A DNA stretch of 64,000 bases from Draconibacterium sediminis (lineage in GTDB: Bacteria > Bacteroidota > Bacteroidia > Bacteroidales > Prolixibacteraceae): the NCBI RefSeq assembly GCF_000949475.1, contig NZ_JRHC01000004.1, positions 310,001 to 374,000 of the forward strand, in the 5' to 3' direction. A program made the translations under genes and the position numbers. The notes beneath the pieces are model-generated. The model made no database searches, had not been told where the DNA came from, and saw only the letters and a list, made by a program, of their open reading frames with translations. This document shows positions 1 through 64,000 of this stretch, one piece after another (position 1 is the first letter of the stretch; each line of letters begins with the position of its first letter).

Positions 1-1
1 G

Positions 2-544
2 GTGCCGATGCTCAAGCAGAAGATCAGCTGGATAAGTTTTGTGGCCTTACTCATCAGTTTTGTTGGCGTGTTTTTTATTTCGTCGCAGGGAGGATTCAAT
101 GGATTTAGCAACACCAATCCGCTTGGCGTGGCGCTGGCGGTTGGGAGCTCCATACTGTGGTCGTTGTACTGGATATTCAATGTAAAAGACACGCGCGACC
201 AGGTAGTGAAACTCTTTCTCAACTTTGCCATCGGGCTTATCTACCTGACTCCGGTGGTGGCGCTGTTCTCGTCGTTTAAAGTGCATTGGGGCGAAGCATT
301 TATCGCCACCATTTACTCCGGTGTTTTTGAGGTGGGTATTACCTACGTGTTGTGGTTAAAAGCCATGAACCTAACCAATAGCAATGCCAAAATTGGCAAC
401 CTGGTATTTTTTGCACCGTTTCTGTCGCTGGTATTTATTCATCTTATTTTAAAAGAAACCATTTACGTTACCACATTTGTTGGTTTGCTGTTTATTATTT
501 CGGGTGTGCTGGTGCAGCAACTCGACAGGAGAAAACGACGGTGA
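2..544 (+). CDS. EamA/DMT-family transporter, C-terminal part
   Basis: C-terminal 180 residues of an inner-membrane drug/metabolite transporter; the gene is cut by the left edge of the window, so the GTG at base 2 is not its true start. Six hydrophobic segments are visible (about residues 8-30, 40-62, 70-90, 97-122, 130-150, 155-172). The stretch from Ala-Phe-Ile-Ala to Leu-Lys-Glu matches the second EamA repeat, with the usual tyrosine- and alanine-rich helix followed by a helix ending in ...LKE. The family exports or imports small metabolites; the substrate cannot be told. It ends in a lysine/arginine-rich tail. No operon partner is visible downstream, since ruvC has its own promoter-like element. 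Confidence 0.8.
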   Translation: MPMLKQKISWISFVALLISFVGVFFISSQGGFNGFSNTNPLGVALAVGSSILWSLYWIFNVKDTRDQVVKLFLNFAIGLIYLTPVVALFSSFKVHWGEAFIATIYSGVFEVGITYVLWLKAMNLTNSNAKIGNLVFFAPFLSLVFIHLILKETIYVTTFVGLLFIISGVLVQQLDRRKRR

Positions 545-614
545 ATGATGATCTTATGGATTTCGATTATAGATGCCAGAACAACTTTGTGAAACTTAGT
601 GGGGACTTTGAGTG

Positions 615-665
615 CTTTGTGGTAAAATTTTAAACCACAAAGATTCACAAAGGAGGCACGAAGTA
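615..665. repeat. Short CACAAAG-type intergenic repeat with hairpin
   Basis: CTTTGTGGT at 615-623 pairs with ACCACAAAG at 634-642 around an A/T loop. Further CACAAAG-like words follow at about 645-672 at roughly 12-base spacing. It resembles the dispersed CTTTGTG repeats common between Bacteroidota genes. It may act as a weak terminator for the transporter, but there is no T-run. Confidence 0.5.
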
Positions 666-798
666 ACACAAAGAACGATTAACGATCATAGATTGAATAA
701 GCAATTGGCAAATAGCAATAGGCAATCAAAAAACTTTTAATTGAGAAAGTAGTCTAATGTGTTCTATGTGTCTATGTGTTTCAAATAAACAATATCAG

Positions 799-806
799 TA
801 CTTTTG
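799..806 (+). promoter_or_regulatory. Promoter -7 element (TACTTTTG) of ruvC
   Basis: TACTTTTG fits the Bacteroidota -7 consensus TAnnTTTG. Initiation about 7 bases downstream would place the mRNA start near 813, which supports the ATG at 842 rather than the upstream ATG at 776 as the ruvC start. No good -33 TTTG is seen. Confidence 0.5.
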
Positions 807-841
807 CCAGCAGGTTAGCAACAAATTACTATTTTCATCGA

Positions 842-1393
842 ATGGATAAACCGCTTCGTATATTGGGCATCGACCCCGGCACAACGGTAACCGGCTATGG
901 TTTGGTTGAGATTAGAAACAAAAAACCGGTTATTTTGCACATGGGAAACATTACGCCCAAACGATACTCTGATCATTACATGAGACTGAAATATCTGCAC
1001 GAGCGGGCGCTGCACCTGGTAAAAGAATATCGCCCCGATGTAATGGCCATTGAAGCACCCTTTTATGGTAAAAACGTACAGTCGATGTTAAAACTGGGCC
1101 GAGGTCAAGGCGTATTAATGGCCGCCGCACTGATGTTTGATGTGCCGATTCATGAATACGCTCCCTTGCTGGTAAAACAAGCCATAACCGGAATGGGCCG
1201 TGCCTCGAAAGAACAGGTAGCTTATTTCCTGCAAAAAGTGTACGACCTAAAAGACATGGATCAATTGCTCGACGAAACCGATGCTGTGGCGGTGGCCATT
1301 TGTCATTTTATACAAATGAGCAAGCCGCAAAAATCGAAGGAGTATAAAAACTGGGGCGACTTTGTTAAAAAGAATCCCGGTAAAATTAAATAA
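842..1393 (+). CDS. ruvC: Crossover junction endodeoxyribonuclease RuvC
   Basis: Holliday-junction resolvase that nicks four-way DNA junctions symmetrically, working with RuvAB in recombinational repair. 183 residues, typical for RuvC. The RNase H-like fold is recognisable from GIDPGTTVTGYG (catalytic Asp11), MAIEAPFYGKN (catalytic Glu) and DETDAVAVAICH (C-terminal catalytic Asp pair). The open frame extends back to 776, but RuvC proteins begin just before the ILGIDPG strand and a -7 element lies at 799-806, so the ATG at 842 was chosen. It stands alone; the converging malY-like gene ends 3 bases downstream on the other strand. The lysine-rich C-terminal tail is common in this phylum. Confidence 0.95.
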   Translation: MDKPLRILGIDPGTTVTGYGLVEIRNKKPVILHMGNITPKRYSDHYMRLKYLHERALHLVKEYRPDVMAIEAPFYGKNVQSMLKLGRGQGVLMAAALMFDVPIHEYAPLLVKQAITGMGRASKEQVAYFLQKVYDLKDMDQLLDETDAVAVAICHFIQMSKPQKSKEYKNWGDFVKKNPGKIK

Positions 1394-1396
1394 TCC

Positions 1397-2566
1397 CTAT
1401 CCGAAAGCCTTTTCTAAACGATTCAGCGCTTCCTGCAATACACTGCGCGGGCAACCGATATTAAGACGAAGGAAACCATCGCCGCCAATACCAAAACGAC
1501 CACCATCATTTAGCGCCACACCCGCTTTTTCAACGGTGAATTTTGCCAGCTCCTCGTTTTTCATACCGTAATCCGAAAAGTCCATCCAGATGAGGTAAGT
1601 AGCTTCCGGTTTCATTACTTTAACACGCGGCAGCTTTTCCTGAATAAAACTTTCAAGCAGCTGATAGTTGCCCCAAAGGTAATCCAGCAATTGCGCCAGC
1701 CATTCGTCGCCGTGCGTGTAGGCCGCCTCTAATGCTACCGTGCCAAAAATATTACCCATGTGTAAATGCCCTACGCCAATGGTGCGTTCGTAGGCAGCCA
1801 GCTTTCGTTTGTTTGGAATGATAACCAGCGATGAGGTAAGCCCGGCAACATTAAACGTTTTGCTGGGCGCCATACTCACCATACAGTTTTGTGCTACCTC
1901 TTCCGAAAGAGTGGCAAGCGGAATGTGTTTATGACCCTTGTAAATTAAATCGGAATGAATTTCATCCGAAATGATCATGATGTTATTCTCCAGACAAATA
2001 TCTGTCAGGGCAACCAGTTCTTCGCGTGTCCAAACCATACCGCCCGGATTTTGCGGATTACACAGCAGCAGCAGTTTGGTGTTTGCATCGATCTTCGATT
2101 TCAAATCTTCCAGATCGAAAGTATAACGACCGTTTTCCATTTTCAGCGGATTCTGGATCATTTTCCGGTTGGTGCCTTTCACACTGTCGAAAAACGGGAA
2201 ATACACCGGAGGCTGAACGATAACACCGTCGCCCGGTTTCGAAAAACTTTCAATGGCGTAAGTCAGTCCTGCAACAACACCCGGACTGAAAGAGATCCAT
2301 TCTTTTTTGATATCCCACTGATGTCGCCGACTCATCCAATTAATCACCGCCTCGTAATACGAATCGGAACGAAAGGTGTAACCGTAAATCTCGTGTTCGG
2401 CTCGTTCTTTTATTGCATTAACAATAAAATCGGGTGTTTTAAAATCCATGTCGGCTACCCAAAGTGGCAGGGCATCAGCCGAATTAAAAAAACGTTCGAG
2501 GGCATCGTGTTTTAAACAGTTGGTTCCTTTGCGCGGAACTATTTCGTCGAAATCGTATTGTTGCAT
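1397..2566 (-). CDS. MalY/PatB-type PLP-dependent C-S lyase (cystathionine beta-lyase family)
   Basis: Fold-type I pyridoxal-phosphate enzyme of 389 residues. It probably cleaves C-S bonds (cystathionine to homocysteine, pyruvate and ammonia) in the cytoplasm. Visible signatures are PLWVADMDF near the N-terminus, NPQNPGGMVWT at about 170-180, the cofactor-contacting SDEIHSDL at about 200-207, and the Schiff-base lysine K236 in SMAPSKTFNVAGL. FLRLNIGCPR near the C-terminus holds the substrate-carboxylate arginine. Length and motifs match MalY/PatB rather than MetC. Some MalY proteins also act as regulators; nothing here tests that. It converges with ruvC and is followed upstream by comB in the same orientation (47-base gap). 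Confidence 0.9.
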   Translation of the reverse strand: MQQYDFDEIVPRKGTNCLKHDALERFFNSADALPLWVADMDFKTPDFIVNAIKERAEHEIYGYTFRSDSYYEAVINWMSRRHQWDIKKEWISFSPGVVAGLTYAIESFSKPGDGVIVQPPVYFPFFDSVKGTNRKMIQNPLKMENGRYTFDLEDLKSKIDANTKLLLLCNPQNPGGMVWTREELVALTDICLENNIMIISDEIHSDLIYKGHKHIPLATLSEEVAQNCMVSMAPSKTFNVAGLTSSLVIIPNKRKLAAYERTIGVGHLHMGNIFGTVALEAAYTHGDEWLAQLLDYLWGNYQLLESFIQEKLPRVKVMKPEATYLIWMDFSDYGMKNEELAKFTVEKAGVALNDGGRFGIGGDGFLRLNIGCPRSVLQEALNRLEKAFG

Positions 2567-2613
2567 TGTTACAAGGCTTTTGTTATACCTTATTTTATAT
2601 AGGTATAAACAGG

Positions 2614-3303
2614 TTAAATTTTGAGCTTTCGAAGATAATTTAAATCACCAACCTTTTCAACTTTCAATATAAAATCAAAACGGTTTAAATCCATGCACAG
2701 GTGAAAATCGCTTTCGGGCGACCAGTCTTCGGTGGCCGGATCAAAAAAACGGGCACCATCGGTTTCTTTAATCTTTTGTACCATGGTCGCAAAATCGTTT
2801 GGCTGTCCTTCCAGTTCATTTTTTATGTATTCGGCACACAGTGTATCTTCGGCAGTGGGGTAGCTGCAGGCAAAACCCATACAAACCAGCGAAACCTCCT
2901 TCGGATTGGTTTTTCGTATATAATTAATAATAGCACCTGCATTAACAAAGCTGCCTGTAATTATTTCGTCCGCATTTATGGCATTTGCAATTCCCTGCGT
3001 GCCCGAGCTGGTGGTCTGAACCATTGTTTTGGCCGTAATAGCTGCGTCGTTAATATGTGTTGGTGAATTTCCAAAATCAAAACCTTCGGGTTTTCGCTCG
3101 TGTCGTTCGCCTGTTAAAAGGTAATCGGGGTTAGCCTCTTTTAATTGATAAGCTAAATCGATATCGCCCACCGGAATAATGGTTTCGATGCCTTTGTTGA
3201 TAGCATAACAAGCAGTGGAAAATGCCCGTAAAACATCGATAATTATAACTGTTCCTTTTGCTTCTCTGGCTCCTTCAACGAGATGCCGGATATTTATATG
3301 CAT
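2614..3303 (-). CDS. comB: 2-phosphosulfolactate phosphatase (ComB family)
   Basis: Magnesium-dependent acid phosphatase family that converts 2-phosphosulfolactate to sulfolactate in coenzyme M synthesis. Bacteria that lack coenzyme M often keep ComB homologues of unknown role, so the physiological substrate is uncertain. 229 residues. Family motifs are VIIDVLRAFSTACYA near the N-terminus, GERHERKPEGFDFGNSP in the middle, TTSSGTQGI and CMGFACSYPTAEDTLCAEYI. No signal peptide, so cytoplasmic. It lies upstream of the MalY-like gene on the same strand and may be co-transcribed; both touch sulfur metabolism, but the link is only positional. Confidence 0.85.
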   Translation of the reverse strand: MHINIRHLVEGAREAKGTVIIIDVLRAFSTACYAINKGIETIIPVGDIDLAYQLKEANPDYLLTGERHERKPEGFDFGNSPTHINDAAITAKTMVQTTSSGTQGIANAINADEIITGSFVNAGAIINYIRKTNPKEVSLVCMGFACSYPTAEDTLCAEYIKNELEGQPNDFATMVQKIKETDGARFFDPATEDWSPESDFHLCMDLNRFDFILKVEKVGDLNYLRKLKI

Positions 3304-3338
3304 ATTTTACTGTTTATTCACAAATTACTAAAAATTAT

Positions 3339-3380
3339 TTAACATGCTAAAATACAACATGGCATGATAATTGTAAGTCA
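3339..3380 (+). promoter_or_regulatory. Shared upstream box (TTAACATG) before secreted paralogue 1
   Basis: TTAACATG at 3339-3346 is followed about 15 bases later by ATGGCATGATAAT. The same composite box recurs before paralogues 2 and 4, and its TTAACATG part before paralogue 5. It lies about 228 bases before the start codon. Function is inferred only from recurrence. Confidence 0.4.
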
Positions 3381-3493
3381 ATGTGTCTAATCAACATAAA
3401 GCCTTTTAATAAGGGTTTTAGGGAGATGAGTAAAATCGCAAGTTTGCTCCAATGTTAAATTATTTCAACATACTTAATTATTTTAATATGTTA

Positions 3494-3526
3494 TTTGGCA
3501 TGCATGCTGTAAAACATGTATGTTTG
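3494..3526 (+). promoter_or_regulatory. Bacteroidota promoter of paralogue 1
   Basis: TTTG at 3494-3497 (-33) and TATGTTTG at 3519-3526 (-7, consensus TAnnTTTG) are 21 bases apart. The bases between and around them are nearly identical to the promoter of paralogue 2. The predicted 5' leader is about 34 nt. Confidence 0.75.
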
Positions 3527-3566
3527 CAGAGTGATTTTAAAATGAAAACAATTAAAGAAAATAGTT

Positions 3567-4151
3567 ATGAAAACAATTAAATTTTTAACAACAGTAATGG
3601 CGCTGGCAATTGTAGCAGTTGCAACAGCCGTAGAGAAACCGAAAATGGATATCGTGCCTTTGTCTGAAGACAGGGCAGTTGTTTCTATTCTTAATGGTAC
3701 AGAGGCAGTGTTTGAGTTGAGTATTAGTGCTAAAGATGCTGGTTTGGTGTATTATAAGCAAGCGGCAAACCCATCTCTTACTTATCAGAAAATTTTTGAT
3801 TTTAAAAATATTGAAGACGGAGATTATACGATGGATCTTCGTGTGAACGATACACGATTGGTAAGAGACATTAATGTTTCTTCAAAAGGAATTGTAGTGG
3901 GTGAGTCGAAAATGAGAATCGATCCTTACTTTGGGTTTTCAGACAATGTGTTAAAACTTACCTATTTGAATTTCGATCAGGAAAGGTTGAGTTTGAATAT
4001 TTACGATGAGAGCGGTTTGGTATACGAATCGAAATTAGGTCAGGAGTTTAATATTGCAACAGGCTTTGACCTTTCAGCTTTGGCTGCGGGTAAATATGAA
4101 GTGGTTTTGACTTCAATGAGTAATGATTTTTCGTTTAGTTTAGAAAAATAG
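3567..4151 (+). CDS. Secreted two-domain beta-sandwich protein, paralogue 1
   Basis: 194 residues, function not recognised. The N-terminus is a Sec signal peptide (MKT-Lys, hydrophobic core, Ala-rich end near residue 22). The mature part looks like two similar Ig-like/beta-sandwich units. Unit 1 runs from the FELSI strand to a K..DF.....G.YT turn; unit 2 runs from YLNFDQERLSLNIYDESG to DLSALAAGKYEVVL. The last unit resembles the Bacteroidota secretion-associated sandwich fold (xxIYDxxGxxVY...DLSxLxxGxYxV), but there is no clear T9SS tail. It is one of five paralogues here; copy 2 is closest. Each gene has its own promoter and terminator, so they are separate units. Likely periplasmic or surface located. 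Confidence 0.8.
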   Translation: MKTIKFLTTVMALAIVAVATAVEKPKMDIVPLSEDRAVVSILNGTEAVFELSISAKDAGLVYYKQAANPSLTYQKIFDFKNIEDGDYTMDLRVNDTRLVRDINVSSKGIVVGESKMRIDPYFGFSDNVLKLTYLNFDQERLSLNIYDESGLVYESKLGQEFNIATGFDLSALAAGKYEVVLTSMSNDFSFSLEK

Positions 4152-4177
4152 ATCAGAAAATGTTATTGGTTTGAAAA

Positions 4178-4210
4178 GGCTGTCGGAGTTTTCCGGCAGC
4201 CTTTTTTTTG
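4178..4210 (+). terminator. Intrinsic terminator of paralogue 1
   Basis: AAGGCTGTCGGA and TCCGGCAGCCTT form a GC-rich stem with a short loop, followed by a run of T. Confidence 0.85.
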
Positions 4211-4434
4211 TTTTGGAATCCGGTTTTTGCCGGATTTATATTGATATCTGTTTGTGTAGTTGAAGGTGTTCCGGGGCGGTAATTTGTGTGTATTGACAGA
4301 ATTTTGGTGATTTTAGTAGTGGAGCGGCAGTTGTTGGGCTTGGGGTTGTGCAGGGGTTAATGTGTTGCAAATAAAGACTATAAGGTATTTAATCGATTGG
4401 CTTAACTGTTTCCTAAAGAAATGCTAAAATTTGC
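4211..4434. other. Intergenic stretch, nothing recognised
   Basis: Between the terminator of paralogue 1 and the upstream box of paralogue 2. I see no credible reading frame, hairpin or repeat here. Confidence 0.6.
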
Positions 4435-4475
4435 TTAACATGTAAAATCAAAAATGGCACGAAAATTGATATGGG
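4435..4475 (+). promoter_or_regulatory. Shared upstream box (TTAACATG) before paralogue 2
   Basis: TTAACATG at 4435-4442 followed by ATGGCACGAAAATTG, nearly the same as the box at 3339 and a similar distance (about 220 bases) before the start codon. Confidence 0.4.
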
Positions 4476-4588
4476 AGAAATCAATTTCTGTAGAGCTTGT
4501 AAATAAAGGTGTTAAGACATTGTTAACGATCTTCATGTTAAGTCTAATGTTAAATATAATGTAGTTATTTAATTTTTTAAACATGTTG

Positions 4589-4621
4589 TTTGGCATATAT
4601 GCTGTAAAACATGTATGTTTG
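4589..4621 (+). promoter_or_regulatory. Bacteroidota promoter of paralogue 2
   Basis: TTTG at 4589-4592 and TATGTTTG at 4614-4621, spaced 21 bases. The spacer is nearly identical to that at 3498-3518, so the promoter was duplicated with the gene. Confidence 0.75.
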
Positions 4622-4658
4622 TACTGTCATTCAATGTTAAACAAAAAAACGAATGGTT

Positions 4659-5243
4659 ATGAAAACAATTAAATTATTATCTACAGTATTGGCAGTTGCG
4701 ATTGTAGCAGTTGCAACAGCCGTTGAGAAACCGAAAATGAGTGTAACTCCTATGTCAGCCGACAAAGCGGTAGTAACAATTATGAATGAAAATGCATCGT
4801 TGTTCGAGTTGAGCATTCATGCCGAAGATGGTGAGTTGGTTTATTACAAACAAACAACAAAGCCATTAACTTCTTACCAAAAGATCTACGATTTCAAAAA
4901 TCTGGAAAACGGAAACTATACCATGAATCTTCGTGTAAACGACACGCGTTTAATTAAAGATATCGAAGTAGCTTCAAATGGTATTTTTGTTGGCGAGTCG
5001 AAATTAAGAATTGATCCTTTCTTCGCCTTTGCTGATGGTATATTGAAAATGTCTTATTTGAATTTTGATGAGGAGAAACTGAGCTTAAACATTTACGACG
5101 AAAACGGTTTGGTTTACCAATCAGATTTGGGTAAAGAGTTTAATGTAGCTTCCGGATACGACCTTTCAGCACTGAGAGCTGGAAAATACGAAGTGATCCT
5201 GAGTTCTTATAATAATGAATTTACGTTTAGTTTAGAAAAATAG
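4659..5243 (+). CDS. Secreted two-domain beta-sandwich protein, paralogue 2
   Basis: 194 residues counted from the ATG at 4659, chosen because it aligns with the MKTIK start of paralogue 1; an ATG two codons upstream (4653) is possible. The signal peptide and the first mature residues (AVEKPKM) match copy 1 almost exactly, while the rest has diverged in a protein-like way with conserved turns (ENGNYTMNLRVNDTR, YLNFDEEKLSLNIYDENG, DLSALRAGKYEV). This indicates a recent tandem duplication under selection for structure. Own promoter and terminator. No enzymatic motif; a periplasmic or surface structural or binding role is the simplest guess. Confidence 0.8.
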   Translation: MKTIKLLSTVLAVAIVAVATAVEKPKMSVTPMSADKAVVTIMNENASLFELSIHAEDGELVYYKQTTKPLTSYQKIYDFKNLENGNYTMNLRVNDTRLIKDIEVASNGIFVGESKLRIDPFFAFADGILKMSYLNFDEEKLSLNIYDENGLVYQSDLGKEFNVASGYDLSALRAGKYEVILSSYNNEFTFSLEK

Positions 5244-5269
5244 TCAGAAAATGTTATTGGTTTTTTAGA

Positions 5270-5304
5270 TAAGGCTGTCAGAAATTAACTGATGGCCTTT
5301 TTTT
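5270..5304 (+). terminator. Intrinsic terminator of paralogue 2
   Basis: AAGGCTGTCAG pairs imperfectly with CTGATGGCCTT, followed by a run of nine T. It is recognisably related to the terminator of paralogue 1. Confidence 0.75.
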
Positions 5305-5476
5305 TTACCTTTTACTTTTGTTTACCCTAAATATTGATTGATTAAGCGGGTTGTTGAGATCGGTTTTTTTTGTGTTGACCGACGTTACCTTGTTGTTGGT
5401 CGACAAGTTCCAAAATAGCGTAACGAAGGTGCTGTTTTTGTGTCTATTAAGTAAGAAACAATTAAATGAAAAAGTC

Positions 5477-6058
5477 ATGAAAACAAAAGTTTGGGCTGTT
5501 ATAGTCCTGGCATTTCTTGTTGCGGGAGCGGCAAGTGCCACCGAGTTACCAAAAATGAATGTTGTTCAGGTGAAAGAAAACACGGCAATGCTTGCCTATA
5601 GTTTTTCTCACGAAGCACCCTTGCAGGTGAGCCTTACCAGTTTCGACGGTGAGTTGCTATACCACAAGGAAACCGAACATCAGACAGAGTTTAAAAAAAT
5701 GTTCGATTTTTCAGAATTGGGTGATGGTTTGTATTGTATTAGCGTCAACTACGGCAACCAAAGTATAAACCGTGTAGTGAAAGTTGAGGATAAGCAAATT
5801 ATCGTTAGTAGTGCTTCCTTTTGTTACGAGCCCTATTATAAGGTAAATGGAAAAATGGTTAATCTGTCATTTTTAAATACCCGGAATAAACCGGTGTATG
5901 TTAATATATACCAAAACGGAGAACATATTGACGGGTCGAACCTTGGCCGCGATCTGACTATTCAAACCCGCCTGGATTTTAGTCACTTAAAAAGAGGTAC
6001 CTACGAAGTTGTGTTAACCGACTGTGTAAAAGATCATAGATATACGCTAAAACTATAA
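5477..6058 (+). CDS. Secreted two-domain beta-sandwich protein, paralogue 3
   Basis: 193 residues from the ATG at 5477, which gives the same MKT-plus-hydrophobic signal peptide as the other copies; the longer open frame from 5351 has no such logic. The mature start ATELPKM parallels AVEKPKM of copies 1 and 2, but the body is more diverged. The two-unit pattern is kept (FDGELLYHKE...FDFSELGDGLYCISV; LSFLNTRNKPVYVNIYQNGEHI...LDFSHLKRGTYEVVL). Three cysteines occur in the mature part, unlike copies 1 and 2. The upstream region lacks the TTAACATG box and the strong promoter seen for copies 1 and 2, so it may be regulated differently. Confidence 0.75.
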   Translation: MKTKVWAVIVLAFLVAGAASATELPKMNVVQVKENTAMLAYSFSHEAPLQVSLTSFDGELLYHKETEHQTEFKKMFDFSELGDGLYCISVNYGNQSINRVVKVEDKQIIVSSASFCYEPYYKVNGKMVNLSFLNTRNKPVYVNIYQNGEHIDGSNLGRDLTIQTRLDFSHLKRGTYEVVLTDCVKDHRYTLKL

Positions 6059-6124
6059 ATAATGGTGTTTTTAATCTGTAATTGTTAACTCCCTTACTTT
6101 CTTAATCTATAAAACGAAAGTAGC

Positions 6125-6155
6125 AGCTTTGCAAGTTTTTGCAGAGCTTTTTTGT
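6125..6155 (+). terminator. Intrinsic terminator after paralogue 3
   Basis: AGCTTTGCA (6125-6133) pairs with TGCAGAGCT (6140-6148), then a T-rich run. It separates the paralogue cluster from the efflux operon; the 190 bases after it, up to the ABC gene, show no clear promoter match. Confidence 0.6.
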
Positions 6156-6341
6156 TTTTATAAGGTTTGGCTTATTGGTATTATTATGCATCTGCCGGCA
6201 GCAAATTATTTTTTGTAATCATAAAAAATGGAAGAAATCTGCTGAGGAGTGTAATTTAAATCATAAAAGTGCACCAACAATATTAAACGATTTTATGCTT
6301 TGTAAGTCCAAGGCAGTGTTCTCTAAAAATTTTATTGCAAA

Positions 6342-7235
6342 GTGCATATTAAAATAGAAAATTTAAACAAAATCTACAAGGGAGGTAGTTACGCTGTAAA
6401 CAATCTCAACCTTGAAATTCCAAACGGAATGTTTGGCCTTTTGGGGCCAAACGGGGCTGGAAAATCAACCCTTATGCGCATTTTGGTAACTTTAATGAAA
6501 CCAACAAGCGGAAAGGTATATTATAACGACTACGAACTTTCGAAAAACCGGCGCGAAATTCGCTCGATGTTGGGGTATTTGCCCCAGGATTTTAGTTTCT
6601 TCTCGAAGCTGAAAACCTCTGAGTTCCTGGATTATACAGCCCGGTTGGCGGGAATGAAAAGCGGCGCAGCACGCCGAAGTGCGGTTGACCAAATGCTGGA
6701 AGAGGTAGGTTTGTTTGAAGTGCGCGACCGAAATGCAAATAAACTTTCGGGTGGTATGAAACGCCGTTTGGGAATTGCCCAGGCACTGATAAATGATCCG
6801 CAGATTATTATTGTTGATGAGCCTACCACCGGTCTCGATCCCGAAGAACGTATCCGCTTCCGTAACCTGCTTTCAACCATTAGTACCCGCGACGTAATTA
6901 TTATCCTGTCGACACACATTGTGGGCGATATTTCGAGTACCTGCGATAATATGGCATTACTCAACCAGGGGAAACTGGCATTTGCCGGATCGCCCGAGCA
7001 ACTGGTAAAAGAAGCCGAAGGCCATGTTTGGGTTATTGAAGCTACTGAACAGGAATACCTGGAGATAAACGAAAAATACCCTGTAATTTCTACCATCCCA
7101 ATCGACGGAGGCTGGGAGGTGCAGGTTGTTGCCAATGAAATTAACGGTTACCAGGGAAAACCTATGGACCCGAACCTGGAGCACGCTTATGTGCACTTTA
7201 TGGAAAACAAACTAAACCAATGGTCTAACGCTTAA
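6342..7235 (+). CDS. ABC transporter ATP-binding protein (efflux operon gene 1)
   Basis: Cytoplasmic ATPase of 297 residues that powers an ABC-2 type exporter, presumably with the permease encoded 10 bases downstream. Walker A GPNGAGKST at 35-43, Q-loop YLPQ at 79-82, signature LSGGM at 135-139, Walker B IIIVDEP at about 155-161, D-loop GLD, and switch histidine in STHI are all intact. The last 80 residues form an accessory domain. It is clearly related to the ABC module fused to the RND pump later in the operon (same GMFGLLGPNGAGKST, EFLDY and ERIRFRNLL blocks), so one arose from the other or both from one ancestor. First gene of a collinear operon running to 22373. Confidence 0.93.
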   Translation: MHIKIENLNKIYKGGSYAVNNLNLEIPNGMFGLLGPNGAGKSTLMRILVTLMKPTSGKVYYNDYELSKNRREIRSMLGYLPQDFSFFSKLKTSEFLDYTARLAGMKSGAARRSAVDQMLEEVGLFEVRDRNANKLSGGMKRRLGIAQALINDPQIIIVDEPTTGLDPEERIRFRNLLSTISTRDVIIILSTHIVGDISSTCDNMALLNQGKLAFAGSPEQLVKEAEGHVWVIEATEQEYLEINEKYPVISTIPIDGGWEVQVVANEINGYQGKPMDPNLEHAYVHFMENKLNQWSNA

Positions 7236-7245
7236 AACCGGAAAA

Positions 7246-10200
7246 ATGATTTCGTTACATAACATATTCTCAATAGCAAAATACGAGCGGAAAACACTAT
7301 TCCGCAGCTGGTTTTTCCGCATATTCAGTATCCTCTCATTATTCGTATTGTTTGGAATGAACTTCGGAATGGTGATTGAAGGCGGCGGTGGCGAAAGCTG
7401 GGCCATTCGTGCTATTCCGAGTGCTATCCCGTATTTTAATTTGCTGATATTAAATGTGGCCCAGGCGGTAATTGCTGTGTTTTTGGCGTCCGACTTTTTA
7501 AAACGCGATAAAAAATTAGATACTACCGAGGTAATATACATGCGGTCGATGACCAACGGCGAATACGTTATCGGAAAAACACTGGGCAACATGCAGGTGT
7601 TTATGATTCTTAACGTTGCTGTGGTAATTCTGGCACTTGTTTTTAATGCGCTGGCAAAAGGTACTCCCATCGATTGGGTTTCGTACGGCGTATATCTGGT
7701 GCTGATAAGTATTCCAACCCTTGTTTTTATTATGGGCTTGTCGTTTTTGCTGATGAGTGTAATCCGCAACCAGGCCATCACTTTTGTGTTGGTGCTTGGT
7801 TATATCGGGATCACCCTCTTTCTCTTACAGGCAAAATATTATTACATTTTCGATTACATGGCGTTTAACATCCCCATGTTAAGTTCCGATATTGTTGGAT
7901 TTAGCAATCTTGATGTAATTCTTATCCATCGCGGAATATATTTCGGGCTTGGATCAGGTTTCATTTTCCTTACCATTTTCTTACTGAAACGACTGCCACA
8001 GTCAGAAGCAATGACTTACGTGTCGCTTATTTTCAGTGTAATATTTATTGGTGGAGCCGGTTATCTGGCTTTTAATCACATCAACAGTTTCAAAAAAACC
8101 GAAGCTTTACGAGCCGATATTATCGAGCTGAATAATCAATATGTAAAAGAACCACTGGCCGATGTGCTTTCGCACGATATTGTACTCGATCATAATGGCG
8201 AGTCGTTGAATGTTCAATCGGCAATGTTGCTAAAAAACAATTTGCAGCAGCCTTTGTCGAAACTGATTTTTAGTTTAAATGCGGGCCTTGAAATTACCGA
8301 TCTGAAAATAAACGGAAAAACAGCACCATTTGTACGCGAAGATCATTTGGTTATTGTTTCCGATCAACCTGGATTGCAACCGGGCGATAGTACAAAAGTT
8401 GAATTTACATACAACGGAACAATCGACGAAGCGTATTGCTACCTGGATATCGACGAAGAATTACGGCAGGAAAAATACGGACAATTTGTATTGAATGTGG
8501 ATAAACGTTACGCTTTTGTAACGCCTGACTATGTGTTGCTTACGCGTGAAGCCAACTGGTATCCGAAAGTTGGTGTTACCTACAGCTCTGAAGATGTGAG
8601 TTGGTACAAACCCGAGTTTGTGGATTATTCGTTAACGGTGAATACAAAAGAAGGATTGCAGGCGGTTTCGGAAGGTGAAATGACAGCCGTTTCGGCAGGT
8701 AAGTTCCATTTTGAACCGCAAACACCGCTAACACAACTTTCGTTGGCAATTGGTAAATACGAATATAAAAGTCTGGAGCATAACGATTTCGAATTTGGCA
8801 TCTGGCTTATCGAAGGTCACGACCATTTCAGTACTGTTTTCCCCGAATCGAAAGACACACTGGCTTCCGTAATTTACGAACGTTTCGAAGATTTCCAACG
8901 TGGTTATAACCTGGAGTACAATTCCGATAAACTGGCATTGGTTGAAGTTCCGGCGCAGTTTAAAACCTACGAGCGCATGTGGACATCGGTACAGGAAGTT
9001 ATTCAGCCCGGCAAGGTGCTTATTCAGGAAAAAGGCTACATGTTTCGCGAAGCCGATTTTGAAAAACAAAAAGAACGAATGGACCGGTGGAGAGGCCGTG
9101 GAGGCGGTGGCGAGATGACCGATGAAGATAAAGAGTTGCGCGTGCTTGGGCAGTTTCTTGAGAAATTTACCGAAGAAAATGAAACCGAACGCCGTTGGAG
9201 GCGTGGTGAAATGAGCATGGATCAGTCGCAAAATCCGTACTTTATTTTTCCGTGGTTATACAATTTTCAAAACAATATTCAATCGGATAAATGGCCGATT
9301 ACCAATCGCGTTTTCGAGGCTTATTTAAAAAGCCAGTCTACCGATATGCGATCGATTTTTATGAGTAGCATGAGTGGTGAAAGCCCCGAGATTATGGCCA
9401 ATATTGCCTTGCAGGATTATTCGTTCGAGGAAATTCTTGCCGACCCTGATCAAAGCGATATCGTAAACAGCGTGATTAAACTGAAAGGCGATGTGCTTTT
9501 CTCAACCGTAAAACTGGAAGCCGGCGAAGAAGATTTTGAAGATTTTCTGCGTGGCGTATTGGAAAAATATAAGTACCAGAATATTTCGTTCGAGGAATTT
9601 GACGAAGAGATTAAAGCCAGGTTTGGTATTGAGCTTGAGCCAATGATGAACGGTTGGTTTAAGGCCAAAACGTTGCCGGGCTACCTGGTTTCGCCCATAA
9701 AAGGTGTAAAAGTAAAATCGGGCGATGCCATGAAAACCATGATCTCGCTGAAGGTTACCAACTTTTCGGATGTTGATGGTTTGGTAAAACTCACGTTCCG
9801 ACTTGGAGGTGGCGGCGGTGGCCGTGGTTTTGGCCCTCCGGGAATGGGCTCGGAAGATGCAATAGACAAGCTGATTGAATTGGCAGCCCACCAAACGAAA
9901 GAACTGAGCTACCTGTTTGATGGTGCGCCGCGGATGGTTATTTTTAATTCTTTAACATCGAAGAACGTTCCGCAAACCTATATGGAAATGTTCCGCGAAG
10001 TGGAAGAAGACCTGAAAGCCAGGGTGTGGGAAGGAGAACGTATCAGTTCAACTCCGGTTCAAACAAAACTACCGAATGAAGAAATTGTGGATAACGAAGA
10101 TCCGGGTTTCGAAATTACTGAAAATCACCAGGTGAGTTTGCTCGAAAAACTAATTGTAAAAGAAGAAGAGACAAAACAGAAATATTCGAGTGTAAACCAG

Positions 10201-10593
10201 TGGAGACCGCCGTTGTCGTGGACCGCCACAACCAGCGATGAGTTTTATGGCGAGTACGTTCGTTCGGCCTACTACATAAAAGGCGGAAATGGCGAGCAGG
10301 TTGCCCGCTGGAATGTTCCGGTAAAAGAAGCCGGTTACTACGACGTTTATTACCACTTTTATAAAGGACGCGGATTTGGCCGTAACCGTGGAGAAGAGAA
10401 GGGAAGTTTAAACTTTATTATTCATGGCGACGACGGAGCGGAAGAAGCTTTCCTTGATTCGCAAAGTGCCGAAACCGGGTGGGTGCATTTAGGCTCATTT
10501 TATTTCTCGTCGGAAAAGGCGGTAATTGAATTAACGGATAAAACTGAACTGCGAATGATATACGCCGACGCAGTAAAAATTGTGAAATTATAA
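7246..10593 (+). CDS. ABC-2 permease fused to an M1-aminopeptidase-like region and a golvesin-like C-terminal domain
   Basis: 1115-residue multidomain membrane protein. Residues about 1-270 hold seven hydrophobic helices of an ABC-2 permease. Residues about 280-900 are a large extracytoplasmic region resembling the M1 peptidase architecture found fused to permeases in Bacteroidota, but I find neither HExxH nor the GxMEN motif, so peptidase activity is unlikely. A charged linker contains glycine runs (about 615-625 and 857-866). The last 130 residues (WTATTSDEFYGEYVRSAYYI ... IYADAVKIVKL) look like a golvesin C-terminal-like beta-sandwich. It starts 10 bases after its ATPase. Probable role: the membrane part of an exporter with a large periplasmic domain that could contact the TolC/adaptor parts encoded next. 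Confidence 0.8.
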   Translation: MISLHNIFSIAKYERKTLFRSWFFRIFSILSLFVLFGMNFGMVIEGGGGESWAIRAIPSAIPYFNLLILNVAQAVIAVFLASDFLKRDKKLDTTEVIYMRSMTNGEYVIGKTLGNMQVFMILNVAVVILALVFNALAKGTPIDWVSYGVYLVLISIPTLVFIMGLSFLLMSVIRNQAITFVLVLGYIGITLFLLQAKYYYIFDYMAFNIPMLSSDIVGFSNLDVILIHRGIYFGLGSGFIFLTIFLLKRLPQSEAMTYVSLIFSVIFIGGAGYLAFNHINSFKKTEALRADIIELNNQYVKEPLADVLSHDIVLDHNGESLNVQSAMLLKNNLQQPLSKLIFSLNAGLEITDLKINGKTAPFVREDHLVIVSDQPGLQPGDSTKVEFTYNGTIDEAYCYLDIDEELRQEKYGQFVLNVDKRYAFVTPDYVLLTREANWYPKVGVTYSSEDVSWYKPEFVDYSLTVNTKEGLQAVSEGEMTAVSAGKFHFEPQTPLTQLSLAIGKYEYKSLEHNDFEFGIWLIEGHDHFSTVFPESKDTLASVIYERFEDFQRGYNLEYNSDKLALVEVPAQFKTYERMWTSVQEVIQPGKVLIQEKGYMFREADFEKQKERMDRWRGRGGGGEMTDEDKELRVLGQFLEKFTEENETERRWRRGEMSMDQSQNPYFIFPWLYNFQNNIQSDKWPITNRVFEAYLKSQSTDMRSIFMSSMSGESPEIMANIALQDYSFEEILADPDQSDIVNSVIKLKGDVLFSTVKLEAGEEDFEDFLRGVLEKYKYQNISFEEFDEEIKARFGIELEPMMNGWFKAKTLPGYLVSPIKGVKVKSGDAMKTMISLKVTNFSDVDGLVKLTFRLGGGGGGRGFGPPGMGSEDAIDKLIELAAHQTKELSYLFDGAPRMVIFNSLTSKNVPQTYMEMFREVEEDLKARVWEGERISSTPVQTKLPNEEIVDNEDPGFEITENHQVSLLEKLIVKEEETKQKYSSVNQWRPPLSWTATTSDEFYGEYVRSAYYIKGGNGEQVARWNVPVKEAGYYDVYYHFYKGRGFGRNRGEEKGSLNFIIHGDDGAEEAFLDSQSAETGWVHLGSFYFSSEKAVIELTDKTELRMIYADAVKIVKL

Positions 10594-10679
10594 AATAAAT
10601 CAGCATACGTTTCGATCTAAGTGCTTGCAAAACAAGAACAAGTTCGGAACGGAACCATTGAAGAAAAATTTTAAAGAAG

Positions 10680-12176
10680 ATGAAAACAAAAATCAAACTT
10701 ATGCAAAAGCTGGCAATTGCCTTGTTTCTTATGGCGGCTGCAACTTTTGCTGTTCAGGCACAAGAGGCCTTAACCCTTGAAAGGGCTTTGAGTATTGCCG
10801 AAACGGGAAGCCCTGATTTGAAGCTCTCGTTGTTAAATCTCGAGCGCTACCAAAAAAACCTGGAAGCCCAGCGAGCCGCTCTGAAATCACGTTTCTCGTT
10901 GCAGGTTAATCCTGTAAATTACAGTAAACAGCGGCGTTTCGACAACCGTGTTTCCGAGTGGTATACCAACGAAAACTTCGAAACAAGTACCTTGTTTACA
11001 GTTGCTCAGCCAATTTTAATAACCGATGGTACCATCTCGCTAACCAACGAGTTTGGCTGGTCGAGTAATAATTCAAGTTCATCGTTTACCGAAAGTGAGG
11101 TCTTTTTTAATAACCTGTATTTGAACCTGAATCAGCCCTTATTTACTTATAACACTTTAAAACTTCAATTGAAGGAGCTGGAGCTGAACTTTGAAAATGC
11201 CCGAATCAGTTACGCCATGCAGTACCTGAACCTTGAAAGAAGAGTGACGGAGTTTTTCTACAATGTTTATATGGCGCAAATGAACTTGTCGATTGCAAAA
11301 GACGAACTGGCCAATACACAAAAAAGTTACGACATAATAAAAAACAAGGTTGAAGCCGGTTTGGCAGCAAAAGAAGAAGAATACCAGGCAGAATTAAACC
11401 TGGCATCGGCAAAATCTACATTGCAAAACAGCGAAGTAACCTTCGAAAACGCCAAAGATCAATTGAAGCTTTATTTAGGCATGGATCTTTTTGAAGATAT
11501 CATGATTTTAGCCGACGTGAGTGTAAACCCTGTTCCTGTTGATTTGGATAAAGCCATTGAAAATGGTTTGGAATCAAGAATGGAGCTGCGTCAACGCGAA
11601 ATCGATGTGGAAACCAGTCAGTTTGATCTGATCAGAACCAAAGCACAGAACGAATTCAGAGGAGATATGAATTTGCGATTTGGTATTACCGGCGATAACA
11701 ATGAGTTGGGAAATATTTACCAAAACCCAACAAAAAGTCCGTCGGTAGGTATCAGTTTTAATATCCCAATTTTCGACTGGGGCGAGCGTAAAGCACGAAT
11801 TGCCGCGGCCGAAGCAGCTATCGAGTCGCAGGAGTTGAACCTGAATGAAGAAAAGAAACAAATTGTTGTTGATATTCGCCAGGTTTACCGTAACATCCTA
11901 AACCAGTTGAACCAGATTGAACTGGCCAGACAAAATGAGCGCAATGCTCAGCTAACCTACGAAATTAACCTGGAGCGTTACGAAAACGGCGACCTGACAG
12001 GTATGGATTTAAACCTGTATCAAAACCAGCTTTCGTCGCAGAAAGTGGCATTAAGCCAGGCACTTATCAATTATAAAATCGAGTTATTAAACCTAAAAAT
12101 ACAATCGTTGTACGATTTCGAAAAAGACGAAGCCATTATTCCTGAGGAATTGTACGTAACCGATGGTCAAGAATAA
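10680..12176 (+). CDS. TolC-family outer-membrane efflux channel
   Basis: 498 residues with a Sec signal peptide ending near VQAQ (about residue 28). It carries two OEP repeats: an N-terminal one opening with LTLERALSIAE and a second from about residue 280, both with long coiled-coil helices rich in Leu, Glu and Gln (such as LNLASAKSTLQNSEVTFENA). Members trimerise into an outer-membrane barrel with a periplasmic tunnel and accept substrate from adaptor-pump complexes. In this operon it should serve the RND pumps and perhaps the ABC parts. 86 bases follow the permease and 71 precede the adaptor, which fits co-transcription. Confidence 0.93.
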   Translation: MKTKIKLMQKLAIALFLMAAATFAVQAQEALTLERALSIAETGSPDLKLSLLNLERYQKNLEAQRAALKSRFSLQVNPVNYSKQRRFDNRVSEWYTNENFETSTLFTVAQPILITDGTISLTNEFGWSSNNSSSSFTESEVFFNNLYLNLNQPLFTYNTLKLQLKELELNFENARISYAMQYLNLERRVTEFFYNVYMAQMNLSIAKDELANTQKSYDIIKNKVEAGLAAKEEEYQAELNLASAKSTLQNSEVTFENAKDQLKLYLGMDLFEDIMILADVSVNPVPVDLDKAIENGLESRMELRQREIDVETSQFDLIRTKAQNEFRGDMNLRFGITGDNNELGNIYQNPTKSPSVGISFNIPIFDWGERKARIAAAEAAIESQELNLNEEKKQIVVDIRQVYRNILNQLNQIELARQNERNAQLTYEINLERYENGDLTGMDLNLYQNQLSSQKVALSQALINYKIELLNLKIQSLYDFEKDEAIIPEELYVTDGQE

Positions 12177-12247
12177 AACTGAAACGAGTCCCGAATAATC
12201 GGGCCGAGTTCCATCTTATTCCTTAGAAAACAAACAATTTTAATAAG

Positions 12248-13324
12248 ATGAAAAATATACCAAAAATGAAACATATAAAATTACTTATCCTGTTAGGTGT
12301 TGTTGTTGCCGCCATTTCGTGTAACAACCAAACCGGTTCTGAGTCAACTGAGTTAGCTGTTCCTGTTTCAGTTGAAAACATCAAGCTTAAAAGTATTCAG
12401 CAATTTGTAAGCACTACCGGAACTGCAAAAGCCGTGTACGAAACTGAATTGAGTTCTGAAATTCAGGGAAATTATATTTTGCAAACCAACCCGAGAACGG
12501 GCCGCAAATTTCAATTGGGCGACCGCGTTGAAAAAGGTCAGGTTATTATAAAACTGGAAAATGCAGAATACCTGAACGGGCTGAATATTGAGTCGACAAA
12601 ACTGAATCTCGAGATTTCGCAGCAGGAATACGAAAAGCAGAAGTCGTTGTACGAAAAAGGTGGTGTAACTCTTCTCGAAATGCGTAACTCAGAAGTTTCG
12701 ATGATTTCAGCCAAAAACAATTTCGAAAGTGCTGAAATACAGTTGGCAAAAATGCAGGTTGTTGCTCCTTTTTCAGGAATTATCGTTGCGTTGCCATATT
12801 ACACCGAGGGTGTTCGCGTATCGTCCGGCGAAAGTATGGTTAGCCTGATGAACTACAACAAAATGTATGTAGAGATTAACTTGCCCGAGAAAAACATTTC
12901 GGAAGTTACAACCGGACAGGAAGTAATGATTACAAACTATACGCTTACTGAAGATACGCTTGTGGGGCATGTTACCGAACTGTCGCCAATTATCAGCGAC
13001 GAAACACGCACATTTACTGGTAAGCTCGAAATTGATAATCCGGAGTTGAAACTACGTCCGGGAATGTTTATAAAAGCCAACATTATTACGGCTCAAAAAG
13101 ACAGTGCCGTTGTTATCCCGAAAGACGTGATAATGACCGGCTCGCGCGGAAAATATGTATTTATTGTTGGGCGTAACAGCGCTGCCAACGATCGTCGCAT
13201 CACAACAGGTATCTCCAACCAGGATGAAATTGAAGTAGTTGAAGGCCTTAACGCGAACGACCGTTTAATTATAAAAGGATTTGAAACACTCCGCGATAAT
13301 TCAAAAGTAAAAGTGATTTTATAG
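12248..13324 (+). CDS. RND/HlyD-type periplasmic adaptor lipoprotein
   Basis: Membrane-fusion protein of 358 residues bridging inner-membrane pump and TolC channel. The signal peptide ends in a lipobox (AAISC, Cys25), so it is lipid-anchored. Order of domains: barrel-sandwich first half with VEKGQVIIKLENAEY (about 98-112), coiled-coil hairpin (about 115-165), second lipoyl half with QVVAPFSGIIVALPYYTEGVRV (about 167-190), beta-barrel, then membrane-proximal domain with IPKDVIMTGSRGKYVFIV. A second ATG at 12266 would still leave a full signal peptide; the first was kept. Sits between tolC and the RND gene, as in standard tripartite operons. Confidence 0.93.
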   Translation: MKNIPKMKHIKLLILLGVVVAAISCNNQTGSESTELAVPVSVENIKLKSIQQFVSTTGTAKAVYETELSSEIQGNYILQTNPRTGRKFQLGDRVEKGQVIIKLENAEYLNGLNIESTKLNLEISQQEYEKQKSLYEKGGVTLLEMRNSEVSMISAKNNFESAEIQLAKMQVVAPFSGIIVALPYYTEGVRVSSGESMVSLMNYNKMYVEINLPEKNISEVTTGQEVMITNYTLTEDTLVGHVTELSPIISDETRTFTGKLEIDNPELKLRPGMFIKANIITAQKDSAVVIPKDVIMTGSRGKYVFIVGRNSAANDRRITTGISNQDEIEVVEGLNANDRLIIKGFETLRDNSKVKVIL

Positions 13325-13354
13325 TGTAGCCGGTAAAACAAAGACAAATCAGTT

Positions 13355-16300
13355 ATGAAAAAATTAACGCAATTTTCTGTCGATTACCCGGTTACCGTTT
13401 TAATGGTGGTGCTTGGCGTTTTGTTGCTGGGCTACATTTCGTACGATAAATTGGGAGTCGATCTGTTTCCCGATCTGAATTCACCCCGCATTTTTGTGGA
13501 AGTGACTTCGGGCGAGCGGCCTCCGGAAGAAATGGAGCAGCAGTTTGTTGAAAACATCGAAGCGCTTGCCATTCGCCAGTCCGACGTGGTGCAGGTAACT
13601 TCTTCATCAAGGGTAGGATCGGCACAAATAACCGTGGAATACGCCTGGAATAAAGATATGGACGAAGCTTTTCTCGACCTGCAAAAGGCCTTGAATACGC
13701 TTACCCAGAATTCCGATATCGACGAACTTCAGATCACCCAACACGATCCGAACACCACCCCGGTAATGATAATTGGGCTAAAGCACAACGAAATTACCAA
13801 CATGAACGAGCTGCGAAAAGTAGCTCAAAACTACGTTAGAAACGAGTTGGTTCGTTTGGAAGGTGTTGCCGAGGTTGAGCTGTCGGGCCAGGAAGAAAGT
13901 GAAATTATTATTGAAACCGATATTTACCGGCTCGATGCGCAGGGGCTTAGCATGGATGAAGTAGCTTCGCGCATTCAGAATTTTAACCGCAACGTTTCCG
14001 GTGGTCAAATTACCGACATGGGTACGCAATACATTGTAAAGGGTGTATCGATGTTGCAAACTGTTGAGGATTTTGAGAACCTGATTGTGGGGTACAAAGC
14101 GGTTCGCAGCACCGAAACAAATGCCAGTCAAAATCAGGGCTCAATGGCTCCGGTTTATCTGAAAGACGTGGCAGCGGTTTCTATCGGTAATAAAGAACCA
14201 ACAAACATTGTTCATATTAACGGCGAACGTTGTTTGGGGCTTTCCATTTTTAAAGAAACAAAATTCAATACGGTAAATGCTGTTGAACAGATCAACGAAG
14301 CGTTGGTAGACATTGAAAAAGCACTTCCGGGTTATGAGTTGATTGGCGTTACCAACCAGGGGCGTTTTATCAGCAGTGCCATTGGCGAAGTACAGGAAAC
14401 TGCTTTGCTGGGTATTTTGCTGGCCGTGGTGGTTTTGTTTGTTTTCCTTCGTCGTTTCGGAACTACACTGATTGTAAGTATTGCCATTCCGATTTCAATT
14501 GTGGCCACTTTCAACCTGATGTATTTTAACCACCTCACCATAAATATTATGACATTGGGAGGGCTCGCCTTAGGTGCGGGTATGTTGGTTGACAATGCCA
14601 TTGTGGTTTTGGAGAATATATTCCGAAACCACGAAAACGGTATGAGTGTAAAAGATGCAGCAATAAACGGAACTGCCCAGGTGGGAGGTGCTATTACGGC
14701 ATCAACACTTACAACCATTATCGTTTTCCTGCCCATCGTTTATTTACACGGTGCTTCGGGCGAGTTGTTTAAAGATCAGGCCTGGACGGTAGCATTTTCA
14801 CTGCTTTCGTCGTTGGTTGTGGCTATCTTCTTAATCCCGATGATGTACCACCGTTTTTACCGTAAACAAACCGCGCCGCTGAAATCAAAATCGGTAAAAG
14901 TTGGCGGTTATGGCCGTTTTCTATCAAAAGTTATTGATGCAAAATGGGTGGTAATAATCATTACAACTTTAGCCATTGGTGGAGCCGGTTTATTGATACC
15001 GCAGATTGGTACCGAGTTTATGCCAAAAACACAAACGCACGAACTTACTGTTAACCTGAAATTGCAGGAAGGAACAGAACTGGAACGCACAGAGTCGACA
15101 GTGAGAAACCTGGAAGGTATTTTAATGGACTACCTGGGTGACAACCTGGATAAAATTTATTCGCAGGCCGGTCCGTCATCAAGTATTTCGGGTGACCAGA
15201 ATGCTGTTTTTGAAGGCGAAAATACGGCAGAGTTGAAGGTGATTCTTAAACCTGAATCAACCATATCAACCGAAAGTATTGTAAAAACACTCGATCAGTT
15301 AACAGCCAATATCGAAGGACTGGAAGTGAATTTCTCACAGGAAGAAAGTGCACTGCAGTCGATTCTTGGAACCGACGAAGCACCTGTTGTGGTTGAGGTT
15401 CGTGGCGAGGAACTGGACGAAATTGAGCGTGTTGTTAACCAGGTAAAAGAAAAAATGCAGGGTGTTAACGGCCTGTTTAATATTCAAACATCGATTGAAG
15501 ATGGTGCGCCTGAAGTTGAAATTCATGTCGACCGCATGCGTGCCGGAATGTACAACATCGATATCAACAATGTAATTACGCAAATGCAGGATCAGTTGCA
15601 GGGTAAAGATGCCGGAGCACTGGAACGCAGTGGCGAGATGCAGGATATTACCATTAAAGTTCCGGAGAAAGGTATCGATGAAATCGGTTCGCTGATTATT
15701 ACATCGGGCGATCAGGTTTTCCGTTTAAGCGAAATTGCCGATATCAGTTACGGCGTATCGCCCAAAGAAATTTTCAGAAGGAACCAGAACCGCATAGGAA
15801 AAGTTACAGCACAGTTGGAAGACGGTATTCCATTGGATCATGTAGCAAACGATATTCGTGTGCAAACAGCAGGCATCGATTTATTACCCGATTACCGAAT
15901 CATGGTAACCGGAGAAGAGGAGAAACGTCAGGAATCGTTGACTAACCTTACTTTTGCATTGTTGCTTTCCATTGTGTTGGTATACATGGTGCTGGCCTCT
16001 CAGTTCGAGTCGCTCATTCACCCGTTTACCATTCTGTTAACTATTCCGCTGGCTGTGGTGGGTAGTGTTCTTGTTTTCTTTATTCTCGGAAAAACATTCA
16101 ACATCATGGCCATTATCGGGGTGATTATGTTGGTGGGTATTGCCGTAAACGACTCGATCATTCTGGTCGACCGTATCAATCAGCTCATCCGCGAAGGAGT
16201 AGAACGAAAACAAGCCATTCTGCAAGCCGGGCAGCAACGTATTCGGCCAATTGTTATGACCAGTTTAACAACCATATTAGCCCTGTTACCACTTACCGTT

Positions 16301-16450
16301 GGTTTTGGCGAAAGTGCATCGTTGCGTTCGCCAATGGCGCTGGCAGTGGTTGGCGGTTTGGTAACATCAACTTTGCTTACCCTTATTGTAATACCTTGTG
16401 TTTACGATGTTTTGGATAGGGTGAGGAGTGTTTTTGTGAAGAAGAATTAG
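13355..16450 (+). CDS. RND-family efflux permease (HAE1-like), first pump
   Basis: 1031-residue proton-driven inner-membrane pump with the usual two-fold layout: TM1, large periplasmic porter loop, TM2-7, second loop, TM8-12. TM4 carries GAGMLVDNAIVVLENI, in which the first acidic residue of the AcrB Asp-Asp pair is kept and the second is Asn. TM10 has GIAVNDSIILVD in the place where AcrB has its lysine, so the proton relay differs from AcrB but resembles many environmental RND pumps. It follows the adaptor by 30 bases and should assemble with it and TolC. Substrate unknown. Confidence 0.93.
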   Translation: MKKLTQFSVDYPVTVLMVVLGVLLLGYISYDKLGVDLFPDLNSPRIFVEVTSGERPPEEMEQQFVENIEALAIRQSDVVQVTSSSRVGSAQITVEYAWNKDMDEAFLDLQKALNTLTQNSDIDELQITQHDPNTTPVMIIGLKHNEITNMNELRKVAQNYVRNELVRLEGVAEVELSGQEESEIIIETDIYRLDAQGLSMDEVASRIQNFNRNVSGGQITDMGTQYIVKGVSMLQTVEDFENLIVGYKAVRSTETNASQNQGSMAPVYLKDVAAVSIGNKEPTNIVHINGERCLGLSIFKETKFNTVNAVEQINEALVDIEKALPGYELIGVTNQGRFISSAIGEVQETALLGILLAVVVLFVFLRRFGTTLIVSIAIPISIVATFNLMYFNHLTINIMTLGGLALGAGMLVDNAIVVLENIFRNHENGMSVKDAAINGTAQVGGAITASTLTTIIVFLPIVYLHGASGELFKDQAWTVAFSLLSSLVVAIFLIPMMYHRFYRKQTAPLKSKSVKVGGYGRFLSKVIDAKWVVIIITTLAIGGAGLLIPQIGTEFMPKTQTHELTVNLKLQEGTELERTESTVRNLEGILMDYLGDNLDKIYSQAGPSSSISGDQNAVFEGENTAELKVILKPESTISTESIVKTLDQLTANIEGLEVNFSQEESALQSILGTDEAPVVVEVRGEELDEIERVVNQVKEKMQGVNGLFNIQTSIEDGAPEVEIHVDRMRAGMYNIDINNVITQMQDQLQGKDAGALERSGEMQDITIKVPEKGIDEIGSLIITSGDQVFRLSEIADISYGVSPKEIFRRNQNRIGKVTAQLEDGIPLDHVANDIRVQTAGIDLLPDYRIMVTGEEEKRQESLTNLTFALLLSIVLVYMVLASQFESLIHPFTILLTIPLAVVGSVLVFFILGKTFNIMAIIGVIMLVGIAVNDSIILVDRINQLIREGVERKQAILQAGQQRIRPIVMTSLTTILALLPLTVGFGESASLRSPMALAVVGGLVTSTLLTLIVIPCVYDVLDRVRSVFVKKN

Positions 16451-16489
16451 AACACAGATGACGTTGATTTAACTGAAGCTCGCTGATAG
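16451..16489 (+). repeat. Left flank repeat of the GxxExxY cassette
   Basis: ACACAGATGACGTTGATTTAA resembles the CTGCGTCATCAGCGTT-type dispersed repeat that follows the same gene at 16889-16912 and occurs again near 61667-61706. Such words commonly border GxxExxY genes in this phylum. Confidence 0.35.
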
Positions 16490-16888
16490 ATGAAAATGGA
16501 TTACAAATATTCTGATTTAACCGAAGCAATAATTAAATGCTTCTATAAGGTCTACAATGAATTGGGATATGGTTTTCTTGAAAAAGTCTATCACAATGCA
16601 CTTTTAATTGAGTTGCAAAATGAGGAGTTGAAAGTTGAATCGCAGAAACCAATAAAAGTAAGTTATCAGGGTGATGTAGTTGGAGAATATTATGCCGATA
16701 TTATTGTGGAGGATGTTGTAATTCTTGAGCTAAAAGCAACCGAAACTGTGACTGAAGCGCATGAGTTTCAACTGATAAATTATTTGAAAGCGACGAATAT
16801 AGAAATTGGTTTACTGCTAAACTTTGGGAAGAAACCAGAAATACGGAGGAAAATATTTACTAATAATAAATCTGTGAATATCAGCTAA
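16490..16888 (+). CDS. GxxExxY-family protein (PD-(D/E)XK nuclease-like)
   Basis: 132 residues (126 if the ATG at 16496 is used). The family name motif is seen as GYGFLEKVYHNAL, followed by YYADIIVEDVVILELKATE, which has the D...ExK pattern of PD-(D/E)XK nucleases, and a C-terminal NYLKATNIEIGLLLNFG block. These genes are scattered in Bacteroidota with no established biological role; nuclease activity is an inference from the fold. It interrupts a pump operon in the same orientation and is flanked by dispersed-repeat words, so it looks like an inserted cassette rather than a pump component. Confidence 0.85.
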   Translation: MKMDYKYSDLTEAIIKCFYKVYNELGYGFLEKVYHNALLIELQNEELKVESQKPIKVSYQGDVVGEYYADIIVEDVVILELKATETVTEAHEFQLINYLKATNIEIGLLLNFGKKPEIRRKIFTNNKSVNIS

Positions 16889-16922
16889 ACCTGCGTCATC
16901 AGCGTTCCATTAAACGAAAATT

Positions 16923-19900
16923 ATGAAATTCATTATCAACAGAAAAATATTCATCAGTATGCTGTTTCTGGGATTAACCATGTTGGGTTATATCTCTTAC
17001 AAACAGTTGCCGGTGGAACTCATGCCAAATGCCGAGCTCCCGATGCTGTATGTCCAGATCCGGTCGCAGATTGAGGTCGATCCGAGCTATTTGGAAAATC
17101 AGGCCGTTATTCCGGTTGAAGGAGCGATCGGGACGATGGAAGGTATTGAAGATATGGAGTCGTCTATAAATAACCGATCGGCATCTATACAGGTAAATTT
17201 TAAACAGAACGTCAATTTTAAATACACTTTCCTGAAATTGCAGGAGAAGATTGATTTGATTGCCGGCGAGCTCGATGATAACTTTACTGTAACGGTTAAC
17301 CGCGTTGATCTGGATCAGCTTACCAATCAGTTTATGGAACTGCAGATTCGTGGTAGCGGGGGAGTTGATCGTGTGCGTAATATCGTTGACCAGGAAATTA
17401 CCGCCCAAATGGAGAACATTGACGGGGTGGCTTCGGTTTCGGTTTTTGGTGGTAAAGAGCGTTCAATTGAAGTAACCTACGATGCAGGTGCCTGCGAAGC
17501 TTACGGAATTACACCGGCTCAAATTCGAAGTGCTATTTCAGGCAATTCTACCAACCGAACATTTACCGGTTACCTGCACGATGCACAGAAGCAGTATTTT
17601 GTGCATGTTACGGCTGAATACGATAAAGTTTCGGATATCGAAAACATAGTTGTGGCCGATGGCCCGATTTATTTAAAAGATGTAGCCGATGTATTTTTTG
17701 GCGTAAAAGAAGAAACATCGATCAGTCGTATAAACGGATTGGATGCGGTTTCGATGAGCCTGGTGAGCGATTCGCAGGCCAACCTTATCGAACTGTCGCA
17801 TAACGTACAGGCCGAAATTGCGGAATTAAACAGAAAACTGGCTGCCAAAGATGTACAAATCGTGGTCCAGACTAACCTGGCCGAAACCATGGAGAAAAAC
17901 ATCGATCAGATTATTGATCTGGCACTGGTTGGAGGCTTGCTGGCCATTTTTGTACTTTGGATGTTCCTGAAAAACCTGCGCATTGTTTCATTTATTGCAC
18001 TGGCCATTCCAATTTCGGTATTTACCGCATTCAACCTGTTTTACGCTTTTAATATTTCGCTGAACAGTTTAACGCTGGTTGGCCTGGTTTTGGCCATCGG
18101 AATGCTGCTCGACAATAGTATTGTTGTGCTCGAAAATATTTACCGGCTCTCGGGGAATAAAATGAGCCCCGAGCAATCGGTAACGCAGGGAACAAAAGAG
18201 GTTTGGCGTTCGATTGTAGCGGCTACACTTACAACTGTTACCGTATTTTTACCCTTTGTTTTCTCGGCCGATTACATGGTAAAACTGCTGGGTAACCACG
18301 TGGGCGTTTCCATTATTTCAACGCTTATAGTTTCGTTATTTGTGGCTTTGCTGCTCATTCCAATGGCGGCTCACTTGCTGTTGCGCATAAAGCGCCAACA
18401 CAATGTGTTTTACGAAAAAGTAACCACCAATAACCGAATTATTCAAATTTATATTCTGCTGCTGAAAGCCAGTATGCGTGTTCCTGCGCGTACGATTATC
18501 GGTGCATTGGTATTCTTCTTTTTAACCGTATTTATAGTGTTGGCAGTTAGTGTTACCAACCTTCAGGAGGTGGAAGAGGAGCAATTCAATATTTACGTTA
18601 CCATGCCAACCGGTACAACACTGGAAGCAACCGACAAAGTTGTTGCCGATGTGGAAAGCAGGCTGGAAGATGTTGCTGAAAAGCAGGACCTGTCTGCCAA
18701 TATCGAGGCCGAGGAGGCGATTCTGACATTTATTCTTCGTGAAGATTACAAAGATATTGATGACCGTAGCATTGAAGAAATCAAAAAAGATGTTGAAGAT
18801 CGTCTTCGTAATGTTTCGCAGGGAGAGGTTGGACTTGATGCACCTACGTCGAGTGCACGTTTCCGTGGTGGTGGCGGCGGTGGTCGTTCTGGTACGCAGG
18901 GATTCCAGCAATTTATGGGAATTGGCTCGAATCAGGAACGCGTGGTGATAAAAGGCGAAAACTTTGAGGTAATGAAAGGTGTGGCTGAAGACTTACTGTA
19001 CTACATCGAAGATCTTGAAACGATTCGTCGTGCAAACATTAGTGTGGCGAACAACCGGCCCGAAGTACATATGTATTTCAACCAGATGCTGCTGACCGAA
19101 TACGGAATTACACTTCAGAATATAACTTCGGAGTTGGGAACATTTACAAGCCAGTTCACCTCGGGTGTGAATTTCAAACAGGGTACGGAAGAATATGAAA
19201 TCGTAATCAAAGAAAAATTACCCGATGGTGTTGAAGAAGAGGAGATTGAAAAAGGTATTGAAGATCTTCGTCGCCTGCAGGTAAGCAATAACCAGGGCGC
19301 AACCTATGATATGGATGAACTGGCCGATATGGTGTATGCCGAAGGAATGGCCAGCATTACCCGTGTAAACCAGGAAAAACAGATTGAATTAACCTACCGG
19401 TTTGTTGATGAGGCCAGCGAATCGAAAGATCTGCTGGAGGCTTACCGGTTGGAGATTGACGAAATAATCGGTGCTTATAAACTACCTTCCGGAGTTGCCG
19501 TTGAGGTAATCCACGAAGAAGATCAGTATGCCGAATTTAAGTTTCTGATTGCCGCTGCATTCATTCTTATTTTAATGATTCTGGCATCGGTTTTCGAATC
19601 GGTATCAACACCGTTTGTGCTGATTTTCTCTATTCCGCTTGCGGCTATCGGATCATTCCTGGCACTTATTTTTACAGGAAACAGCCTGTTTAACGCCAAC
19701 ACTTTAATGGGCTTTATTATCCTGATTGGGGTGGTGGTGAACAACGGAATTATACTGATTGATTATACCAACATTCTCCGAAAGCGGGGCTTCCGGAAGT
19801 CGCGTGCTTTAATGGCTGCCGGTCTTTCGCGTGTTCGCCCGATTTTAATTACTGCCATTACTACCATTGTTGCGTTATTTCCGCTGGCAATGGGGCAGGC

Positions 19901-21644
19901 CGAATATGTGGGTGCCATTGGCGCTCCGTTTGCCATTACTGTAATTGGTGGTTTGGCATTAAGTACGGTGCTTACCCTGGTTTTCATTCCAACATTATAC
20001 GCCGGAATGGAAAATGCGTTAGATTGGATTAAATCGTTACATCTTGGATTAAAACTGGGCATGTTAGCGGTGTTTATTATAGGTGCTGTTCTTATTTACT
20101 TGCGCGTGGATAGCTTTGTATGGCAACTGCTTGATTTTATTCTGTTGATTATTTTGGTGCCGGGTGTTGTCGCTTTTACAATGACCAGTTTGCGCCAGGC
20201 CAGCGAAAAAATTGTAGATGAAAACGAGCCGATAAGAATTAAAGTAAGAAGGCTGGTGAAAATTTACGACCGCGATTCGCGATTTGTACGTGAGTGGAAA
20301 TCGGGATTAAGAATTCGCGAGCGTGCCGGATTAACGAAAGATTATAAGCATCTCCGCGATTTTTCTGACCTTGTATGGCAGATACCGCTGTTTGTTTTTG
20401 TGGCTTATTTCACCTTTTTCTACATCGAAAGCCATTTGTGGATGTGGGTGTTGTCGCACGGTGTTTTCTTCTTCCTTTTCCTATTAAGGGTACCGCTAAA
20501 CCAGGTGCTGATCAATAAACACGAAGCAACGGGTAAAGCTTTTTATCTTAAACTGAATAAGTGGATATATAACATATTGTTCTGGATCGTGCCGCTTGTT
20601 TTCCTGCTCTATTTCTACAAAGACTGGGATAACCTGGGCATGGTGATTTTCCTTGCGATTATTTGGTATGTTCTGTTGGTGTTCTATGCAACAGCAGAAT
20701 ACATCCATAACAAAGACGTAAATATTGCGCGTATCGAAGGGCGTTTTGGTGCCCTGCGTCGTGGATACTTTAACATGGTTCGCCAAATTCCTGTGATCGG
20801 AAAACGCAAGAAACCTTTCCGTGCATTAAACGGCGTTTCGCTGGAGATTAAAACGGGTATGTTTGGATTACTTGGACCAAACGGTGCCGGTAAGTCAACC
20901 ATGATGCGGATTATTACCGGTGTGCTCGAGCAGAGTTACGGAAAGATCTGGATTAACGGAATGGATACCCAAAAATACCGTGAGGAATTGCAGGGATTGA
21001 TCGGGTATTTACCACAGGCTTTTGGAACCTACGAAAATATGTCGGCATGGGAATTCCTCGATTATCAGGCTATCCTGAAAGGTATAAAAGATACCAAAAC
21101 GCGTGAAGACCGTTTGGAATATGTACTAAAAAGTGTTCATATGTGGGAGCGCCGGACAGATAAAATCGGTGCATTCTCGGGCGGTATGAAACAACGGATT
21201 GGTATTGCACAAATTCTGCTGAACCTGCCACGTATTTTGGTGGTTGACGAACCTACCGCCGGTCTCGACCCGCGCGAACGTATTCGTTTCCGTAACCTGC
21301 TGGTAGAGCTGAGCCGTGAGCGGATCGTAATTTTCTCGACTCACATTATCGAAGATATTTCAAGTTCGTGTAACCAGGTAGCCGTAATTAACCGCGGTAA
21401 CCTGAAATATTTCGGAACACCAAACGATATGGTGAATATGGGTAATAATTTTGTTTGGCAGTTTTCGGTTCCGGCTAAGGAATTCGATAATATGGCCAAT
21501 AAACAAATGATTGTTCACCACATGCGCGATGGCGAAAATATTAAGATGCGTTGCCTGGCAAAAGAAAAGCCGGCGCCCGACGCGGTTAATGTATTGCCAA
21601 ACCTTGAGGATGCTTATTTGTGTTTGTTAAAAGACTTTGTTTAA
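16923..21644 (+). CDS. RND efflux pump fused to an ABC ATPase (hybrid pump)
   Basis: A single 1573-residue frame. Residues 1 to about 1035 are a full RND pump: TM4 has AIGMLLDNSIVVLENIYRL (one Asp kept, second Asn), TM10 has GVVVNNGIILIDYTN, and the porter loop includes a glycine run (about 643-649). Residues about 1040-1260 add an extra membrane-rich linker with roughly five or six hydrophobic segments and basic loops. Residues about 1290-1573 are a complete ABC ATPase: Walker A GPNGAGKST at about 1318, Q-loop YLPQ, signature FSGGMKQR near 1417, Walker B ILVVDEP near 1440, and STHI. The ABC part resembles gene 1 of the operon. A permease gene begins 6 bases after the stop. I infer a pump in which ATP hydrolysis and proton flow act in one complex; the domain order is not standard for either family. 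Confidence 0.88.
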   Translation: MKFIINRKIFISMLFLGLTMLGYISYKQLPVELMPNAELPMLYVQIRSQIEVDPSYLENQAVIPVEGAIGTMEGIEDMESSINNRSASIQVNFKQNVNFKYTFLKLQEKIDLIAGELDDNFTVTVNRVDLDQLTNQFMELQIRGSGGVDRVRNIVDQEITAQMENIDGVASVSVFGGKERSIEVTYDAGACEAYGITPAQIRSAISGNSTNRTFTGYLHDAQKQYFVHVTAEYDKVSDIENIVVADGPIYLKDVADVFFGVKEETSISRINGLDAVSMSLVSDSQANLIELSHNVQAEIAELNRKLAAKDVQIVVQTNLAETMEKNIDQIIDLALVGGLLAIFVLWMFLKNLRIVSFIALAIPISVFTAFNLFYAFNISLNSLTLVGLVLAIGMLLDNSIVVLENIYRLSGNKMSPEQSVTQGTKEVWRSIVAATLTTVTVFLPFVFSADYMVKLLGNHVGVSIISTLIVSLFVALLLIPMAAHLLLRIKRQHNVFYEKVTTNNRIIQIYILLLKASMRVPARTIIGALVFFFLTVFIVLAVSVTNLQEVEEEQFNIYVTMPTGTTLEATDKVVADVESRLEDVAEKQDLSANIEAEEAILTFILREDYKDIDDRSIEEIKKDVEDRLRNVSQGEVGLDAPTSSARFRGGGGGGRSGTQGFQQFMGIGSNQERVVIKGENFEVMKGVAEDLLYYIEDLETIRRANISVANNRPEVHMYFNQMLLTEYGITLQNITSELGTFTSQFTSGVNFKQGTEEYEIVIKEKLPDGVEEEEIEKGIEDLRRLQVSNNQGATYDMDELADMVYAEGMASITRVNQEKQIELTYRFVDEASESKDLLEAYRLEIDEIIGAYKLPSGVAVEVIHEEDQYAEFKFLIAAAFILILMILASVFESVSTPFVLIFSIPLAAIGSFLALIFTGNSLFNANTLMGFIILIGVVVNNGIILIDYTNILRKRGFRKSRALMAAGLSRVRPILITAITTIVALFPLAMGQAEYVGAIGAPFAITVIGGLALSTVLTLVFIPTLYAGMENALDWIKSLHLGLKLGMLAVFIIGAVLIYLRVDSFVWQLLDFILLIILVPGVVAFTMTSLRQASEKIVDENEPIRIKVRRLVKIYDRDSRFVREWKSGLRIRERAGLTKDYKHLRDFSDLVWQIPLFVFVAYFTFFYIESHLWMWVLSHGVFFFLFLLRVPLNQVLINKHEATGKAFYLKLNKWIYNILFWIVPLVFLLYFYKDWDNLGMVIFLAIIWYVLLVFYATAEYIHNKDVNIARIEGRFGALRRGYFNMVRQIPVIGKRKKPFRALNGVSLEIKTGMFGLLGPNGAGKSTMMRIITGVLEQSYGKIWINGMDTQKYREELQGLIGYLPQAFGTYENMSAWEFLDYQAILKGIKDTKTREDRLEYVLKSVHMWERRTDKIGAFSGGMKQRIGIAQILLNLPRILVVDEPTAGLDPRERIRFRNLLVELSRERIVIFSTHIIEDISSSCNQVAVINRGNLKYFGTPNDMVNMGNNFVWQFSVPAKEFDNMANKQMIVHHMRDGENIKMRCLAKEKPAPDAVNVLPNLEDAYLCLLKDFV

Positions 21645-21650
21645 GGAATT

Positions 21651-22373
21651 ATGGAAAGACAATTCGATATAAAAAACAGGCTGTATATTTTAATTAAAAT
21701 GATACGGTATAATTTACGAATCATTTTTGCCAACCGCTTTATATGGTTTTTAATAGCAGCACTTGGTTTCTTTTTATTTTTTGCCATACAAACGGTATAT
21801 AACGGCGGCTCCATGTCGGAAGAAATGGTGTATAGCTTACTGATATTTCCTGGCATTTTGCTCATTTTCTATCCCTCGGTTTTTGGTATACAAAACGACG
21901 ATGATTCGCGGATGCTGGAAATACTTTTCGGAATACCGAACTACCGTTATAAAGTTTGGCTGGTGCGTTTGGTAATGATCTATACGCTGGTATTTGTTAT
22001 TATCTTTCTGTTTTCGGCCCTGGCTTCGGTGCTGCTGTACAAAATTAACCTGCTTGAAATGTCGTACCAGTTAATGTATCCGATTATATTTTTAGGATCG
22101 ATGGCATTTATGTTCTCCACCATTGTTAAAAACGGAAACGGAACAGCGGTAACCATGGTTTTAATTGGTGTGGCACTGCTGATATTGCGCGAAGATTTAA
22201 TGCAGGGTACGCAGTGGGATGTTTTTCTGAACCCGTTTGAAATACCAAATAACCTGAACGAAGTGATCTGGATAGGAATAATCCGGAAGAACCGGATTTT
22301 TATGGGGATCGCCACTTTGGTGTTTGTTTTGTACGGCCTTTTTAATTTACAGAAACGCGAAAAGTTTGTTTAA
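21651..22373 (+). CDS. ABC-2 type permease (efflux operon last gene)
   Basis: 240 residues with six predicted membrane helices (about 18-42, 57-75, 101-127, 137-155, 164-180, 215-232), the size and shape of a short ABC-2/CcmB-like permease. An amphipathic start and the ILFGIPNYRYKVWLVRL block between helices 2 and 3 are typical coupling-region features. It starts 6 bases after the RND-ABC fusion, so it is the likely partner of the fused ATPase. Together with gene 2 it gives the operon two permeases for two ATPases. Substrate unknown. Confidence 0.82.
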   Translation: MERQFDIKNRLYILIKMIRYNLRIIFANRFIWFLIAALGFFLFFAIQTVYNGGSMSEEMVYSLLIFPGILLIFYPSVFGIQNDDDSRMLEILFGIPNYRYKVWLVRLVMIYTLVFVIIFLFSALASVLLYKINLLEMSYQLMYPIIFLGSMAFMFSTIVKNGNGTAVTMVLIGVALLILREDLMQGTQWDVFLNPFEIPNNLNEVIWIGIIRKNRIFMGIATLVFVLYGLFNLQKREKFV

Positions 22374-22392
22374 GCAATAAGAATAGAGGTGT

Positions 22393-22435
22393 GATGCCCT
22401 TACTCTGAGTTTGAGTGAGGGCATCGCTGTTTTTA
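22393..22435 (+). terminator. Intrinsic terminator of the efflux operon
   Basis: GATGCCCTTACTC pairs with GAGTGAGGGCATC (12 of 13 positions), followed after three bases by TGTTTTT. Confidence 0.8.
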
Positions 22436-22502
22436 GGATGTTTGTGACTCTCAAATAATCTTCCTCCGGAAATTCAATGGGTAATGTTCAATAAACTGTG
22501 TC

Positions 22503-22765
22503 ATGAATAACGCCAAGGAACACATAAAGGTTGTTAAGGAATGGAAGATGGCGTGAAGGAACTCATGAGCAACGTGAAGGAACACAAGGTAAGCGTCAAG
22601 GAACGCATGAGCAGCTTTTAAGGAATATGTGGTAAGCGCTAAGGAACGCATGAGCAGCTTTAAGGAACACGTGTTAAGCGCTAAGGAACCCTTGAGCAGC
22701 GTTAAGGAACACATGGTGAATGCTAAGGAACGTATGGGCAACGGTAAAAAATACATAACCCACCT
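22503..22765. repeat. Decayed 21-bp (7-codon) tandem repeat tract
   Basis: About twelve diverged copies of a 21-bp unit of the form TAAGGAACNCATGNGCAGCN. Read on the + strand, each unit gives seven residues of the type (A/V)KE(H/R)MSS. The same peptide repeat is found in three successive frames: 22503-22556, 22553-22621 and 22629-22829, as if a repeat gene had taken frameshifts. The minus strand is open across the whole tract (22451-22819) and would encode a hydrophobic repeat, so the original coding strand is not certain. No CRISPR-like spacers. Confidence 0.6.
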
Positions 22766-22826
22766 GATGAATGGGATAAGCGATGTCCTCATTATTTTCA
22801 TCACATGCGTAATTCCCAAAAACTCT

Positions 22827-22834
22827 TAACTTTG
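22827..22834 (+). promoter_or_regulatory. Promoter -7 element (TAACTTTG) of the U32 gene
   Basis: TAACTTTG fits TAnnTTTG and is followed by CACC. It lies 33 bases before the start codon. No clear -33 element. Confidence 0.55.
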
Positions 22835-22866
22835 CACCGCAATTTTTAAAACTTCACGCATAAGCA

Positions 22867-24126
22867 ATGGAAAGAAGAGATGTGGAAATAATGGCGCCGG
22901 TTGGTTCGTACGAATCGTTAATGGCAGCCATTCAGGGAGGAGCCGGATCGGTATATTTTGGTGTTGAAAACCTTAACATGCGTTCGCGCTCGTCTAATAA
23001 TTTTAATCTCGACGACCTGCGTAAAATCGTACGTATTGCCACCGAAAATAAGGTGAAAACTTACCTTACCATGAACGTGGAAATTTTCGACGGCGAACTG
23101 GATAAAATGCACGAAGTTATTGATGCCGCTAAAGAAGCCGGAGTGTCGGCAGTTATTGCAGCCGATGTTTCGGTAATTCAATACGCCCGTTCCGTTAATC
23201 TTGAGGTGCATATCTCAACTCAGGTAAATATCACCAACATCGAAGCTGTAAAATTTTACTCCAATTTTGCCGATGTAGTGGTGCTGGCGCGCGAAATGAA
23301 CCTTGGGCGCGTTTGGGAAATCAGCGACCAGATTAAAAAGCAAAATATTACCGGGCCAAACGGCGAACTGATGAAAATTGAAATGTTTGTGCACGGTGCA
23401 CTGTGTATGGCTACCAGTGGTAAATGTTACCTCAGTTTGCACGAAATGAACTCGTCGGCAAACCGTGGTGCGTGCCTGCAAACCTGTCGCCGGGCTTACA
23501 CGGTTACCGATAAAGAAACCGGTGCCGAGCTGGAGATCGACAACGAATACATCATGTCGCCCAAAGATTTGAAAACCATTCATTTCCTCAATAAAATTCT
23601 CGATGCCGGAGTTTCGGTGCTAAAAATTGAAGGGCGTGCCCGTTCAGCCGAATACGTAAAAACAGTTGCGCAGTGCTACCGCGAGGCTGTTGATGCTTAT
23701 TTTGACGAATCGTTTACCGAAGAAAAAGTTGAGGACTGGAATACGCGCCTGGAAACTGTTTTTAACCGTGGATTCTGGGATGGTTATTATCTTGGTCAGC
23801 GACTGGGTGAGTGGAGTAAAAACTATGGATCAAGGGCGAGCAAACGCAAATTGTATATCGGGAAATGCACCAACTATTTCAAAAAAATTGGTGTAGCCGA
23901 ATTCAAACTGGAAACCAACAACCTGAAAGTGGGGGACGAGATAATTGTTACCGGCCCAACAACAGGGGTTTATCAAAACAACGTCAGCGAAATTCGTTTC
24001 GATCTACAACCGGTTGAAGAAGGCTTAAAAGGACAACGAATCTCTGTGCCAATCGATGAAGTAATCCGCCGTGCCGATAAACTTTACAAGCTGGTTGATG
24101 CATCGCAGGTAAAAGAAAGACGATAG
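22867..24126 (+). CDS. U32-family protein (TrhP/RlhA-type RNA hydroxylation factor)
   Basis: 419 residues. The U32 signature is visible as KIEMFVHGALCMATSGKCYLS, and conserved cysteines follow in NRGACLQTCRRAY. Despite the old peptidase label, studied bacterial members take part in prephenate-dependent hydroxylation of tRNA uridine-34 (TrhP/YegQ) or of 23S rRNA (RlhA). The length and the C-terminal beta-domain (LKVGDEIIVTGPTTGVY) fit the TrhP-like group best, but I cannot separate the subgroups from sequence alone. Cytoplasmic, own promoter, apparently monocistronic. Confidence 0.85.
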   Translation: MERRDVEIMAPVGSYESLMAAIQGGAGSVYFGVENLNMRSRSSNNFNLDDLRKIVRIATENKVKTYLTMNVEIFDGELDKMHEVIDAAKEAGVSAVIAADVSVIQYARSVNLEVHISTQVNITNIEAVKFYSNFADVVVLAREMNLGRVWEISDQIKKQNITGPNGELMKIEMFVHGALCMATSGKCYLSLHEMNSSANRGACLQTCRRAYTVTDKETGAELEIDNEYIMSPKDLKTIHFLNKILDAGVSVLKIEGRARSAEYVKTVAQCYREAVDAYFDESFTEEKVEDWNTRLETVFNRGFWDGYYLGQRLGEWSKNYGSRASKRKLYIGKCTNYFKKIGVAEFKLETNNLKVGDEIIVTGPTTGVYQNNVSEIRFDLQPVEEGLKGQRISVPIDEVIRRADKLYKLVDASQVKERR

Positions 24127-24191
24127 ATTTATTTTACATTGTTTCCATTTCTGATAAAAACGGCTTAAATTAAACGCTGTAAGTCAAAGAG

Positions 24192-25106
24192 ATGGTTGTG
24201 AGAAAATTGCTATTTGTTTTTATGTCGCTTATGGTTGGTGCATTTTCTGTAAATGCACAGCTTATAGGTTTCAGGGTGGCAGCCAATTCGGGTATGCTTA
24301 TGTCCGAATTCGGAACTTCTGATGTGCCACATCCCAACGCTTTGCTTGCTTCGCCGGCTACCAGCAGCGACAGATTTACCCCGCAATTATCGGCCGGTTT
24401 GGAAGGTGAAATTCTGTTTCAGGTTACCGAAAAAACCTATTTTGGCATAGAGCTGGATTATACACACCTGAAAGGTTTTAACGACGATCCACCAGTTTTT
24501 AACTATTTTCTTACGCCTTATTTTCAGTATTACCAGGATGAGTTTATTGTTTCTCCACTGGAGTACAACACCCGCTTGTTTAATGTGGCTGTTAACTACA
24601 AATACTTTTTTATGCCCGACAAAACCTTTACGCCTTTTTTTAAACTTACAGGTGTTGTGGCATTGGTGGGTACTGAATTAAGGTACCGGGATTTCTCTCA
24701 GGAAGAACCTTTGCCTGGTTTTGATTTGAACGTAATAGATTATGCTTTTAATGATGGTGAAGGTGCAGATGTGCTTTATGCGCGGGGAACATCCATCTCG
24801 GAGCAGAAAAAATGGCCGGCATTTCACGTAGGCGGAGGAATTGGTTTTGATTATGCCCTAAGCGATAATTTACTGTTTGAAATTGATGGAACATGTACCG
24901 TTTTAAACTCAGGCATTATCGACGGGGTGCCTAATTTCACTTATGCCAACGAAGAGGGGGCTGATCTGCTAAAATACAACCGCCGTTTGTCGTTAACCAC
25001 ACAAATTAGTGTGGGATTGGTATTCTTATTTGAAATTGGCGACGGCGGACGAGGCGGCGACGGAAGGATTGATCCGAACTTCCCATTCTACCGAAACAAA
25101 CATTAG
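24192..25106 (+). CDS. Outer-membrane beta-barrel protein (porin-like)
   Basis: 304 residues with a signal peptide ending at VNAQ (about residue 23). The body alternates short hydrophobic/aromatic strands and polar turns (such as YFGIELDYTHLKGF, FNVAVNYKYFFMP, FHVGGGIGFDYALSDNLLFEIDGTC, TQISVGLVFLFEIG), the pattern of an OmpA/OmpX-like barrel of 8-12 strands. The C-terminus is glycine-rich rather than ending in Phe. No ligand or function can be assigned. Monocistronic. Confidence 0.75.
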   Translation: MVVRKLLFVFMSLMVGAFSVNAQLIGFRVAANSGMLMSEFGTSDVPHPNALLASPATSSDRFTPQLSAGLEGEILFQVTEKTYFGIELDYTHLKGFNDDPPVFNYFLTPYFQYYQDEFIVSPLEYNTRLFNVAVNYKYFFMPDKTFTPFFKLTGVVALVGTELRYRDFSQEEPLPGFDLNVIDYAFNDGEGADVLYARGTSISEQKKWPAFHVGGGIGFDYALSDNLLFEIDGTCTVLNSGIIDGVPNFTYANEEGADLLKYNRRLSLTTQISVGLVFLFEIGDGGRGGDGRIDPNFPFYRNKH

Positions 25107-25195
25107 GATTGTTTTATTCCAGACAAAGTTGATAAAACATTTGGTGCATTGTTAACTATGGGGTATACAGTCAGCTTATAGTTTCTTTTAATTAT

Positions 25196-25468
25196 TTCGT
25201 CCGGGACAACGAAAAATCTTTATTCAACTTTCTTCGCCGGACTAGATCTGCTTCATTCTCTTTTTCCCGGCGCTTCCTGACTTTCGTCAGTCGCACCGGG
25301 TTATTGCCTGTCGCCCCCTTGGGGGCTTTTAATAAAAAGCGCTGAAGTGCGATATATTTTAGCCCGGGGCAGAGTAATTCTATGAATTACGTCACCCTGG
25401 GTAAAGGTCGGATATATAAATCGTCCGGCGAAGAAAGCCGTTCAACGCTGGCGGTTGTTCCGGACGAA
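25196..25468. repeat. Structured palindromic element (MITE- or RNA-like)
   Basis: The 46-47 base ends are inverted copies: 25196-25242 and 25423-25468 share GTCCGGCGAAGAAAG and GTTGT-CCGGACGAA with a diverged middle. The interior carries three more hairpins: CTGAC-TTTC-GTCAG inside CCCGG...CCGGG (about 25266-25299), CCCCC-TT-GGGGG (about 25315-25326), and GTAATTC-TAT-GAATTAC (about 25374-25390) inside CCCGGGG...CCTGGG. There is no transposase and no clear target duplication. Best read as a non-autonomous mobile or structured repeat; a small frame at 25382-25636 through it is not convincing. Confidence 0.6.
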
Positions 25469-25509
25469 AATAACAATTGCTCCATTTCAGTAGAGGTATA
25501 TAAAAATAA

Positions 25510-25546
25510 GGGAAGCGATGAATATTCATCGCTTCCCCTTTTTTTT
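25510..25546 (+). terminator. Perfect-palindrome intrinsic terminator
   Basis: A 28-base perfect palindrome (GGGAAGCGATGAAT and its complement, 25510-25537) followed by C and eight T. No + strand gene ends just before it; the nearest is the barrel protein 400 bases upstream, with the palindromic element between. Confidence 0.8.
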
Positions 25547-25736
25547 GAAAGACAAACAACTAATTACCTTTTCAACTTTGTATTAAGTTTTTCAATCAAC
25601 CCCTTTAAGTCATTTCAGGTATACAAAGTTGTTTAGATTTACGCGTACACCACTTTATTGTTTCGAAATAAAGCAGGATTAACAAAAATTAATGGTAAAT
25701 CGACTGAAAAGAGTTAGTTAATAAGTTGTTACGTGT

Positions 25737-26648
25737 CTATAATGTTTTAAATACTTTTTCAAGAAGTGCCTTTGTGGCTATTACACCTTCGCGCTCCGAC
25801 AGCTCGGAACCTTCAAATTCAATACCCACAAAACCTTTGTAACCGGCCTCGTCAACAATTTTCATCAGTCGGTAATAATCCATATTGGCTTCGTCGCCGG
25901 CTGCATTAAATACATTTGTTTTTGCACTCACACCTTTTGCATAAGGCATTAAAAGTTCAACGCCTTTGTAGCGGTCGTATTCTTCGCCGGTGTCGCGGTT
26001 AATCATAAAGTTTCCGAAATCAGGCAAAGTGCCCACACGTTTGTGGTCAACCATTTTCATTACCCCCGAAAGCCATTCACCATTGCTCGATAAACCACCA
26101 TGGTTTTCAACAATAATGTTAATTTTTTGGGTATCGCCATATTCGCAAAGCATGTGTAGTCCATCAGCAGCAAGTTTTTGTTGCTCTTCAAATGTACCCC
26201 GGCTTCCGGCATTTACACGAATTGAATGGCAGCCCAAAAATGCAGCGGCATCAACCCATTTTTTATGATTTTCAACTGTTTTTACACGCTCGTCTTTTTC
26301 CGGATGGCCAACCATTCCTTCGCCATCGCACATAATTAGCACGTTGGCAACACCTTCGTTCTTTGCAATTTTCTTTAGTTCGCCAAGGTATTTTTCGTCC
26401 TTTGCTTTGTCTTTAAAAAACTGGTTTACATATTCCACTCCGTCAATTCCCAGTTCACGGGTAACTTTCGGAAAGTCGAGATTTGTCATTTCATTGGCAA
26501 ACAAAGCCTTGTGAAACGACCATTCGGCTAATGAAATCTGGTAACGCGGTTTTGCGCTATTCATTGCAAATGCCGGAGACACAAGCATTGTTCCTGCCGT
26601 TGCAGCGGCTGTAGTTCTTAAAAAGTTCCTACGATTTGTTTTCATCAT
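25737..26648 (-). CDS. Sugar phosphate isomerase/epimerase-like TIM-barrel protein, TAT-exported
   Basis: 303 residues. The N-terminus has a twin-arginine signal (NRRNFLRT then an Ala/Gly-rich core ending at AFA), so it is exported folded to the periplasm. The mature part is a xylose-isomerase-like TIM barrel: ISLAEWSFHK strand 1, IDGVEYVNQFF, CHSIRVNAGSRG, NIIVENHGGLSS (metal-ligand Glu) and YKGFVGIEFEGSEL (C-terminal Glu). Such proteins isomerise or epimerise sugars or hydroxypyruvate-like compounds; many exported members in this phylum have unknown substrates. It lies 30 bases downstream of the DUF5009 gene on the same strand and is probably co-transcribed, hinting at glycan breakdown. Confidence 0.85.
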   Translation of the reverse strand: MMKTNRRNFLRTTAAATAGTMLVSPAFAMNSAKPRYQISLAEWSFHKALFANEMTNLDFPKVTRELGIDGVEYVNQFFKDKAKDEKYLGELKKIAKNEGVANVLIMCDGEGMVGHPEKDERVKTVENHKKWVDAAAFLGCHSIRVNAGSRGTFEEQQKLAADGLHMLCEYGDTQKINIIVENHGGLSSNGEWLSGVMKMVDHKRVGTLPDFGNFMINRDTGEEYDRYKGVELLMPYAKGVSAKTNVFNAAGDEANMDYYRLMKIVDEAGYKGFVGIEFEGSELSEREGVIATKALLEKVFKTL

Positions 26649-26678
26649 TTTATAAATTTAGTTGATATCAAGTAAGTT

Positions 26679-27803
26679 TTAAACTCTAAAATATATTCGT
26701 TTTATAAAGAGGTAATAGCAAAGCAAACATTCCAAGACGAGAACGCTTAAGGCAGTTGTGAGGTTTATCAAAAATTCAGGAGTTTTAAACCAGCTCAGAA
26801 AACCTGTAGTAAAAATGGCTACGAATCCGTTTAACCATTGGCCTCCAACCGTATTCGAGAAAAGATAGATAAAAATGGAGTTGGTGCCAACAACTACAAA
26901 AGGGAAAATCCATTGGTTGATTTTTTTTATGTCGATAAGCCAGTAGCTAAAAGCCAGTACCAGCAGTGCCCAGCCACCCGATGCCAAAACAAACGACGAG
27001 GTGGAAATACGTTTTATGATTGGTGTTACCGAAGTCCAGTCGAGTAAATAACCCATGAGCAGAATAATCAAACCTCCAATTGCTAATTTTTTTACTTTTT
27101 CAGTCTGGCTTTTACCCGACTGCAACAGTTGCCCGGCCACTACGCCCCAAATGGTATGTGCGGCTGTTGGAATACAGTTGATGGCTACCCAGCCACCGCC
27201 GTTGTTAATTTTTCCCATTAATAGCATGTCAACCCAACTCCCGAAATTATGATCTTTTACAAAGGGTTGATTATAGCCATCAAGCGGGAAAGTACGATAA
27301 AGAATTTCAGTTAGCAGCAATAAGCCAAACGAAACAATAATTTGTGTTGACCACTTGCAGTGCATTAAAAAGTAAGCGATTAAAATGGTTACCGAAAGTT
27401 GCGATAAAACGTTCCAAAATTCCCAAACCAATTTTCGTTTGTAGCCACAGTGCAGGGCTACACCAAATGCCAAAAGAATAATGCAACGTTGTATGATATG
27501 CCGGGTGATTGTTGTTTGTGAGTCGCCCCGTTTTTTTCGTTTGGCATACGAAAATGGCATTGCCACACCAACGATAAACATAAAAAAGGGTTGAATAAGA
27601 TCCCAAAAACGCAACCCGTTCCACGGATGGTGATGAAATTGCAGAAAGAAACTTTCAACGACGGTTTCCGCAATTGGAGGCTCAACTAAAACCGACCACA
27701 AATGTGTGCCTTCAGCTACCAACAGAAACATCGTAATTCCGCGAAAGAAATCCAGCGATAACAGGCGATCCTCAGAAAAGAGTTTACTTGACTTTAAGTT
27801 CAT
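26679..27803 (-). CDS. DUF5009/HGSNAT-like membrane acyltransferase
   Basis: 374 residues with about ten membrane helices. The N-terminal RLLSLDFFRGITMFLLVAEGTHLW block, the histidine-rich QFHHHPWNGLRFWDLIQPFFMFIVGVAMPF segment and GGGWVAINCIPTAAHTIWGVVAGQLL match the bacterial relatives of heparan-alpha-glucosaminide N-acetyltransferase (DUF5009). These are thought to move acyl groups across the inner membrane onto sugars. Acceptor and donor are not known here. First gene of a likely pair with the TAT-exported isomerase. The start at 27803 gives a short cytoplasmic tail before the first helix. Confidence 0.82.
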   Translation of the reverse strand: MNLKSSKLFSEDRLLSLDFFRGITMFLLVAEGTHLWSVLVEPPIAETVVESFFLQFHHHPWNGLRFWDLIQPFFMFIVGVAMPFSYAKRKKRGDSQTTITRHIIQRCIILLAFGVALHCGYKRKLVWEFWNVLSQLSVTILIAYFLMHCKWSTQIIVSFGLLLLTEILYRTFPLDGYNQPFVKDHNFGSWVDMLLMGKINNGGGWVAINCIPTAAHTIWGVVAGQLLQSGKSQTEKVKKLAIGGLIILLMGYLLDWTSVTPIIKRISTSSFVLASGGWALLVLAFSYWLIDIKKINQWIFPFVVVGTNSIFIYLFSNTVGGQWLNGFVAIFTTGFLSWFKTPEFLINLTTALSVLVLECLLCYYLFIKRIYFRV

Positions 27804-27933
27804 TAAGTAGTAGTTAGTTGAAACAAATGTAGCAATATTTCCTGTTTAATTTGTATGTGAACATTTGTTCTGCCGCCTATTGATTCAGGTTTGATTTTTA
27901 CCTAACTTGAAGAATATTATTAATTAATGTACT

Positions 27934-28758
27934 ATGAATGAACAAGTAACAGGTTATATTGAAAAGGCCTATGATTTGATAATTACCTACGGTTTAAAGG
28001 TAATTGCGGCCATTGTAGTTCTGATACTGGGTTTTTGGATTATTAAAATTATTACCCGGAGAACTGCAAAAGTTATGGAGAAACGCCACGTTAATGTTTC
28101 GGTGAGCGGGTTTTTACAAAGTTTAATAAACATTCTTTTAAAGGTGATGCTTCTGATAAGTATTGCCAAAATGGTGGGGATTGAAACCACGTCGTTTATT
28201 GCGGTGCTTGGTGCTGCCGGACTTGCTGTTGGCATGGCGATGCAGGGAACACTGGCGAATTTTGCCGCAGGAGTAATGATACTGGCTTTTAAACCCTTCA
28301 AAGTGGGCGATTTGATTGTTTCACAAGGGCACCTGGGAACCGTTAAAGAGATACACATTTTTGTTACTATACTTTTAACACCCGAAAACAAAACTGTAAT
28401 CTTACCCAATGCCTCGGTATCGGGCAACGACATTGTAAATTATACTACTGAAGGTTTGATAAGGGTGGATATGGATTTTGGTATTTCTTACGGTTCAAAT
28501 ATTAAACAGGCCAAAGATGTGCTAATGAAGATAATTGAAAGCCATCCGAAAGTACTGAAAGAACCGGCACCTTTTGTTGGTGTAAAAGGTCTGGGCGACA
28601 GTTCGGTGAACCTCGCCGTTCGGCCCTATACTTTGCCTGCCGATTACTGGAAAGTATATTTTGATGTGTACGAAGCTGGAAAAATTGCACTCGATGAGGC
28701 CGGAATTGTAATTCCTTTCCCACAAATGGATGTGCATTTAGACAAACTGGAGCAATAG
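27934..28758 (+). CDS. MscS-family small-conductance mechanosensitive channel
   Basis: 274 residues, close to the length of E. coli MscS. Three N-terminal helices; the pore-lining TM3 is seen as FIAVLGAAGLAVGMAMQGTLANFAAGVMILAF (about 88-120), with the Gly/Ala packing of MscS, followed by the beta-domain (KPFKVGDLIVSQGHLGTVKEI) and the alpha/beta cytoplasmic cage. It opens under membrane tension to release solutes during hypo-osmotic shock. Monocistronic with its own terminator; divergent from the DUF5009 gene. Confidence 0.93.
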   Translation: MNEQVTGYIEKAYDLIITYGLKVIAAIVVLILGFWIIKIITRRTAKVMEKRHVNVSVSGFLQSLINILLKVMLLISIAKMVGIETTSFIAVLGAAGLAVGMAMQGTLANFAAGVMILAFKPFKVGDLIVSQGHLGTVKEIHIFVTILLTPENKTVILPNASVSGNDIVNYTTEGLIRVDMDFGISYGSNIKQAKDVLMKIIESHPKVLKEPAPFVGVKGLGDSSVNLAVRPYTLPADYWKVYFDVYEAGKIALDEAGIVIPFPQMDVHLDKLEQ

Positions 28759-28781
28759 ATTCAGACGATATATTAATAAAA

Positions 28782-28811
28782 AACTCCGGGAATTTTCCCG
28801 GAGTTTTTTTT
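28782..28811 (+). terminator. Intrinsic terminator of mscS
   Basis: AACTCCGGGAA pairs with TTCCCGGAGTT, followed by a run of T. Confidence 0.88.
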
Positions 28812-28984
28812 GAAAGCTCACTAAAGTAAATAGCAAGAATTTACTTCAAAATTATAAACTCACCCTGATTGTGCCTCCGACACAATCGTCCCTCTCTTCG
28901 AGAAGAGAGGGAATGAGGGAGAGTTCGACGCATATTGTTTGTCTTAATTTCGGTTGGTGACTCTCGGTTATTCTGAATGTTTTT
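28811..28984. repeat. Dispersed repeat, copy 1
   Basis: Similar over about 170 bases to 61467-61642. Its core is CACCCTGATTGTGC, then a GTGC..GACAC step, then CCCTCTC-TTCGAGAA-GAGAGGG (about 28891-28911) and TGAGGGAGAGTT. Both copies start directly after an intrinsic terminator. No coding capacity. Confidence 0.7.
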
Positions 28985-30625
28985 TTATACGTATTTGTAA
29001 CGTTTAATATTTCGTTTTGGCGTTTTTTCGAACTCTTCGTCAACCAGCTCAATGCGGCTAACATGTTCGTAACGCGGCAATTCGGCATTGGCCTTTTTTT
29101 GGTTCTCGGCCATTATTGCCGGCAGCTCTTTTTCGTCAATATTATCGGTTTTCATCGATTCAAAATCGGGGTAAACCAATGCCACCAGTTTATGGTCGCG
29201 CTCAACAACCACACACTCGGCAATATAACTTTGGTTGCAAAGTTTTGCTTCAATTTCTTCGGGGTAGATATTCTGTCCCGAGGGGCCAAGCAGCATATTT
29301 TTCGAGCGTCCGCGAATATAAATAAAGTTGTTCTGATCAATTACACCCAGGTCGCCGGTTTTTAGCCAGCCATCTTCGGTAAGCACGGCTTTGGTTTCCT
29401 TTTCGTTTTTATAATAACCCAGCATTACATTTTCGCCTTTTACCTGAATTTCTCCCACTACATTATACGGATCTTTCGAATCGATCCGAACTTCCATGCG
29501 ATCAACAAGCGTTCCGGCCGAAGAGGGCATTGTTTTGTCCCACGCTTCATAACTAATCAGCGGGCCGCACTCGGTCATTCCGTAGCCAATGGTAAAAGGA
29601 AAGTTTATACGTTTAAAGAATGCCTCCACATCGGCACTCAGTGGTGCTCCTCCAATCACAATCTCGTAGAAGCGGCCGCCAAATGTTTCAATCATTTTAG
29701 TTCTGATCTTTTTCAGAATGATATTTGAAATGATCGGCAATTTCAGTAAAAATTTTACCGAAGTTTTTTCAATTGCCGGAAGAATACGCTTTTTATAGAT
29801 CTTCTCAATTACCAGCGGAACCGATAAAATAAGGTGTGGTTTTATTTCGCCAAAAGCTTTTGTGATAACTGCCGGAGAAGGCATTTTACTTAGGAAAGTA
29901 ATGTGGCATCCCTTGCTAACCGGGAATAAAAATTCGAAAAGCAGTCCGTAAACATGCGCCATTGGCAAAAACGAAACTATTTTGTTACCGGCTTTTAACG
30001 GCATGTGTTCCTGTGCAAAAATAATGTTCGAAAGAAGGCTTCGTTCAGGTATCATTACGCCTTTAGTAAAACCTGATGTGCCCGATGTATACGAGATAAT
30101 ACACATTTCTTCGGGTTCCCATTCTTCAAAAACAAAAGCTGCTTTACTTAACCGGTTTTCTTTGTAATATTGAAACCCGTCGTTGAGTTTGTATTGTATA
30201 TTTTCGTTTTTTGCGGCATATAAACTAAAATCTTCGAGCTTAATTACTGCCTGCAGTTTTTCCGAAACTTCAAGGTCAACCTTTTCAAGAAGAGCGCTTG
30301 CTCCAATAACCAGTTTCGATTCGGAGTGGTTGATAATGTGGTTGGTATCGCTCTTGTTAAAATCGGGCAGAATAGGAACAATTACAAGCCCTGCAGAAAG
30401 TGCCGACAAAAAAGTGGCTGCCCATTGCGATGAGTTTCTTCCCAGAACTGCAATTTTATCGCCGCGTTGCAAACCGGCAAGTTGATAAAACAGGTGCAGC
30501 GATTTTATGGTTCCTGCAATGTCTTTGTAAATAAAATCACCACCTTCAAAATCGGAAAAAGCCAATTCCTCCCAGTTTTCGTGAAAAGCAGTGGTAAATA
30601 GTTTTGCTAATGTTTGATCACGCAT
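28985..30625 (-). CDS. AMP-forming acyl-CoA synthetase (long-chain fatty-acid-CoA ligase-like)
   Basis: 546-residue ANL-superfamily enzyme that adenylates a carboxylic acid and transfers it to CoA. Motifs: P-loop YTSGTSGFTKGV (about 177-188), YGMTECGPL (motif A5), GWLKTGDLG (A7, Asp binding ribose) and the catalytic C-terminal lysine in TPKRNIKRYKYV, eight to nine residues from the end. The shortened C-terminus is typical of Bacteroidota FadD-like proteins. No signal peptide; cytosolic and probably membrane associated. Substrate chain length is inferred from overall resemblance only. Its promoter should lie between 30625 and the terminator at 30759. Confidence 0.87.
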   Translation of the reverse strand: MRDQTLAKLFTTAFHENWEELAFSDFEGGDFIYKDIAGTIKSLHLFYQLAGLQRGDKIAVLGRNSSQWAATFLSALSAGLVIVPILPDFNKSDTNHIINHSESKLVIGASALLEKVDLEVSEKLQAVIKLEDFSLYAAKNENIQYKLNDGFQYYKENRLSKAAFVFEEWEPEEMCIISYTSGTSGFTKGVMIPERSLLSNIIFAQEHMPLKAGNKIVSFLPMAHVYGLLFEFLFPVSKGCHITFLSKMPSPAVITKAFGEIKPHLILSVPLVIEKIYKKRILPAIEKTSVKFLLKLPIISNIILKKIRTKMIETFGGRFYEIVIGGAPLSADVEAFFKRINFPFTIGYGMTECGPLISYEAWDKTMPSSAGTLVDRMEVRIDSKDPYNVVGEIQVKGENVMLGYYKNEKETKAVLTEDGWLKTGDLGVIDQNNFIYIRGRSKNMLLGPSGQNIYPEEIEAKLCNQSYIAECVVVERDHKLVALVYPDFESMKTDNIDEKELPAIMAENQKKANAELPRYEHVSRIELVDEEFEKTPKRNIKRYKYV

Positions 30626-30758
30626 TTCGAGCTGTTTAAAATTTAACTTCTAAAAATACCATATTTAGCATTAAAACAAATTGTTTGACCTTAATTATGA
30701 ATGCTGTTGGAGGTGTAACCCGTGATTACCGGAAAAGTTTGAAATTGAAGCAAAAAAA

Positions 30759-30788
30759 AAGCCAACCCTTGAGGTAGCGGGTTGGCTT
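30759..30788 (-). terminator. Intrinsic terminator (minus strand)
   Basis: GCCAACCC (30761-30768) pairs with GGGTTGGC (30779-30786); on the minus strand the stem is followed by a run of nine T. It ends transcripts coming from the right: the LytTR operon and/or the short transcript proposed at 30759-30987. Confidence 0.85.
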
Positions 30789-30987
30789 TGTATTCCTTGT
30801 TTTGTTTGTCTTGATCTTAACTATTAGTTTGCTTTCAGGGACAGTGAAGGACAGTTTGCGTTTGCGTAGTTAATAACCGCGGTGTTTGTAACCTTTATCA
30901 AGCTTAAACAAGGAACCGAATGTGAGGAGATAAATTCTTCTTGTTTCTTTTTATAAATAATTTAAAGAACTGTTTTCTTAATTGCAT
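30759..30987 (-). ncRNA. Candidate short transcript (small RNA or small-protein mRNA)
   Basis: Fills most of the gap between the kinase gene and the acyl-CoA ligase. On the minus strand it is preceded by a LytTR-like array (31030-31080) and by TAATATTG at 30997-30990, one mismatch from the -7 consensus, at nearly the same spacing as in the response-regulator promoter. It ends at a strong terminator. Two short frames exist: ATG at 30987 (28 codons) and a frame starting with TTG that ends ...INYANANCPSLSLKAN. Neither is convincing enough to call a CDS. Inferred from layout only. Confidence 0.3.
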
Positions 30988-31029
30988 TACAATATTACGT
31001 AATTGGTTTTAAATAAAATTAGGTATTTT

Positions 31030-31080
31030 ATAAACGGTAGGTTCTGGCTAATAAGCGGTAGGTTCTACCGAATAAGTGGT
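31030..31080 (-). promoter_or_regulatory. Array of three 21-bp direct repeats (LytTR-like sites), distal
   Basis: On the minus strand ACCACTTAT, ACCGCTTAT and ACCGTTTAT occur at exactly 21-base steps (+ strand 31072-31080, 31051-31059, 31030-31038). ACCGTTTAT fits the LytTR half-site pattern [TA][AC][CA]GTTN[AG][TG]; 9 + 12 bases is the usual LytTR spacing. The intervening CAGAACCT is also conserved. Confidence 0.5.
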
Positions 31081-31087
31081 TTTTGGC

Positions 31088-33994
31088 TTACTCAACAATT
31101 GGCACCAAAAGTGTAATTTTTGCTCCCGGATTTGTTTCTCCCGGGTAAAGTTCTTCATAACTAAGTTGGGTTTTTACCTGGTATTTTTCACCAATCAGCT
31201 GAATTCTTTTTTGTGTGAGGTTCGACGCCATATTCAGGTGGCTTTTCGTTTTTGAGAATGCTTTTGATTTTTCGAAACCAATACCGTTGTCTTCTATTAT
31301 AATACGGATACTTTTTTCATTAACGTAATTAAAACGTATGGTAATTTTTCCTTTGCCCTGCAGTTGTGAAATGCCGTGCCAAATGGCGTTTTCAACAAAT
31401 GGTTGCACAATCATCGATGGAATGTTGTAGTCGTCTTGCTGCAATTGGTCGTCGAGAATTACGCTAAATTCAAAATGGTTTTCCATTCTGAACTGCTCCA
31501 GCTCAATATAATTTCGCAAACGTTCCACTTCATCATCCAGTAATACGGAGTTTGATTTAATGGAATTCATGGTTTGCCTGATTAGTCTTGCAAATCGCGA
31601 AAGATAAGCTCCGGCTTCTTCTGACTTGTTTTGCAGTAAAAACTTCTGAATCGAGCCCAGCGAATTAAATATAAAGTGGGGATTCATCATCGACTGCAAA
31701 GCTCGGTTTTCGAGCGTAACCAGCTGATTGTCTTTTTCACGTTCGCGAAGTTGACGGCGGTAGTAGTTTCTCACCATCAGGAATCCCAGAAACAGCAGGA
31801 GAAGCAGTGCCCCGATTCTTGTGCTTACTCGTTGAAAGAAAGTAGGTATAACGGTAACAGGAAGTTCGATTACTTCGCTGTAGGGCTCCATATTTTTTCT
31901 CGATTTTAGCTTAAATGTGTAGTGCCCCGGTTTTAGGTTAAGGTATACCACCTGTTTTTCGGTACCGGTAATCCAATCGTTATTAACGCCTTCGAGCATG
32001 TATGCAAAATTCGATGGCGACGATGAGAAATTAAGACTCGAAAATTCAATGTTTAAGCGGTCTTTGTTTTTATATACGATTTCACCTTTGGCCACCGCCA
32101 TTTCTTTTTCATCGAGTGTTACTTTCGAAAAATAGGGTTTTGTTGGGATCGAAACGGCATTAACACATTCGCTTACCGGAATAAGTGTTAGCCCGTCGTC
32201 GGAAGCAACATATAAAATTTCGTTCTGGCAATACAGGTCGTTAATATTGTTGAAAGTGATATTTAAACGATTAAGCACCGCCGTTTCGCCCTTGATAACA
32301 TCTGTTGGATTTGAAATAAAATAAACCGTTTGTTGATTGTACAGAAAAACCGTTTTGTCGTAGTAAATCATATCTTTTATTTTCAGGCTGATATGATCTT
32401 CCATGTTGTCGATAAGACTGTAAATACTGTCGTTGTGTATTAAAACAAGTTCTGAATTGTCGGCTTCTTCAATTTGAAGGACTTCGGTGGTTGAGTCGAT
32501 TGTAATGTTCGATGCGATCCATTTTCCGTCGAAAACACTGTAAGTTGAATCGGTGGAAATTTGACCGCCGGCAACAATATGGTTGGTGTTCCCATTTACA
32601 ATTAAATCATTGTTGTAATTCAGAAAAATATTACGTATTCGTCCCCAGTCGGTATATTTTACGCGAAATTGCGGGTAATTACCTTTTAGTTCGCGAAAAA
32701 ATAAATTGTCGTTTAAATAAAAATTTACTTTCGACTCGGATGAATCGACAACGGGTTTCCTAACATGAATATTCGACTTGTTTAAATTGTCGTATTCAAT
32801 AGTGTTGTTTTTCGGATTGATTCTAAGATTCTTGTATATGTACAATTGAGTATTAATGCCACTTATCAGCAGTGAATTATCGCTAAGCTGAATAATTTGA
32901 TCGAGTATATATTCTCCAATATCTAATTTGTTATCGAAGAGTTTACCATCCTTAAAAATGAATAATGATTCGCCATTCGTTAGCCACAAAAAATCATCAT
33001 TTGACGGGGCTATTGCTCTTACTCCTTTTTCATCAAACTGCTCGGCTTCAATGGTTTGGTATTTTAATATGCCGTCGTTAATTTTAAAAATACCGTAGGT
33101 AGTTGAAGCGGTCCATAAATTATTTTGAGCATCGAGCACCAGGTTCTGAATCTTTTTCATGGCATGATGAAATACCAGACTGTCGTTTTTAAAACAATAC
33201 AGTCCGTTATCGAATGTCGACACCCACAGGAATTCACCCTTAATCAGCATGTCGTTTACCACCTGGGCATCAACGTGTACAAAGTTTTTCGAAATCAGTC
33301 GCGAGCCCTGGAACAGGTGAATATTGCCATCCATATCACATACATAGGTAACTCCGTCGGGCGATAAGGTAACTCGGGTAACATTAAAATCAAGCGGGTG
33401 GTTTTCCAGTAACTCATCTACACTGCTTTTTTCTACTATTCGGTTACTATCCCAAAAAAGCAGATTGTTATTGGTGTTTCTGGTGATATTGAAAATTACA
33501 GCTCCGTTTAAGCTTGACGGCAGGTAGTCGATAAAACTGTTTCCTTTTATCACCGCAACTTCTCCGGTGCCATTAAACAGGTAAATGGTGGAGTCTTTAT
33601 CCTGAAATAAATCGTGATAATAAAAGTCGGTTTTAATTTCGCTCAGGAAAGGAGCATTTTTTTCGTTGAAAACCTCGTTCTTATAAATGTAGTTAACCGA
33701 GCCATCAATGTTCATGCACCAAATTCTGCCTTCCATATCTTCCTTCATCCGGGCAATACGGTTGTAGCTCATCCCGTCTTTGGTGGTGTACCGCGTGTAG
33801 CTTGTGCCATCAAAACGAACAACTCCGGCGGAAGTGCCGAACCACATAAAATCATTCTTATCCTGCAATACACAAAATACCTTGTTGGTGGGTAAGCCAT
33901 CGGCAATTGTATAGTTTGTTATAAACGGATTTTGTCCGCAAACAAGCTGAGTGATACATAAAATTAGTGTTGGTATTAACAGAAATTTTTTCAC
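31088..33994 (-). CDS. Propeller-sensor LytS-type histidine kinase
   Basis: 968-residue membrane sensor. Signal peptide (1-20), then a long periplasmic region of two-component-regulator propeller repeats (IADGLPTNKVFCVLQDKNDFMWFGTSAG is the first), then a Y_Y_Y domain (FAYMLEGVNNDWITG...LKPGHYTFKLKS, about 660-720), one TM helix (about 730-750), a short coil, and a LytS-family kinase core with NPHFIFNSL (His near 770) and an HATPase with ENAIWHG and EDNGIGFEKS. It begins with GTG and shares one base with the stop codon of the upstream regulator gene (TAGTG), so translation is coupled. It senses an extracytoplasmic cue and should phosphorylate that LytTR partner. Confidence 0.92.
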   Translation of the reverse strand: MKKFLLIPTLILCITQLVCGQNPFITNYTIADGLPTNKVFCVLQDKNDFMWFGTSAGVVRFDGTSYTRYTTKDGMSYNRIARMKEDMEGRIWCMNIDGSVNYIYKNEVFNEKNAPFLSEIKTDFYYHDLFQDKDSTIYLFNGTGEVAVIKGNSFIDYLPSSLNGAVIFNITRNTNNNLLFWDSNRIVEKSSVDELLENHPLDFNVTRVTLSPDGVTYVCDMDGNIHLFQGSRLISKNFVHVDAQVVNDMLIKGEFLWVSTFDNGLYCFKNDSLVFHHAMKKIQNLVLDAQNNLWTASTTYGIFKINDGILKYQTIEAEQFDEKGVRAIAPSNDDFLWLTNGESLFIFKDGKLFDNKLDIGEYILDQIIQLSDNSLLISGINTQLYIYKNLRINPKNNTIEYDNLNKSNIHVRKPVVDSSESKVNFYLNDNLFFRELKGNYPQFRVKYTDWGRIRNIFLNYNNDLIVNGNTNHIVAGGQISTDSTYSVFDGKWIASNITIDSTTEVLQIEEADNSELVLIHNDSIYSLIDNMEDHISLKIKDMIYYDKTVFLYNQQTVYFISNPTDVIKGETAVLNRLNITFNNINDLYCQNEILYVASDDGLTLIPVSECVNAVSIPTKPYFSKVTLDEKEMAVAKGEIVYKNKDRLNIEFSSLNFSSSPSNFAYMLEGVNNDWITGTEKQVVYLNLKPGHYTFKLKSRKNMEPYSEVIELPVTVIPTFFQRVSTRIGALLLLLFLGFLMVRNYYRRQLREREKDNQLVTLENRALQSMMNPHFIFNSLGSIQKFLLQNKSEEAGAYLSRFARLIRQTMNSIKSNSVLLDDEVERLRNYIELEQFRMENHFEFSVILDDQLQQDDYNIPSMIVQPFVENAIWHGISQLQGKGKITIRFNYVNEKSIRIIIEDNGIGFEKSKAFSKTKSHLNMASNLTQKRIQLIGEKYQVKTQLSYEELYPGETNPGAKITLLVPIVE

Positions 33995-34788
33995 TACTCA
34001 ATTGATTTGGAATATTTGGAAACAGCTTCCTTAAACTCATTGTATTTTCTTCGCGAAATAGCCAATTCCGTTTGGTCGTCCATAATGGCATAATTGCCTT
34101 CGAAACTCGAAAAACCCCGAAGAAAATTTAAGTTTATCAAGGTGGATTTATGGATGCGGATAAAGATGGAAGGATCAAGAATCTTTTCAATATCTCCAAC
34201 CGGTCTGCTCGATACTACTTTGTCGAGACCCGAAAGATGAAGCACAGAATAGGCTCCATCAGCTTCGATATACCTGATTTTTTCGATTTCAATAATCTGA
34301 AAACCAAACTTTTGGATTACCGTTATTTTAGGAGCATAAACAAAACCTTCGTTGGCCTGACGGGTAAGATTGTTTAACGATTCGCCATACGTTTTTTGTA
34401 TATCCTGGTTCTGCCGGCGAAGATCGAGATGCGATGTTGCCTTGTTTACTGCTTCCTTTAATTCTTCCGGATCAATAGGTTTTAGCAGGTAATCAATGGC
34501 ATTTGTTTTAATGGCACGTAAGGCATATTCTTCGTAGGCTGTGGTAAAAATAATGGCGTAATCTTCTTTTTTTATGCTATCCAGAAAATCGAAGCCATTT
34601 TCTCCGGGCATCGAGATATCGAGGAAGATTAATTGCACATCCCATTTTTTTAATAATTCGCGCCCCTGGTTTGCCGAGCTTGCCGTATCGCAGATGTTTA
34701 TATTCGGACAATTGCGTTGAAGCAGGATCTTCAAAGCCTCCTGCACGTTCTTTTCGTCGTCTATTATTATGGCGTTGTAAGCAGTCAT
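33994..34788 (-). CDS. LytTR-family response regulator
   Basis: 264 residues. Receiver domain 1-120 with acidic pair IIIDDE at 8-12, phospho-acceptor Asp57 in LIFLDISMPG, and Lys in YLLKPID (about 106). The LytTR DNA-binding domain covers about 155-255 (IRYIEADGAYSVLHL, FIRIHKSTLINLNFL). The open frame continues upstream to 34929, but the added residues are a translation of the 21-bp DNA repeats (PEPTAY twice), and receivers start at this ATG, so 34788 was chosen. A -7 element sits 7 bases before it, so the mRNA may be nearly leaderless. First gene of the operon with the kinase. Confidence 0.92.
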   Translation of the reverse strand: MTAYNAIIIDDEKNVQEALKILLQRNCPNINICDTASSANQGRELLKKWDVQLIFLDISMPGENGFDFLDSIKKEDYAIIFTTAYEEYALRAIKTNAIDYLLKPIDPEELKEAVNKATSHLDLRRQNQDIQKTYGESLNNLTRQANEGFVYAPKITVIQKFGFQIIEIEKIRYIEADGAYSVLHLSGLDKVVSSRPVGDIEKILDPSIFIRIHKSTLINLNFLRGFSSFEGNYAIMDDQTELAISRRKYNEFKEAVSKYSKSIE

Positions 34789-34794
34789 TCCTAA

Positions 34795-34802
34795 CAAAGA
34801 TA
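34795..34802 (-). promoter_or_regulatory. Promoter -7 element (TATCTTTG) of the LytTR operon
   Basis: TATCTTTG on the minus strand matches TAnnTTTG exactly. No -33 TTTG lies at the right spacing; the repeat array begins 32 bases upstream, which suggests an activator-dependent promoter. Confidence 0.6.
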
Positions 34803-34833
34803 GAATTAATTGTAAAAAATATTTTGTTTTTAT

Positions 34834-34884
34834 ATAAGCGGTAGGTTCTGGCAAATAAGCGGTAGGTTCTGGCGAATAAACGGT
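34834..34884 (-). promoter_or_regulatory. Array of three 21-bp direct repeats (LytTR-like sites), promoter-proximal
   Basis: On the minus strand ACCGTTTAT, ACCGCTTAT, ACCGCTTAT at 21-base steps (+ strand 34876-34884, 34855-34863, 34834-34842), with conserved spacer GCCAGAACCT. Same motif and period as the array at 31030-31080. Likely autoregulatory sites for the LytTR protein. Confidence 0.55.
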
Positions 34885-34941
34885 AATTTTTACTCTTTCT
34901 AATCTCCCATATTTTATCACGTTTTTCAACAGTTTTAGTGC

Positions 34942-34980
34942 TTAACATGACATTAACACAGGTATAATGGACTGATAATA
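34942..34980 (+). promoter_or_regulatory. Shared upstream box (TTAACATG) before paralogue 4
   Basis: TTAACATG at 34942-34949, then ATGGACTGATAAT, the same composite layout as at 3339 and 4435. A small hairpin AAAGACT-AAAA-AGTCTTT (34981-34998) follows. Confidence 0.4.
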
Positions 34981-35084
34981 AAAGACTAAAAAGTCTTTAA
35001 CATTCAATTAACAGGATCCTTTTAAACTTTATCCATATATTTCAGTCACAGAAAGCGAAAACAATTAAATAAAGAAAACAAGTT

Positions 35085-35681
35085 ATGAAACAATTAAACA
35101 AAGTTCTTTTAACACTTGCGCTTGCATTAAGTGCAGGAGTTGTTATGGCGACAGGAAACCTAAGTGTAAGTATTTCGGAAGGCGAAGGTGCTGAGGCGCA
35201 TGTTCGTGTTACCAATGCAGTAGAAAGCCAATTTGAAATGGAAATCCGCAACAGGAACAACGATATTATTTATTACAAGCAAATTCAGCAACCAATGAAA
35301 CTGGTTTTAAACACTTTTGATTTCTCAAAACTTAGCGATGGAGAATACACCTTTTGGGTGAAGCTTGACAATGAACAAAATATGACCACGCTCGCAGTAA
35401 AAGGCGGCGATGTAAAAGTTGTTGATCAGGTGAAACAGGTTGATCCGTATTTCGGGTTATACAATGATCGATTAGACATCTCATATCTGAACTATGGAGC
35501 TGGCGATGTAAAATTGTATCTGTATGATGAAAAAAGCAACAGTTTGATTCATGAAGATGTACTGGGATCGGATTTTGCCTTACATCACGCCATCGATCTT
35601 TCGAAACTTAACAATGGCAGCTACGAGGCCGTTTTGGTAAGTAACAACGGAACATATGAATACGAAATAACTCTCAATTAG
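35085..35681 (+). CDS. Secreted two-domain beta-sandwich protein, paralogue 4
   Basis: 198 residues. Signal peptide MKQLNKVLLTLALALSAGVVMA, mature start near TGNLSV. Same two-unit plan as the copies at 3.5-6.1 kb: FEMEIRNRNNDIIYYKQIQQP...FDFSKLSDGEYTFWV, then QVDPYFGLYNDRLDISYLNYG...LYLYDEKS...IDLSKLNNGSYEAVL. The VDPYF hinge between units is shared with paralogues 1, 2 and 5. It is transcribed divergently from the LytTR operon with a 296-base gap, which makes it a candidate target of that regulator; no LytTR site is seen on its own promoter side beyond the shared array. Confidence 0.78.
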   Translation: MKQLNKVLLTLALALSAGVVMATGNLSVSISEGEGAEAHVRVTNAVESQFEMEIRNRNNDIIYYKQIQQPMKLVLNTFDFSKLSDGEYTFWVKLDNEQNMTTLAVKGGDVKVVDQVKQVDPYFGLYNDRLDISYLNYGAGDVKLYLYDEKSNSLIHEDVLGSDFALHHAIDLSKLNNGSYEAVLVSNNGTYEYEITLN

Positions 35682-35720
35682 CATTTTTCGTAAGTATAGT
35701 TAGATTAGTTAGTTTTGGTA

Positions 35721-35749
35721 AAGCGAATCCGATGGGGTTCGCTTTTTTT
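35721..35749 (+). terminator. Intrinsic terminator of paralogue 4
   Basis: AAGCGAATCC pairs with GGGTTCGCTT, followed by a T-run. Confidence 0.85.
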
Positions 35750-35910
35750 GTGTAAAAATTGGAGCTTGGCAGTATCCAGTTTTCGTCTTCTAATCAACAT
35801 TGAAACGCTTTAATCATGAACCGGATACACCTTCTTATCTGTAAATGATTGAGATACTTCTCTTTTCGCTGGCTTGAGGTTCCATAGTTTTTCCTCGTTA
35901 AGTTTGCACA
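35750..35910. other. Intergenic stretch, nothing recognised
   Basis: No reading frame, hairpin or repeat of note between the terminator of paralogue 4 and the upstream box of paralogue 5. Confidence 0.6.
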
Positions 35911-35931
35911 TTAACATGTAATTAACATACT
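35911..35931 (+). promoter_or_regulatory. Shared upstream box (TTAACATG) before paralogue 5
   Basis: TTAACATGTAATTAACATAC: TTAACAT occurs twice in direct orientation. 171 bases before the start codon of paralogue 5. Confidence 0.4.
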
Positions 35932-36081
35932 CTTGGAATGCTTGCTATTATTGGGCTAAGGCCTTTTGTTTCATGATAATGTTTAAAGAAAAAGGCTAAA
36001 GAATGAACAAAAGTAGGAGTTGATTCCTTTCTCTTGTAGAAAACAAAACAATTAGAAATCAGAATTTAAAAATTTAGAAAC

Positions 36082-36663
36082 ATGAAAACTTTATTTGTAG
36101 GAATTATTGCAATGTGTGTAGCAAGTGTTGCCATGGCATCAGGAAATTTGAGAGTGAATATGGAAGCCAACGAAAATGAGGCAACGGTGGTTGAAATCTC
36201 GAGCGGTGAAATGGTTCACTTTGAGATTGAATTAACAGACGAATACGGAAACAGTATTTACGAGATGAATTCAGAAGTTCCGAGAAGTGAGATGGAGAAA
36301 CGTTATGACTTTTCGGCACTTGACAATGGTATTTATTGGTATTCTGTAAGAACTGGTGATGAAGAAATTCGTAAGCAGTTATCAATTGAGTACGGCGAAG
36401 TTGAAGTAATGGATGTGCGAAAAACAGTAGACCCATACTTTTTTCAGGAAGGAGATCAGATTAAACTTTCGTATTTGAACTTCGAAAATGAAAATATTAA
36501 TCTGTATGTATACGAAAACAATACTTTGTTGACGGAAGTAGCTTTGGGTAAGGATTTTGCAATACACAAGGCCATCGACTTATCTGAACTGAATTACGGA
36601 GTGTACGAGGTAGTATTGACTAATGAAAATGATATTTACGAACATAGTGTAGTAATTGATTAG
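36082..36663 (+). CDS. Secreted two-domain beta-sandwich protein, paralogue 5
   Basis: 193 residues. Signal peptide MKTLFVGIIAMCVASVAMA, mature start SGNLRV, nearly the same as paralogue 4 (TGNLSV), so these two are a sub-pair. Two-unit plan with YDFSALDNGIYWYSV, a VDPYFF hinge, LSYLNFENENINLYVYENN and IDLSELNYGVYEVVL. The mature protein is strongly acidic (many Glu). Own terminator. Function unknown; periplasmic or surface location inferred from the signal peptide. Confidence 0.78.
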   Translation: MKTLFVGIIAMCVASVAMASGNLRVNMEANENEATVVEISSGEMVHFEIELTDEYGNSIYEMNSEVPRSEMEKRYDFSALDNGIYWYSVRTGDEEIRKQLSIEYGEVEVMDVRKTVDPYFFQEGDQIKLSYLNFENENINLYVYENNTLLTEVALGKDFAIHKAIDLSELNYGVYEVVLTNENDIYEHSVVID

Positions 36664-36685
36664 AGGCTGAATGATGAGAAAAGGT

Positions 36686-36716
36686 AAGGCGGATTCGTGG
36701 GAATTCGCCTTTTTTA
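36686..36716 (+). terminator. Intrinsic terminator of paralogue 5
   Basis: AAGGCGGATTC pairs with GAATTCGCCTT, followed by TTTTTATT. Confidence 0.82.
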
Positions 36717-36864
36717 TTGAATTAACTTCATACAACTGCTTTCTGTCTCCTTGTCTTTTAGTTATTGATTTTCGGTAAAAAAAAGTAGTGGTTTACCATT
36801 TATAGATATGAAGAACTTTTCGCTTTGTTATATGTTTTAGTGCTATCAGAAAAAATACTTCAAC

Positions 36865-37413
36865 ATGAAAACAATTATTACCATTTTATTGGCCATTATT
36901 TTTGTTCCTGCATTTTCGCAACCTCATGCCAACGTAAAAACCGGAGATAAAATCATTGATTTTACTGCACAGTTAATTGATGGAAGCGAAGTCCCAATGA
37001 ACAAATTATACAATGAGTCGCCGCTTGTTCTGATTGTTCTGAGGGGCTGGCCCGAATATCAGTGTCCGGTTTGTACCCGCCAGGTAGGGGAGTTTGTTTC
37101 CGAAGCCGATCAATTTAAAAAGTACGGTGCAAAGATTCTTATGATTTATCCGGGACCTTCGGAAGTTTTGCAGGAAAAAGCAGAGGAATTTGCTGAAGAC
37201 TTTACTTTTCCTGAAGGATTTTACTTTGCCCTAGATCAAAACTATTCCATGATAAATAAATACGGCCTGAGATGGGATGCACCAAAGGAAACAGCTTATC
37301 CTTCGACATTTGTAGTTGACAAAGCAGGTAAAGTACGTTTTGCAAAAGTAAGCTCGAGCCACGGAGGAAGGGCTGATGTGGAAGAAGTGGTTGCGGCGTT
37401 AAAGGAGTTATAG
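36865..37413 (+). CDS. Exported thioredoxin-fold peroxiredoxin-like protein (AhpC/TSA type)
   Basis: 182 residues with a signal peptide ending at AFSQ (about residue 19). The thioredoxin-fold core starts with VKTGDKIIDFTAQLIDG; the active-site region is RGWPEYQCPVCTRQ, a CPVC motif at the place of the AhpC/TSA peroxidatic cysteine, followed by AYPSTFVVDKAGKVRFA with the cis-proline. It probably reduces peroxides or exchanges disulfides in the periplasm; CxxC here is unusual for classic peroxiredoxins and may indicate a thiol-disulfide role. Monocistronic. Confidence 0.85.
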   Translation: MKTIITILLAIIFVPAFSQPHANVKTGDKIIDFTAQLIDGSEVPMNKLYNESPLVLIVLRGWPEYQCPVCTRQVGEFVSEADQFKKYGAKILMIYPGPSEVLQEKAEEFAEDFTFPEGFYFALDQNYSMINKYGLRWDAPKETAYPSTFVVDKAGKVRFAKVSSSHGGRADVEEVVAALKEL

Positions 37414-37420
37414 CAAAATA

Positions 37421-37447
37421 AAAGCCGGCCCTTTTCGGAACCGGCTT
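37421..37447 (+). terminator. Terminator hairpin after the peroxiredoxin-like gene
   Basis: AAGCCGGCCC/GGAACCGGCTT stem. The flank GCAAAATAAAAGCCGG is identical to that of the hairpin at 40011-40038. On the minus strand the stem is followed by TTTTATTTTGC, so it may serve both the + strand gene and the end of the converging M28 gene's transcript. Confidence 0.7.
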
Positions 37448-37508
37448 CAATATCTTTTCCTTCATTGTATGACTTCAAGTCAAACGATGAATTTATTTCA
37501 TGAAACAT

Positions 37509-39581
37509 TTAATTTAGAAGTCCTGCTTCTTTTAGCAATCCGCAATAATTTAAAACGCTTTGCAAATCCGAGACTTCTTTGTGTTGTGTATCCAACATCT
37601 TTTTAATATCCAGGGCACTGTTTTTTCCATTAATCAATGCACAAAGTTCGGTAGTGCTGGCAATGTTTGTGTACGGATATTTTTCCTGAATAGCCTTGGG
37701 TAAATTACGTACCGCTCCTTCAACACGGAACGCGCCAACCTTTATTTTTTCCGAAGGAACAGGAATGAATTCGCTGGCTTCTTTTTCCAGTTTTGTTAAC
37801 TTATATGACGGGACTTCTAACCCAAGCTTTGAAGCTGTTAGTTCAATTTGATTATCCAGAACAACAGAGTTGGCCTCGAAAAGCTGCTTTGTTGATGCCG
37901 ATAAGGTTTCCAGTTGCGTAGCAAGTATTTTGCTATCCGTTGCCAGTTCTGTTACCGATTGAAGTGTGGCAAGTTCGTTTTTGCAGGTAGCTTCCAGATA
38001 AACTTTCACTTTTTTGCATGTCGTTTCAAACGACTCTGCATCGGTGTATTTCAGCTCATCCAACGCGCGACCCAATTCAATCCCCATTCTTTTCGATCCG
38101 TAAGAAAATGACGTTGTCGCAATTGATCCGGCCATTTCTTCGTCGGCTGATGCAATGTTATAAGCGCCGGCTGCTGCAATAACCGCAGCGCGTTTCATTT
38201 GTGTGGCATCAAGTTTATCCGGAGTATCCTGCGAAGTGTGGTAATACATATCAGGCCAGGTAATCAGCATTACGCCCGGCACATGCGTGGTCCAGTTGTT
38301 AAACACTTCATGGTCAGATGAGCCGTAATGTTGCTCAATCTGGTAATAAAACGCATCGTCCGTTCCGCTTGGGGCGATAATCTGGTTCGCAATTCTTTTG
38401 TTACTTCTGTTGGCAAGAATTTCGCGGTTTGCTTCACCCATGTAAACAAAGTAGTTTTCCATTACATCGTTTATGTAGTGCGGATTTCCAAATGTGGTAC
38501 GCATCAGGCTAAAAAACGAATTGTTACTTTTCAGATGCAGTCCAACCATATCGAGGTTGATGTTACAAAGCGTTTGTTCCATAATATCAGCATGGGCACT
38601 TACCCACGGAATTGTTCCCGAAAATTCAGGCACCCAGATAAAACGGATACTTCTTTTTGGTTGTGGAATGCGGCCATCGGCAACCAATTGGTTGATTATG
38701 CGTGCCACTTCCAAAATGGCTGCACCACCTGAAACGTTATCGTTGGCTCCCTGTTTGGTGTATCCTTCGAAAATATGTGCTGAAAGAATAACTTCACCGG
38801 CGTCAGGATCGCTACCTGGAATAACGCAGGTTGGCACCTGCAAATCGTAAGGCAACATTTGCGACTCGACAACAGCATGTACTTTAATCTTTTCGCCATG
38901 AATTAAGCGGTCGCGTAATTTGTAACCTTCACGCGGCGTGAGGTAAAAACCGAAAGTTGCATTTTCTCCTCTGATTCCGCTGGCTGGTATGGCAAGTGGC
39001 GCAGTAAGTTCGCGGCTTGAGCCAAAAGCAACAACACCCAGTGCACCTTTTTCAATTGCTGTATTATGAACTCTGCTAACCGTAGCGGATGTTACAACAA
39101 TTTTGCCTTTAACATCCAATCCTTCAAAGTCGCTTTTCAGACCTTCTTCTACCCATACTAATTCGGCAGTAACATCGGTTGGTTTGCTTCCTTCTGCCAG
39201 CGAAAGGGCAATATCTTTATAGTCGGCCAGTTTTATTTTTCCCGGTTCAACTTCCCATAATTCTCCTTTTATTCCGTCCCAGGTTTTACCGCCGTCGAAA
39301 CGTTCTATTTCTGCTCCGGCAATTCCGTATTCATTTAACTTGTCCAGCACGTATTTCCCTTCGCGGAAATATGCTGAACCATATTCACTTGCCGGCCGGT
39401 TACGCTGGTAACCCACCATTTCAAAAACGTGATTGATTGCCGTTTCGCCCGATGATTCTCCGATAATTTCATCCATTACCTCAGGAGCCAGTAAGGTGTA
39501 TTGGTAAAACGGTGTGTATTGTGCAAAAGCACTGGTAATACTAAACAGAAACAGTAAAATGAAAAAGAGATTTTTCCTCAT
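37509..39581 (-). CDS. Exported M28-family zinc aminopeptidase
   Basis: 690 residues with a signal peptide (1-20). A PA-type insert is seen at about 150-235 (LDVKGKIVVTSATVSR...KGALGVVAFGS). The M28 core follows: LSAHIFEGYTKQGANDNVSGGAAILEVARI (zinc ligand His and bridging Asp), then the region with IRFIWVPEFSGTIPWVSAH (Glu), CNINLDMVGL (Asp) and the final His in SSDHEVFNNW. The C-terminal 220 residues are helical and not recognised. Periplasmic or surface exopeptidase releasing N-terminal residues from peptides. Monocistronic, converging on the peroxiredoxin-like gene. Confidence 0.87.
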   Translation of the reverse strand: MRKNLFFILLFLFSITSAFAQYTPFYQYTLLAPEVMDEIIGESSGETAINHVFEMVGYQRNRPASEYGSAYFREGKYVLDKLNEYGIAGAEIERFDGGKTWDGIKGELWEVEPGKIKLADYKDIALSLAEGSKPTDVTAELVWVEEGLKSDFEGLDVKGKIVVTSATVSRVHNTAIEKGALGVVAFGSSRELTAPLAIPASGIRGENATFGFYLTPREGYKLRDRLIHGEKIKVHAVVESQMLPYDLQVPTCVIPGSDPDAGEVILSAHIFEGYTKQGANDNVSGGAAILEVARIINQLVADGRIPQPKRSIRFIWVPEFSGTIPWVSAHADIMEQTLCNINLDMVGLHLKSNNSFFSLMRTTFGNPHYINDVMENYFVYMGEANREILANRSNKRIANQIIAPSGTDDAFYYQIEQHYGSSDHEVFNNWTTHVPGVMLITWPDMYYHTSQDTPDKLDATQMKRAAVIAAAGAYNIASADEEMAGSIATTSFSYGSKRMGIELGRALDELKYTDAESFETTCKKVKVYLEATCKNELATLQSVTELATDSKILATQLETLSASTKQLFEANSVVLDNQIELTASKLGLEVPSYKLTKLEKEASEFIPVPSEKIKVGAFRVEGAVRNLPKAIQEKYPYTNIASTTELCALINGKNSALDIKKMLDTQHKEVSDLQSVLNYCGLLKEAGLLN

Positions 39582-39770
39582 GTTGATGATTTTAGTTTTT
39601 TGATCAATTGTGCTGGTAAAAATAGCATAAATTCAATTTATGAAACTGATTGATGTCATTATTGCAAGACAAATTTACTATTTGCAATAAATCGTTAGTT
39701 GGTATAATCCTTTTGCATCTTTTTGATTCGTTTTGTTTTATTGAGGATCAATTGAGTTGGTGGTTTATCA

Positions 39771-39991
39771 AACCCGTACCGGGTTTCCGTTTTCTATTGT
39801 GATCTGGTGCTGTTATTATAATCGAATCCGTACCGGATTCCTTCGTGGATTGCAGTAGTTGCTGTGTTACTAAAATCAAACTGGTTCCGAGTTTATTCAG
39901 TTGGATCAATCCACCGAAAAAAAGAACGCAGTATGCGTTCGATTATAATAGCAACATTGCAAAATGTTGCAAACACAACCCGGTACGGGTT
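39771..39991. repeat. Nested inverted-repeat element (MITE-like)
   Basis: Three nested pairs: AACCCGTACCGGGTTT (39771-39786) with AACCCGGTACGGGTT (39977-39991), GCTGTTATTATAATCGA (39809-39825) with TCGATTATAATAGCAAC (39939-39955), and CTTCGTGGATTG (39841-39852) with CAATCCACCGAA (39907-39918). AATCCGTACCGGATT at 39826-39840 echoes the outer palindrome. No coding frame of credit. Looks like a palindromic repeat able to fold over its full length. Confidence 0.6.
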
Positions 39992-40010
39992 GGATTGTGA
40001 AAGCAAAATA

Positions 40011-40038
40011 AAAGCCGGTCCCAAACAGAACCGGCTTT
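40011..40038 (-). terminator. Probable original mutB terminator, now cut off by the IS
   Basis: AAAGCCGGT pairs with ACCGGCTTT; on the minus strand the stem is followed by TTTTATTTTGC. The only minus-strand gene that could use it is mutB, 1.4 kb away across the IS element. Same flank as the hairpin at 37421. Confidence 0.6.
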
Positions 40039-40090
40039 ATATATTTTGTCTGTCTCGTCCTGAAATAAGTTGACACAAAAACGACTTATT

Positions 40091-40489
40091 ATGGGAACAT
40101 CAACAAAATCAAAGAAAAGGCGGAGCCAGCGTGATTACAACATGGGCTTTAAATTGGCGGTAGTTTCGCAGGTCGAAAAGGGCGAGATGACATACAAACA
40201 AGCCCAAAGGCTTTATGGGATCCAAGGGCGAAGTACAGTTTTGGTTTGGCTCCGAAAACATGGTAACTTAGACTGGAGTAAACCACAGATTCATTTTATG
40301 CCAAGTCCAAAAAGAAAAGAAACTCCAGCCCAAAAGATCAAACGCCTGGAAAAGGAGCTTGCCGATGAACGGATCAGAAACAAGATACTGAATACGATGA
40401 TCGATATCTCGGATCAGCAGTACGGGACGGCAATCCGAAAAAAGTATTTAACCAAACAATCCGAAAACTCCAAGAAAAAGGGCAAGTAA
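40091..40489 (+). CDS. IS3-family transposase OrfA
   Basis: 132 residues from the ATG at 40091. An N-terminal helix-turn-helix is visible (KLAVVSQVEKGEMTYKQAQRLYGIQGRSTVLVWLRKHG), followed by a leucine-zipper-like coil (KIKRLEKELADERIRNKILNTMIDI) used for OrfA/OrfAB multimer formation. Near the end, the codons AAA-AAG preceded by G (40474-40480) form a candidate -1 slippery site that would join OrfA to OrfB as the full transposase. Confidence 0.88.
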   Translation: MGTSTKSKKRRSQRDYNMGFKLAVVSQVEKGEMTYKQAQRLYGIQGRSTVLVWLRKHGNLDWSKPQIHFMPSPKRKETPAQKIKRLEKELADERIRNKILNTMIDISDQQYGTAIRKKYLTKQSENSKKKGK

Positions 40490-40509
40490 GCTTAGCTTGT
40501 AGTTGCCGA

Positions 40510-41337
40510 TTGTTTGGTATCAGCCGCCAAGCTGTTTATCAGTTGGAACAGCGCAGAAGACAGCGGGAAAAAGAGTTTTCACAAATTAAACCACTTCTCC
40601 GGGAGATGAGGATGAAAATGCCCCGCCTTGGAACCCGAAAACTGTATTATTTATTGAAAAATGATTTTGACTCATTGCACATTAAGATAGGCAGAGATGC
40701 TCTGTTTGATTATTTACGTGCTGAAAACTTACTAATAAGACCAAAGAAAAATTATACAAAAACAACCCAGTCAAAACATTGGCTACACAAGCATCCAAAC
40801 TTAGTACAAGGGCTTGTTCCTCAACGAGCAGAGCAGGTTTTCGTTAGCGACATTACTTATATCAAGAGCAGGGAGCGCACTCACTATCTTTCATCGGTTA
40901 CCGACGCATTTAGCCGCAAGATTATGGGATACCAGGTAAGTAATAATCTGAGCACGGAACATATGCTAAGTGCCCTGAAAATGGCCATAGGTAACAGGAA
41001 TACAAAACTTCCTCTGATTCATCACTCAGACCGTGGACTTCAATATTGCGCAGCAATATATCAGGATCAACTCAGAAAGCACTCCATCACACCATCCATG
41101 ACTGATGGCTATGATTGCTACCAAAATGCACTAGCCGAAAGAATTAACGGGATACTAAAGCAGGAATTTTTAATTACAACATGCAATAACAGGAAGGAAT
41201 TGGAATTACTGGTGAAAGAATCAGTTGAAACCTACAATGGAGAAAGACCACATTTGAGTTTGAAAATGAAAACTCCTAATTTAGTACATGAAAAAACCGT
41301 TGAAGCTAGCTTCAACGGTTTTATGAAATATCTTTAA
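40510..41337 (+). CDS. IS3-family transposase OrfB (DDE integrase domain)
   Basis: 275 residues counted from a TTG; the open frame continues back to the slippery site near 40474 (reading VSLACSCRLFGISRQAVYQ), so the real product is likely an OrfAB frameshift fusion. An HTH_21 segment (FSQIKPLLREMRMKMPRLGTRKLYYLL) precedes the rve integrase core with catalytic Asp in FVSDITYI, Asp in HHSDRG and Glu in NALAERINGILK; the last two are separated by exactly 35 residues, the classic D(35)E spacing. The core appears intact, so the element may be active. Confidence 0.92.
   Translation: MFGISRQAVYQLEQRRRQREKEFSQIKPLLREMRMKMPRLGTRKLYYLLKNDFDSLHIKIGRDALFDYLRAENLLIRPKKNYTKTTQSKHWLHKHPNLVQGLVPQRAEQVFVSDITYIKSRERTHYLSSVTDAFSRKIMGYQVSNNLSTEHMLSALKMAIGNRNTKLPLIHHSDRGLQYCAAIYQDQLRKHSITPSMTDGYDCYQNALAERINGILKQEFLITTCNNRKELELLVKESVETYNGERPHLSLKMKTPNLVHEKTVEASFNGFMKYL
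41293..41322 (+). terminator. 30-base perfect palindrome inside the 3' end of OrfB
   Basis: AAAACCGTTGAAGCT and its exact complement, with TTTT at the 3' side on either strand. It overlaps the last codons of OrfB (VEASFNGF). It could stop transcription on both strands at the IS edge and may now act as terminator for mutB. Confidence 0.6.
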
Positions 41338-41400
41338 AAATCTGTCAACCTATTTTAGGACGACTCATTCAATTTTTTGACTTTATCCTTTTGCCTTGAT

Positions 41401-43557
41401 CTAGTCTTCTTTATAGGCTTCGATCAAAATCTCAAGGATCTTTTTACCTGCACCTGCAACGCTGGTACCCGGGCCAAAAATGGCAACTGCACCTGCATCG
41501 TACAGGTATTGGTAATCCTGGTGAGGAATTACACCACCACAAATAACCATGATATCTTCTCTTCCCAGTTTTTTCAGCTCTTCGATAATGGAAGGAACCA
41601 GTGTTTTATGACCTGCTGCAAGCGAAGAAACACCTACAACATGCACGTCGTTTTCAACGGCTTGTTTCGCACTTTCTTCAGGAGTCTGGAATAATGGTCC
41701 CATGTCAACATCGAAACCAAGGTCGGCATAACCGGTAGCAACAACTTTTGCACCACGGTCGTGACCATCCTGACCCATTTTAGCGATCATAATACGTGGC
41801 TGACGGCCTTCCATCTCTGCGAATTTCTTCGCCAAAGCCTGAGCTTCCTGGAACTCCGACTTGTCTTGTGCTTCTGCTTTATACACGCCTTCAATAGTTC
41901 TGATTACTGCTTTATAACGTCCTGAAACTTTTTCGCAAGCATCTGATATTTCGCCTAACGAAGCACGTTTTTTAGCGGCTTCAACCGACAAGGCCAACAA
42001 GTTGCCTTCGCCTGTTTCGGCAGCTTTTGTAATGGCTGCCAACGCTTTTTGCACGTCTTCTTCGTTACGCTCGGCACGCAGCTTGTTCAATCTTTCGATT
42101 TGCGATTTACGAACTGCAGTGTTATCGATATCCAGAATGTCGATCGGATCTTCTTTCTCCAAACGGTATTTGTTAATACCCACAATGGTTTGTGTTCCAC
42201 CGTCAATACGTCCCTGTGCACGCGCTGCAGCTTCTTCGATACGCATTTTTGGCACACCGGTTTCAATAGCTTTGGCCATACCGCCCAGTTTTTCAACCTC
42301 TTCGATATGTGCCCATGCTTTTTGTGCCAGCTCGTGTGTTAATGCTTCAACGTAGTACGAACCTGCCCATGGATCGGCCGAACGACAAAGTTCAGTTTCC
42401 TGTTGGATGTACAACTGCGTATTACGTGCAATACGAGCCGAGAAATCGGTTGGCAATGCAATCGCCTCATCAAGCGCGTTGGTGTGCAAACTTTGTGTTC
42501 CACCCAGTGTTGCTGCCATTGCTTCAATAGCAGTACGGCCAACGTTGTTAAACGGATCCTGCTCGGTTAACGACCAGCCCGAAGTTTGCGAGTGCGTACG
42601 CAATGCCATCGATTTTGGATTTTTCGGGTTAAACTGTTTTACCAGTTTTGCCCAGATCATACGAGCGGCACGCATTTTTGCAATTTCCATAAAGTGGTTC
42701 ATTCCCACTGCCCAGAAGAACGACAAACGTGGCGCAAAAGCGTCGATATCCAAACCGGCTTTAACACCTGTGCGTAAGTAATCCAGACCATCGGCAAGGG
42801 TGTACGCCATTTCAATATCGGCGGTTGCACCGGCTTCCTGCATGTGGTATCCCGAAATGGAGATCGAGTTGAATTTCGGCATATTTTGAGAAGTGAACTC
42901 AAAAATGTCGGCAATAATTTTCATCGAGAATTCCGGTGGGTAAATGTAAGTGTTACGCACCATAAATTCTTTCAGAATATCGTTCTGAATTGTTCCTGAA
43001 AGTTGCTCTAAAGTAGCGCCTTGTTCCAAACCTGTAACGATGTAAAATGCCAGCACAGGAAGAACAGCACCGTTCATGGTCATCGATACCGACATTTTAT
43101 CCAATGGAATCTGATCGAAAAGGATCTTCATATCCAGGATGGAGTCGATAGCCACACCGGCTTTACCAACGTCGCCAACCACACGTTCGTGGTCTGAGTC
43201 GTATCCGCGGTGTGTAGCCAGATCGAATGCCACTGACAAACCTTTCTGACCGGCCGCAAGGTTACGACGGTAGAATGCGTTTGATTCTTCGGCAGTTGAG
43301 AAACCAGCGTACTGACGGATGGTCCATGGACGCATAGCATACATTGCCGAGTATGGTCCGCGAAGGAAAGGTGCTAAACCTGCTGCGTAGTTCAGGTGCT
43401 CCATACCTTCAAGGTCTTCTTTGGTGTAAACCGGTTTAACAGGAATCTGCTCCGGTGTTAACCAGTCTTTTTTGATGTTATTTTTTGCAGCCCAGTCGGC
43501 AACTTTCGCCTGCTCGGTAGCTGCTTTGATATTTATATCTTTAAAATTCGGTTTCAT
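41401..43557 (-). CDS. mutB: Methylmalonyl-CoA mutase, large (catalytic) subunit
   Basis: 718 residues. Interconverts L-methylmalonyl-CoA and succinyl-CoA with adenosylcobalamin; in fermenting Bacteroidota it runs from succinyl-CoA toward propionate. The N-terminal TIM barrel contains the acyl-CoA binding [18 protein letters not shown] (about 76-93) and [17 protein letters not shown]. The C-terminal B12-binding domain (about 585-715) has the base-off motif DGHDRGAKV with cobalt-ligating His, then GVSSLAAGH and GGVIPHQDY. Forms a heterodimer with MutA encoded 91 bases upstream. An IS3 element lies 34 bases past the stop codon. Confidence 0.96.
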
Positions 43558-43574
43558 TTTAACTTGATTTTAAA

Positions 43575-43640
43575 TACTGGATTCTTGATTCCGGATACTT
43601 GATTCTGAATATCCAGAATCGAGGATCTGACATCCAGTAT
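43575..43640. repeat. Repeat-rich hairpin spacer between mutA and mutB
   Basis: ATACTGGAT (from about 43575) pairs with ATCCAGTAT (about 43632-43640), and GATTCTG-AATAT-CCAGAATC forms an inner hairpin; GATTC words recur. It could stabilise or split the two coding parts of the operon mRNA, or be a dispersed intergenic repeat. Confidence 0.45.
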
Positions 43641-43648
43641 CATTTGAT

Positions 43649-45511
43649 TTAGATACCTAGCTTTGTTTGATACGCTTTAAGTTCCTCAAGAATGTTGCTT
43701 TTTACATGAACGAAATTGGTGATACCTTTTGCTTTCAACTCGTCTGCACAGGCAGGAGCTCCGGCAACAACCAGAATTTCTTCATCCAATTGCTCTGCTA
43801 CTGCAGGAACAATTTCAGCATACTCTTCATCTGAACTACAAACCACAACAATGTCGGCGCCTGCTGCTTTTGCTGCGGCAACACCTTCTTCAACTGTTGC
43901 GAATCCGTTATTATCCTGTACATCGAAACCGGCAACTGCAAAGAAATTACAGCTGAACTGTGCGCGTGCCTTGCGGAAAGTAAGGTTACCAATGGTAAGC
44001 ATAAATGCCAGTGGGCGTTTGTTCTCACGCGAGTACATGTCGGTTGTGTAGCGCAGTGCTTCAAATGGCTGAGCACCACGGTAAGGTTTCAGTGTTTCCA
44101 CTTCAGCTCCTTCTTCTGCCAGGTCAACTGCTTCAAACAATGAACCGTCGAAATCAGCTTTCATTTTCTCAGTGAAGTTAGGGAACTGGTTGGTTCCTAA
44201 CAGGTTTTCGCGACGCTGAGCGATTTTTTTATCACGGTCAGCAGCCATTGCTTTAACCTCTGCCTGAACAAATCCTTCTTTGAAAGCAGCAATGAAACCA
44301 CCTTTTTCCTGAACCGCAAGGAAAAGTTCCCAGGCCTGATCGGCCAACGCTTCAGTAAGCGTTTCAATGTAGTACGAACCTGCTGAAGGATCGGCAATCT
44401 TATCGAAGTGCGATTCTTCTTTTAACAGGATTTGCTGGTTACGTGCAATACGCTCCGAGAATGGAGTAGTTTCTTCGTAAATAGCGTTAAAAGGAAGTAC
44501 GGTAACCGAGTGTGCACCACCCAAAGTGGCCGACATAGCTTCGGTTTGTGTACGCAGCATGTTTACATACGGATCATAAACTGTTTTGTTGAAACGGTTG
44601 GTTTCGCTGTGAACGATCATTTTTGCCGAACACTTGCACTCCGGTCCGTAAGCTTCAACAATTTTCGACCATAAAAGTCGGCCGGCACGCAACTTGGCTA
44701 TTTCCATAAAATAGTTGTTGCTGATACCCATGTTGAATTTAATCGCTCTGGCTGCATCGTCAACACTAACACCGGCTTCGGTTAGCTGTGTTAAGTACTC
44801 AGCACCCTGCGCCAGCGCAAAGGCCAACTCCTGAACGATAGATGATCCGCTGTTTGCGAAGAATTTTCCGTGAACGCCAATTACGCGGAAATTCTTAACG
44901 GCTTTTGCAGCCTCAACAGCCGGAACCAGTTTTGCTACTGCATCTTCTTCAATTTTACCTTTTAAAGTGAAAGTGCCAATAGGATCGAGTGATGCCGAAG
45001 CAATCACTTTATCGTTGTCCCAGTTGCCTTCCGAAACGTAAGCTGCAAAAGCTTCGGCGCAGTGGTTGTTATCGCAAGGGCAAACCAGGTTAATTTCGGC
45101 TGCTTCCAGACAAATGTCTTTTAGCAACACGCCCAGGCTTTCCTTGGTAACCGAACCACATTCGCTGAAAAGGAAACCTAAAGAGGTGATACCTTTTCCA
45201 AGAACTTCTAAAGCTTTTTTGTTAGCTTCTTCAAAATCGGTAACAAAGATGTTTTGACGAATGAACCAATCATTGTTGGTTTTATTGTTTCCCCGCACAT
45301 ATGGAAATTCTCCCGGTAAGCTTTCCAGGTATTCTTTTCCTGCAAGGTTTTCCTGACGGTAATACGGGCGAACTTTGAATCCCTCGTAAGTATTCCAAAC
45401 GAGAGAGCGCTCGTAGTCTTTGCCTTTTAAATCGGCATTAATTTTTGCTTCCCACTCTTCTGTTGTGATGGGTGCAAAATCGGTGAACAGTTTTTGCTCT
45501 TTATCTGCCAT
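43649..45511 (-). CDS. mutA: Methylmalonyl-CoA mutase, small subunit
   Basis: 620 residues from the ATG at 45511 (MADKEQKLFTDF), chosen because the frame extension to 45604 would cross the promoter and has no family resemblance. It is homologous to MutB over the barrel and the Rossmann-like domain, but the B12 motif DxHxxG is absent (region near FFAVAGFDVQDNNGFATVEEG), as expected for the non-catalytic subunit. It stabilises MutB in the heterodimer. First gene of the mutAB operon. Confidence 0.94.
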   Translation of the reverse strand: MADKEQKLFTDFAPITTEEWEAKINADLKGKDYERSLVWNTYEGFKVRPYYRQENLAGKEYLESLPGEFPYVRGNNKTNNDWFIRQNIFVTDFEEANKKALEVLGKGITSLGFLFSECGSVTKESLGVLLKDICLEAAEINLVCPCDNNHCAEAFAAYVSEGNWDNDKVIASASLDPIGTFTLKGKIEEDAVAKLVPAVEAAKAVKNFRVIGVHGKFFANSGSSIVQELAFALAQGAEYLTQLTEAGVSVDDAARAIKFNMGISNNYFMEIAKLRAGRLLWSKIVEAYGPECKCSAKMIVHSETNRFNKTVYDPYVNMLRTQTEAMSATLGGAHSVTVLPFNAIYEETTPFSERIARNQQILLKEESHFDKIADPSAGSYYIETLTEALADQAWELFLAVQEKGGFIAAFKEGFVQAEVKAMAADRDKKIAQRRENLLGTNQFPNFTEKMKADFDGSLFEAVDLAEEGAEVETLKPYRGAQPFEALRYTTDMYSRENKRPLAFMLTIGNLTFRKARAQFSCNFFAVAGFDVQDNNGFATVEEGVAAAKAAGADIVVVCSSDEEYAEIVPAVAEQLDEEILVVAGAPACADELKAKGITNFVHVKSNILEELKAYQTKLGI

Positions 45512-45540
45512 GTTGAAAATTGTTATTGAAAATCGAGTGG

Positions 45541-45548
45541 CAAAATTA
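45541..45548 (-). promoter_or_regulatory. Promoter -7 element (TAATTTTG) of mutAB
   Basis: TAATTTTG on the minus strand fits TAnnTTTG and lies 30 bases before the chosen mutA start. Confidence 0.55.
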
Positions 45549-45696
45549 GGGGTTTTAAATGTACGCACCTCAGAATCACTATGGTTTTTGGCTAATGTTA
45601 ACAAAAATCATATTAATCATGGGCTCAAATTAATGTTATGGTAAAACTGAGAGAAATTGGGATAAAAAGGTCTTGTTCTTGCCGGGCCTAAATTGT

Positions 45697-46152
45697 TCAG
45701 AATGCTTCGTTTCGGGCACTTTTTTCAAAGGAATACCTGATTCCCCATAAATGCCGCAGATTAAGAATTTCGTTATTAAAATAGTACTCCGGCGCAACTT
45801 CAATTACCACAGAAAGTTGTTTAAACGATTGTATCGGGAAAATTTCCAACGAAAGAGGAGCCGAAAAGAAGGCATCTTCTCCGGATTCGGGGATAAGGCC
45901 AAAGCCTAAACCAACAGAAAACTGATGGTAGGGTTTCGGTACAAATTTATAGCTGCCGCTGAGTTCAATGCTGGTGTTCTCAAATAGTTGGCCTTGATTA
46001 GTGAATACTTTAATTTCTCCGGCAAACAGATCATTAAAAGGAGCGGAAACTCCAATGGCGTAGATTGAGTAGCTGGTGACTTTTACCTGACTAAAACATG
46101 ACAATGAGAAAAGGAAAAAGATTAATGTGATAAAGGTTTTAACGGATTTCAT
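45697..46152 (-). CDS. Exported beta-rich protein of unknown function
   Basis: 151 residues with a clear signal peptide (MKSVKTFITLIFFLFSLSCFS, then Q). The mature part alternates strands and turns (VKVTSYSIYAIGVSAPFN, ENTSIELSGSYKFVPKP, HQFSVGLGFGLIPESG, KQLSVVIEVAPEYYF, HLWGIRYSFE), the look of a small outer-membrane barrel or half-barrel of about eight strands. I do not recognise the family. It stands alone between mutA and the NrfD operon. Confidence 0.65.
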   Translation of the reverse strand: MKSVKTFITLIFFLFSLSCFSQVKVTSYSIYAIGVSAPFNDLFAGEIKVFTNQGQLFENTSIELSGSYKFVPKPYHQFSVGLGFGLIPESGEDAFFSAPLSLEIFPIQSFKQLSVVIEVAPEYYFNNEILNLRHLWGIRYSFEKSARNEAF

Positions 46153-46335
46153 AGTAATTTTTTTAGTGAATTAAAGGTCTGGATTGTTCCAGAGGTTTAT
46201 TATTATGTTCTGTAAAAATATAATTATTATCCAGAAATGAAATAAATATGGAGGGAGTGATTCTCCAAATGAATACACAGTCCGGCTTTTAGAACTGGAA
46301 AATTTTGTGTGAATGGTTTAAATATTAAGGATTCT

Positions 46336-47586
46336 TTAGGTTGTTGGAATTTCGCGAATTAAATGTTTCTCTTTTTTACTGATGTCTGATATTCTGTAAT
46401 TCTCAAAAACAATGGCAATGGCAATTTTTACCAGAAATGTAAAAAGTAAAAATCCCAGCGAAAAGATCATTGCTGCTGTTCTGATTTCCGTTATAGAAGG
46501 TGTGTAAACGTATATTTGTCCCAAAACATCCGGCGTAAATCCGGGAATAATAAGGGCAATTCCTTTTTCAACGTAAACACTGGCATAAATAAGCACAGCT
46601 CCAATGTTTAGCGTAACAAAGTTTTTACGGGTTTTCGGTATAAGGAAGAGCACAAAGGCAATAAATCCCATCGTTATGGAAGACCAACTGTAGGGCACAA
46701 TTTCTTTTGAGTCGCCAATTCCAAAAAGGAGATACTTCCAGTAAAGGAGGTGTTCGGTTCCTGAATAGAATTCTTTAAACAGTTCGGCAATCGTGAAAAA
46801 CAAGTAGATAAACATGGAATAAACCATTAACTCGGCAATGGTCCAGATTGCTTTGTCTTGAATCTCGAATTTGGTGATTTTGCGGAGTATCTGAAACAGT
46901 ATAATAAGTATGGCCGGGCCTGAACAGAACGCAGATGCTAAAAATCGTGGAGCCAGCAGGGCACTGTTCCAAAACGGACGGGCGGGTAGGGCATTGTATA
47001 AGAATGCGGTTACGGTATGAATTCCAACCGCCATTGGAATACTTATCAGCACGATAATCTGCGCCATTTTTTTATTGTAGGGTTTCTTGTAAAAAATGCA
47101 ATACAATAAATGGGTAACAACAGTGAGGTTGATAATAAGGTAGGCCAGCAGGAAGAAAAAGTCCCACGAGAGCATTGAATATGGGAAGTTCATGGTGCCA
47201 ACCAGTGGTAGCATGTGCCAGAAACGAAGCGGATTTCCAATGTCGACAACAATAAATGCTATGCACATTATTACTGCGCAAACAGCCAGTAGTTCTCCAA
47301 AAATAACGATTTCTTTTATGGGTTTCCAGTTGTAAATATATGCCGGAATTACGAGCATAATTGCGGCAGCTGCAATTCCCACAAGAAACGTGAAGTTGCC
47401 AATGTAAAAAGCCCACGAAACGGAATCGCGCATATTTGTCGTTATCAGGCCTTCGTTCAGCTGATCGGCATAACCAAATGCCCCCCAAACTACCAGTACA
47501 ATCAGGAAGAACAACCAGGCATAATAAGCGTTGGAACCTTTTAGGATTAATTTGATACTCCCGTTTATAAAGCGAATGAAATTCAT
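46336..47586 (-). CDS. NrfD/PsrC-type membrane quinone-interacting subunit
   Basis: 416 residues with about ten membrane helices. NrfD-family features include an early FLVGIAAAAIMLVIPAYIYNW helix, the SWDFFFLLAYLIINL helix and NALPARPFWNSALLAPRFLASAFCSGPAIL. The family passes electrons between the quinone pool and a periplasmic iron-sulfur partner and may conserve energy. Encoded last in the order cytochrome - FeS protein - NrfD, 57 bases after the FeS gene. No catalytic molybdopterin or cytochrome c nitrite reductase gene is in the window. Confidence 0.88.
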   Translation of the reverse strand: MNFIRFINGSIKLILKGSNAYYAWLFFLIVLVVWGAFGYADQLNEGLITTNMRDSVSWAFYIGNFTFLVGIAAAAIMLVIPAYIYNWKPIKEIVIFGELLAVCAVIMCIAFIVVDIGNPLRFWHMLPLVGTMNFPYSMLSWDFFFLLAYLIINLTVVTHLLYCIFYKKPYNKKMAQIIVLISIPMAVGIHTVTAFLYNALPARPFWNSALLAPRFLASAFCSGPAILIILFQILRKITKFEIQDKAIWTIAELMVYSMFIYLFFTIAELFKEFYSGTEHLLYWKYLLFGIGDSKEIVPYSWSSITMGFIAFVLFLIPKTRKNFVTLNIGAVLIYASVYVEKGIALIIPGFTPDVLGQIYVYTPSITEIRTAAMIFSLGFLLFTFLVKIAIAIVFENYRISDISKKEKHLIREIPTT

Positions 47587-47643
47587 AGCGAAAATTCTTA
47601 GTTATTTCTTAATTTCTTGTTTAAAGTAGCTTGCAGAAAGGAG

Positions 47644-48534
47644 TTACACACCGAAGAAATAATAAAACCGCGGCTGTGTATTTAACTCTTCTTTAAGCAC
47701 CAGTACCCGTTTATTTTCGAGTATATATCTGATCTCACTTTCAGGATCAAGCAGATTTCCGAATTTGCGTGCTCCAACCGGACAAATCTCAACACACGAC
47801 GGATATTTCCCTTTTCGTACACGCTGAATACAAAAAGTACATTTTTCAACTACACCTTTTACGCGAGGTCGGTTTCCGAGGTAGTGCACATCGGTATTGA
47901 GTTCCTCCTCCGGAACTTCCGGTTCGCCCCAGTTAAAGTGCCGTGCTCCGTACGGGCAGGCGGCCATACAATAGCGACACCCGATACACCAGTTATAATC
48001 GATAACTACAATTCCATCGGGCTCCTGCCAGGTTGCTTTTACCGGGCAAACCGTTGTACACTGCGGAGTGCGACATTGCTGGCAGGCAACAGGCAGATAA
48101 AAGTGGCCTTTTTCAGGAACTTTCTCAGGGTTGTAATGCACATCGGAATGGGCAAAGTCAATACCTTTTTCCTTTTCCATTTGCAGCACCTGTATCCAGT
48201 GAATTTGTGGCGACCGCGATTGGTTATTTTCATCGACACAGGCATAAACACATTTTCGGCAGCCCACACACCGCGATAAATCGAGCGCATAAGCAAATTC
48301 AACCTGCTCCATGGCCGGTTGGGCCGAAACCTGGAACTCTTTGTTGTATTTCTGCTTGTACTTTTGCTCCAGATTTTTAATTATGTCTTCCTTTTCTTTA
48401 TCTGAAAGGGTTCTGAAGTTCCGCTGGAAAAATTCATCCAGTTCTTTCATATTACATCCGGTAGCAGTCAGCGCAGCCATTGAAGCCAGGGATATATTTT
48501 TCAGGAAGGATCTTCGTGTTTTATTTTGTTTCAT
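47644..48534 (-). CDS. Periplasmic 4x[4Fe-4S] electron-transfer protein (PsrB/NrfC type)
   Basis: 296 residues. The N-terminus combines a twin-arginine motif (TRRSFLKN) with a lipobox-like ATGC, so it is probably TAT-exported and lipid-anchored. Four cysteine clusters: CVGCRKCVYAC, CQQCRTPQCTTVC, CIGCRYCMAAC and CTFCIQRVRKGKYPSCVEIC, enough for four [4Fe-4S] centres. It would wire the tetraheme cytochrome to the NrfD subunit. Its start overlaps the end of the cytochrome gene by 14 bases, indicating translational coupling. Confidence 0.9.
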   Translation of the reverse strand: MKQNKTRRSFLKNISLASMAALTATGCNMKELDEFFQRNFRTLSDKEKEDIIKNLEQKYKQKYNKEFQVSAQPAMEQVEFAYALDLSRCVGCRKCVYACVDENNQSRSPQIHWIQVLQMEKEKGIDFAHSDVHYNPEKVPEKGHFYLPVACQQCRTPQCTTVCPVKATWQEPDGIVVIDYNWCIGCRYCMAACPYGARHFNWGEPEVPEEELNTDVHYLGNRPRVKGVVEKCTFCIQRVRKGKYPSCVEICPVGARKFGNLLDPESEIRYILENKRVLVLKEELNTQPRFYYFFGV

Positions 48535-49141
48535 CGTCTTTCTGTTTACGGTTCAAATAGCTAATGTTTTCCTGCATTACCGGCGGGGGCTCCGGTGTTA
48601 ACAGCTCAAATTTTGGCGAATGCGGATCATGGCAATGCACACAAAGCAAATATTCCTTTTTCCCATTCCATTCGCCTGTTCTTTTGCCGTGAACTCCCAC
48701 TTTCCAGTCTCGAAGTTTTAATCCGTGGCACTGTCCGCACAATTTGTACGATTCTTTAAAATCCAGTAATTGACCACTGGCCAAACGAAGCGAATCGCGG
48801 TTGTTAAGGTCGTGGCAATCCAAACACCACCGGTTATCACTATCGTGGTTAAAGATTGCTGTAATGTCATCGTGCATGTCAACCAGTTCTCTTCGTTCCG
48901 GATTGGCTTCTATCTCCGAATGACAATCGTTGCAAGGGAAAATGCCATCGGTTAACGGTGGCGCTTCAACCGCAATTTCTGTAATACCGGCTGTTTTAAC
49001 TGCGATTTGTTCCGTCGAATTGTTTATTTCCGGATTGTGATTGTCAGCTTCAGACAGTTGACTTGAACAACCGTAGCCGAAAATGAACAGTACCAGAACC
49101 AGGAGGGGTAATGGGCCTTTCTGAATTTTTTTGAGCTTCAT
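48521..49141 (-). CDS. Tetraheme c-type cytochrome, probable lipoprotein
   Basis: 206 residues. A signal peptide ends at a cysteine (FGYGCSS), a slightly atypical lipobox. Four CxxCH heme sites: CNDCH, CLDCH, CGQCH and CVHCH, with extra histidines (HNHD..., VDMHDD) available as distal ligands. Size and layout resemble NrfB/NrfH- or Hmc/Tmc-like electron carriers. First of the three-gene electron-transfer module with the FeS and NrfD genes. Confidence 0.88.
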   Translation of the reverse strand: MKLKKIQKGPLPLLVLVLFIFGYGCSSQLSEADNHNPEINNSTEQIAVKTAGITEIAVEAPPLTDGIFPCNDCHSEIEANPERRELVDMHDDITAIFNHDSDNRWCLDCHDLNNRDSLRLASGQLLDFKESYKLCGQCHGLKLRDWKVGVHGKRTGEWNGKKEYLLCVHCHDPHSPKFELLTPEPPPVMQENISYLNRKQKDDETK

Positions 49142-49185
49142 ATTTGTTTGATTAGTCAGTTGCGAATTTCATTCAACAGAAGGAA

Positions 49186-50850
49186 TCAGTCTGTTTCTTC
49201 CTTCTTTTTGATATAGTATTTTGTATATAAAATGGATACCGTAATCGAAATAATTGCCAGTGCCAGAAATATGAGTACCCGGTATCCAATGTCAACGTTT
49301 TTCATGTCGATGAATAACAGCCGGATGGCCGAAGCAACAAGTGATGCGATAGCCAGCCATCGGTATTTTTTCCGTTTTAGCAGCAAGCTCAAAATAAAGA
49401 AGAGCACTGCGGCAAAAATCCACGAAGCGGTAATGTATGATACGGGGAACAAATAGTAAAAAGTTACCAGTGTCATTACAAAGCCCGCGAGTAGATAGAA
49501 GTTGCGAACCATTTCTGTTTTGATGTTGAGGCGTTCTTTCTTCCAGTTGAGTATACGCGCGGAAACAAAGGCCACAAGCATATACGATAAGTTTATCAGG
49601 TTTTGGCTTTCGTGTTGCGACAGATAAACCGTTAGCAATGTCAGGAAAAGAAGTGTGTTCATAATCACTATAAAACGCGAGCGGTACCACAGGGCCATCG
49701 ACACTACCAGCAAACTTTGAAGTGCAAAATAGGCGTGCGATTCGGGCAGCCCGAAAATACCGTAGATGGCAACACTCAGCGATAAAAATCCAAAAAGGAC
49801 ATACATGGGGGCGGTGATGGTTAACGACGACCAAAGTTTTAGTACCACAGAATAGATGAGGCAGAAAAGCGTTAACAGAACAAATATTGGAACATAATTT
49901 TCTGAGAAATAGGTAACAACAATCAACCCCAGAATTACGATAAATCCTAATCCGTTCCATACCACCAAGGCAATTACAAATTCGTTTGATATTGCCTCTT
50001 TTCGGGGGAGGAGTGCCAGCATGGAAAAAACAAACCAGCTAAGAATAAAAAACCAATAACCAAATCCCGGCGATGCAATAAAATCGGGGGTGTTGCCAAT
50101 TATAGGATTGTTTATCAACCAGTTTACATGTGCCAGATAAACAAGAAAAATGAAAGCAAAAGTAAGTTTCAGCCAAGCGAAACGGTAATATAAAAACATA
50201 GAAATAACGGCAACCAATAAGGTAACGCCCGAAACAATACTTACGTTCTTCCCTAAAATGCCGCAAAACAGCAACATTATCAGAACAATGCCCGACATAA
50301 TTTGCGATTGTTTTTGGTAGGCTTTGAACAACAACGAGAAACTTACCAAAAACAAAAGGATCAGGCCTAAGGTTTCGTTTTTGATAACCGGATTTTCCTG
50401 AAAGAAGTGCAGGCGCAGGGTGAAATAGAAGATCAGTAAATGTCCGTTAAAAGCAAAAAGTTTTGAAAGAAACGAGTAAGACTGGCGCGTAAACCACGAA
50501 CTTAAATATAATCCTGCTACGGCAACAAATCCAACAAGCGATGAAAGAATTGCCGTGCCGGTGTTTTGAATGTAAGAACCCAGAAAAGTGATACCAATAA
50601 AAAGTACAATGTTGCCGAGCCAGGCCATTCCTGATTCTCCAACTCCAAATTCTATTGAGCCTTTTTCGTTAAACGGAAGTTTTAGGTCGAAATCTTCACC
50701 TGGTTCAACAGTCAACGTCTTTTCTCGAACAACACCTTGAGTTTGCAGTTCTTCCAGTTTGCTTTCAACAAGATTTAAACGTTGGGTTAAGGCAAAAATA
50801 TCTTTTCTGAGGAGTTCAATTTCCGGGAAATCGGATTTGTCCTTTTGCAT
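49186..50850 (-). CDS. DUF2339-like polytopic membrane protein
   Basis: 554 residues from the ATG at 50850 (frame opens at 50859). An N-terminal cytoplasmic coiled coil (EIELLRKDIFALTQRLNLVESKLEELQ, about 6-32) is followed by an acidic stretch and then some 16 membrane helices starting with MAWLGNIVLFIGITFLGSYI. That order is typical of DUF2339, a family without known function; this copy is shorter than many. It lies 44 bases upstream of the cytochrome gene and could share its transcript, though a functional tie is not evident. Confidence 0.65.
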   Translation of the reverse strand: MQKDKSDFPEIELLRKDIFALTQRLNLVESKLEELQTQGVVREKTLTVEPGEDFDLKLPFNEKGSIEFGVGESGMAWLGNIVLFIGITFLGSYIQNTGTAILSSLVGFVAVAGLYLSSWFTRQSYSFLSKLFAFNGHLLIFYFTLRLHFFQENPVIKNETLGLILLFLVSFSLLFKAYQKQSQIMSGIVLIMLLFCGILGKNVSIVSGVTLLVAVISMFLYYRFAWLKLTFAFIFLVYLAHVNWLINNPIIGNTPDFIASPGFGYWFFILSWFVFSMLALLPRKEAISNEFVIALVVWNGLGFIVILGLIVVTYFSENYVPIFVLLTLFCLIYSVVLKLWSSLTITAPMYVLFGFLSLSVAIYGIFGLPESHAYFALQSLLVVSMALWYRSRFIVIMNTLLFLTLLTVYLSQHESQNLINLSYMLVAFVSARILNWKKERLNIKTEMVRNFYLLAGFVMTLVTFYYLFPVSYITASWIFAAVLFFILSLLLKRKKYRWLAIASLVASAIRLLFIDMKNVDIGYRVLIFLALAIISITVSILYTKYYIKKKEETD

Positions 50851-50909
50851 GGTCCACAAATGTCAGGTTATGCAGATAGATGTACTAGTAGCTCCTAAGA
50901 AGTATAAAG

Positions 50910-50941
50910 TGATATTGACCAGGCATCTTGTATCAATATCA
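50910..50941. promoter_or_regulatory. Inverted repeat GATATTGA...TCAATATC
   Basis: GATATTGA (50911-50918) and TCAATATC (50933-50940) with a 14-base gap, 60 bases upstream of the DUF2339-like gene on the minus strand. Could be an operator or an mRNA hairpin. Confidence 0.4.
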
Positions 50942-51007
50942 TTTTATTTTTCAGATCATCACCTCTAAATTTATAAGAATTGATCGTATTATCCTACTAT
51001 TTTACTA

Positions 51008-51059
51008 TGATATAAATCAATAGTCTGTTGAATATCAAGCATCTCTGTGATATATATCA
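51008..51059. promoter_or_regulatory. Two FNR/CRP-like palindromes 40 bp apart
   Basis: ATGATATAAATCAA (51007-51020) and GTGATATATATCAA (51047-51060) each match TTGATnnnnATCAA except at the first base, centre to centre 40 bp. They sit between the divergent DUF2339/electron-transfer genes and the fasciclin genes and could act on either side. Confidence 0.45.
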
Positions 51060-51060
51060 A

Positions 51061-51416
51061 TTTCAATAAATACAAAATAATAGTATTGCGATAGCCGTAA
51101 TTGCGAGATTTTCATCAAATATACGCAGGTTCATTTGGTCCATTTCAAAAGCAGTGGGGAAGATCAGTATCCTTATTGTTTGCTTTCATACTTAATTGAA
51201 ATCTGAAATTAACAAATATTAACAAAACTTCTGCAGGGCCTTTGAGTATTGATTTATAGGTGTTATATAGGCATAGATGTTTAATAAAAAATAGAAAAGA
51301 ATAAACAAAAAAGTGTTTAAGATTGTATTAGTTGTAGTTAAACAAAATGAAGACAAGAAAACAATTTCAGAGAACGAAAACAGAAACATTTATTTATCCA
51401 CTTTTAAACTAGAATT
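51061..51416. other. Long upstream region of the fasciclin operon
   Basis: A/T-rich, no reading frame. ATTAACAAATATTAACAAAA (about 51207-51226) is a direct repeat of TTAACAAA. No confident promoter match. Confidence 0.5.
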
Positions 51417-53198
51417 ATGAAAACGATTGAATTATTAAAAAAGACAAAAAACCGGTTTAGTTTACTACCGGTCCTATTACTGGTATTGACGCTAAGTTTT
51501 ACTGCATGTAATGATGACGATGATCCGATGCCGGATCCTGAAATGGAAAAAACGATTGTAGACGTGGCTGCTGAAGCGGGTTCGTTTAATGTGTTAATTC
51601 AGGCAGCCCAAAAAGCCGGTTTGGCTGAATTTTTAAGTACCGAGCAAAATATTACCGTATTTGCACCAACTGATGCTGCCTTTGCAACTTTGTTAACCGA
51701 TTTGGGCGTAAGCAGCCTCGATGATATTGATGCAGCTACTTTAACAGCCGTGCTTAAATATCATGTAGTGGGCGATTTAGCATACTCGAACAACCTGGAA
51801 TCGGGAGCAGTGGCAACATTAAACACTGGCTCACCCGACGGGACTCCACTTTCACTGCTGGTTAATGTTAATGGCGGTGTAATGATTAACAACGCCAATG
51901 TTACCACTGCCGACGTAATGGCGTCGAATGGTGTAATTCATGTTATCGACAAAGTGTTGTTGCCGCCAACAGTTGTTGATTTGGCCACTTATTCCGATAA
52001 TTTCTCATCGCTGGTAAGTGCAGTTGTTAAAGCTGATTTGGCAGGTGCATTAAGTGCCGACGGTCCTTTTACCGTGTTTGCACCAACAAACAATGCATTT
52101 GCAGCACTTTTTGCAGCGCTCGAAATTTCAGGTTTAGATGATGTAAGTGTTGAAGATCTGACATCGATATTAACCTATCACGTGGTTGGTGATAATGTTT
52201 TGTCAACCGAACTTTCGGCCGGAGCAGTAGCGGCAATTTCGGGAGAAGAATTTGAAGTGACCATTGACGGAGACGTAATGCTTAACGGAACTATTAAAGT
52301 AGTTGCTACCGATATACAGGGAACAAATGGTGTAATTCACGTAATCGATGCTGTTTTGGTTCCTGAATCACAAATGTCGAATACCATAGCAGACATTGCT
52401 GTGGCTAATTCGGAGTTTTCAATTCTGGTTGAAGCGCTAATGAAAGCTGACTTGGTTGGTGCTGTTGCGGATAGTGAGGCAGAGTTGACTGTTTTTGCGC
52501 CAACTAACGATGCTTTTACGGCGCTTCTATCTGATTTGGGAGCCACTTCGCTCGATGACGTTCCGGTAGAAACGCTGACCTCAATTCTATTGTACCACGT
52601 AATTGGCAGCAAAGCCATGTCAACCGATTTGGCTACCGGATATTTTCCAACGCTGTCAACTTTTAGCGACAACAACATGTCGATGTACATTCAGGTGGGT
52701 GAGGGCGTAACCATTAACGCGAATACAAGTGTTACCACTGCCGATATTGAAGCGGATAACGGAGTGATCCATGTGGTTGATAAAGTTATTCTTCCTCCAT
52801 CGGTAGTTGATATTGCCATTGCAAACGAAAATTTCAGCACCCTGGTAAGTGCAGTGGTTAAAGCCGGTTTGGTTGATGCTTTAAGCGCCGAAGGACCGTT
52901 TACCGTATTTGCTCCAACAAACGCTGCTTTTGATGTATTGTTTGCTGATCTTGAAATTTCAGGAATCGATGATCTTACTGCTGAGCAGTTAACACCAATT
53001 CTTATGTATCACGTGGTATCCGGAAATGTTCTGTCAACCGCTTTGACGAACGGAGAAGTTCCAACCTTAAAAGACGGAAGTAATATTACCGTGGATCTTT
53101 CATCGGGTGTAATGATAAACCAAAGTAAGGTGGTGGCAGCCGATGTACAGGGAGCCAACGGAGTTGTACACGTAATTGATAAGGTATTAATTCCATAA
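51417..53198 (+). CDS. Lipoprotein with four fasciclin (FAS1) domains
   Basis: 593 residues. Signal peptide with lipobox SFTAC, followed by an acidic NDDDD stretch that in Bacteroidota often directs lipoproteins to the cell surface. Four FAS1 domains of about 135 residues each, beginning at TIVDVAAEAGSFNVL, VVDLATYSDNFSSL, TIADIAVANSEFSIL and VVDIAIANENFSTL, each with the ITVFAPT(D/N)AAF and NGVIHVIDKV boxes. FAS1 domains mediate cell-cell or matrix adhesion. The domains are similar also at DNA level, so they arose by internal duplication. Likely surface adhesin; co-transcribed with the next gene. Confidence 0.93.
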   Translation: MKTIELLKKTKNRFSLLPVLLLVLTLSFTACNDDDDPMPDPEMEKTIVDVAAEAGSFNVLIQAAQKAGLAEFLSTEQNITVFAPTDAAFATLLTDLGVSSLDDIDAATLTAVLKYHVVGDLAYSNNLESGAVATLNTGSPDGTPLSLLVNVNGGVMINNANVTTADVMASNGVIHVIDKVLLPPTVVDLATYSDNFSSLVSAVVKADLAGALSADGPFTVFAPTNNAFAALFAALEISGLDDVSVEDLTSILTYHVVGDNVLSTELSAGAVAAISGEEFEVTIDGDVMLNGTIKVVATDIQGTNGVIHVIDAVLVPESQMSNTIADIAVANSEFSILVEALMKADLVGAVADSEAELTVFAPTNDAFTALLSDLGATSLDDVPVETLTSILLYHVIGSKAMSTDLATGYFPTLSTFSDNNMSMYIQVGEGVTINANTSVTTADIEADNGVIHVVDKVILPPSVVDIAIANENFSTLVSAVVKAGLVDALSAEGPFTVFAPTNAAFDVLFADLEISGIDDLTAEQLTPILMYHVVSGNVLSTALTNGEVPTLKDGSNITVDLSSGVMINQSKVVAADVQGANGVVHVIDKVLIP

Positions 53199-53212
53199 TT
53201 GAATAAAATATG

Positions 53213-53252
53213 GATTGCAATTGAGCCGGTCACCTCTCTGGCTCATTGCAAT
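53213..53252 (+). promoter_or_regulatory. Intercistronic hairpin between the fasciclin genes
   Basis: GATTGCAATTGAGCC and GGCTCATTGCAATC pair with one bulge; no T-run follows. A second small palindrome CTCCACTCGAGTGGAG lies at 53258-53273. More like an mRNA-stability or partial-termination hairpin than a full terminator. Confidence 0.5.
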
Positions 53253-53334
53253 CACCATCTCCACTCGAGTGGAGAACTAAAGAGGGGTGAAATGAGAAGA
53301 TTACACGTAGAAATAATTTTTAAAATTAAATATC

Positions 53335-53838
53335 ATGAAAACAGTAAAACAAATTTTTTCGATCGCCCTGGTGGCAATAATGACTTTTGGTCTGACTTTA
53401 AACTCAGAAGCGAAGAGTAGTGACGACACTTCGTCATCAACAGTGGTTGAGATTGCAGTTTCAAATCCTGATTTTTCAATCCTGGTTGAAGCAGTAACAA
53501 AAGCCGATTTGGCAGGAGCATTAAGTGCCGAAGGACCGTTTACCGTATTTGCACCAAACAACGATGCTTTTAAAGCATTGTTTGCCAACCTGGGCGTAAA
53601 AGGCGTTGAGGATCTGACAGCAGAACAACTTACACCGATTTTAACTTACCATGTTGTTTCGGGTAAAGTAATGTCGGGAGATCTGTCAAACACTTCAGTT
53701 AAAACATTAAATGGCGGGAAAATTAAAGTCGACCTTTCGGAAGGAGTAAAAATTAACGATAGCAATGTAATTGCAGCCGACATTAAAGGGAAAAACGGAG
53801 TAATACATGTAATTGATAAAGTGCTTATTCCTGAATAA
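53335..53838 (+). CDS. Secreted single-domain fasciclin (FAS1) protein
   Basis: 167 residues: signal peptide (ending near LNSEAKS, about residue 26) and one FAS1 domain starting at VVEIAVSNPDFSIL, with FTVFAPNNDAFKALF and NGVIHVIDKVLIPE. No lipobox, so periplasmic or released. Protein and DNA are very close to the fourth domain of the upstream four-domain protein (shared run around GALSAEGPFTVFAP), so it probably arose from it by duplication. The gap of 136 bases contains hairpins. Confidence 0.92.
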   Translation: MKTVKQIFSIALVAIMTFGLTLNSEAKSSDDTSSSTVVEIAVSNPDFSILVEAVTKADLAGALSAEGPFTVFAPNNDAFKALFANLGVKGVEDLTAEQLTPILTYHVVSGKVMSGDLSNTSVKTLNGGKIKVDLSEGVKINDSNVIAADIKGKNGVIHVIDKVLIPE

Positions 53839-53910
53839 AAATCAGGCGAATAGATTTTGATTGCAACAATACGCTTTGACATTTAAGTTTAGATTTACCA
53901 TGACTTTGAG

Positions 53911-53940
53911 CCGGCTTCGAAAGGAGCCGGTTTTTTCGTT
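53911..53940 (+). terminator. Intrinsic terminator of the fasciclin operon
   Basis: GAGCCGGCTT/AAGGAGCCGG-type stem (GCCGGCTTCGAAAGGAGCCGG) followed by TTTTTT. Confidence 0.75.
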
Positions 53941-54035
53941 AAAGATTGTAAAAATGAAATGAAGCTGCAGAATTCATTTTAATTATTCCTGCTAATTTTT
54001 ATAAATTGCGTTTCTTGAAATGGAGGATATTTTGA

Positions 54036-54536
54036 ATGGAAGAGCTAAGATGGAGTAAGCAAATATTTGGGTCGAAGCTGGAGATCATGCAGGGCGATGA
54101 GAAAGTTGGAAACATTGACTGGGAAAGCATGGTTGGTTCGAAAGCGCAGGCTATTATTAATGGCCGCTACTTTACGCTTAATCGTGAGTTTTTCCTTTCG
54201 AAACTGGAGATCTACGACGGAAACAGTAAATCGCTGCTGGCCATGGTAATGGTAAATATATTTAACCCGCGTAGCGATGTGTTGATAAACGGTAAACGTT
54301 TCGAACTGGAAATAAAAAACTTCTGGCAATCGCGCTGGAGCTGGAAATATAACGGACAAGAAATTGTCACTTTTACCTCGCACGAATTCATTTCAAAAGA
54401 TAAAGGAACAATCGAACTGGCAACACCCATGAACGAAGAGGTGGAGATTCTCATTCTCCTGGGGTTGTTTGTGCGCAACCAGTTTATCCTTTTTATGCTG
54501 CTTATTTTGGTGGTGTTGTTCTTTGTGATTGTCTGA
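54036..54536 (+). CDS. Hypothetical protein with one C-terminal membrane helix
   Basis: 166 residues, family not recognised. Residues 1-140 read as repeated beta-strands with WSKQIFGSKLEI, INGRYFTLNREFFLSKLEIYDG, INGKRFELEIKNFWQSRWSW, a pattern reminiscent of LURP-one/tubby-like barrels, without firm evidence. Residues about 143-166 are a strong hydrophobic tail (FVRNQFILFMLLILVVLFFVIV), so the protein is probably tail-anchored in the inner membrane facing the cytoplasm; no signal peptide. Stands alone. Confidence 0.6.
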   Translation: MEELRWSKQIFGSKLEIMQGDEKVGNIDWESMVGSKAQAIINGRYFTLNREFFLSKLEIYDGNSKSLLAMVMVNIFNPRSDVLINGKRFELEIKNFWQSRWSWKYNGQEIVTFTSHEFISKDKGTIELATPMNEEVEILILLGLFVRNQFILFMLLILVVLFFVIV

Positions 54537-54553
54537 TTTCAATTATTCATAAA

Positions 54554-54584
54554 AAAAACCGTTCCTGCGTACAAGAACGGTTGT
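54554..54584. terminator. Hairpin between converging genes
   Basis: AACCGTTC pairs with GAACGGTT; an A-run precedes it and TTGTAT follows. The A-run gives a T-tract on the minus strand, so it most likely ends the metG-GNAT transcript. Confidence 0.6.
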
Positions 54585-54666
54585 ATATGTTGAGTAAGTT
54601 GCCGATCTGCGTTAAGCAGTACTGCAACTTACGGAAGCGCGCCAACAATAGTTGGCACGACTATCT

Positions 54667-55119
54667 TTATCTCATCAGATGCTTTTTAAAACAAATGCTG
54701 TTTTCCATTTCAACGTATTGTCCGTAATTTGGGATACGTTCATAACCACTCTTTTGGTACAGCCTAACTGCATCAGGAAGCTTTTTCCCGGTTTCCAGAA
54801 TGCAGTAATCGTAGCCCAGTTCTTCGGCCCAGGTTTCCAGCTCGTTTAAAACTTTTGTGGCAAATCCGTTTCCCCGAAATTCGGAACAGGTGAACATCCG
54901 TTTTACTTCCATGGTGTTGGATGTAAATTCTTTTATGGCTCCACAGGCAACAGGAATAGCACCATTGTATGCAACAACTACATGTTTTATGCTGTCGATT
55001 TTGTTGTACTCATTATAAAAATCATGCTCACGACCATCCATTGCTGCCAGTAATTCATCCAGCTGTTTCACCAGCTGAATGAAGTCTTTGTTTGTTGAGT
55101 CGGTCCTGAGGATTTTCAT
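54667..55119 (-). CDS. GNAT-family N-acetyltransferase
   Basis: 150 residues. The acetyl-CoA binding motif A is seen as VKRMFTCSEFRGNGFATKVLNELE (about 92-115; R-x-x-G-x-G/A with R and Gly kept), preceded by the VAYNGAIPVACGAIKEF strands and followed by LYQKSGYERIPNYG. Close to the YitI-like/putative acetyltransferases of unknown acceptor. It starts 11 bases after metG on the same strand and is likely co-transcribed. Confidence 0.87.
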   Translation of the reverse strand: MKILRTDSTNKDFIQLVKQLDELLAAMDGREHDFYNEYNKIDSIKHVVVAYNGAIPVACGAIKEFTSNTMEVKRMFTCSEFRGNGFATKVLNELETWAEELGYDYCILETGKKLPDAVRLYQKSGYERIPNYGQYVEMENSICFKKHLMR

Positions 55120-55130
55120 CCGGGAATTGG

Positions 55131-57164
55131 TTAGCGTATTTCTGATCCGTTTTTAACAGTCTTATCCGGAGAAACGATCGACAGTGTACCATCAGCATTT
55201 TCAGCACACAAAATCATTCCCTGCGATTCGATACCACGCAATTTTTTCGGTGCCAGGTTTACCAAAATAGAAACCTGTTTTCCAATCAACTCTTCCGGCT
55301 GGTAATACTCGGCAATACCCGAAACAACAGTACGCTGATCGATTCCGGTGTCGATTTTTAGCTTCAGCAGCTTTTTGGTTTTGGCTACTTTTTCGCATTC
55401 GATTACGGTTCCGGCACGAACATCCATTTTTACAAAATCATCAAATTCGATGTTTTCTTTTGCTGGAGTTGCTTTTGCTTCCGCCATTTCGTTAGCCTTT
55501 TTGGTGTCGGCCAGTTTTTGCAATTGTGCTTCAATTACGCTGTCTTCAATTTTTTCGAAAAGTAATTCCGGCTTATTCACTTTGTGGCCTGTTGGCAACA
55601 AATCAGTTTCGCCCAGTTTTACCCAATCCATTTTCTCCAAATTCAGGAAGCCGCGTAGTTTATCCATGCTAAATGGCAGGAATGGCTCCAGACATATGGT
55701 AAGGTTGGCGGTAATCTGCAAACAGATATTCATAACTGTTTTTACACGCTCAGCATCGGTTTTTATCACTTTCCAGGGTTCTTCGTCGGCCAGGTATTTA
55801 TTACCCAAACGTGCCAGATCCATTGCATTTTTCAGCGATTCGCGAATACGGAAACTGTCGATACTCTTTTCAACCTCGCCTTTAATGTTTGCAATTTCGG
55901 CAAGTGTTTCTTTGTCGTGATCAGTCAATTCTCCGCGTGCAGGAACTTCGCCTTCGTAATATTTCTGCGTAAGCACCAGTGCACGGTTTACAAAGTTTCC
56001 GAGCACAGCTACCAGCTCGTTGTTATTTCGGTTCTGGAAATCTTTCCAGGTAAAATCATTGTCTTTAGTTTCCGGCGCATTGGCAGTCAATACATATTTC
56101 AGCACATCTTCTTTTCCCGGGAATTCTTCCAGGTACTCGTGCAACCAAACCGCCCAGTTTCGTGAAGTTGAAATTTTATCGTTTTCAAGGTTCAGGAACT
56201 CATTGGCCGGCACGTTTTCCGGCAGGTTGAATGTTCCTTCCGCTTTCAACATACTTGGAAAAATGATACAGTGGAAAACAATATTGTCTTTTCCGATGAA
56301 GTGCAACATGCGGGTTTCCGGATCTTTCCAATAGGTTTCCCAGTCTTCGGTCAATTCTTTTGTTGCCGAAATATAACCGATAGGTGCATCAAACCAAACG
56401 TAAAGCACTTTGCCTTCAACGCCTTCAACAGGCACAGGCACACCCCAGTCGAGGTCGCGGGTTACGGCACGTGGCATTAAACCACTGTCGATCCACGATT
56501 TACACTGTCCGTAAACGTTGGTTTTCCATTCTTTGTGTCCTTCCAGAATCCACTCTTTTAACCAGGGTTCGTACTGGTCGAGCGGCAGATACCAGTGTGT
56601 GGTTTCTTTTAAAACCGGCTGGTTCCCGCTAATGGTTGAAGTTGGATTGATCAGCTCGGTCGGGCTCAACGAAGTTCCGCAGCTTTCGCACTGGTCGCCG
56701 TAAGCTTTTTCGAAACTACATTTTGGGCAGGTTCCAATAATGTAACGGTCGGCCAAAAACTGGTTGTTGGCTTCGTCGTAATATTGCTCCGATGTTTTTT
56801 CAACAAACTTACCTTCGTCGTACAGTTTCTTAAAAAACTCGGAAGCTGTTTCGTGATGAACCGGAGAACTTGTGCGTGAGTAAACGTCAAACGAAATACC
56901 AAATTTCTCGAACGAATCCTTAATAATTCCGTGAAAGCGGTCAACCACATCCTGCGGTGTAATGCCTTCGTTTTTAGCCTTCAGCGTAATGGGTACACCG
57001 TGCTCGTCAGAACCACCGATCATAATTACATCCTCGTTTTTCAGGCGAAGGTAACGCGCATAAATATCGGCAGGAACATAAACTCCGGCAAGGTGACCGA
57101 TGTGGATCGGACCATTGGCATAAGGCAGTGCTGTGGTAATTAGGGTACGTTTGAACTTACTCAT
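55131..57164 (-). CDS. metG: Methionyl-tRNA synthetase
   Basis: 677 residues from the ATG at 57164 ([18 protein letters not shown]), the conserved start; an upstream ATG at 57197 adds unrelated residues. Class I synthetase charging tRNA-Met. HIGH motif in [12 protein letters not shown], zinc knuckle CPKC...CESC (about 147-166), KMSKS variant [10 protein letters not shown] (about 336), anticodon-binding helices, and a C-terminal Trbp111-like tRNA-binding domain ([20 protein letters not shown] to the end). Essential housekeeping gene; promoter -7 element at 57321-57328. Confidence 0.97.
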
Positions 57165-57320
57165 AATTCTATTTTGGCGGAATCGCGATAAATGCAAACT
57201 TCTTCGTTGTTATAAAATTTTAAAATCCTCATTTACTTCAGTAGACTCCGGTTTTAAAATTTCTCACGCCTCGAATTTTATCATTTCTGGCGATTCCATT
57301 TTTAACTGATTTTAGGGCTG

Positions 57321-57328
57321 CAAAGATA
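57321..57328 (-). promoter_or_regulatory. Promoter -7 element (TATCTTTG) of metG
   Basis: TATCTTTG followed by CAGCCC on the minus strand fits TAnnTTTG. It would give a leader of about 150 nt for metG. A related TACCTTCG on the + strand at 57359-57366 may serve the divergent HAD gene. Confidence 0.5.
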
Positions 57329-57382
57329 ACAAAATTCAGGGAGCAAATTTAAAACTATTACCTTCGCAAAAATTTTAGTTGA

Positions 57383-58036
57383 ATGGCACAATTTTCACAC
57401 ATTATATTCGATCTCGACGGTACGCTCACCGACAATACGCTGGGCATAAAAAACTCGCTGAAATATGCGCTGGAGCAAATGCAGGTAGACGGTTACCACG
57501 AAAATATTCTGGATACTTTTATCGGACCTCCGCTGCAGTGGGGCTTTAGCACGCAGTTTGGAATGAACGAACGCGATACAAAACTGGCGGTTGATTATTT
57601 CCGTGAATATTATGGCGAACACGGTTGGCACCAGAACGATCCGTACGATGGAATTATGGAATTGCTGGCCGAATTGGATGCGCAGGGAAAAAGAATGTAT
57701 GTGGCCACTGCCAAACTGGAAAAGTATGCCAACAAAATTATCGAGCATTTTGAAATGGATCGTTACATTATTCAGGTGAAGGGGGCGGATTATCATGCAA
57801 AAAAGGCTACGAAGAATAAGATCATCGCCGATGTACTGACCATGCAACAATTGGTGCCGTCGAAAGAAATTGTAATGGTTGGCGATACGGTTTATGATAT
57901 TGAAGGCGGTAACGAAAACGAAATTTCTACCATTGCAGTGGGCTACGGTTTTGGAAAAGAGGAAGATTTACGTGCTACCAATCCTGATTATTTCGTGGAG
58001 GATGTGGACGAACTGTTTGAGCTATTAACTCTTTAA
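57383..58036 (+). CDS. HAD-family hydrolase (phosphoglycolate phosphatase-like)
   Basis: 217 residues. HAD motif I FDLDGTLTD (about 10-18) with nucleophile and acid Asp, motif II in VATAKLEKYA, motif III Lys in HAKKATKNKI, and motif IV VGDTVYDIEGG. The helical cap between motifs I and II marks the C1-cap Gph/PGMB-like group. It dephosphorylates small phosphate esters; the Gph-like label is by resemblance. Its own leader is only about 10 nt if the TACCTTCG element at 57359 is used. Divergent from metG. Confidence 0.88.
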   Translation: MAQFSHIIFDLDGTLTDNTLGIKNSLKYALEQMQVDGYHENILDTFIGPPLQWGFSTQFGMNERDTKLAVDYFREYYGEHGWHQNDPYDGIMELLAELDAQGKRMYVATAKLEKYANKIIEHFEMDRYIIQVKGADYHAKKATKNKIIADVLTMQQLVPSKEIVMVGDTVYDIEGGNENEISTIAVGYGFGKEEDLRATNPDYFVEDVDELFELLTL

Positions 58037-58135
58037 TTTTGTTTGCTTTTTACTTTGTATTTTTACAATTGATTTTTTTGAAGCTGAGCGAAAAATGAGC
58101 TGCCAGCTTCGATCTTCAAACTTCTGACAAATTTT

Positions 58136-59041
58136 ATGATTACACTACAACCCATACAACCCGGCTCAACAATCCGAATTGTTTCTCCGGCCGGCAAAAT
58201 TGAAGAAAAACATGTGATGCCAGCGGTTAACTGGTTGGAAGAACAAGGCTACACCGTAAAATTGGGCAAACACGTTTTCGCCCAACATTTCCAGTTTGCC
58301 GGCACCGATGAACAACGTACTGCGGATGTGCAAGAGGCCCTTGATGATTCCGATTGCGATGCGATAATCTGCTCGCGTGGCGGTTACGGAACGGTGCGAA
58401 TAATTGAACGGCTCGACTTTACACAATTTCTTAAAAACCCAAAGTGGATGGTAGGTTTTAGCGACATTACCATTTTGCATTCGCGCCTGCATAATCTTGA
58501 AATTCCTACAATCCACGGAGTGATGCCGCGCTACTTTTTTGATGACAAAGGCGAACCAAAAGAAGATCTCACCTCGATGATGGCGCTGCTAAAAGGCGAG
58601 GGGATCAGTTACGGTGTTGATGCCACTGAATTTGATCGTCAGGGCACAACTGCCGGGCAATTGGTTGGTGGAAATTTGTCCATAGTTACCAGTTTAAGCG
58701 GCACTAAATATGACATTGATACGGCGGGTAAAATCCTTTTCCTGGAAGATATTGACGAGTTTTTGTATCATACCGACCGGATGGTTCATCAACTGAAATT
58801 AAGTGGCAAACTGGATAATCTGGCCGGATTGATTTTGGGTGATTATACGGATATGAAAGACAATGAGTCGCCTTTTGGGCAAACAGTGCATGAGATTTTT
58901 ACCGAAGCAGTGAAAGAGTTTGACTACCCGGTTTGCTACGGATTTCCGGGAGGACACGATAAAAAGAATCTGGCACTTGCTTTTGGCCGCGATTGGGAAC
59001 TGGAAGTTGCTAAAAGCGGAACGAGGTTGAGATTGGTGTAG
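58136..59041 (+). CDS. LD-carboxypeptidase (S66 family)
   Basis: 301 residues. Cleaves the bond between meso-diaminopimelate and D-Ala in tetrapeptides during murein recycling. The S66 triad is visible: nucleophile Ser in WMVGFSDITIL, Glu in LFLEDIDEF and His in FPGGHDKKN. IRIVSPAG at the N-terminus and ICSRGGYGTVRI are also family blocks. No signal peptide, so it is cytoplasmic like LdcA. 99 bases after the HAD gene; inverted repeat sequence begins right after the stop codon. Confidence 0.93.
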   Translation: MITLQPIQPGSTIRIVSPAGKIEEKHVMPAVNWLEEQGYTVKLGKHVFAQHFQFAGTDEQRTADVQEALDDSDCDAIICSRGGYGTVRIIERLDFTQFLKNPKWMVGFSDITILHSRLHNLEIPTIHGVMPRYFFDDKGEPKEDLTSMMALLKGEGISYGVDATEFDRQGTTAGQLVGGNLSIVTSLSGTKYDIDTAGKILFLEDIDEFLYHTDRMVHQLKLSGKLDNLAGLILGDYTDMKDNESPFGQTVHEIFTEAVKEFDYPVCYGFPGGHDKKNLALAFGRDWELEVAKSGTRLRLV

Positions 59042-59069
59042 ATTGAAAAGAGATTGATGCAGATTGAAT
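59041..59069. repeat. Left arm of a 29-bp perfect inverted repeat around yraN
   Basis: Exact reverse complement of 59607-59635 (core ATTGATGCAGATTGAA). It starts at the last base of the LD-carboxypeptidase stop codon. Confidence 0.8.
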
Positions 59070-59138
59070 CTGAGTCTGATCATATTTGATCTTGAATATC
59101 GAACTTTTACTTTTGCCTTTGTACTTTTACCTTAAACT

Positions 59139-59510
59139 TTGAACAACATGGTATCAACACGCGAATTGGGTGATTTGGCGGAGGGTCTGGCGCAGGATTA
59201 TCTCCGAAAGCTGGGTTACGAAATTAAAGCCACCAACTGGTACCACGGGCATTTGGAGCTTGATATTGTTGCGCAGGATGGTGACGAGCTGGTTATTGTA
59301 GAGGTGAAAGCGCGGTCGGGATTACGATACGAACACCCATCGGAAGCAGTAACTAACTCAAAAATTAAACGCATTGTTGAAGCGGCCGATGCCTATATTA
59401 TCGAACACGAGAGCGAACTGGACACCCGTTTTGATGTAATTACCGTTATTTTCTTTCAGCAAGGCCATGAGCTGGAGCATTTTAAAGATGCATTTTATCC
59501 GACGATGTAA
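59139..59510 (+). CDS. yraN: YraN/UPF0102-family nuclease-like protein
   Basis: 123 residues (120 if the ATG at 59148 is used). Family blocks: LGDLAEGLAQDYLRKLGYEIKATNW, then LDIVAQDGDELVIVEVKARSG with the D...ExK pattern of the PD-(D/E)XK nuclease fold, and the C-terminal RFDVITVIF. Widespread, role poorly known, suggested link to DNA processing. Bracketed by an inverted repeat (59041-59069 and 59607-59635). Confidence 0.88.
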   Translation: MNNMVSTRELGDLAEGLAQDYLRKLGYEIKATNWYHGHLELDIVAQDGDELVIVEVKARSGLRYEHPSEAVTNSKIKRIVEAADAYIIEHESELDTRFDVITVIFFQQGHELEHFKDAFYPTM

Positions 59511-59606
59511 AGTGTCAAGGCAAAAGGCAAAAGTAGAAAGTCAAAAGTTCAGAGACCAGTCGCAGTTTGCAGTCTCAGTTGGTAATTTTAACAGTTTCAC
59601 AATCTC

Positions 59607-59635
59607 ATTCAATCTGCATCAATCTCTTTTCAATC
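59607..59635. repeat. Right arm of the 29-bp inverted repeat around yraN
   Basis: Exact reverse complement of 59041-59069; the word CAATCTGCATCAATCT then repeats directly up to 59646. Further in, AAGGCAAAAGTAGAAAG (about 59519-59541) mirrors the ACTTTTACTTTTGCCTTT stretch left of yraN (about 59103-59120). Confidence 0.8.
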
Positions 59636-59723
59636 TGCATCAATCTTTTTTCAGTATTAAACCACCACATCATTTTTATTTCTTTCCGATTCTACTATTT
59701 TTAGGCTTTCCAAAGAAGGTATC

Positions 59724-60074
59724 ATGAATATTGAAGAGATCCGCGAGTACTGCATCCGGAAAAAGGGAGTTACCGAAAGTTTCCCTTTTAATGAAACCAC
59801 ATTGGTTTTTAAGGTGATGAACAAGATGTTTTGTTTGCTGGGCCTCGATGATCACCGGGTAAGCTTAAAAAACGATCCGGATAAAAATATTGAGCTAAGG
59901 GCACAATTTCCGGCGATCTACGAGGGCTATCATTTGCACAAACAAATGTGGAATACCATCGAGTTAAACGGAACAGTTCCGTCAAAACTGATGGCTGAAA
60001 TGATTGACGAATCGTATGATTTGATTGTTGCGAGCCTCACCAAAAAGTTAAAAGAAGAATTAAAAAATTTATAA
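59724..60074 (+). CDS. MmcQ/YjbR-family DNA-binding-like protein
   Basis: 116 residues. Typical MmcQ/YjbR features: MNIEEIREYCIRKKGVTESFPF with the conserved family phenylalanine-proline, LVFKVMNKMFCLLGLD, VSLKNDPDKNIELRAQFPAIYEGYHL and LMAEMIDESYDLIVASL. CyaY-like fold; biochemical role not established. Eight bases upstream of the C1 peptidase gene, so probably co-transcribed with it. Confidence 0.9.
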   Translation: MNIEEIREYCIRKKGVTESFPFNETTLVFKVMNKMFCLLGLDDHRVSLKNDPDKNIELRAQFPAIYEGYHLHKQMWNTIELNGTVPSKLMAEMIDESYDLIVASLTKKLKEELKNL

Positions 60075-60082
60075 GCACTATT

Positions 60083-61162
60083 ATGAAATTATTGTCAATG
60101 TTCGCTGCGTTATTACTGATGGTTTCAGCTGTTTACGCAGAGGGAGAGAAAGAAGATTTTACCATCGTAAAAGAGGTGAAGCATACACCGGTTATCAGCC
60201 AGGGTCGCACCGGAACCTGCTGGAGTTTCGCTACAACCAGTTTTTTGGAATCGGAGATTATGCGCAAAGGATTTCCCGAAACCAACTTGTCGGAGATGTT
60301 TTTTGTGTATTACAACTATAAAAACAAGGCGTTTCAGTACCTTCTTTATCATGGTAAAAACAATTTCGGAGAAGGAAGTTTGTCGCACGATGTATTAAAA
60401 GTTGTGGCCGACCAGGGCATAATGTTATACGATGAGTTTCCCGGAATACAGAAGGATGGAAAATACAACCACTCGGCCTTGATTAAAGAGCTTCGAGATG
60501 AAACGGATAAAATTGACAAAGAGAAAAGAGGCCAAATCGATGTGTCCGATCTAAAAGAATTGAAGTCGGCCTTAAAAAACGAGTTGGGCAAGTTGCCGGA
60601 GAAAGTGGAGCTGGAAGGCAAAAAATATTCGGCATTGGAACTTCGCGATAAATTTGAAATAAATGCGGATGACTATGTGGAGCTTACTTCGTTCAGTCAT
60701 CATCCGTTTTACGGACAATGTGTTGTTGAAGTGCCTGACAACTGGGCGCACGAATCATACTACAATCTGCCAATTGATGAATTATTGGAGGTTATGTATT
60801 ATGCACTGAACAACGGTTATAGTATTGCCTGGGACGGCGACACCAGCGAAGAAACTTTTGTGCACAAAAAGGGAAAAGCCGATGTGCCGAAAAAGTTACA
60901 GGGAAAAGTGGATCAGGAAGAACGCCAGAAAACGTTTTACGACCGCACAACAACCGACGATCACCTGATGCACCTGGTTGGACTCTCGAAAGATGCCGAA
61001 GGAAAAGATTGTTTCTACACCAAAAACTCGTGGGGTGCCGATAGTAACGCTTACGGTGGCTACCTGCACATGACGGAAGATTACGTGCGCCTGAAAACCA
61101 TCGGGATTATGGTGCACATAGATGCCATTCCGGATGCGGTAAAATCAAAACTTGGAATATAA
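60083..61162 (+). CDS. Exported C1-family cysteine peptidase (bleomycin hydrolase/PepC-like)
   Basis: 359 residues with a signal peptide ending at VYAE (about residue 20). Papain-fold triad: Cys in QGRTGTCWSFAT (with oxyanion Gln), His in TTDDHLMHLVGLSKD and Asn in YTKNSWG. The long helical insert (about 130-205) and order of motifs fit the bleomycin hydrolase/aminopeptidase C group, though it is shorter than cytosolic PepC. Because of the signal peptide it would work in the periplasm or outside. Its stop codon overlaps the start of the next gene by one base (TAATG). Confidence 0.9.
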   Translation: MKLLSMFAALLLMVSAVYAEGEKEDFTIVKEVKHTPVISQGRTGTCWSFATTSFLESEIMRKGFPETNLSEMFFVYYNYKNKAFQYLLYHGKNNFGEGSLSHDVLKVVADQGIMLYDEFPGIQKDGKYNHSALIKELRDETDKIDKEKRGQIDVSDLKELKSALKNELGKLPEKVELEGKKYSALELRDKFEINADDYVELTSFSHHPFYGQCVVEVPDNWAHESYYNLPIDELLEVMYYALNNGYSIAWDGDTSEETFVHKKGKADVPKKLQGKVDQEERQKTFYDRTTTDDHLMHLVGLSKDAEGKDCFYTKNSWGADSNAYGGYLHMTEDYVRLKTIGIMVHIDAIPDAVKSKLGI

Positions 61163-61368
61163 TGCGCGAATTTCAGCTGAGCACCGAATATATTGAACTG
61201 GTAAAACTGTTGAAGCTTTTGCGAATTGCGCAAACGGGAGGCCACGCAAAAATCATTATTGAAGATGGCGAAGTTATCCGCAATGGCGAGCCCGAGTTCA
61301 GAAAAAGAGCCAAACTGGTGAAAGGCGATGTGCTCGAAATAATGGGAGAAACCATTAAAATTGTATAG
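61162..61368 (+). CDS. Small S4-domain RNA-binding protein
   Basis: 68 residues, essentially one S4 domain of the YbcJ/YaaA type: YIELVKLLKLLRIAQTGGHAKIIIEDGEVIRNGEPEFRKRAKLVKGDVLEI. These proteins bind structured RNA, often linked to ribosomes. Starts within the stop codon of the peptidase gene (one-base overlap), so translation is coupled. A strong terminator follows. Confidence 0.92.
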   Translation: MREFQLSTEYIELVKLLKLLRIAQTGGHAKIIIEDGEVIRNGEPEFRKRAKLVKGDVLEIMGETIKIV

Positions 61369-61430
61369 CCAGAAAGCAGCTGTTGAATAAAGTAACCGAA
61401 ATCACAGCTTGAAAAAGTTATTCGAGATGA

Positions 61431-61466
61431 GCGCTTAGCGGATTAAACCGTTAAGCGCTTTTTTTC
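61431..61466 (+). terminator. Intrinsic terminator after the S4 gene
   Basis: GCGCTTAGCGG pairs with CCGTTAAGCGC (10 of 11) followed by TTTTTTT. Confidence 0.88.
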
Positions 61467-61642
61467 TGAAAGTCCAATAAAAATAAATAGCAAAATCTGC
61501 TTCAAAATTTATAGACTCACCCTGATTGTGCCTTCGACACAATCGTCCCTCTCTACGCGTAGAGAGGGAGTGAGGGAGAGTTGGCTGAAAGTTTGAATTA
61601 CTTTCATTCCTGTAGGTGATTCCCGGTAATCATGATTGTTTT
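61467..61642. repeat. Dispersed repeat, copy 2
   Basis: Related over its length to 28811-28984. Core CACCCTGATTGTGC, CCCTCTCTACGCGTAGAGAGGG (perfect palindrome) and TGAGGGAGAGTT. The loop of the inner hairpin differs between copies while the stem is kept. Directly follows a terminator, as copy 1 does. Confidence 0.7.
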
Positions 61643-61666
61643 GTAGAGCGTATTTCTTTGGTTTCC

Positions 61667-61706
61667 AATCTGCGCATGTCAGTTAAATCAGCGTCGTTAG
61701 CGTTCG
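61667..61706. repeat. Fragment of the GxxExxY-associated repeat
   Basis: CTGCGCATGTCAGTTAAATC then AGCGTCGTTAGCGTTCG resembles CTGCGTCATCAGCGTTCC at 16891-16908. No GxxExxY gene is present here. Confidence 0.35.
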
Positions 61707-61797
61707 TTTTATATGAATTCGCTCCGTGCTGAGATTTGTAAAGCAAATGATGTTCAAAATATTCAATACATTAGTCAATCAAAATAACCGTTCGCCC

Positions 61798-62691
61798 ATG
61801 TTTAAAAAGATTTTAGCACTGTTGTTGGTCAGCCTTGTTTGTAATGTGTTTGTGTCGGCGCATTCCGGCAAACCCAAATACCACGTAATAATTGATACCG
61901 ATGGAGCGATTGACGACATGCGGGCGATTTCAATGTTTTTGGCGCAGAACGATGCCCGGGTTTTAGCCATCACCTGCTCGCAGGGAACGCTGGCTCCCGA
62001 TTCCATTTTTGTTAAGGTGCACCAATTGCTGGCGGCTTATCATCACGAGGGAATTCCGGTAGGATTGGATAAAAGACTTGAAAAAGATTTGCCGCCCTGG
62101 GCTGCGTACACACAAAAAATAAAATGGGCATCCGACGAAAAATCGCAGTCTACTTCTCCTGAAGTCAGTTCGGAAGAATTAATTTCATCGGTGTTTAAAG
62201 ACTGCCCCGAAAAAATTACTTTGGTAGCCTTAGGATCGTTAAAAACTTATGCCGAATTGGTAGAACAACATCCGGAATATGCAGACAAAATCGAACGAAT
62301 TGTTTGGTACAACAATCCGTATGTCGATACCGATTTTAATGAGTCGGTGTCGCCGGAGAGTTACACTTATTTCAAGCAAAAGAACATTCCGCTGGAAGTG
62401 GTAGGGAATAGCACCGATCATTACAATGTTGATGAGGCATACCTAAAAACGATCAAAAACGCAAACTCCAAGTATGCACAACAGATTGCCTGGGTGCACC
62501 AACATCCGGAGATTGTTTCGCGAATGCAAGCAGAGCATCTGCAGCTTTGGGATGATCTGGTGGCGCTTTATGTGGCGGTGCCCAATCTATTTCAAACTGA
62601 AAAGGCGGGAGGTGAAGTGCGTTATGTAACTGTGCAAAACGATCTGCCCGATGAAGTGGTTAACAAGGCCATTGCTAACATGTTGGAATAG
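61798..62691 (+). CDS. Exported nucleoside hydrolase-like protein
   Basis: 297 residues from the ATG at 61798, which opens a clean signal peptide (MFKKILALLLVSLVCNVFVSA); the frame extends to 61726 but would bury it. The nucleoside hydrolase N-terminal motif reads IIDTDGAIDDMRAI, keeping the calcium-binding Asp residues (usual form DTDxGxDD). Further conserved blocks: VALGSLKTYAELV and LQLWDDLVALY with the C-terminal Asp. It would hydrolyse the N-glycosidic bond of nucleosides in the periplasm; substrate range unknown. Monocistronic. Confidence 0.87.
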   Translation: MFKKILALLLVSLVCNVFVSAHSGKPKYHVIIDTDGAIDDMRAISMFLAQNDARVLAITCSQGTLAPDSIFVKVHQLLAAYHHEGIPVGLDKRLEKDLPPWAAYTQKIKWASDEKSQSTSPEVSSEELISSVFKDCPEKITLVALGSLKTYAELVEQHPEYADKIERIVWYNNPYVDTDFNESVSPESYTYFKQKNIPLEVVGNSTDHYNVDEAYLKTIKNANSKYAQQIAWVHQHPEIVSRMQAEHLQLWDDLVALYVAVPNLFQTEKAGGEVRYVTVQNDLPDEVVNKAIANMLE

Positions 62692-62850
62692 GGCAACAAT
62701 CCGGCAGTTTAACAACTTTCCTTTTGAGGCGATTTGTATATAAAATGAATTGTTGCTTACAGCCAAAACCATTTGTCTCCCGAAAGCTACTCCGGGAATT
62801 GTTTCGGATGCTTCAAGCGTATTCGTTTGGGGAATGTTTCCTGTAACTGA

Positions 62851-63060
62851 TTAGTTTTCGTACTTAAACGATACTTTTAGTTTTACACGATAACATTCAA
62901 TTTCACCTTCGGTAATATGAATGTCCATTTGGCACACTTCTGCAATTCGTAAATCGCGCAATGATTTAGATGCCGTGCTTATGGCATTTTGTGCTGCTTG
63001 CTCCCACGAAACGGGACTGCTTCCAATCAGCTCGACAATTTTGTAAACACTGTTAGGCAT
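62851..63060 (-). CDS. Dodecin (flavin-binding)
   Basis: 69 residues from the ATG at 63060 (MPNSVYKIVELIGSS), the usual dodecin start; an upstream ATG at 63093 adds eleven atypical residues. The flavin-stacking Trp is in SSPVSWEQAAQNAI, and the ending IECYRVKLKVSFKYE matches. Dodecins form 12-mers that store riboflavin or FMN. Monocistronic. Confidence 0.93.
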   Translation of the reverse strand: MPNSVYKIVELIGSSPVSWEQAAQNAISTASKSLRDLRIAEVCQMDIHITEGEIECYRVKLKVSFKYEN

Positions 63061-63199
63061 AACTTTCGTTTTTTTGGTTATTACTATGTTCAAAATGGTT
63101 TCATTATGTACGAAGCGTAACCATAAATAGTTATACGCACAGCTAACTTTAGCTGAACGTTATAATCAATAAAAACGAACCGAATTAAAGGGGAATGCG

Positions 63200-63571
63200 C
63201 TATAACCTAACAAGGAATAATCGTCCGGCAACAACAAGCAAAAGCAGAACCAAAACGATGATATTAAATATCAGGTCTTTTGTTTCTTTTCTTTTTGAAT
63301 GCACAAAGGTGGCCATAACCATAATAATGGTAAGCCCGATGGCCGCAATGGGGATTAAAATTTCGAGTGTAGAATAAACGCCTGGAAGGAAAAGCCCTAA
63401 TCCGCCCAGCACTTCAAACGCTCCAATTAACCGCAGTCGTTGTTCGGTGAAATCTTCGATCCATTCGAAAACTTTTATCAGGTTGTCTTTGGTCAAAACA
63501 AGTTTCAGCGAACCTGTAGTAAGAAAGAGAGCGGCAATAATAATTTGGATAATCCAGAGCGCTATATTCAT
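63200..63571 (-). CDS. DoxX-like integral membrane protein
   Basis: 123 residues, four membrane helices (about 3-22, 45-65, 72-90, 98-120). The helix order and the SLKLVLTKDNLIKVFEWIEDF and LIGAFEVLGGLGLFLPGVY segments fit the DoxX-like family. Role unknown; some relatives are linked to thiosulfate oxidation or redox stress, but nothing nearby supports that. Monocistronic. Confidence 0.82.
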   Translation of the reverse strand: MNIALWIIQIIIAALFLTTGSLKLVLTKDNLIKVFEWIEDFTEQRLRLIGAFEVLGGLGLFLPGVYSTLEILIPIAAIGLTIIMVMATFVHSKRKETKDLIFNIIVLVLLLLVVAGRLFLVRL

Positions 63572-63723
63572 AGTTACAGTTTTTAATTAGCGTTGAGTTG
63601 TTTATTATTTTAATGGATTAACTGTTAAATAGTAACCCAATATTAATTAAAATGTTGCTTTGTTCTATCAATCCGCTCCTTTTTTTTCAGTCATTTACGA
63701 TTATTTGAGATAAGTGTAAATGT

Positions 63724-64000
63724 TTATTTTCTGTAAACCCAAACTTCCGACCCCGGATTGTCTTCCATATATTTCACTTTTGCAGCATCGGCTTCGCTAA
63801 AAGTTTTGTAGCCGGCAATACCTACAATAAAGAAACGACCTTTTTTCCCAACATGAAAGGCTTCGTATCCTTTTTGCTGCAATTCGAGCAAATAATTATC
63901 GGCATTTTCTTTTACCGAAAAGCTTCCGCCAACCAGGTAATACTTCATCGAGTCCTGTTCTTCAGTCGTCATTTCAACAGCTTCGGGTATGTTTTGTGTG
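63724..64000 (-). CDS. SPOR-domain protein, C-terminal fragment
   Basis: The frame is open through the right edge (residues before the internal Met read TQNIPEAVE), so the gene continues outside the window. The visible 91 residues are one SPOR domain: YYLVGGSFSVKENADNYLLELQQKGYEAF and RFFIVGIAGYKTFSEADAAKVKY, ending SEVWVYRK. SPOR domains bind denuded glycan of septal murein. The upstream part is missing, so the overall role (division protein or lipoprotein) is unknown. Confidence 0.85.
   Translation of the reverse strand, partial: TQNIPEAVEMTTEEQDSMKYYLVGGSFSVKENADNYLLELQQKGYEAFHVGKKGRFFIVGIAGYKTFSEADAAKVKYMEDNPGSEVWVYRK

Follow-up and report, generated by a model that had tools for sequence, protein, structure and literature searches.

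A conserved fusion of an RND pump with an ABC ATPase in Bacteroidota, and its candidate place in a hybrid trans-envelope exporter

Tripartite exporters are usually classed by their engine, which draws either on ATP (ABC transporters) or on proton flow (RND and MFS transporters). An open reading frame in Draconibacterium sediminis raises the question of whether a single protein can hold both. The frame occupies positions 16923-21644 on the forward strand of a 64,000-nucleotide stretch of contig NZ_JRHC01000004.1 that was analysed as a whole (the window), and it runs from ATG to TAA without an internal stop to encode 1573 amino acids. A reading of the sequence alone had described the product as a full RND pump, a membrane-rich linker and a complete ABC ATPase. 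Is this joint genuine, how is the ATPase attached, and what might such a protein do?

The frame does carry a full RND pump and an ABC ATPase, as the sequence-only reading held. The Pfam model ACR_tran matches residues 2-1027 with 554 bits and is covered from position 3 to position 1018 of 1021, which is a full-length match, and ABC_tran matches residues 1302-1446 with 97.7 bits. The source genome comprises 5.99 Mb in 19 contigs. A stop codon or frameshift near codons 1040-1290, which had been named in advance as an observation that would speak against the fusion, is not present. Separate-gene homologues, named for the same reason, are likewise missing among the loci examined where the contig continues, and the only broken case there is L114, a locus on a metagenome contig (one with 'cov_6.48' in its title) whose fusion gene falls into three frames and whose neighbouring gene, P, falls into two. 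This locus is what speaks for an assembly or sequencing artefact behind the fusion, an explanation to which we assign a vanishingly small chance and which we reject because the identical fused frame occurs in isolates and metagenome assemblies from many families. The RND-ABC fusion is confirmed as real.

The fused form turns up again in other families, where it has the same neighbours, and also outside the order and the class; such recurrence is what the sequence-only reading had proposed looking for. A search with the linker region located the fusion in 24 of 25 genomes of the genus sample, the exception (G014) being a genome that is 70% complete, and in 26 of 41 genomes overall, including one genome each from two other families of the order. 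The top named match to the linker among the matches listed is Draconibacterium mangrovi (95% identity), followed by other Draconibacterium and by Maribellus. Within the order sample, 52 of 393 genomes carry a strong match to a profile of the linker, a count that leaves out weak matches (E above about 1e-20) mostly aligned only up to Walker A; with these included, the tally at E 0.001 is 90 of 393. Full-length fused frames of at least 1500 residues make up 44 of the 52 copies, and the other eight run off the end of a contig: six have part of the RND pump in the same frame, and the contigs of the remaining two (G112 and G285) start after it.

The class sample yielded the fusion in 5 of 395 genomes, two of them outside the order and from one family, and the sample reaching beyond the class yielded it in 6 of 395 in all, two of them outside the class and from one family. 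The copies in both pairs are also fused, making four sampled genomes that carry the fusion beyond the order. A wider scan of contigs confirmed at least 370 relatives, of which the best 80 were kept; their titles name genera that we take to belong to the Bacteroidales (Bacteroides faecis, Parabacteroides goldsteinii and Tannerella forsythia are among the species) or give only Bacteroidales, Bacteroidota or Bacteroidetes. Across 100 loci, several of which come from the same genomes, 96 have the fusion in one frame (shortened in some), three (L055, L102 and L109) lie at a contig end that cuts off the start of the gene, and the last is the broken locus L114. Among plasmids, none of the best 5000 records spans 80% of the query, and one match that was inspected (H2) proved to be an RND gene beside a sugar ABC system. 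Four stretches of viral contigs fit a pattern, and none was confirmed.

The RND part of the fusion comprises residues 1-1030 (16923-20012, forward strand), as judged by Pfam, hydropathy and residue alignment. It has 12 transmembrane segments, visible as 12 hydropathy peaks in residues 1-1022. A second, unfused RND pump of 1031 residues, R, is encoded upstream (13355-16450, forward strand; assigned by Pfam), and among solved proteins MdtB is its best relative. A tree that also holds six further RND pumps of the genome places R and the fused RND part in two distinct, fully supported clades. The best match of the fusion among NCBIfam RND subfamilies is RND_permease_2, at 436.5 bits and below the cut-off of 1250.

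Residues were compared in 95 fusion sequences, drawn from 104 loci plus the window after frames of 1450 residues or fewer had been dropped; 92 are distinct (three pairs are identical), 80 remain at less than 90% mutual identity, and since all are mutually related the counts are not independent. The Asp of the fourth transmembrane segment (TM4), which corresponds to AcrB D407, is found in every fusion (95 of 95) and in every R protein (87 of 87). Asn takes the place of AcrB D408 in 89 of 95 fusions and in 87 of 87 R proteins, and that of K940 in all 95 fusions and in 86 of the 87 R proteins; D407, D408 and K940 are AcrB numbers that we assign to the aligned positions. Because the D408 and K940 positions are mostly Asn, the proton path is unlike that of AcrB. 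To our knowledge, D408 and K940 are not demanded in every RND family.

At the other end of the protein, the fused ATPase has its Walker A motif at residues 1318-1326, the Q-loop at 1362-1365, the signature at 1419-1425, Walker B at 1440-1445 and the H-loop at 1471-1475. All five motifs, with the Glu of Walker B, are present in 95 of 95 fusions. They are also present in 22 of 22 copies of A, a stand-alone ABC ATPase of 297 residues encoded farther upstream in the window (6342-7235, forward strand). On the sequences compared, which are the best 30 of 49 ATPase matches in the genome, A is the closest relative found for the fused ATPase. The two group together (98/95) in a tree of 25 rows, five of the 30 having been dropped by a motif filter, and over all 30 fetched loci they are reciprocal best blastp matches, with 226 bits against 151 for the next over a stretch of 272 residues that includes a common C-terminal extension. 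Judged by their motifs and kept residues, both engines of the fusion look intact.

Solved relatives of the fused ATPase include ABCA transporters, NosF, LptB and stand-alone ABC ATPases. The best NCBIfam models for A are drrA and GldA, both below cut-off; the GldA profile, TIGR03522, gives 176 bits for the fused ATPase and 189.8 bits for A, under its cut-off of 402.6. We rejected a role in anti-phage defence, as PADLOC matched only A (mad3, AriA and mad8) and the ATPase of the fusion (mad3), matches that we take to reflect general ATPase similarity.

The stretch between the two domains (approximately residues 1031-1298) had been taken for a membrane-rich linker. It is indeed rich in membrane segments, but it appears to be more than a linker, for one stretch within it scores as the first strand (β1) and A-loop of an ABC ATPase. 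Read along the forward strand, the RND part is followed by two extra transmembrane segments, TM13 and TM14 (residues 1042-1087, 20046-20183), seen in hydropathy and as AlphaFold2 helices, and then by the candidate β1 strand and A-loop (residues 1105-1117, RIKVRRLVKIYDR, 20235-20273), identified by motif, matrices and AlphaFold2. A predicted membrane domain between β1 and β2 comes next (residues 1150-1256, 20370-20690), with four helices in the window copy according to AlphaFold2 and hydropathy, and the rest of the ABC ATPase from β2 onwards, with its motifs and the C-terminal extension common to A, fills residues 1299-1573 (20817-21641). The fused ATPase thus appears to be split by a membrane domain, with a candidate β1 in the linker. 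The description of the ATPase as complete stands for its catalytic motifs; beyond these, the domain is complete only if the segment at residues 1105-1117 is counted.

In 95 of 95 fusions, Walker A is preceded by a segment resembling I-x-[IV]-x-x-L-V-K-I-Y; an alignment of 53 shows no variation at its I, V, K and Y. The segment lies 189-251 residues from Walker A in 93 of the 95 and 135 residues from it in the other two; in the free ATPase A, the β1/A-loop segment is 27 residues ahead of Walker A in 22 of 22 proteins. A matrix derived from the N-terminus of A selects the segment as the top-scoring site in 94 of 95 fusions and ranks it third in the exception (L081). A second matrix, drawn from 20 of the genome's other ATPases and not from A, puts it in first place within the whole protein in 95 of 95, the segment having been located by a pattern written after the alignment. 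The mean z with this second matrix is 5.1, a modest margin over the best sites in unfused RND proteins (mean z 3.9, maximum 4.8). The GldA profile aligns with A from its position 1 and with the fused ATPase only from position 16, leaving unmatched the part that β1 would fill. A contiguous ABC fold opening with β1 and the A-loop was not found in the fused ATPase.

An AlphaFold2 model of residues 1017-1573, of moderate quality (mean pLDDT 78, pTM 0.49), has residues 1106-1112 as a strand, and every other listed strand lies in the ATPase. Given the DSSP definition of a strand and the location of all the others, the partner of residues 1106-1112 should be in the ATPase, from which we infer that β1 pairs with the ATPase sheet. 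The model places two helices before this strand and four long helices between it and β2. Likewise, the 18 hydropathy peaks of the window protein divide into 12 for the RND pump and two extra, then β1, then four. Four peaks follow β1 in the window protein, L082, L161 and L167; there are three in L029, two in L163 and one in L162. The insert is probably a four-helix membrane domain in the window protein and some relatives only. With an even number of helices, the two parts of the ATPase would both lie on the cytoplasmic side.

The fusion belongs to an operon, A-M-T-F-R-fusion-P, that is kept in one order and on one strand across families. All seven genes were found in 24 of the 25 loci examined for the operon; an overlap filter hid F and P in the remaining one (L150), where P was found separately. 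Intergenic gaps, overlaps included, measure 100 bases or fewer in 133 of 147 cases, and the largest is 947 bases. Besides A, R and the fusion, the window copy encodes on the forward strand a large permease-containing protein, M (7246-10593, 1115 residues), a TolC-type outer membrane channel, T (10680-12176, 498 residues; Pfam OEP), and an RND-type periplasmic adaptor, F (12248-13324, 358 residues; RND_mfp at 191.7 bits against a cut-off of 94.9). Two different adjacent RND genes, R and the fusion, are thereby accompanied by one adaptor, as in MdtABC. The sequence-only reading had overlooked that the fusion is part of a seven-gene unit, which adds a second RND pump and a second ABC ATPase and has two ABC-2-like permeases.

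The last gene, P, starts at position 21651, so that a permease gene does lie 6 bases downstream of the fusion, as had been noted from the sequence. It encodes 240 residues with 6 hydrophobic peaks (21651-22373, forward strand), and its predicted fold is like that of a type-V (ABC-2) permease. The window copy of P has no Pfam match; among 46 relatives, two match ABC2_membrane_3 (best 9.4e-7) and 12 weakly match an acyltransferase model (best 3.4e-4). The structural model of P has a pLDDT of 88, and its top Foldseek matches are PmtD, NosY and ABCG permeases, all weak (best E 0.036, none at or below 0.001). The 52 genomes with P, out of 393, are exactly the 52 with the fusion, and in 51 of them the two genes share contig and strand. 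They lie on different contigs in G122, and in G352 a contig end leaves only a fragment of P to match.

M is assigned by Pfam an ABC-2 permease domain, an M1-like domain and a golvesin C-terminal domain, and probably has an extra transmembrane segment. It was found in 51 of 374 genomes, 46 of which have the fusion; in the other five, the contigs end before or inside the fusion. Among carriers of the fusion in the same search, G035 is without M, its contig starting inside the fusion, and G285, G305, G352, G398 and G402 are not among the genomes listed, perhaps not having been drawn. The M1-like match scores 21.8 bits, below the Pfam cut-off of 27.7. Because the HExxH zinc motif is absent from this domain in 24 of 24 proteins (M and 23 relatives), the domain is probably no peptidase and resembles a pseudo-peptidase; a catalytic M1 peptidase was rejected on the same count. 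Homology between P and M was also considered and rejected, the hhalign profile match not being significant (P-value 0.13). In some genomes, paralogues of M occur away from the operon, alone or in tandem (L209, L210, L211 and L212).

We lean slightly towards a reading in which the seven genes encode one hybrid trans-envelope exporter. The conserved operon, the co-occurrence of P with the fusion, the distribution of M, the kinship of the fused ATPase with A, and the kept TM4 Asp and ATPase motifs all argue for it; against it, sharing an operon need not mean forming a single complex. In such an exporter, R and the fused RND part would form a heterotrimer, like the adjacent RND pair of MdtABC, beneath the adaptor F and the TolC-type channel T. 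The fused ATPase would pair with its paralogue A, giving a type-V (ABC-2) transporter both of its ATPase subunits. The membrane halves of this transporter would be M and P, a permease pair that rests on the ABC-2-likeness of both because their profiles do not match. ATP hydrolysis would serve to move the substrate, or to extract it, at the inner membrane; a lipid or an amphiphile is the probable substrate. The RND trimer, with its TM4 Asp, would then drive the substrate through F and T. The covalent joint would hold the two engines together and in step, and the split ATPase would physically close.

We are more doubtful about a mechanical wiring of ATP use to the RND pump, which we put forward as a tentative proposal, short of probable. 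With a membrane domain beside the RND trimer lying between the putative A-loop strand and the catalytic core, the binding of nucleotide could clamp helices in the membrane or set them free. An ABC extraction step could in this way be synchronized with the proton-driven RND stroke within one polypeptide.

The same genes might instead encode two ABC transporters within one operon, one formed by A and M and the other by a homodimer of the fused ATPase with two copies of P, in the manner of NosFY, anchored to an RND pump that shares the TolC-type channel. The gene order fits, with A adjoining M and the fusion adjoining P, and so do the inseparability of P and the fusion in 393 genomes and the resemblance of P to NosY and of the ATPase to NosF. 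However, no paralogues closer to each other than A and the fused ATPase were found (among the best 30 of 49), and the two have a common C-terminal extension, as a heterodimer predicts. Where M was found and the fusion was not, in five genomes, the contig ends first; M paralogues that stand alone, with no A, do exist (L209-L212). We judge this arrangement unlikely, with enough in its favour to be taken seriously.

A different role for the ATPase, which strikes us as rather improbable, would be to drive or gate the RND pump directly through the extra helices, making the pump ATP-powered or ATP-gated. TM13-14 and the inserted helices do thread the ATPase into the RND membrane region, and the residues equivalent to AcrB D408 and K940 are not conserved. 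Yet the TM4 Asp is invariant (95 of 95), the proton path is equally altered in R, which has no ATPase, and the ever-present P would give the ATPase an ordinary ABC partner. The fusion could also be a device for co-expression or localization only, its engines uncoupled, since gene fusions can fix stoichiometry alone and this one might do no more. That view sits poorly with the fused frame being kept in all 44 copies of the order sample that do not leave their contig, and with an ATPase that appears to be split by membrane helices, which goes beyond what a simple tether needs; we give it very little credence. Of these readings the hybrid exporter has the best support; the sequence itself is compatible both with an RND pump powered by ATP hydrolysis and with a mere tether between two machines, the two options that the sequence-only reading had raised.

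Among known systems, MdtABC, of the HAE type, resembles this one in its full RND proteins with 12 transmembrane segments and the TM4 Asp, its RND-type adaptor, its TolC-type channel and its two adjacent RND genes. It differs in that AcrB D408 and K940 are not conserved in the fusion system, and we know of no ABC ATPase, no extra helices and no ABC permeases in MdtABC. In the type-V (ABC-2) system NosDFY, NosF resembles the fused ATPase and NosY resembles P by fold. The solved entries have NosF and NosY as distinct chains, and we know of no RND pump, TolC or adaptor attached to NosDFY. GldA-type ATPases of Bacteroidota come to mind because their profile matches the fused ATPase and A, though far under its cut-off; no GldA fused to an RND pump is known to us. 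PMC8277102 describes MdtBC as a heterotrimer and MacAB-TolC as a tripartite TolC system with an ABC engine, in which the ATPase is fused to a membrane protein. The MacB ATPase lies on the N-terminal side of its own permease, whereas that of the present fusion lies on the C-terminal side of an RND pump, and a membrane domain apparently interrupts it. The D. sediminis genome itself holds another RND pump joined to an export-chain partner (L002, C12:90567-93644, a 1453-residue open frame), but what is joined to the pump there is an outer membrane efflux (OEP) domain and not an ATP-driven engine.

The titles and abstracts of the open-licence literature searched yielded no report of an RND-ABC fusion, and the available parts of PMC8277102, PMC10434189 and PMC6281302 do not mention one; the words 'fused' and 'fusion' are absent from the part of PMC6281302 that was available. 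Each component comes from a known family; what appears to be undescribed in the literature searched is the covalent joint, together with the split ATPase and the unit of seven genes. If the hybrid reading is true, the operon would encode a natural pump with both engines, kept across Bacteroidota including gut Bacteroides and Parabacteroides, and the fusion of both in one gene would make their coupling testable by point mutations. If membrane helices do divide the first strand of an ABC ATPase from its core, the fold would be an unusual one, in a place that family profiles read as linker. The fusion genes are presumably annotated as plain RND permeases and may need renaming.

Several other features lie in or beside the operon. 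A GxxExxY (PD-(D/E)XK-like) gene occupies window positions 16490-16888, between R and the fusion. It is found at this junction in close relatives and in one locus of a different family, L165 (the loci being L035, L038, L047 and L165), and carries this label in 3 of 100 loci. Upstream of A, positions 3567-6058 encode three small, similar-looking proteins in a row. Their matches are to Por_Secre_tail, exceeding the cut-off in two, or to DUF3244, exceeding it in one. Tandem repeats with a unit of 21/42 bases (AAGGAACGCATGAGCAGC...) fill positions 22551-22747, between P and a U32 peptidase gene. In the Bacteroides loci L078, L085 and L086, a second adaptor-RND pair lies past the operon, after a single gene on the opposite strand.
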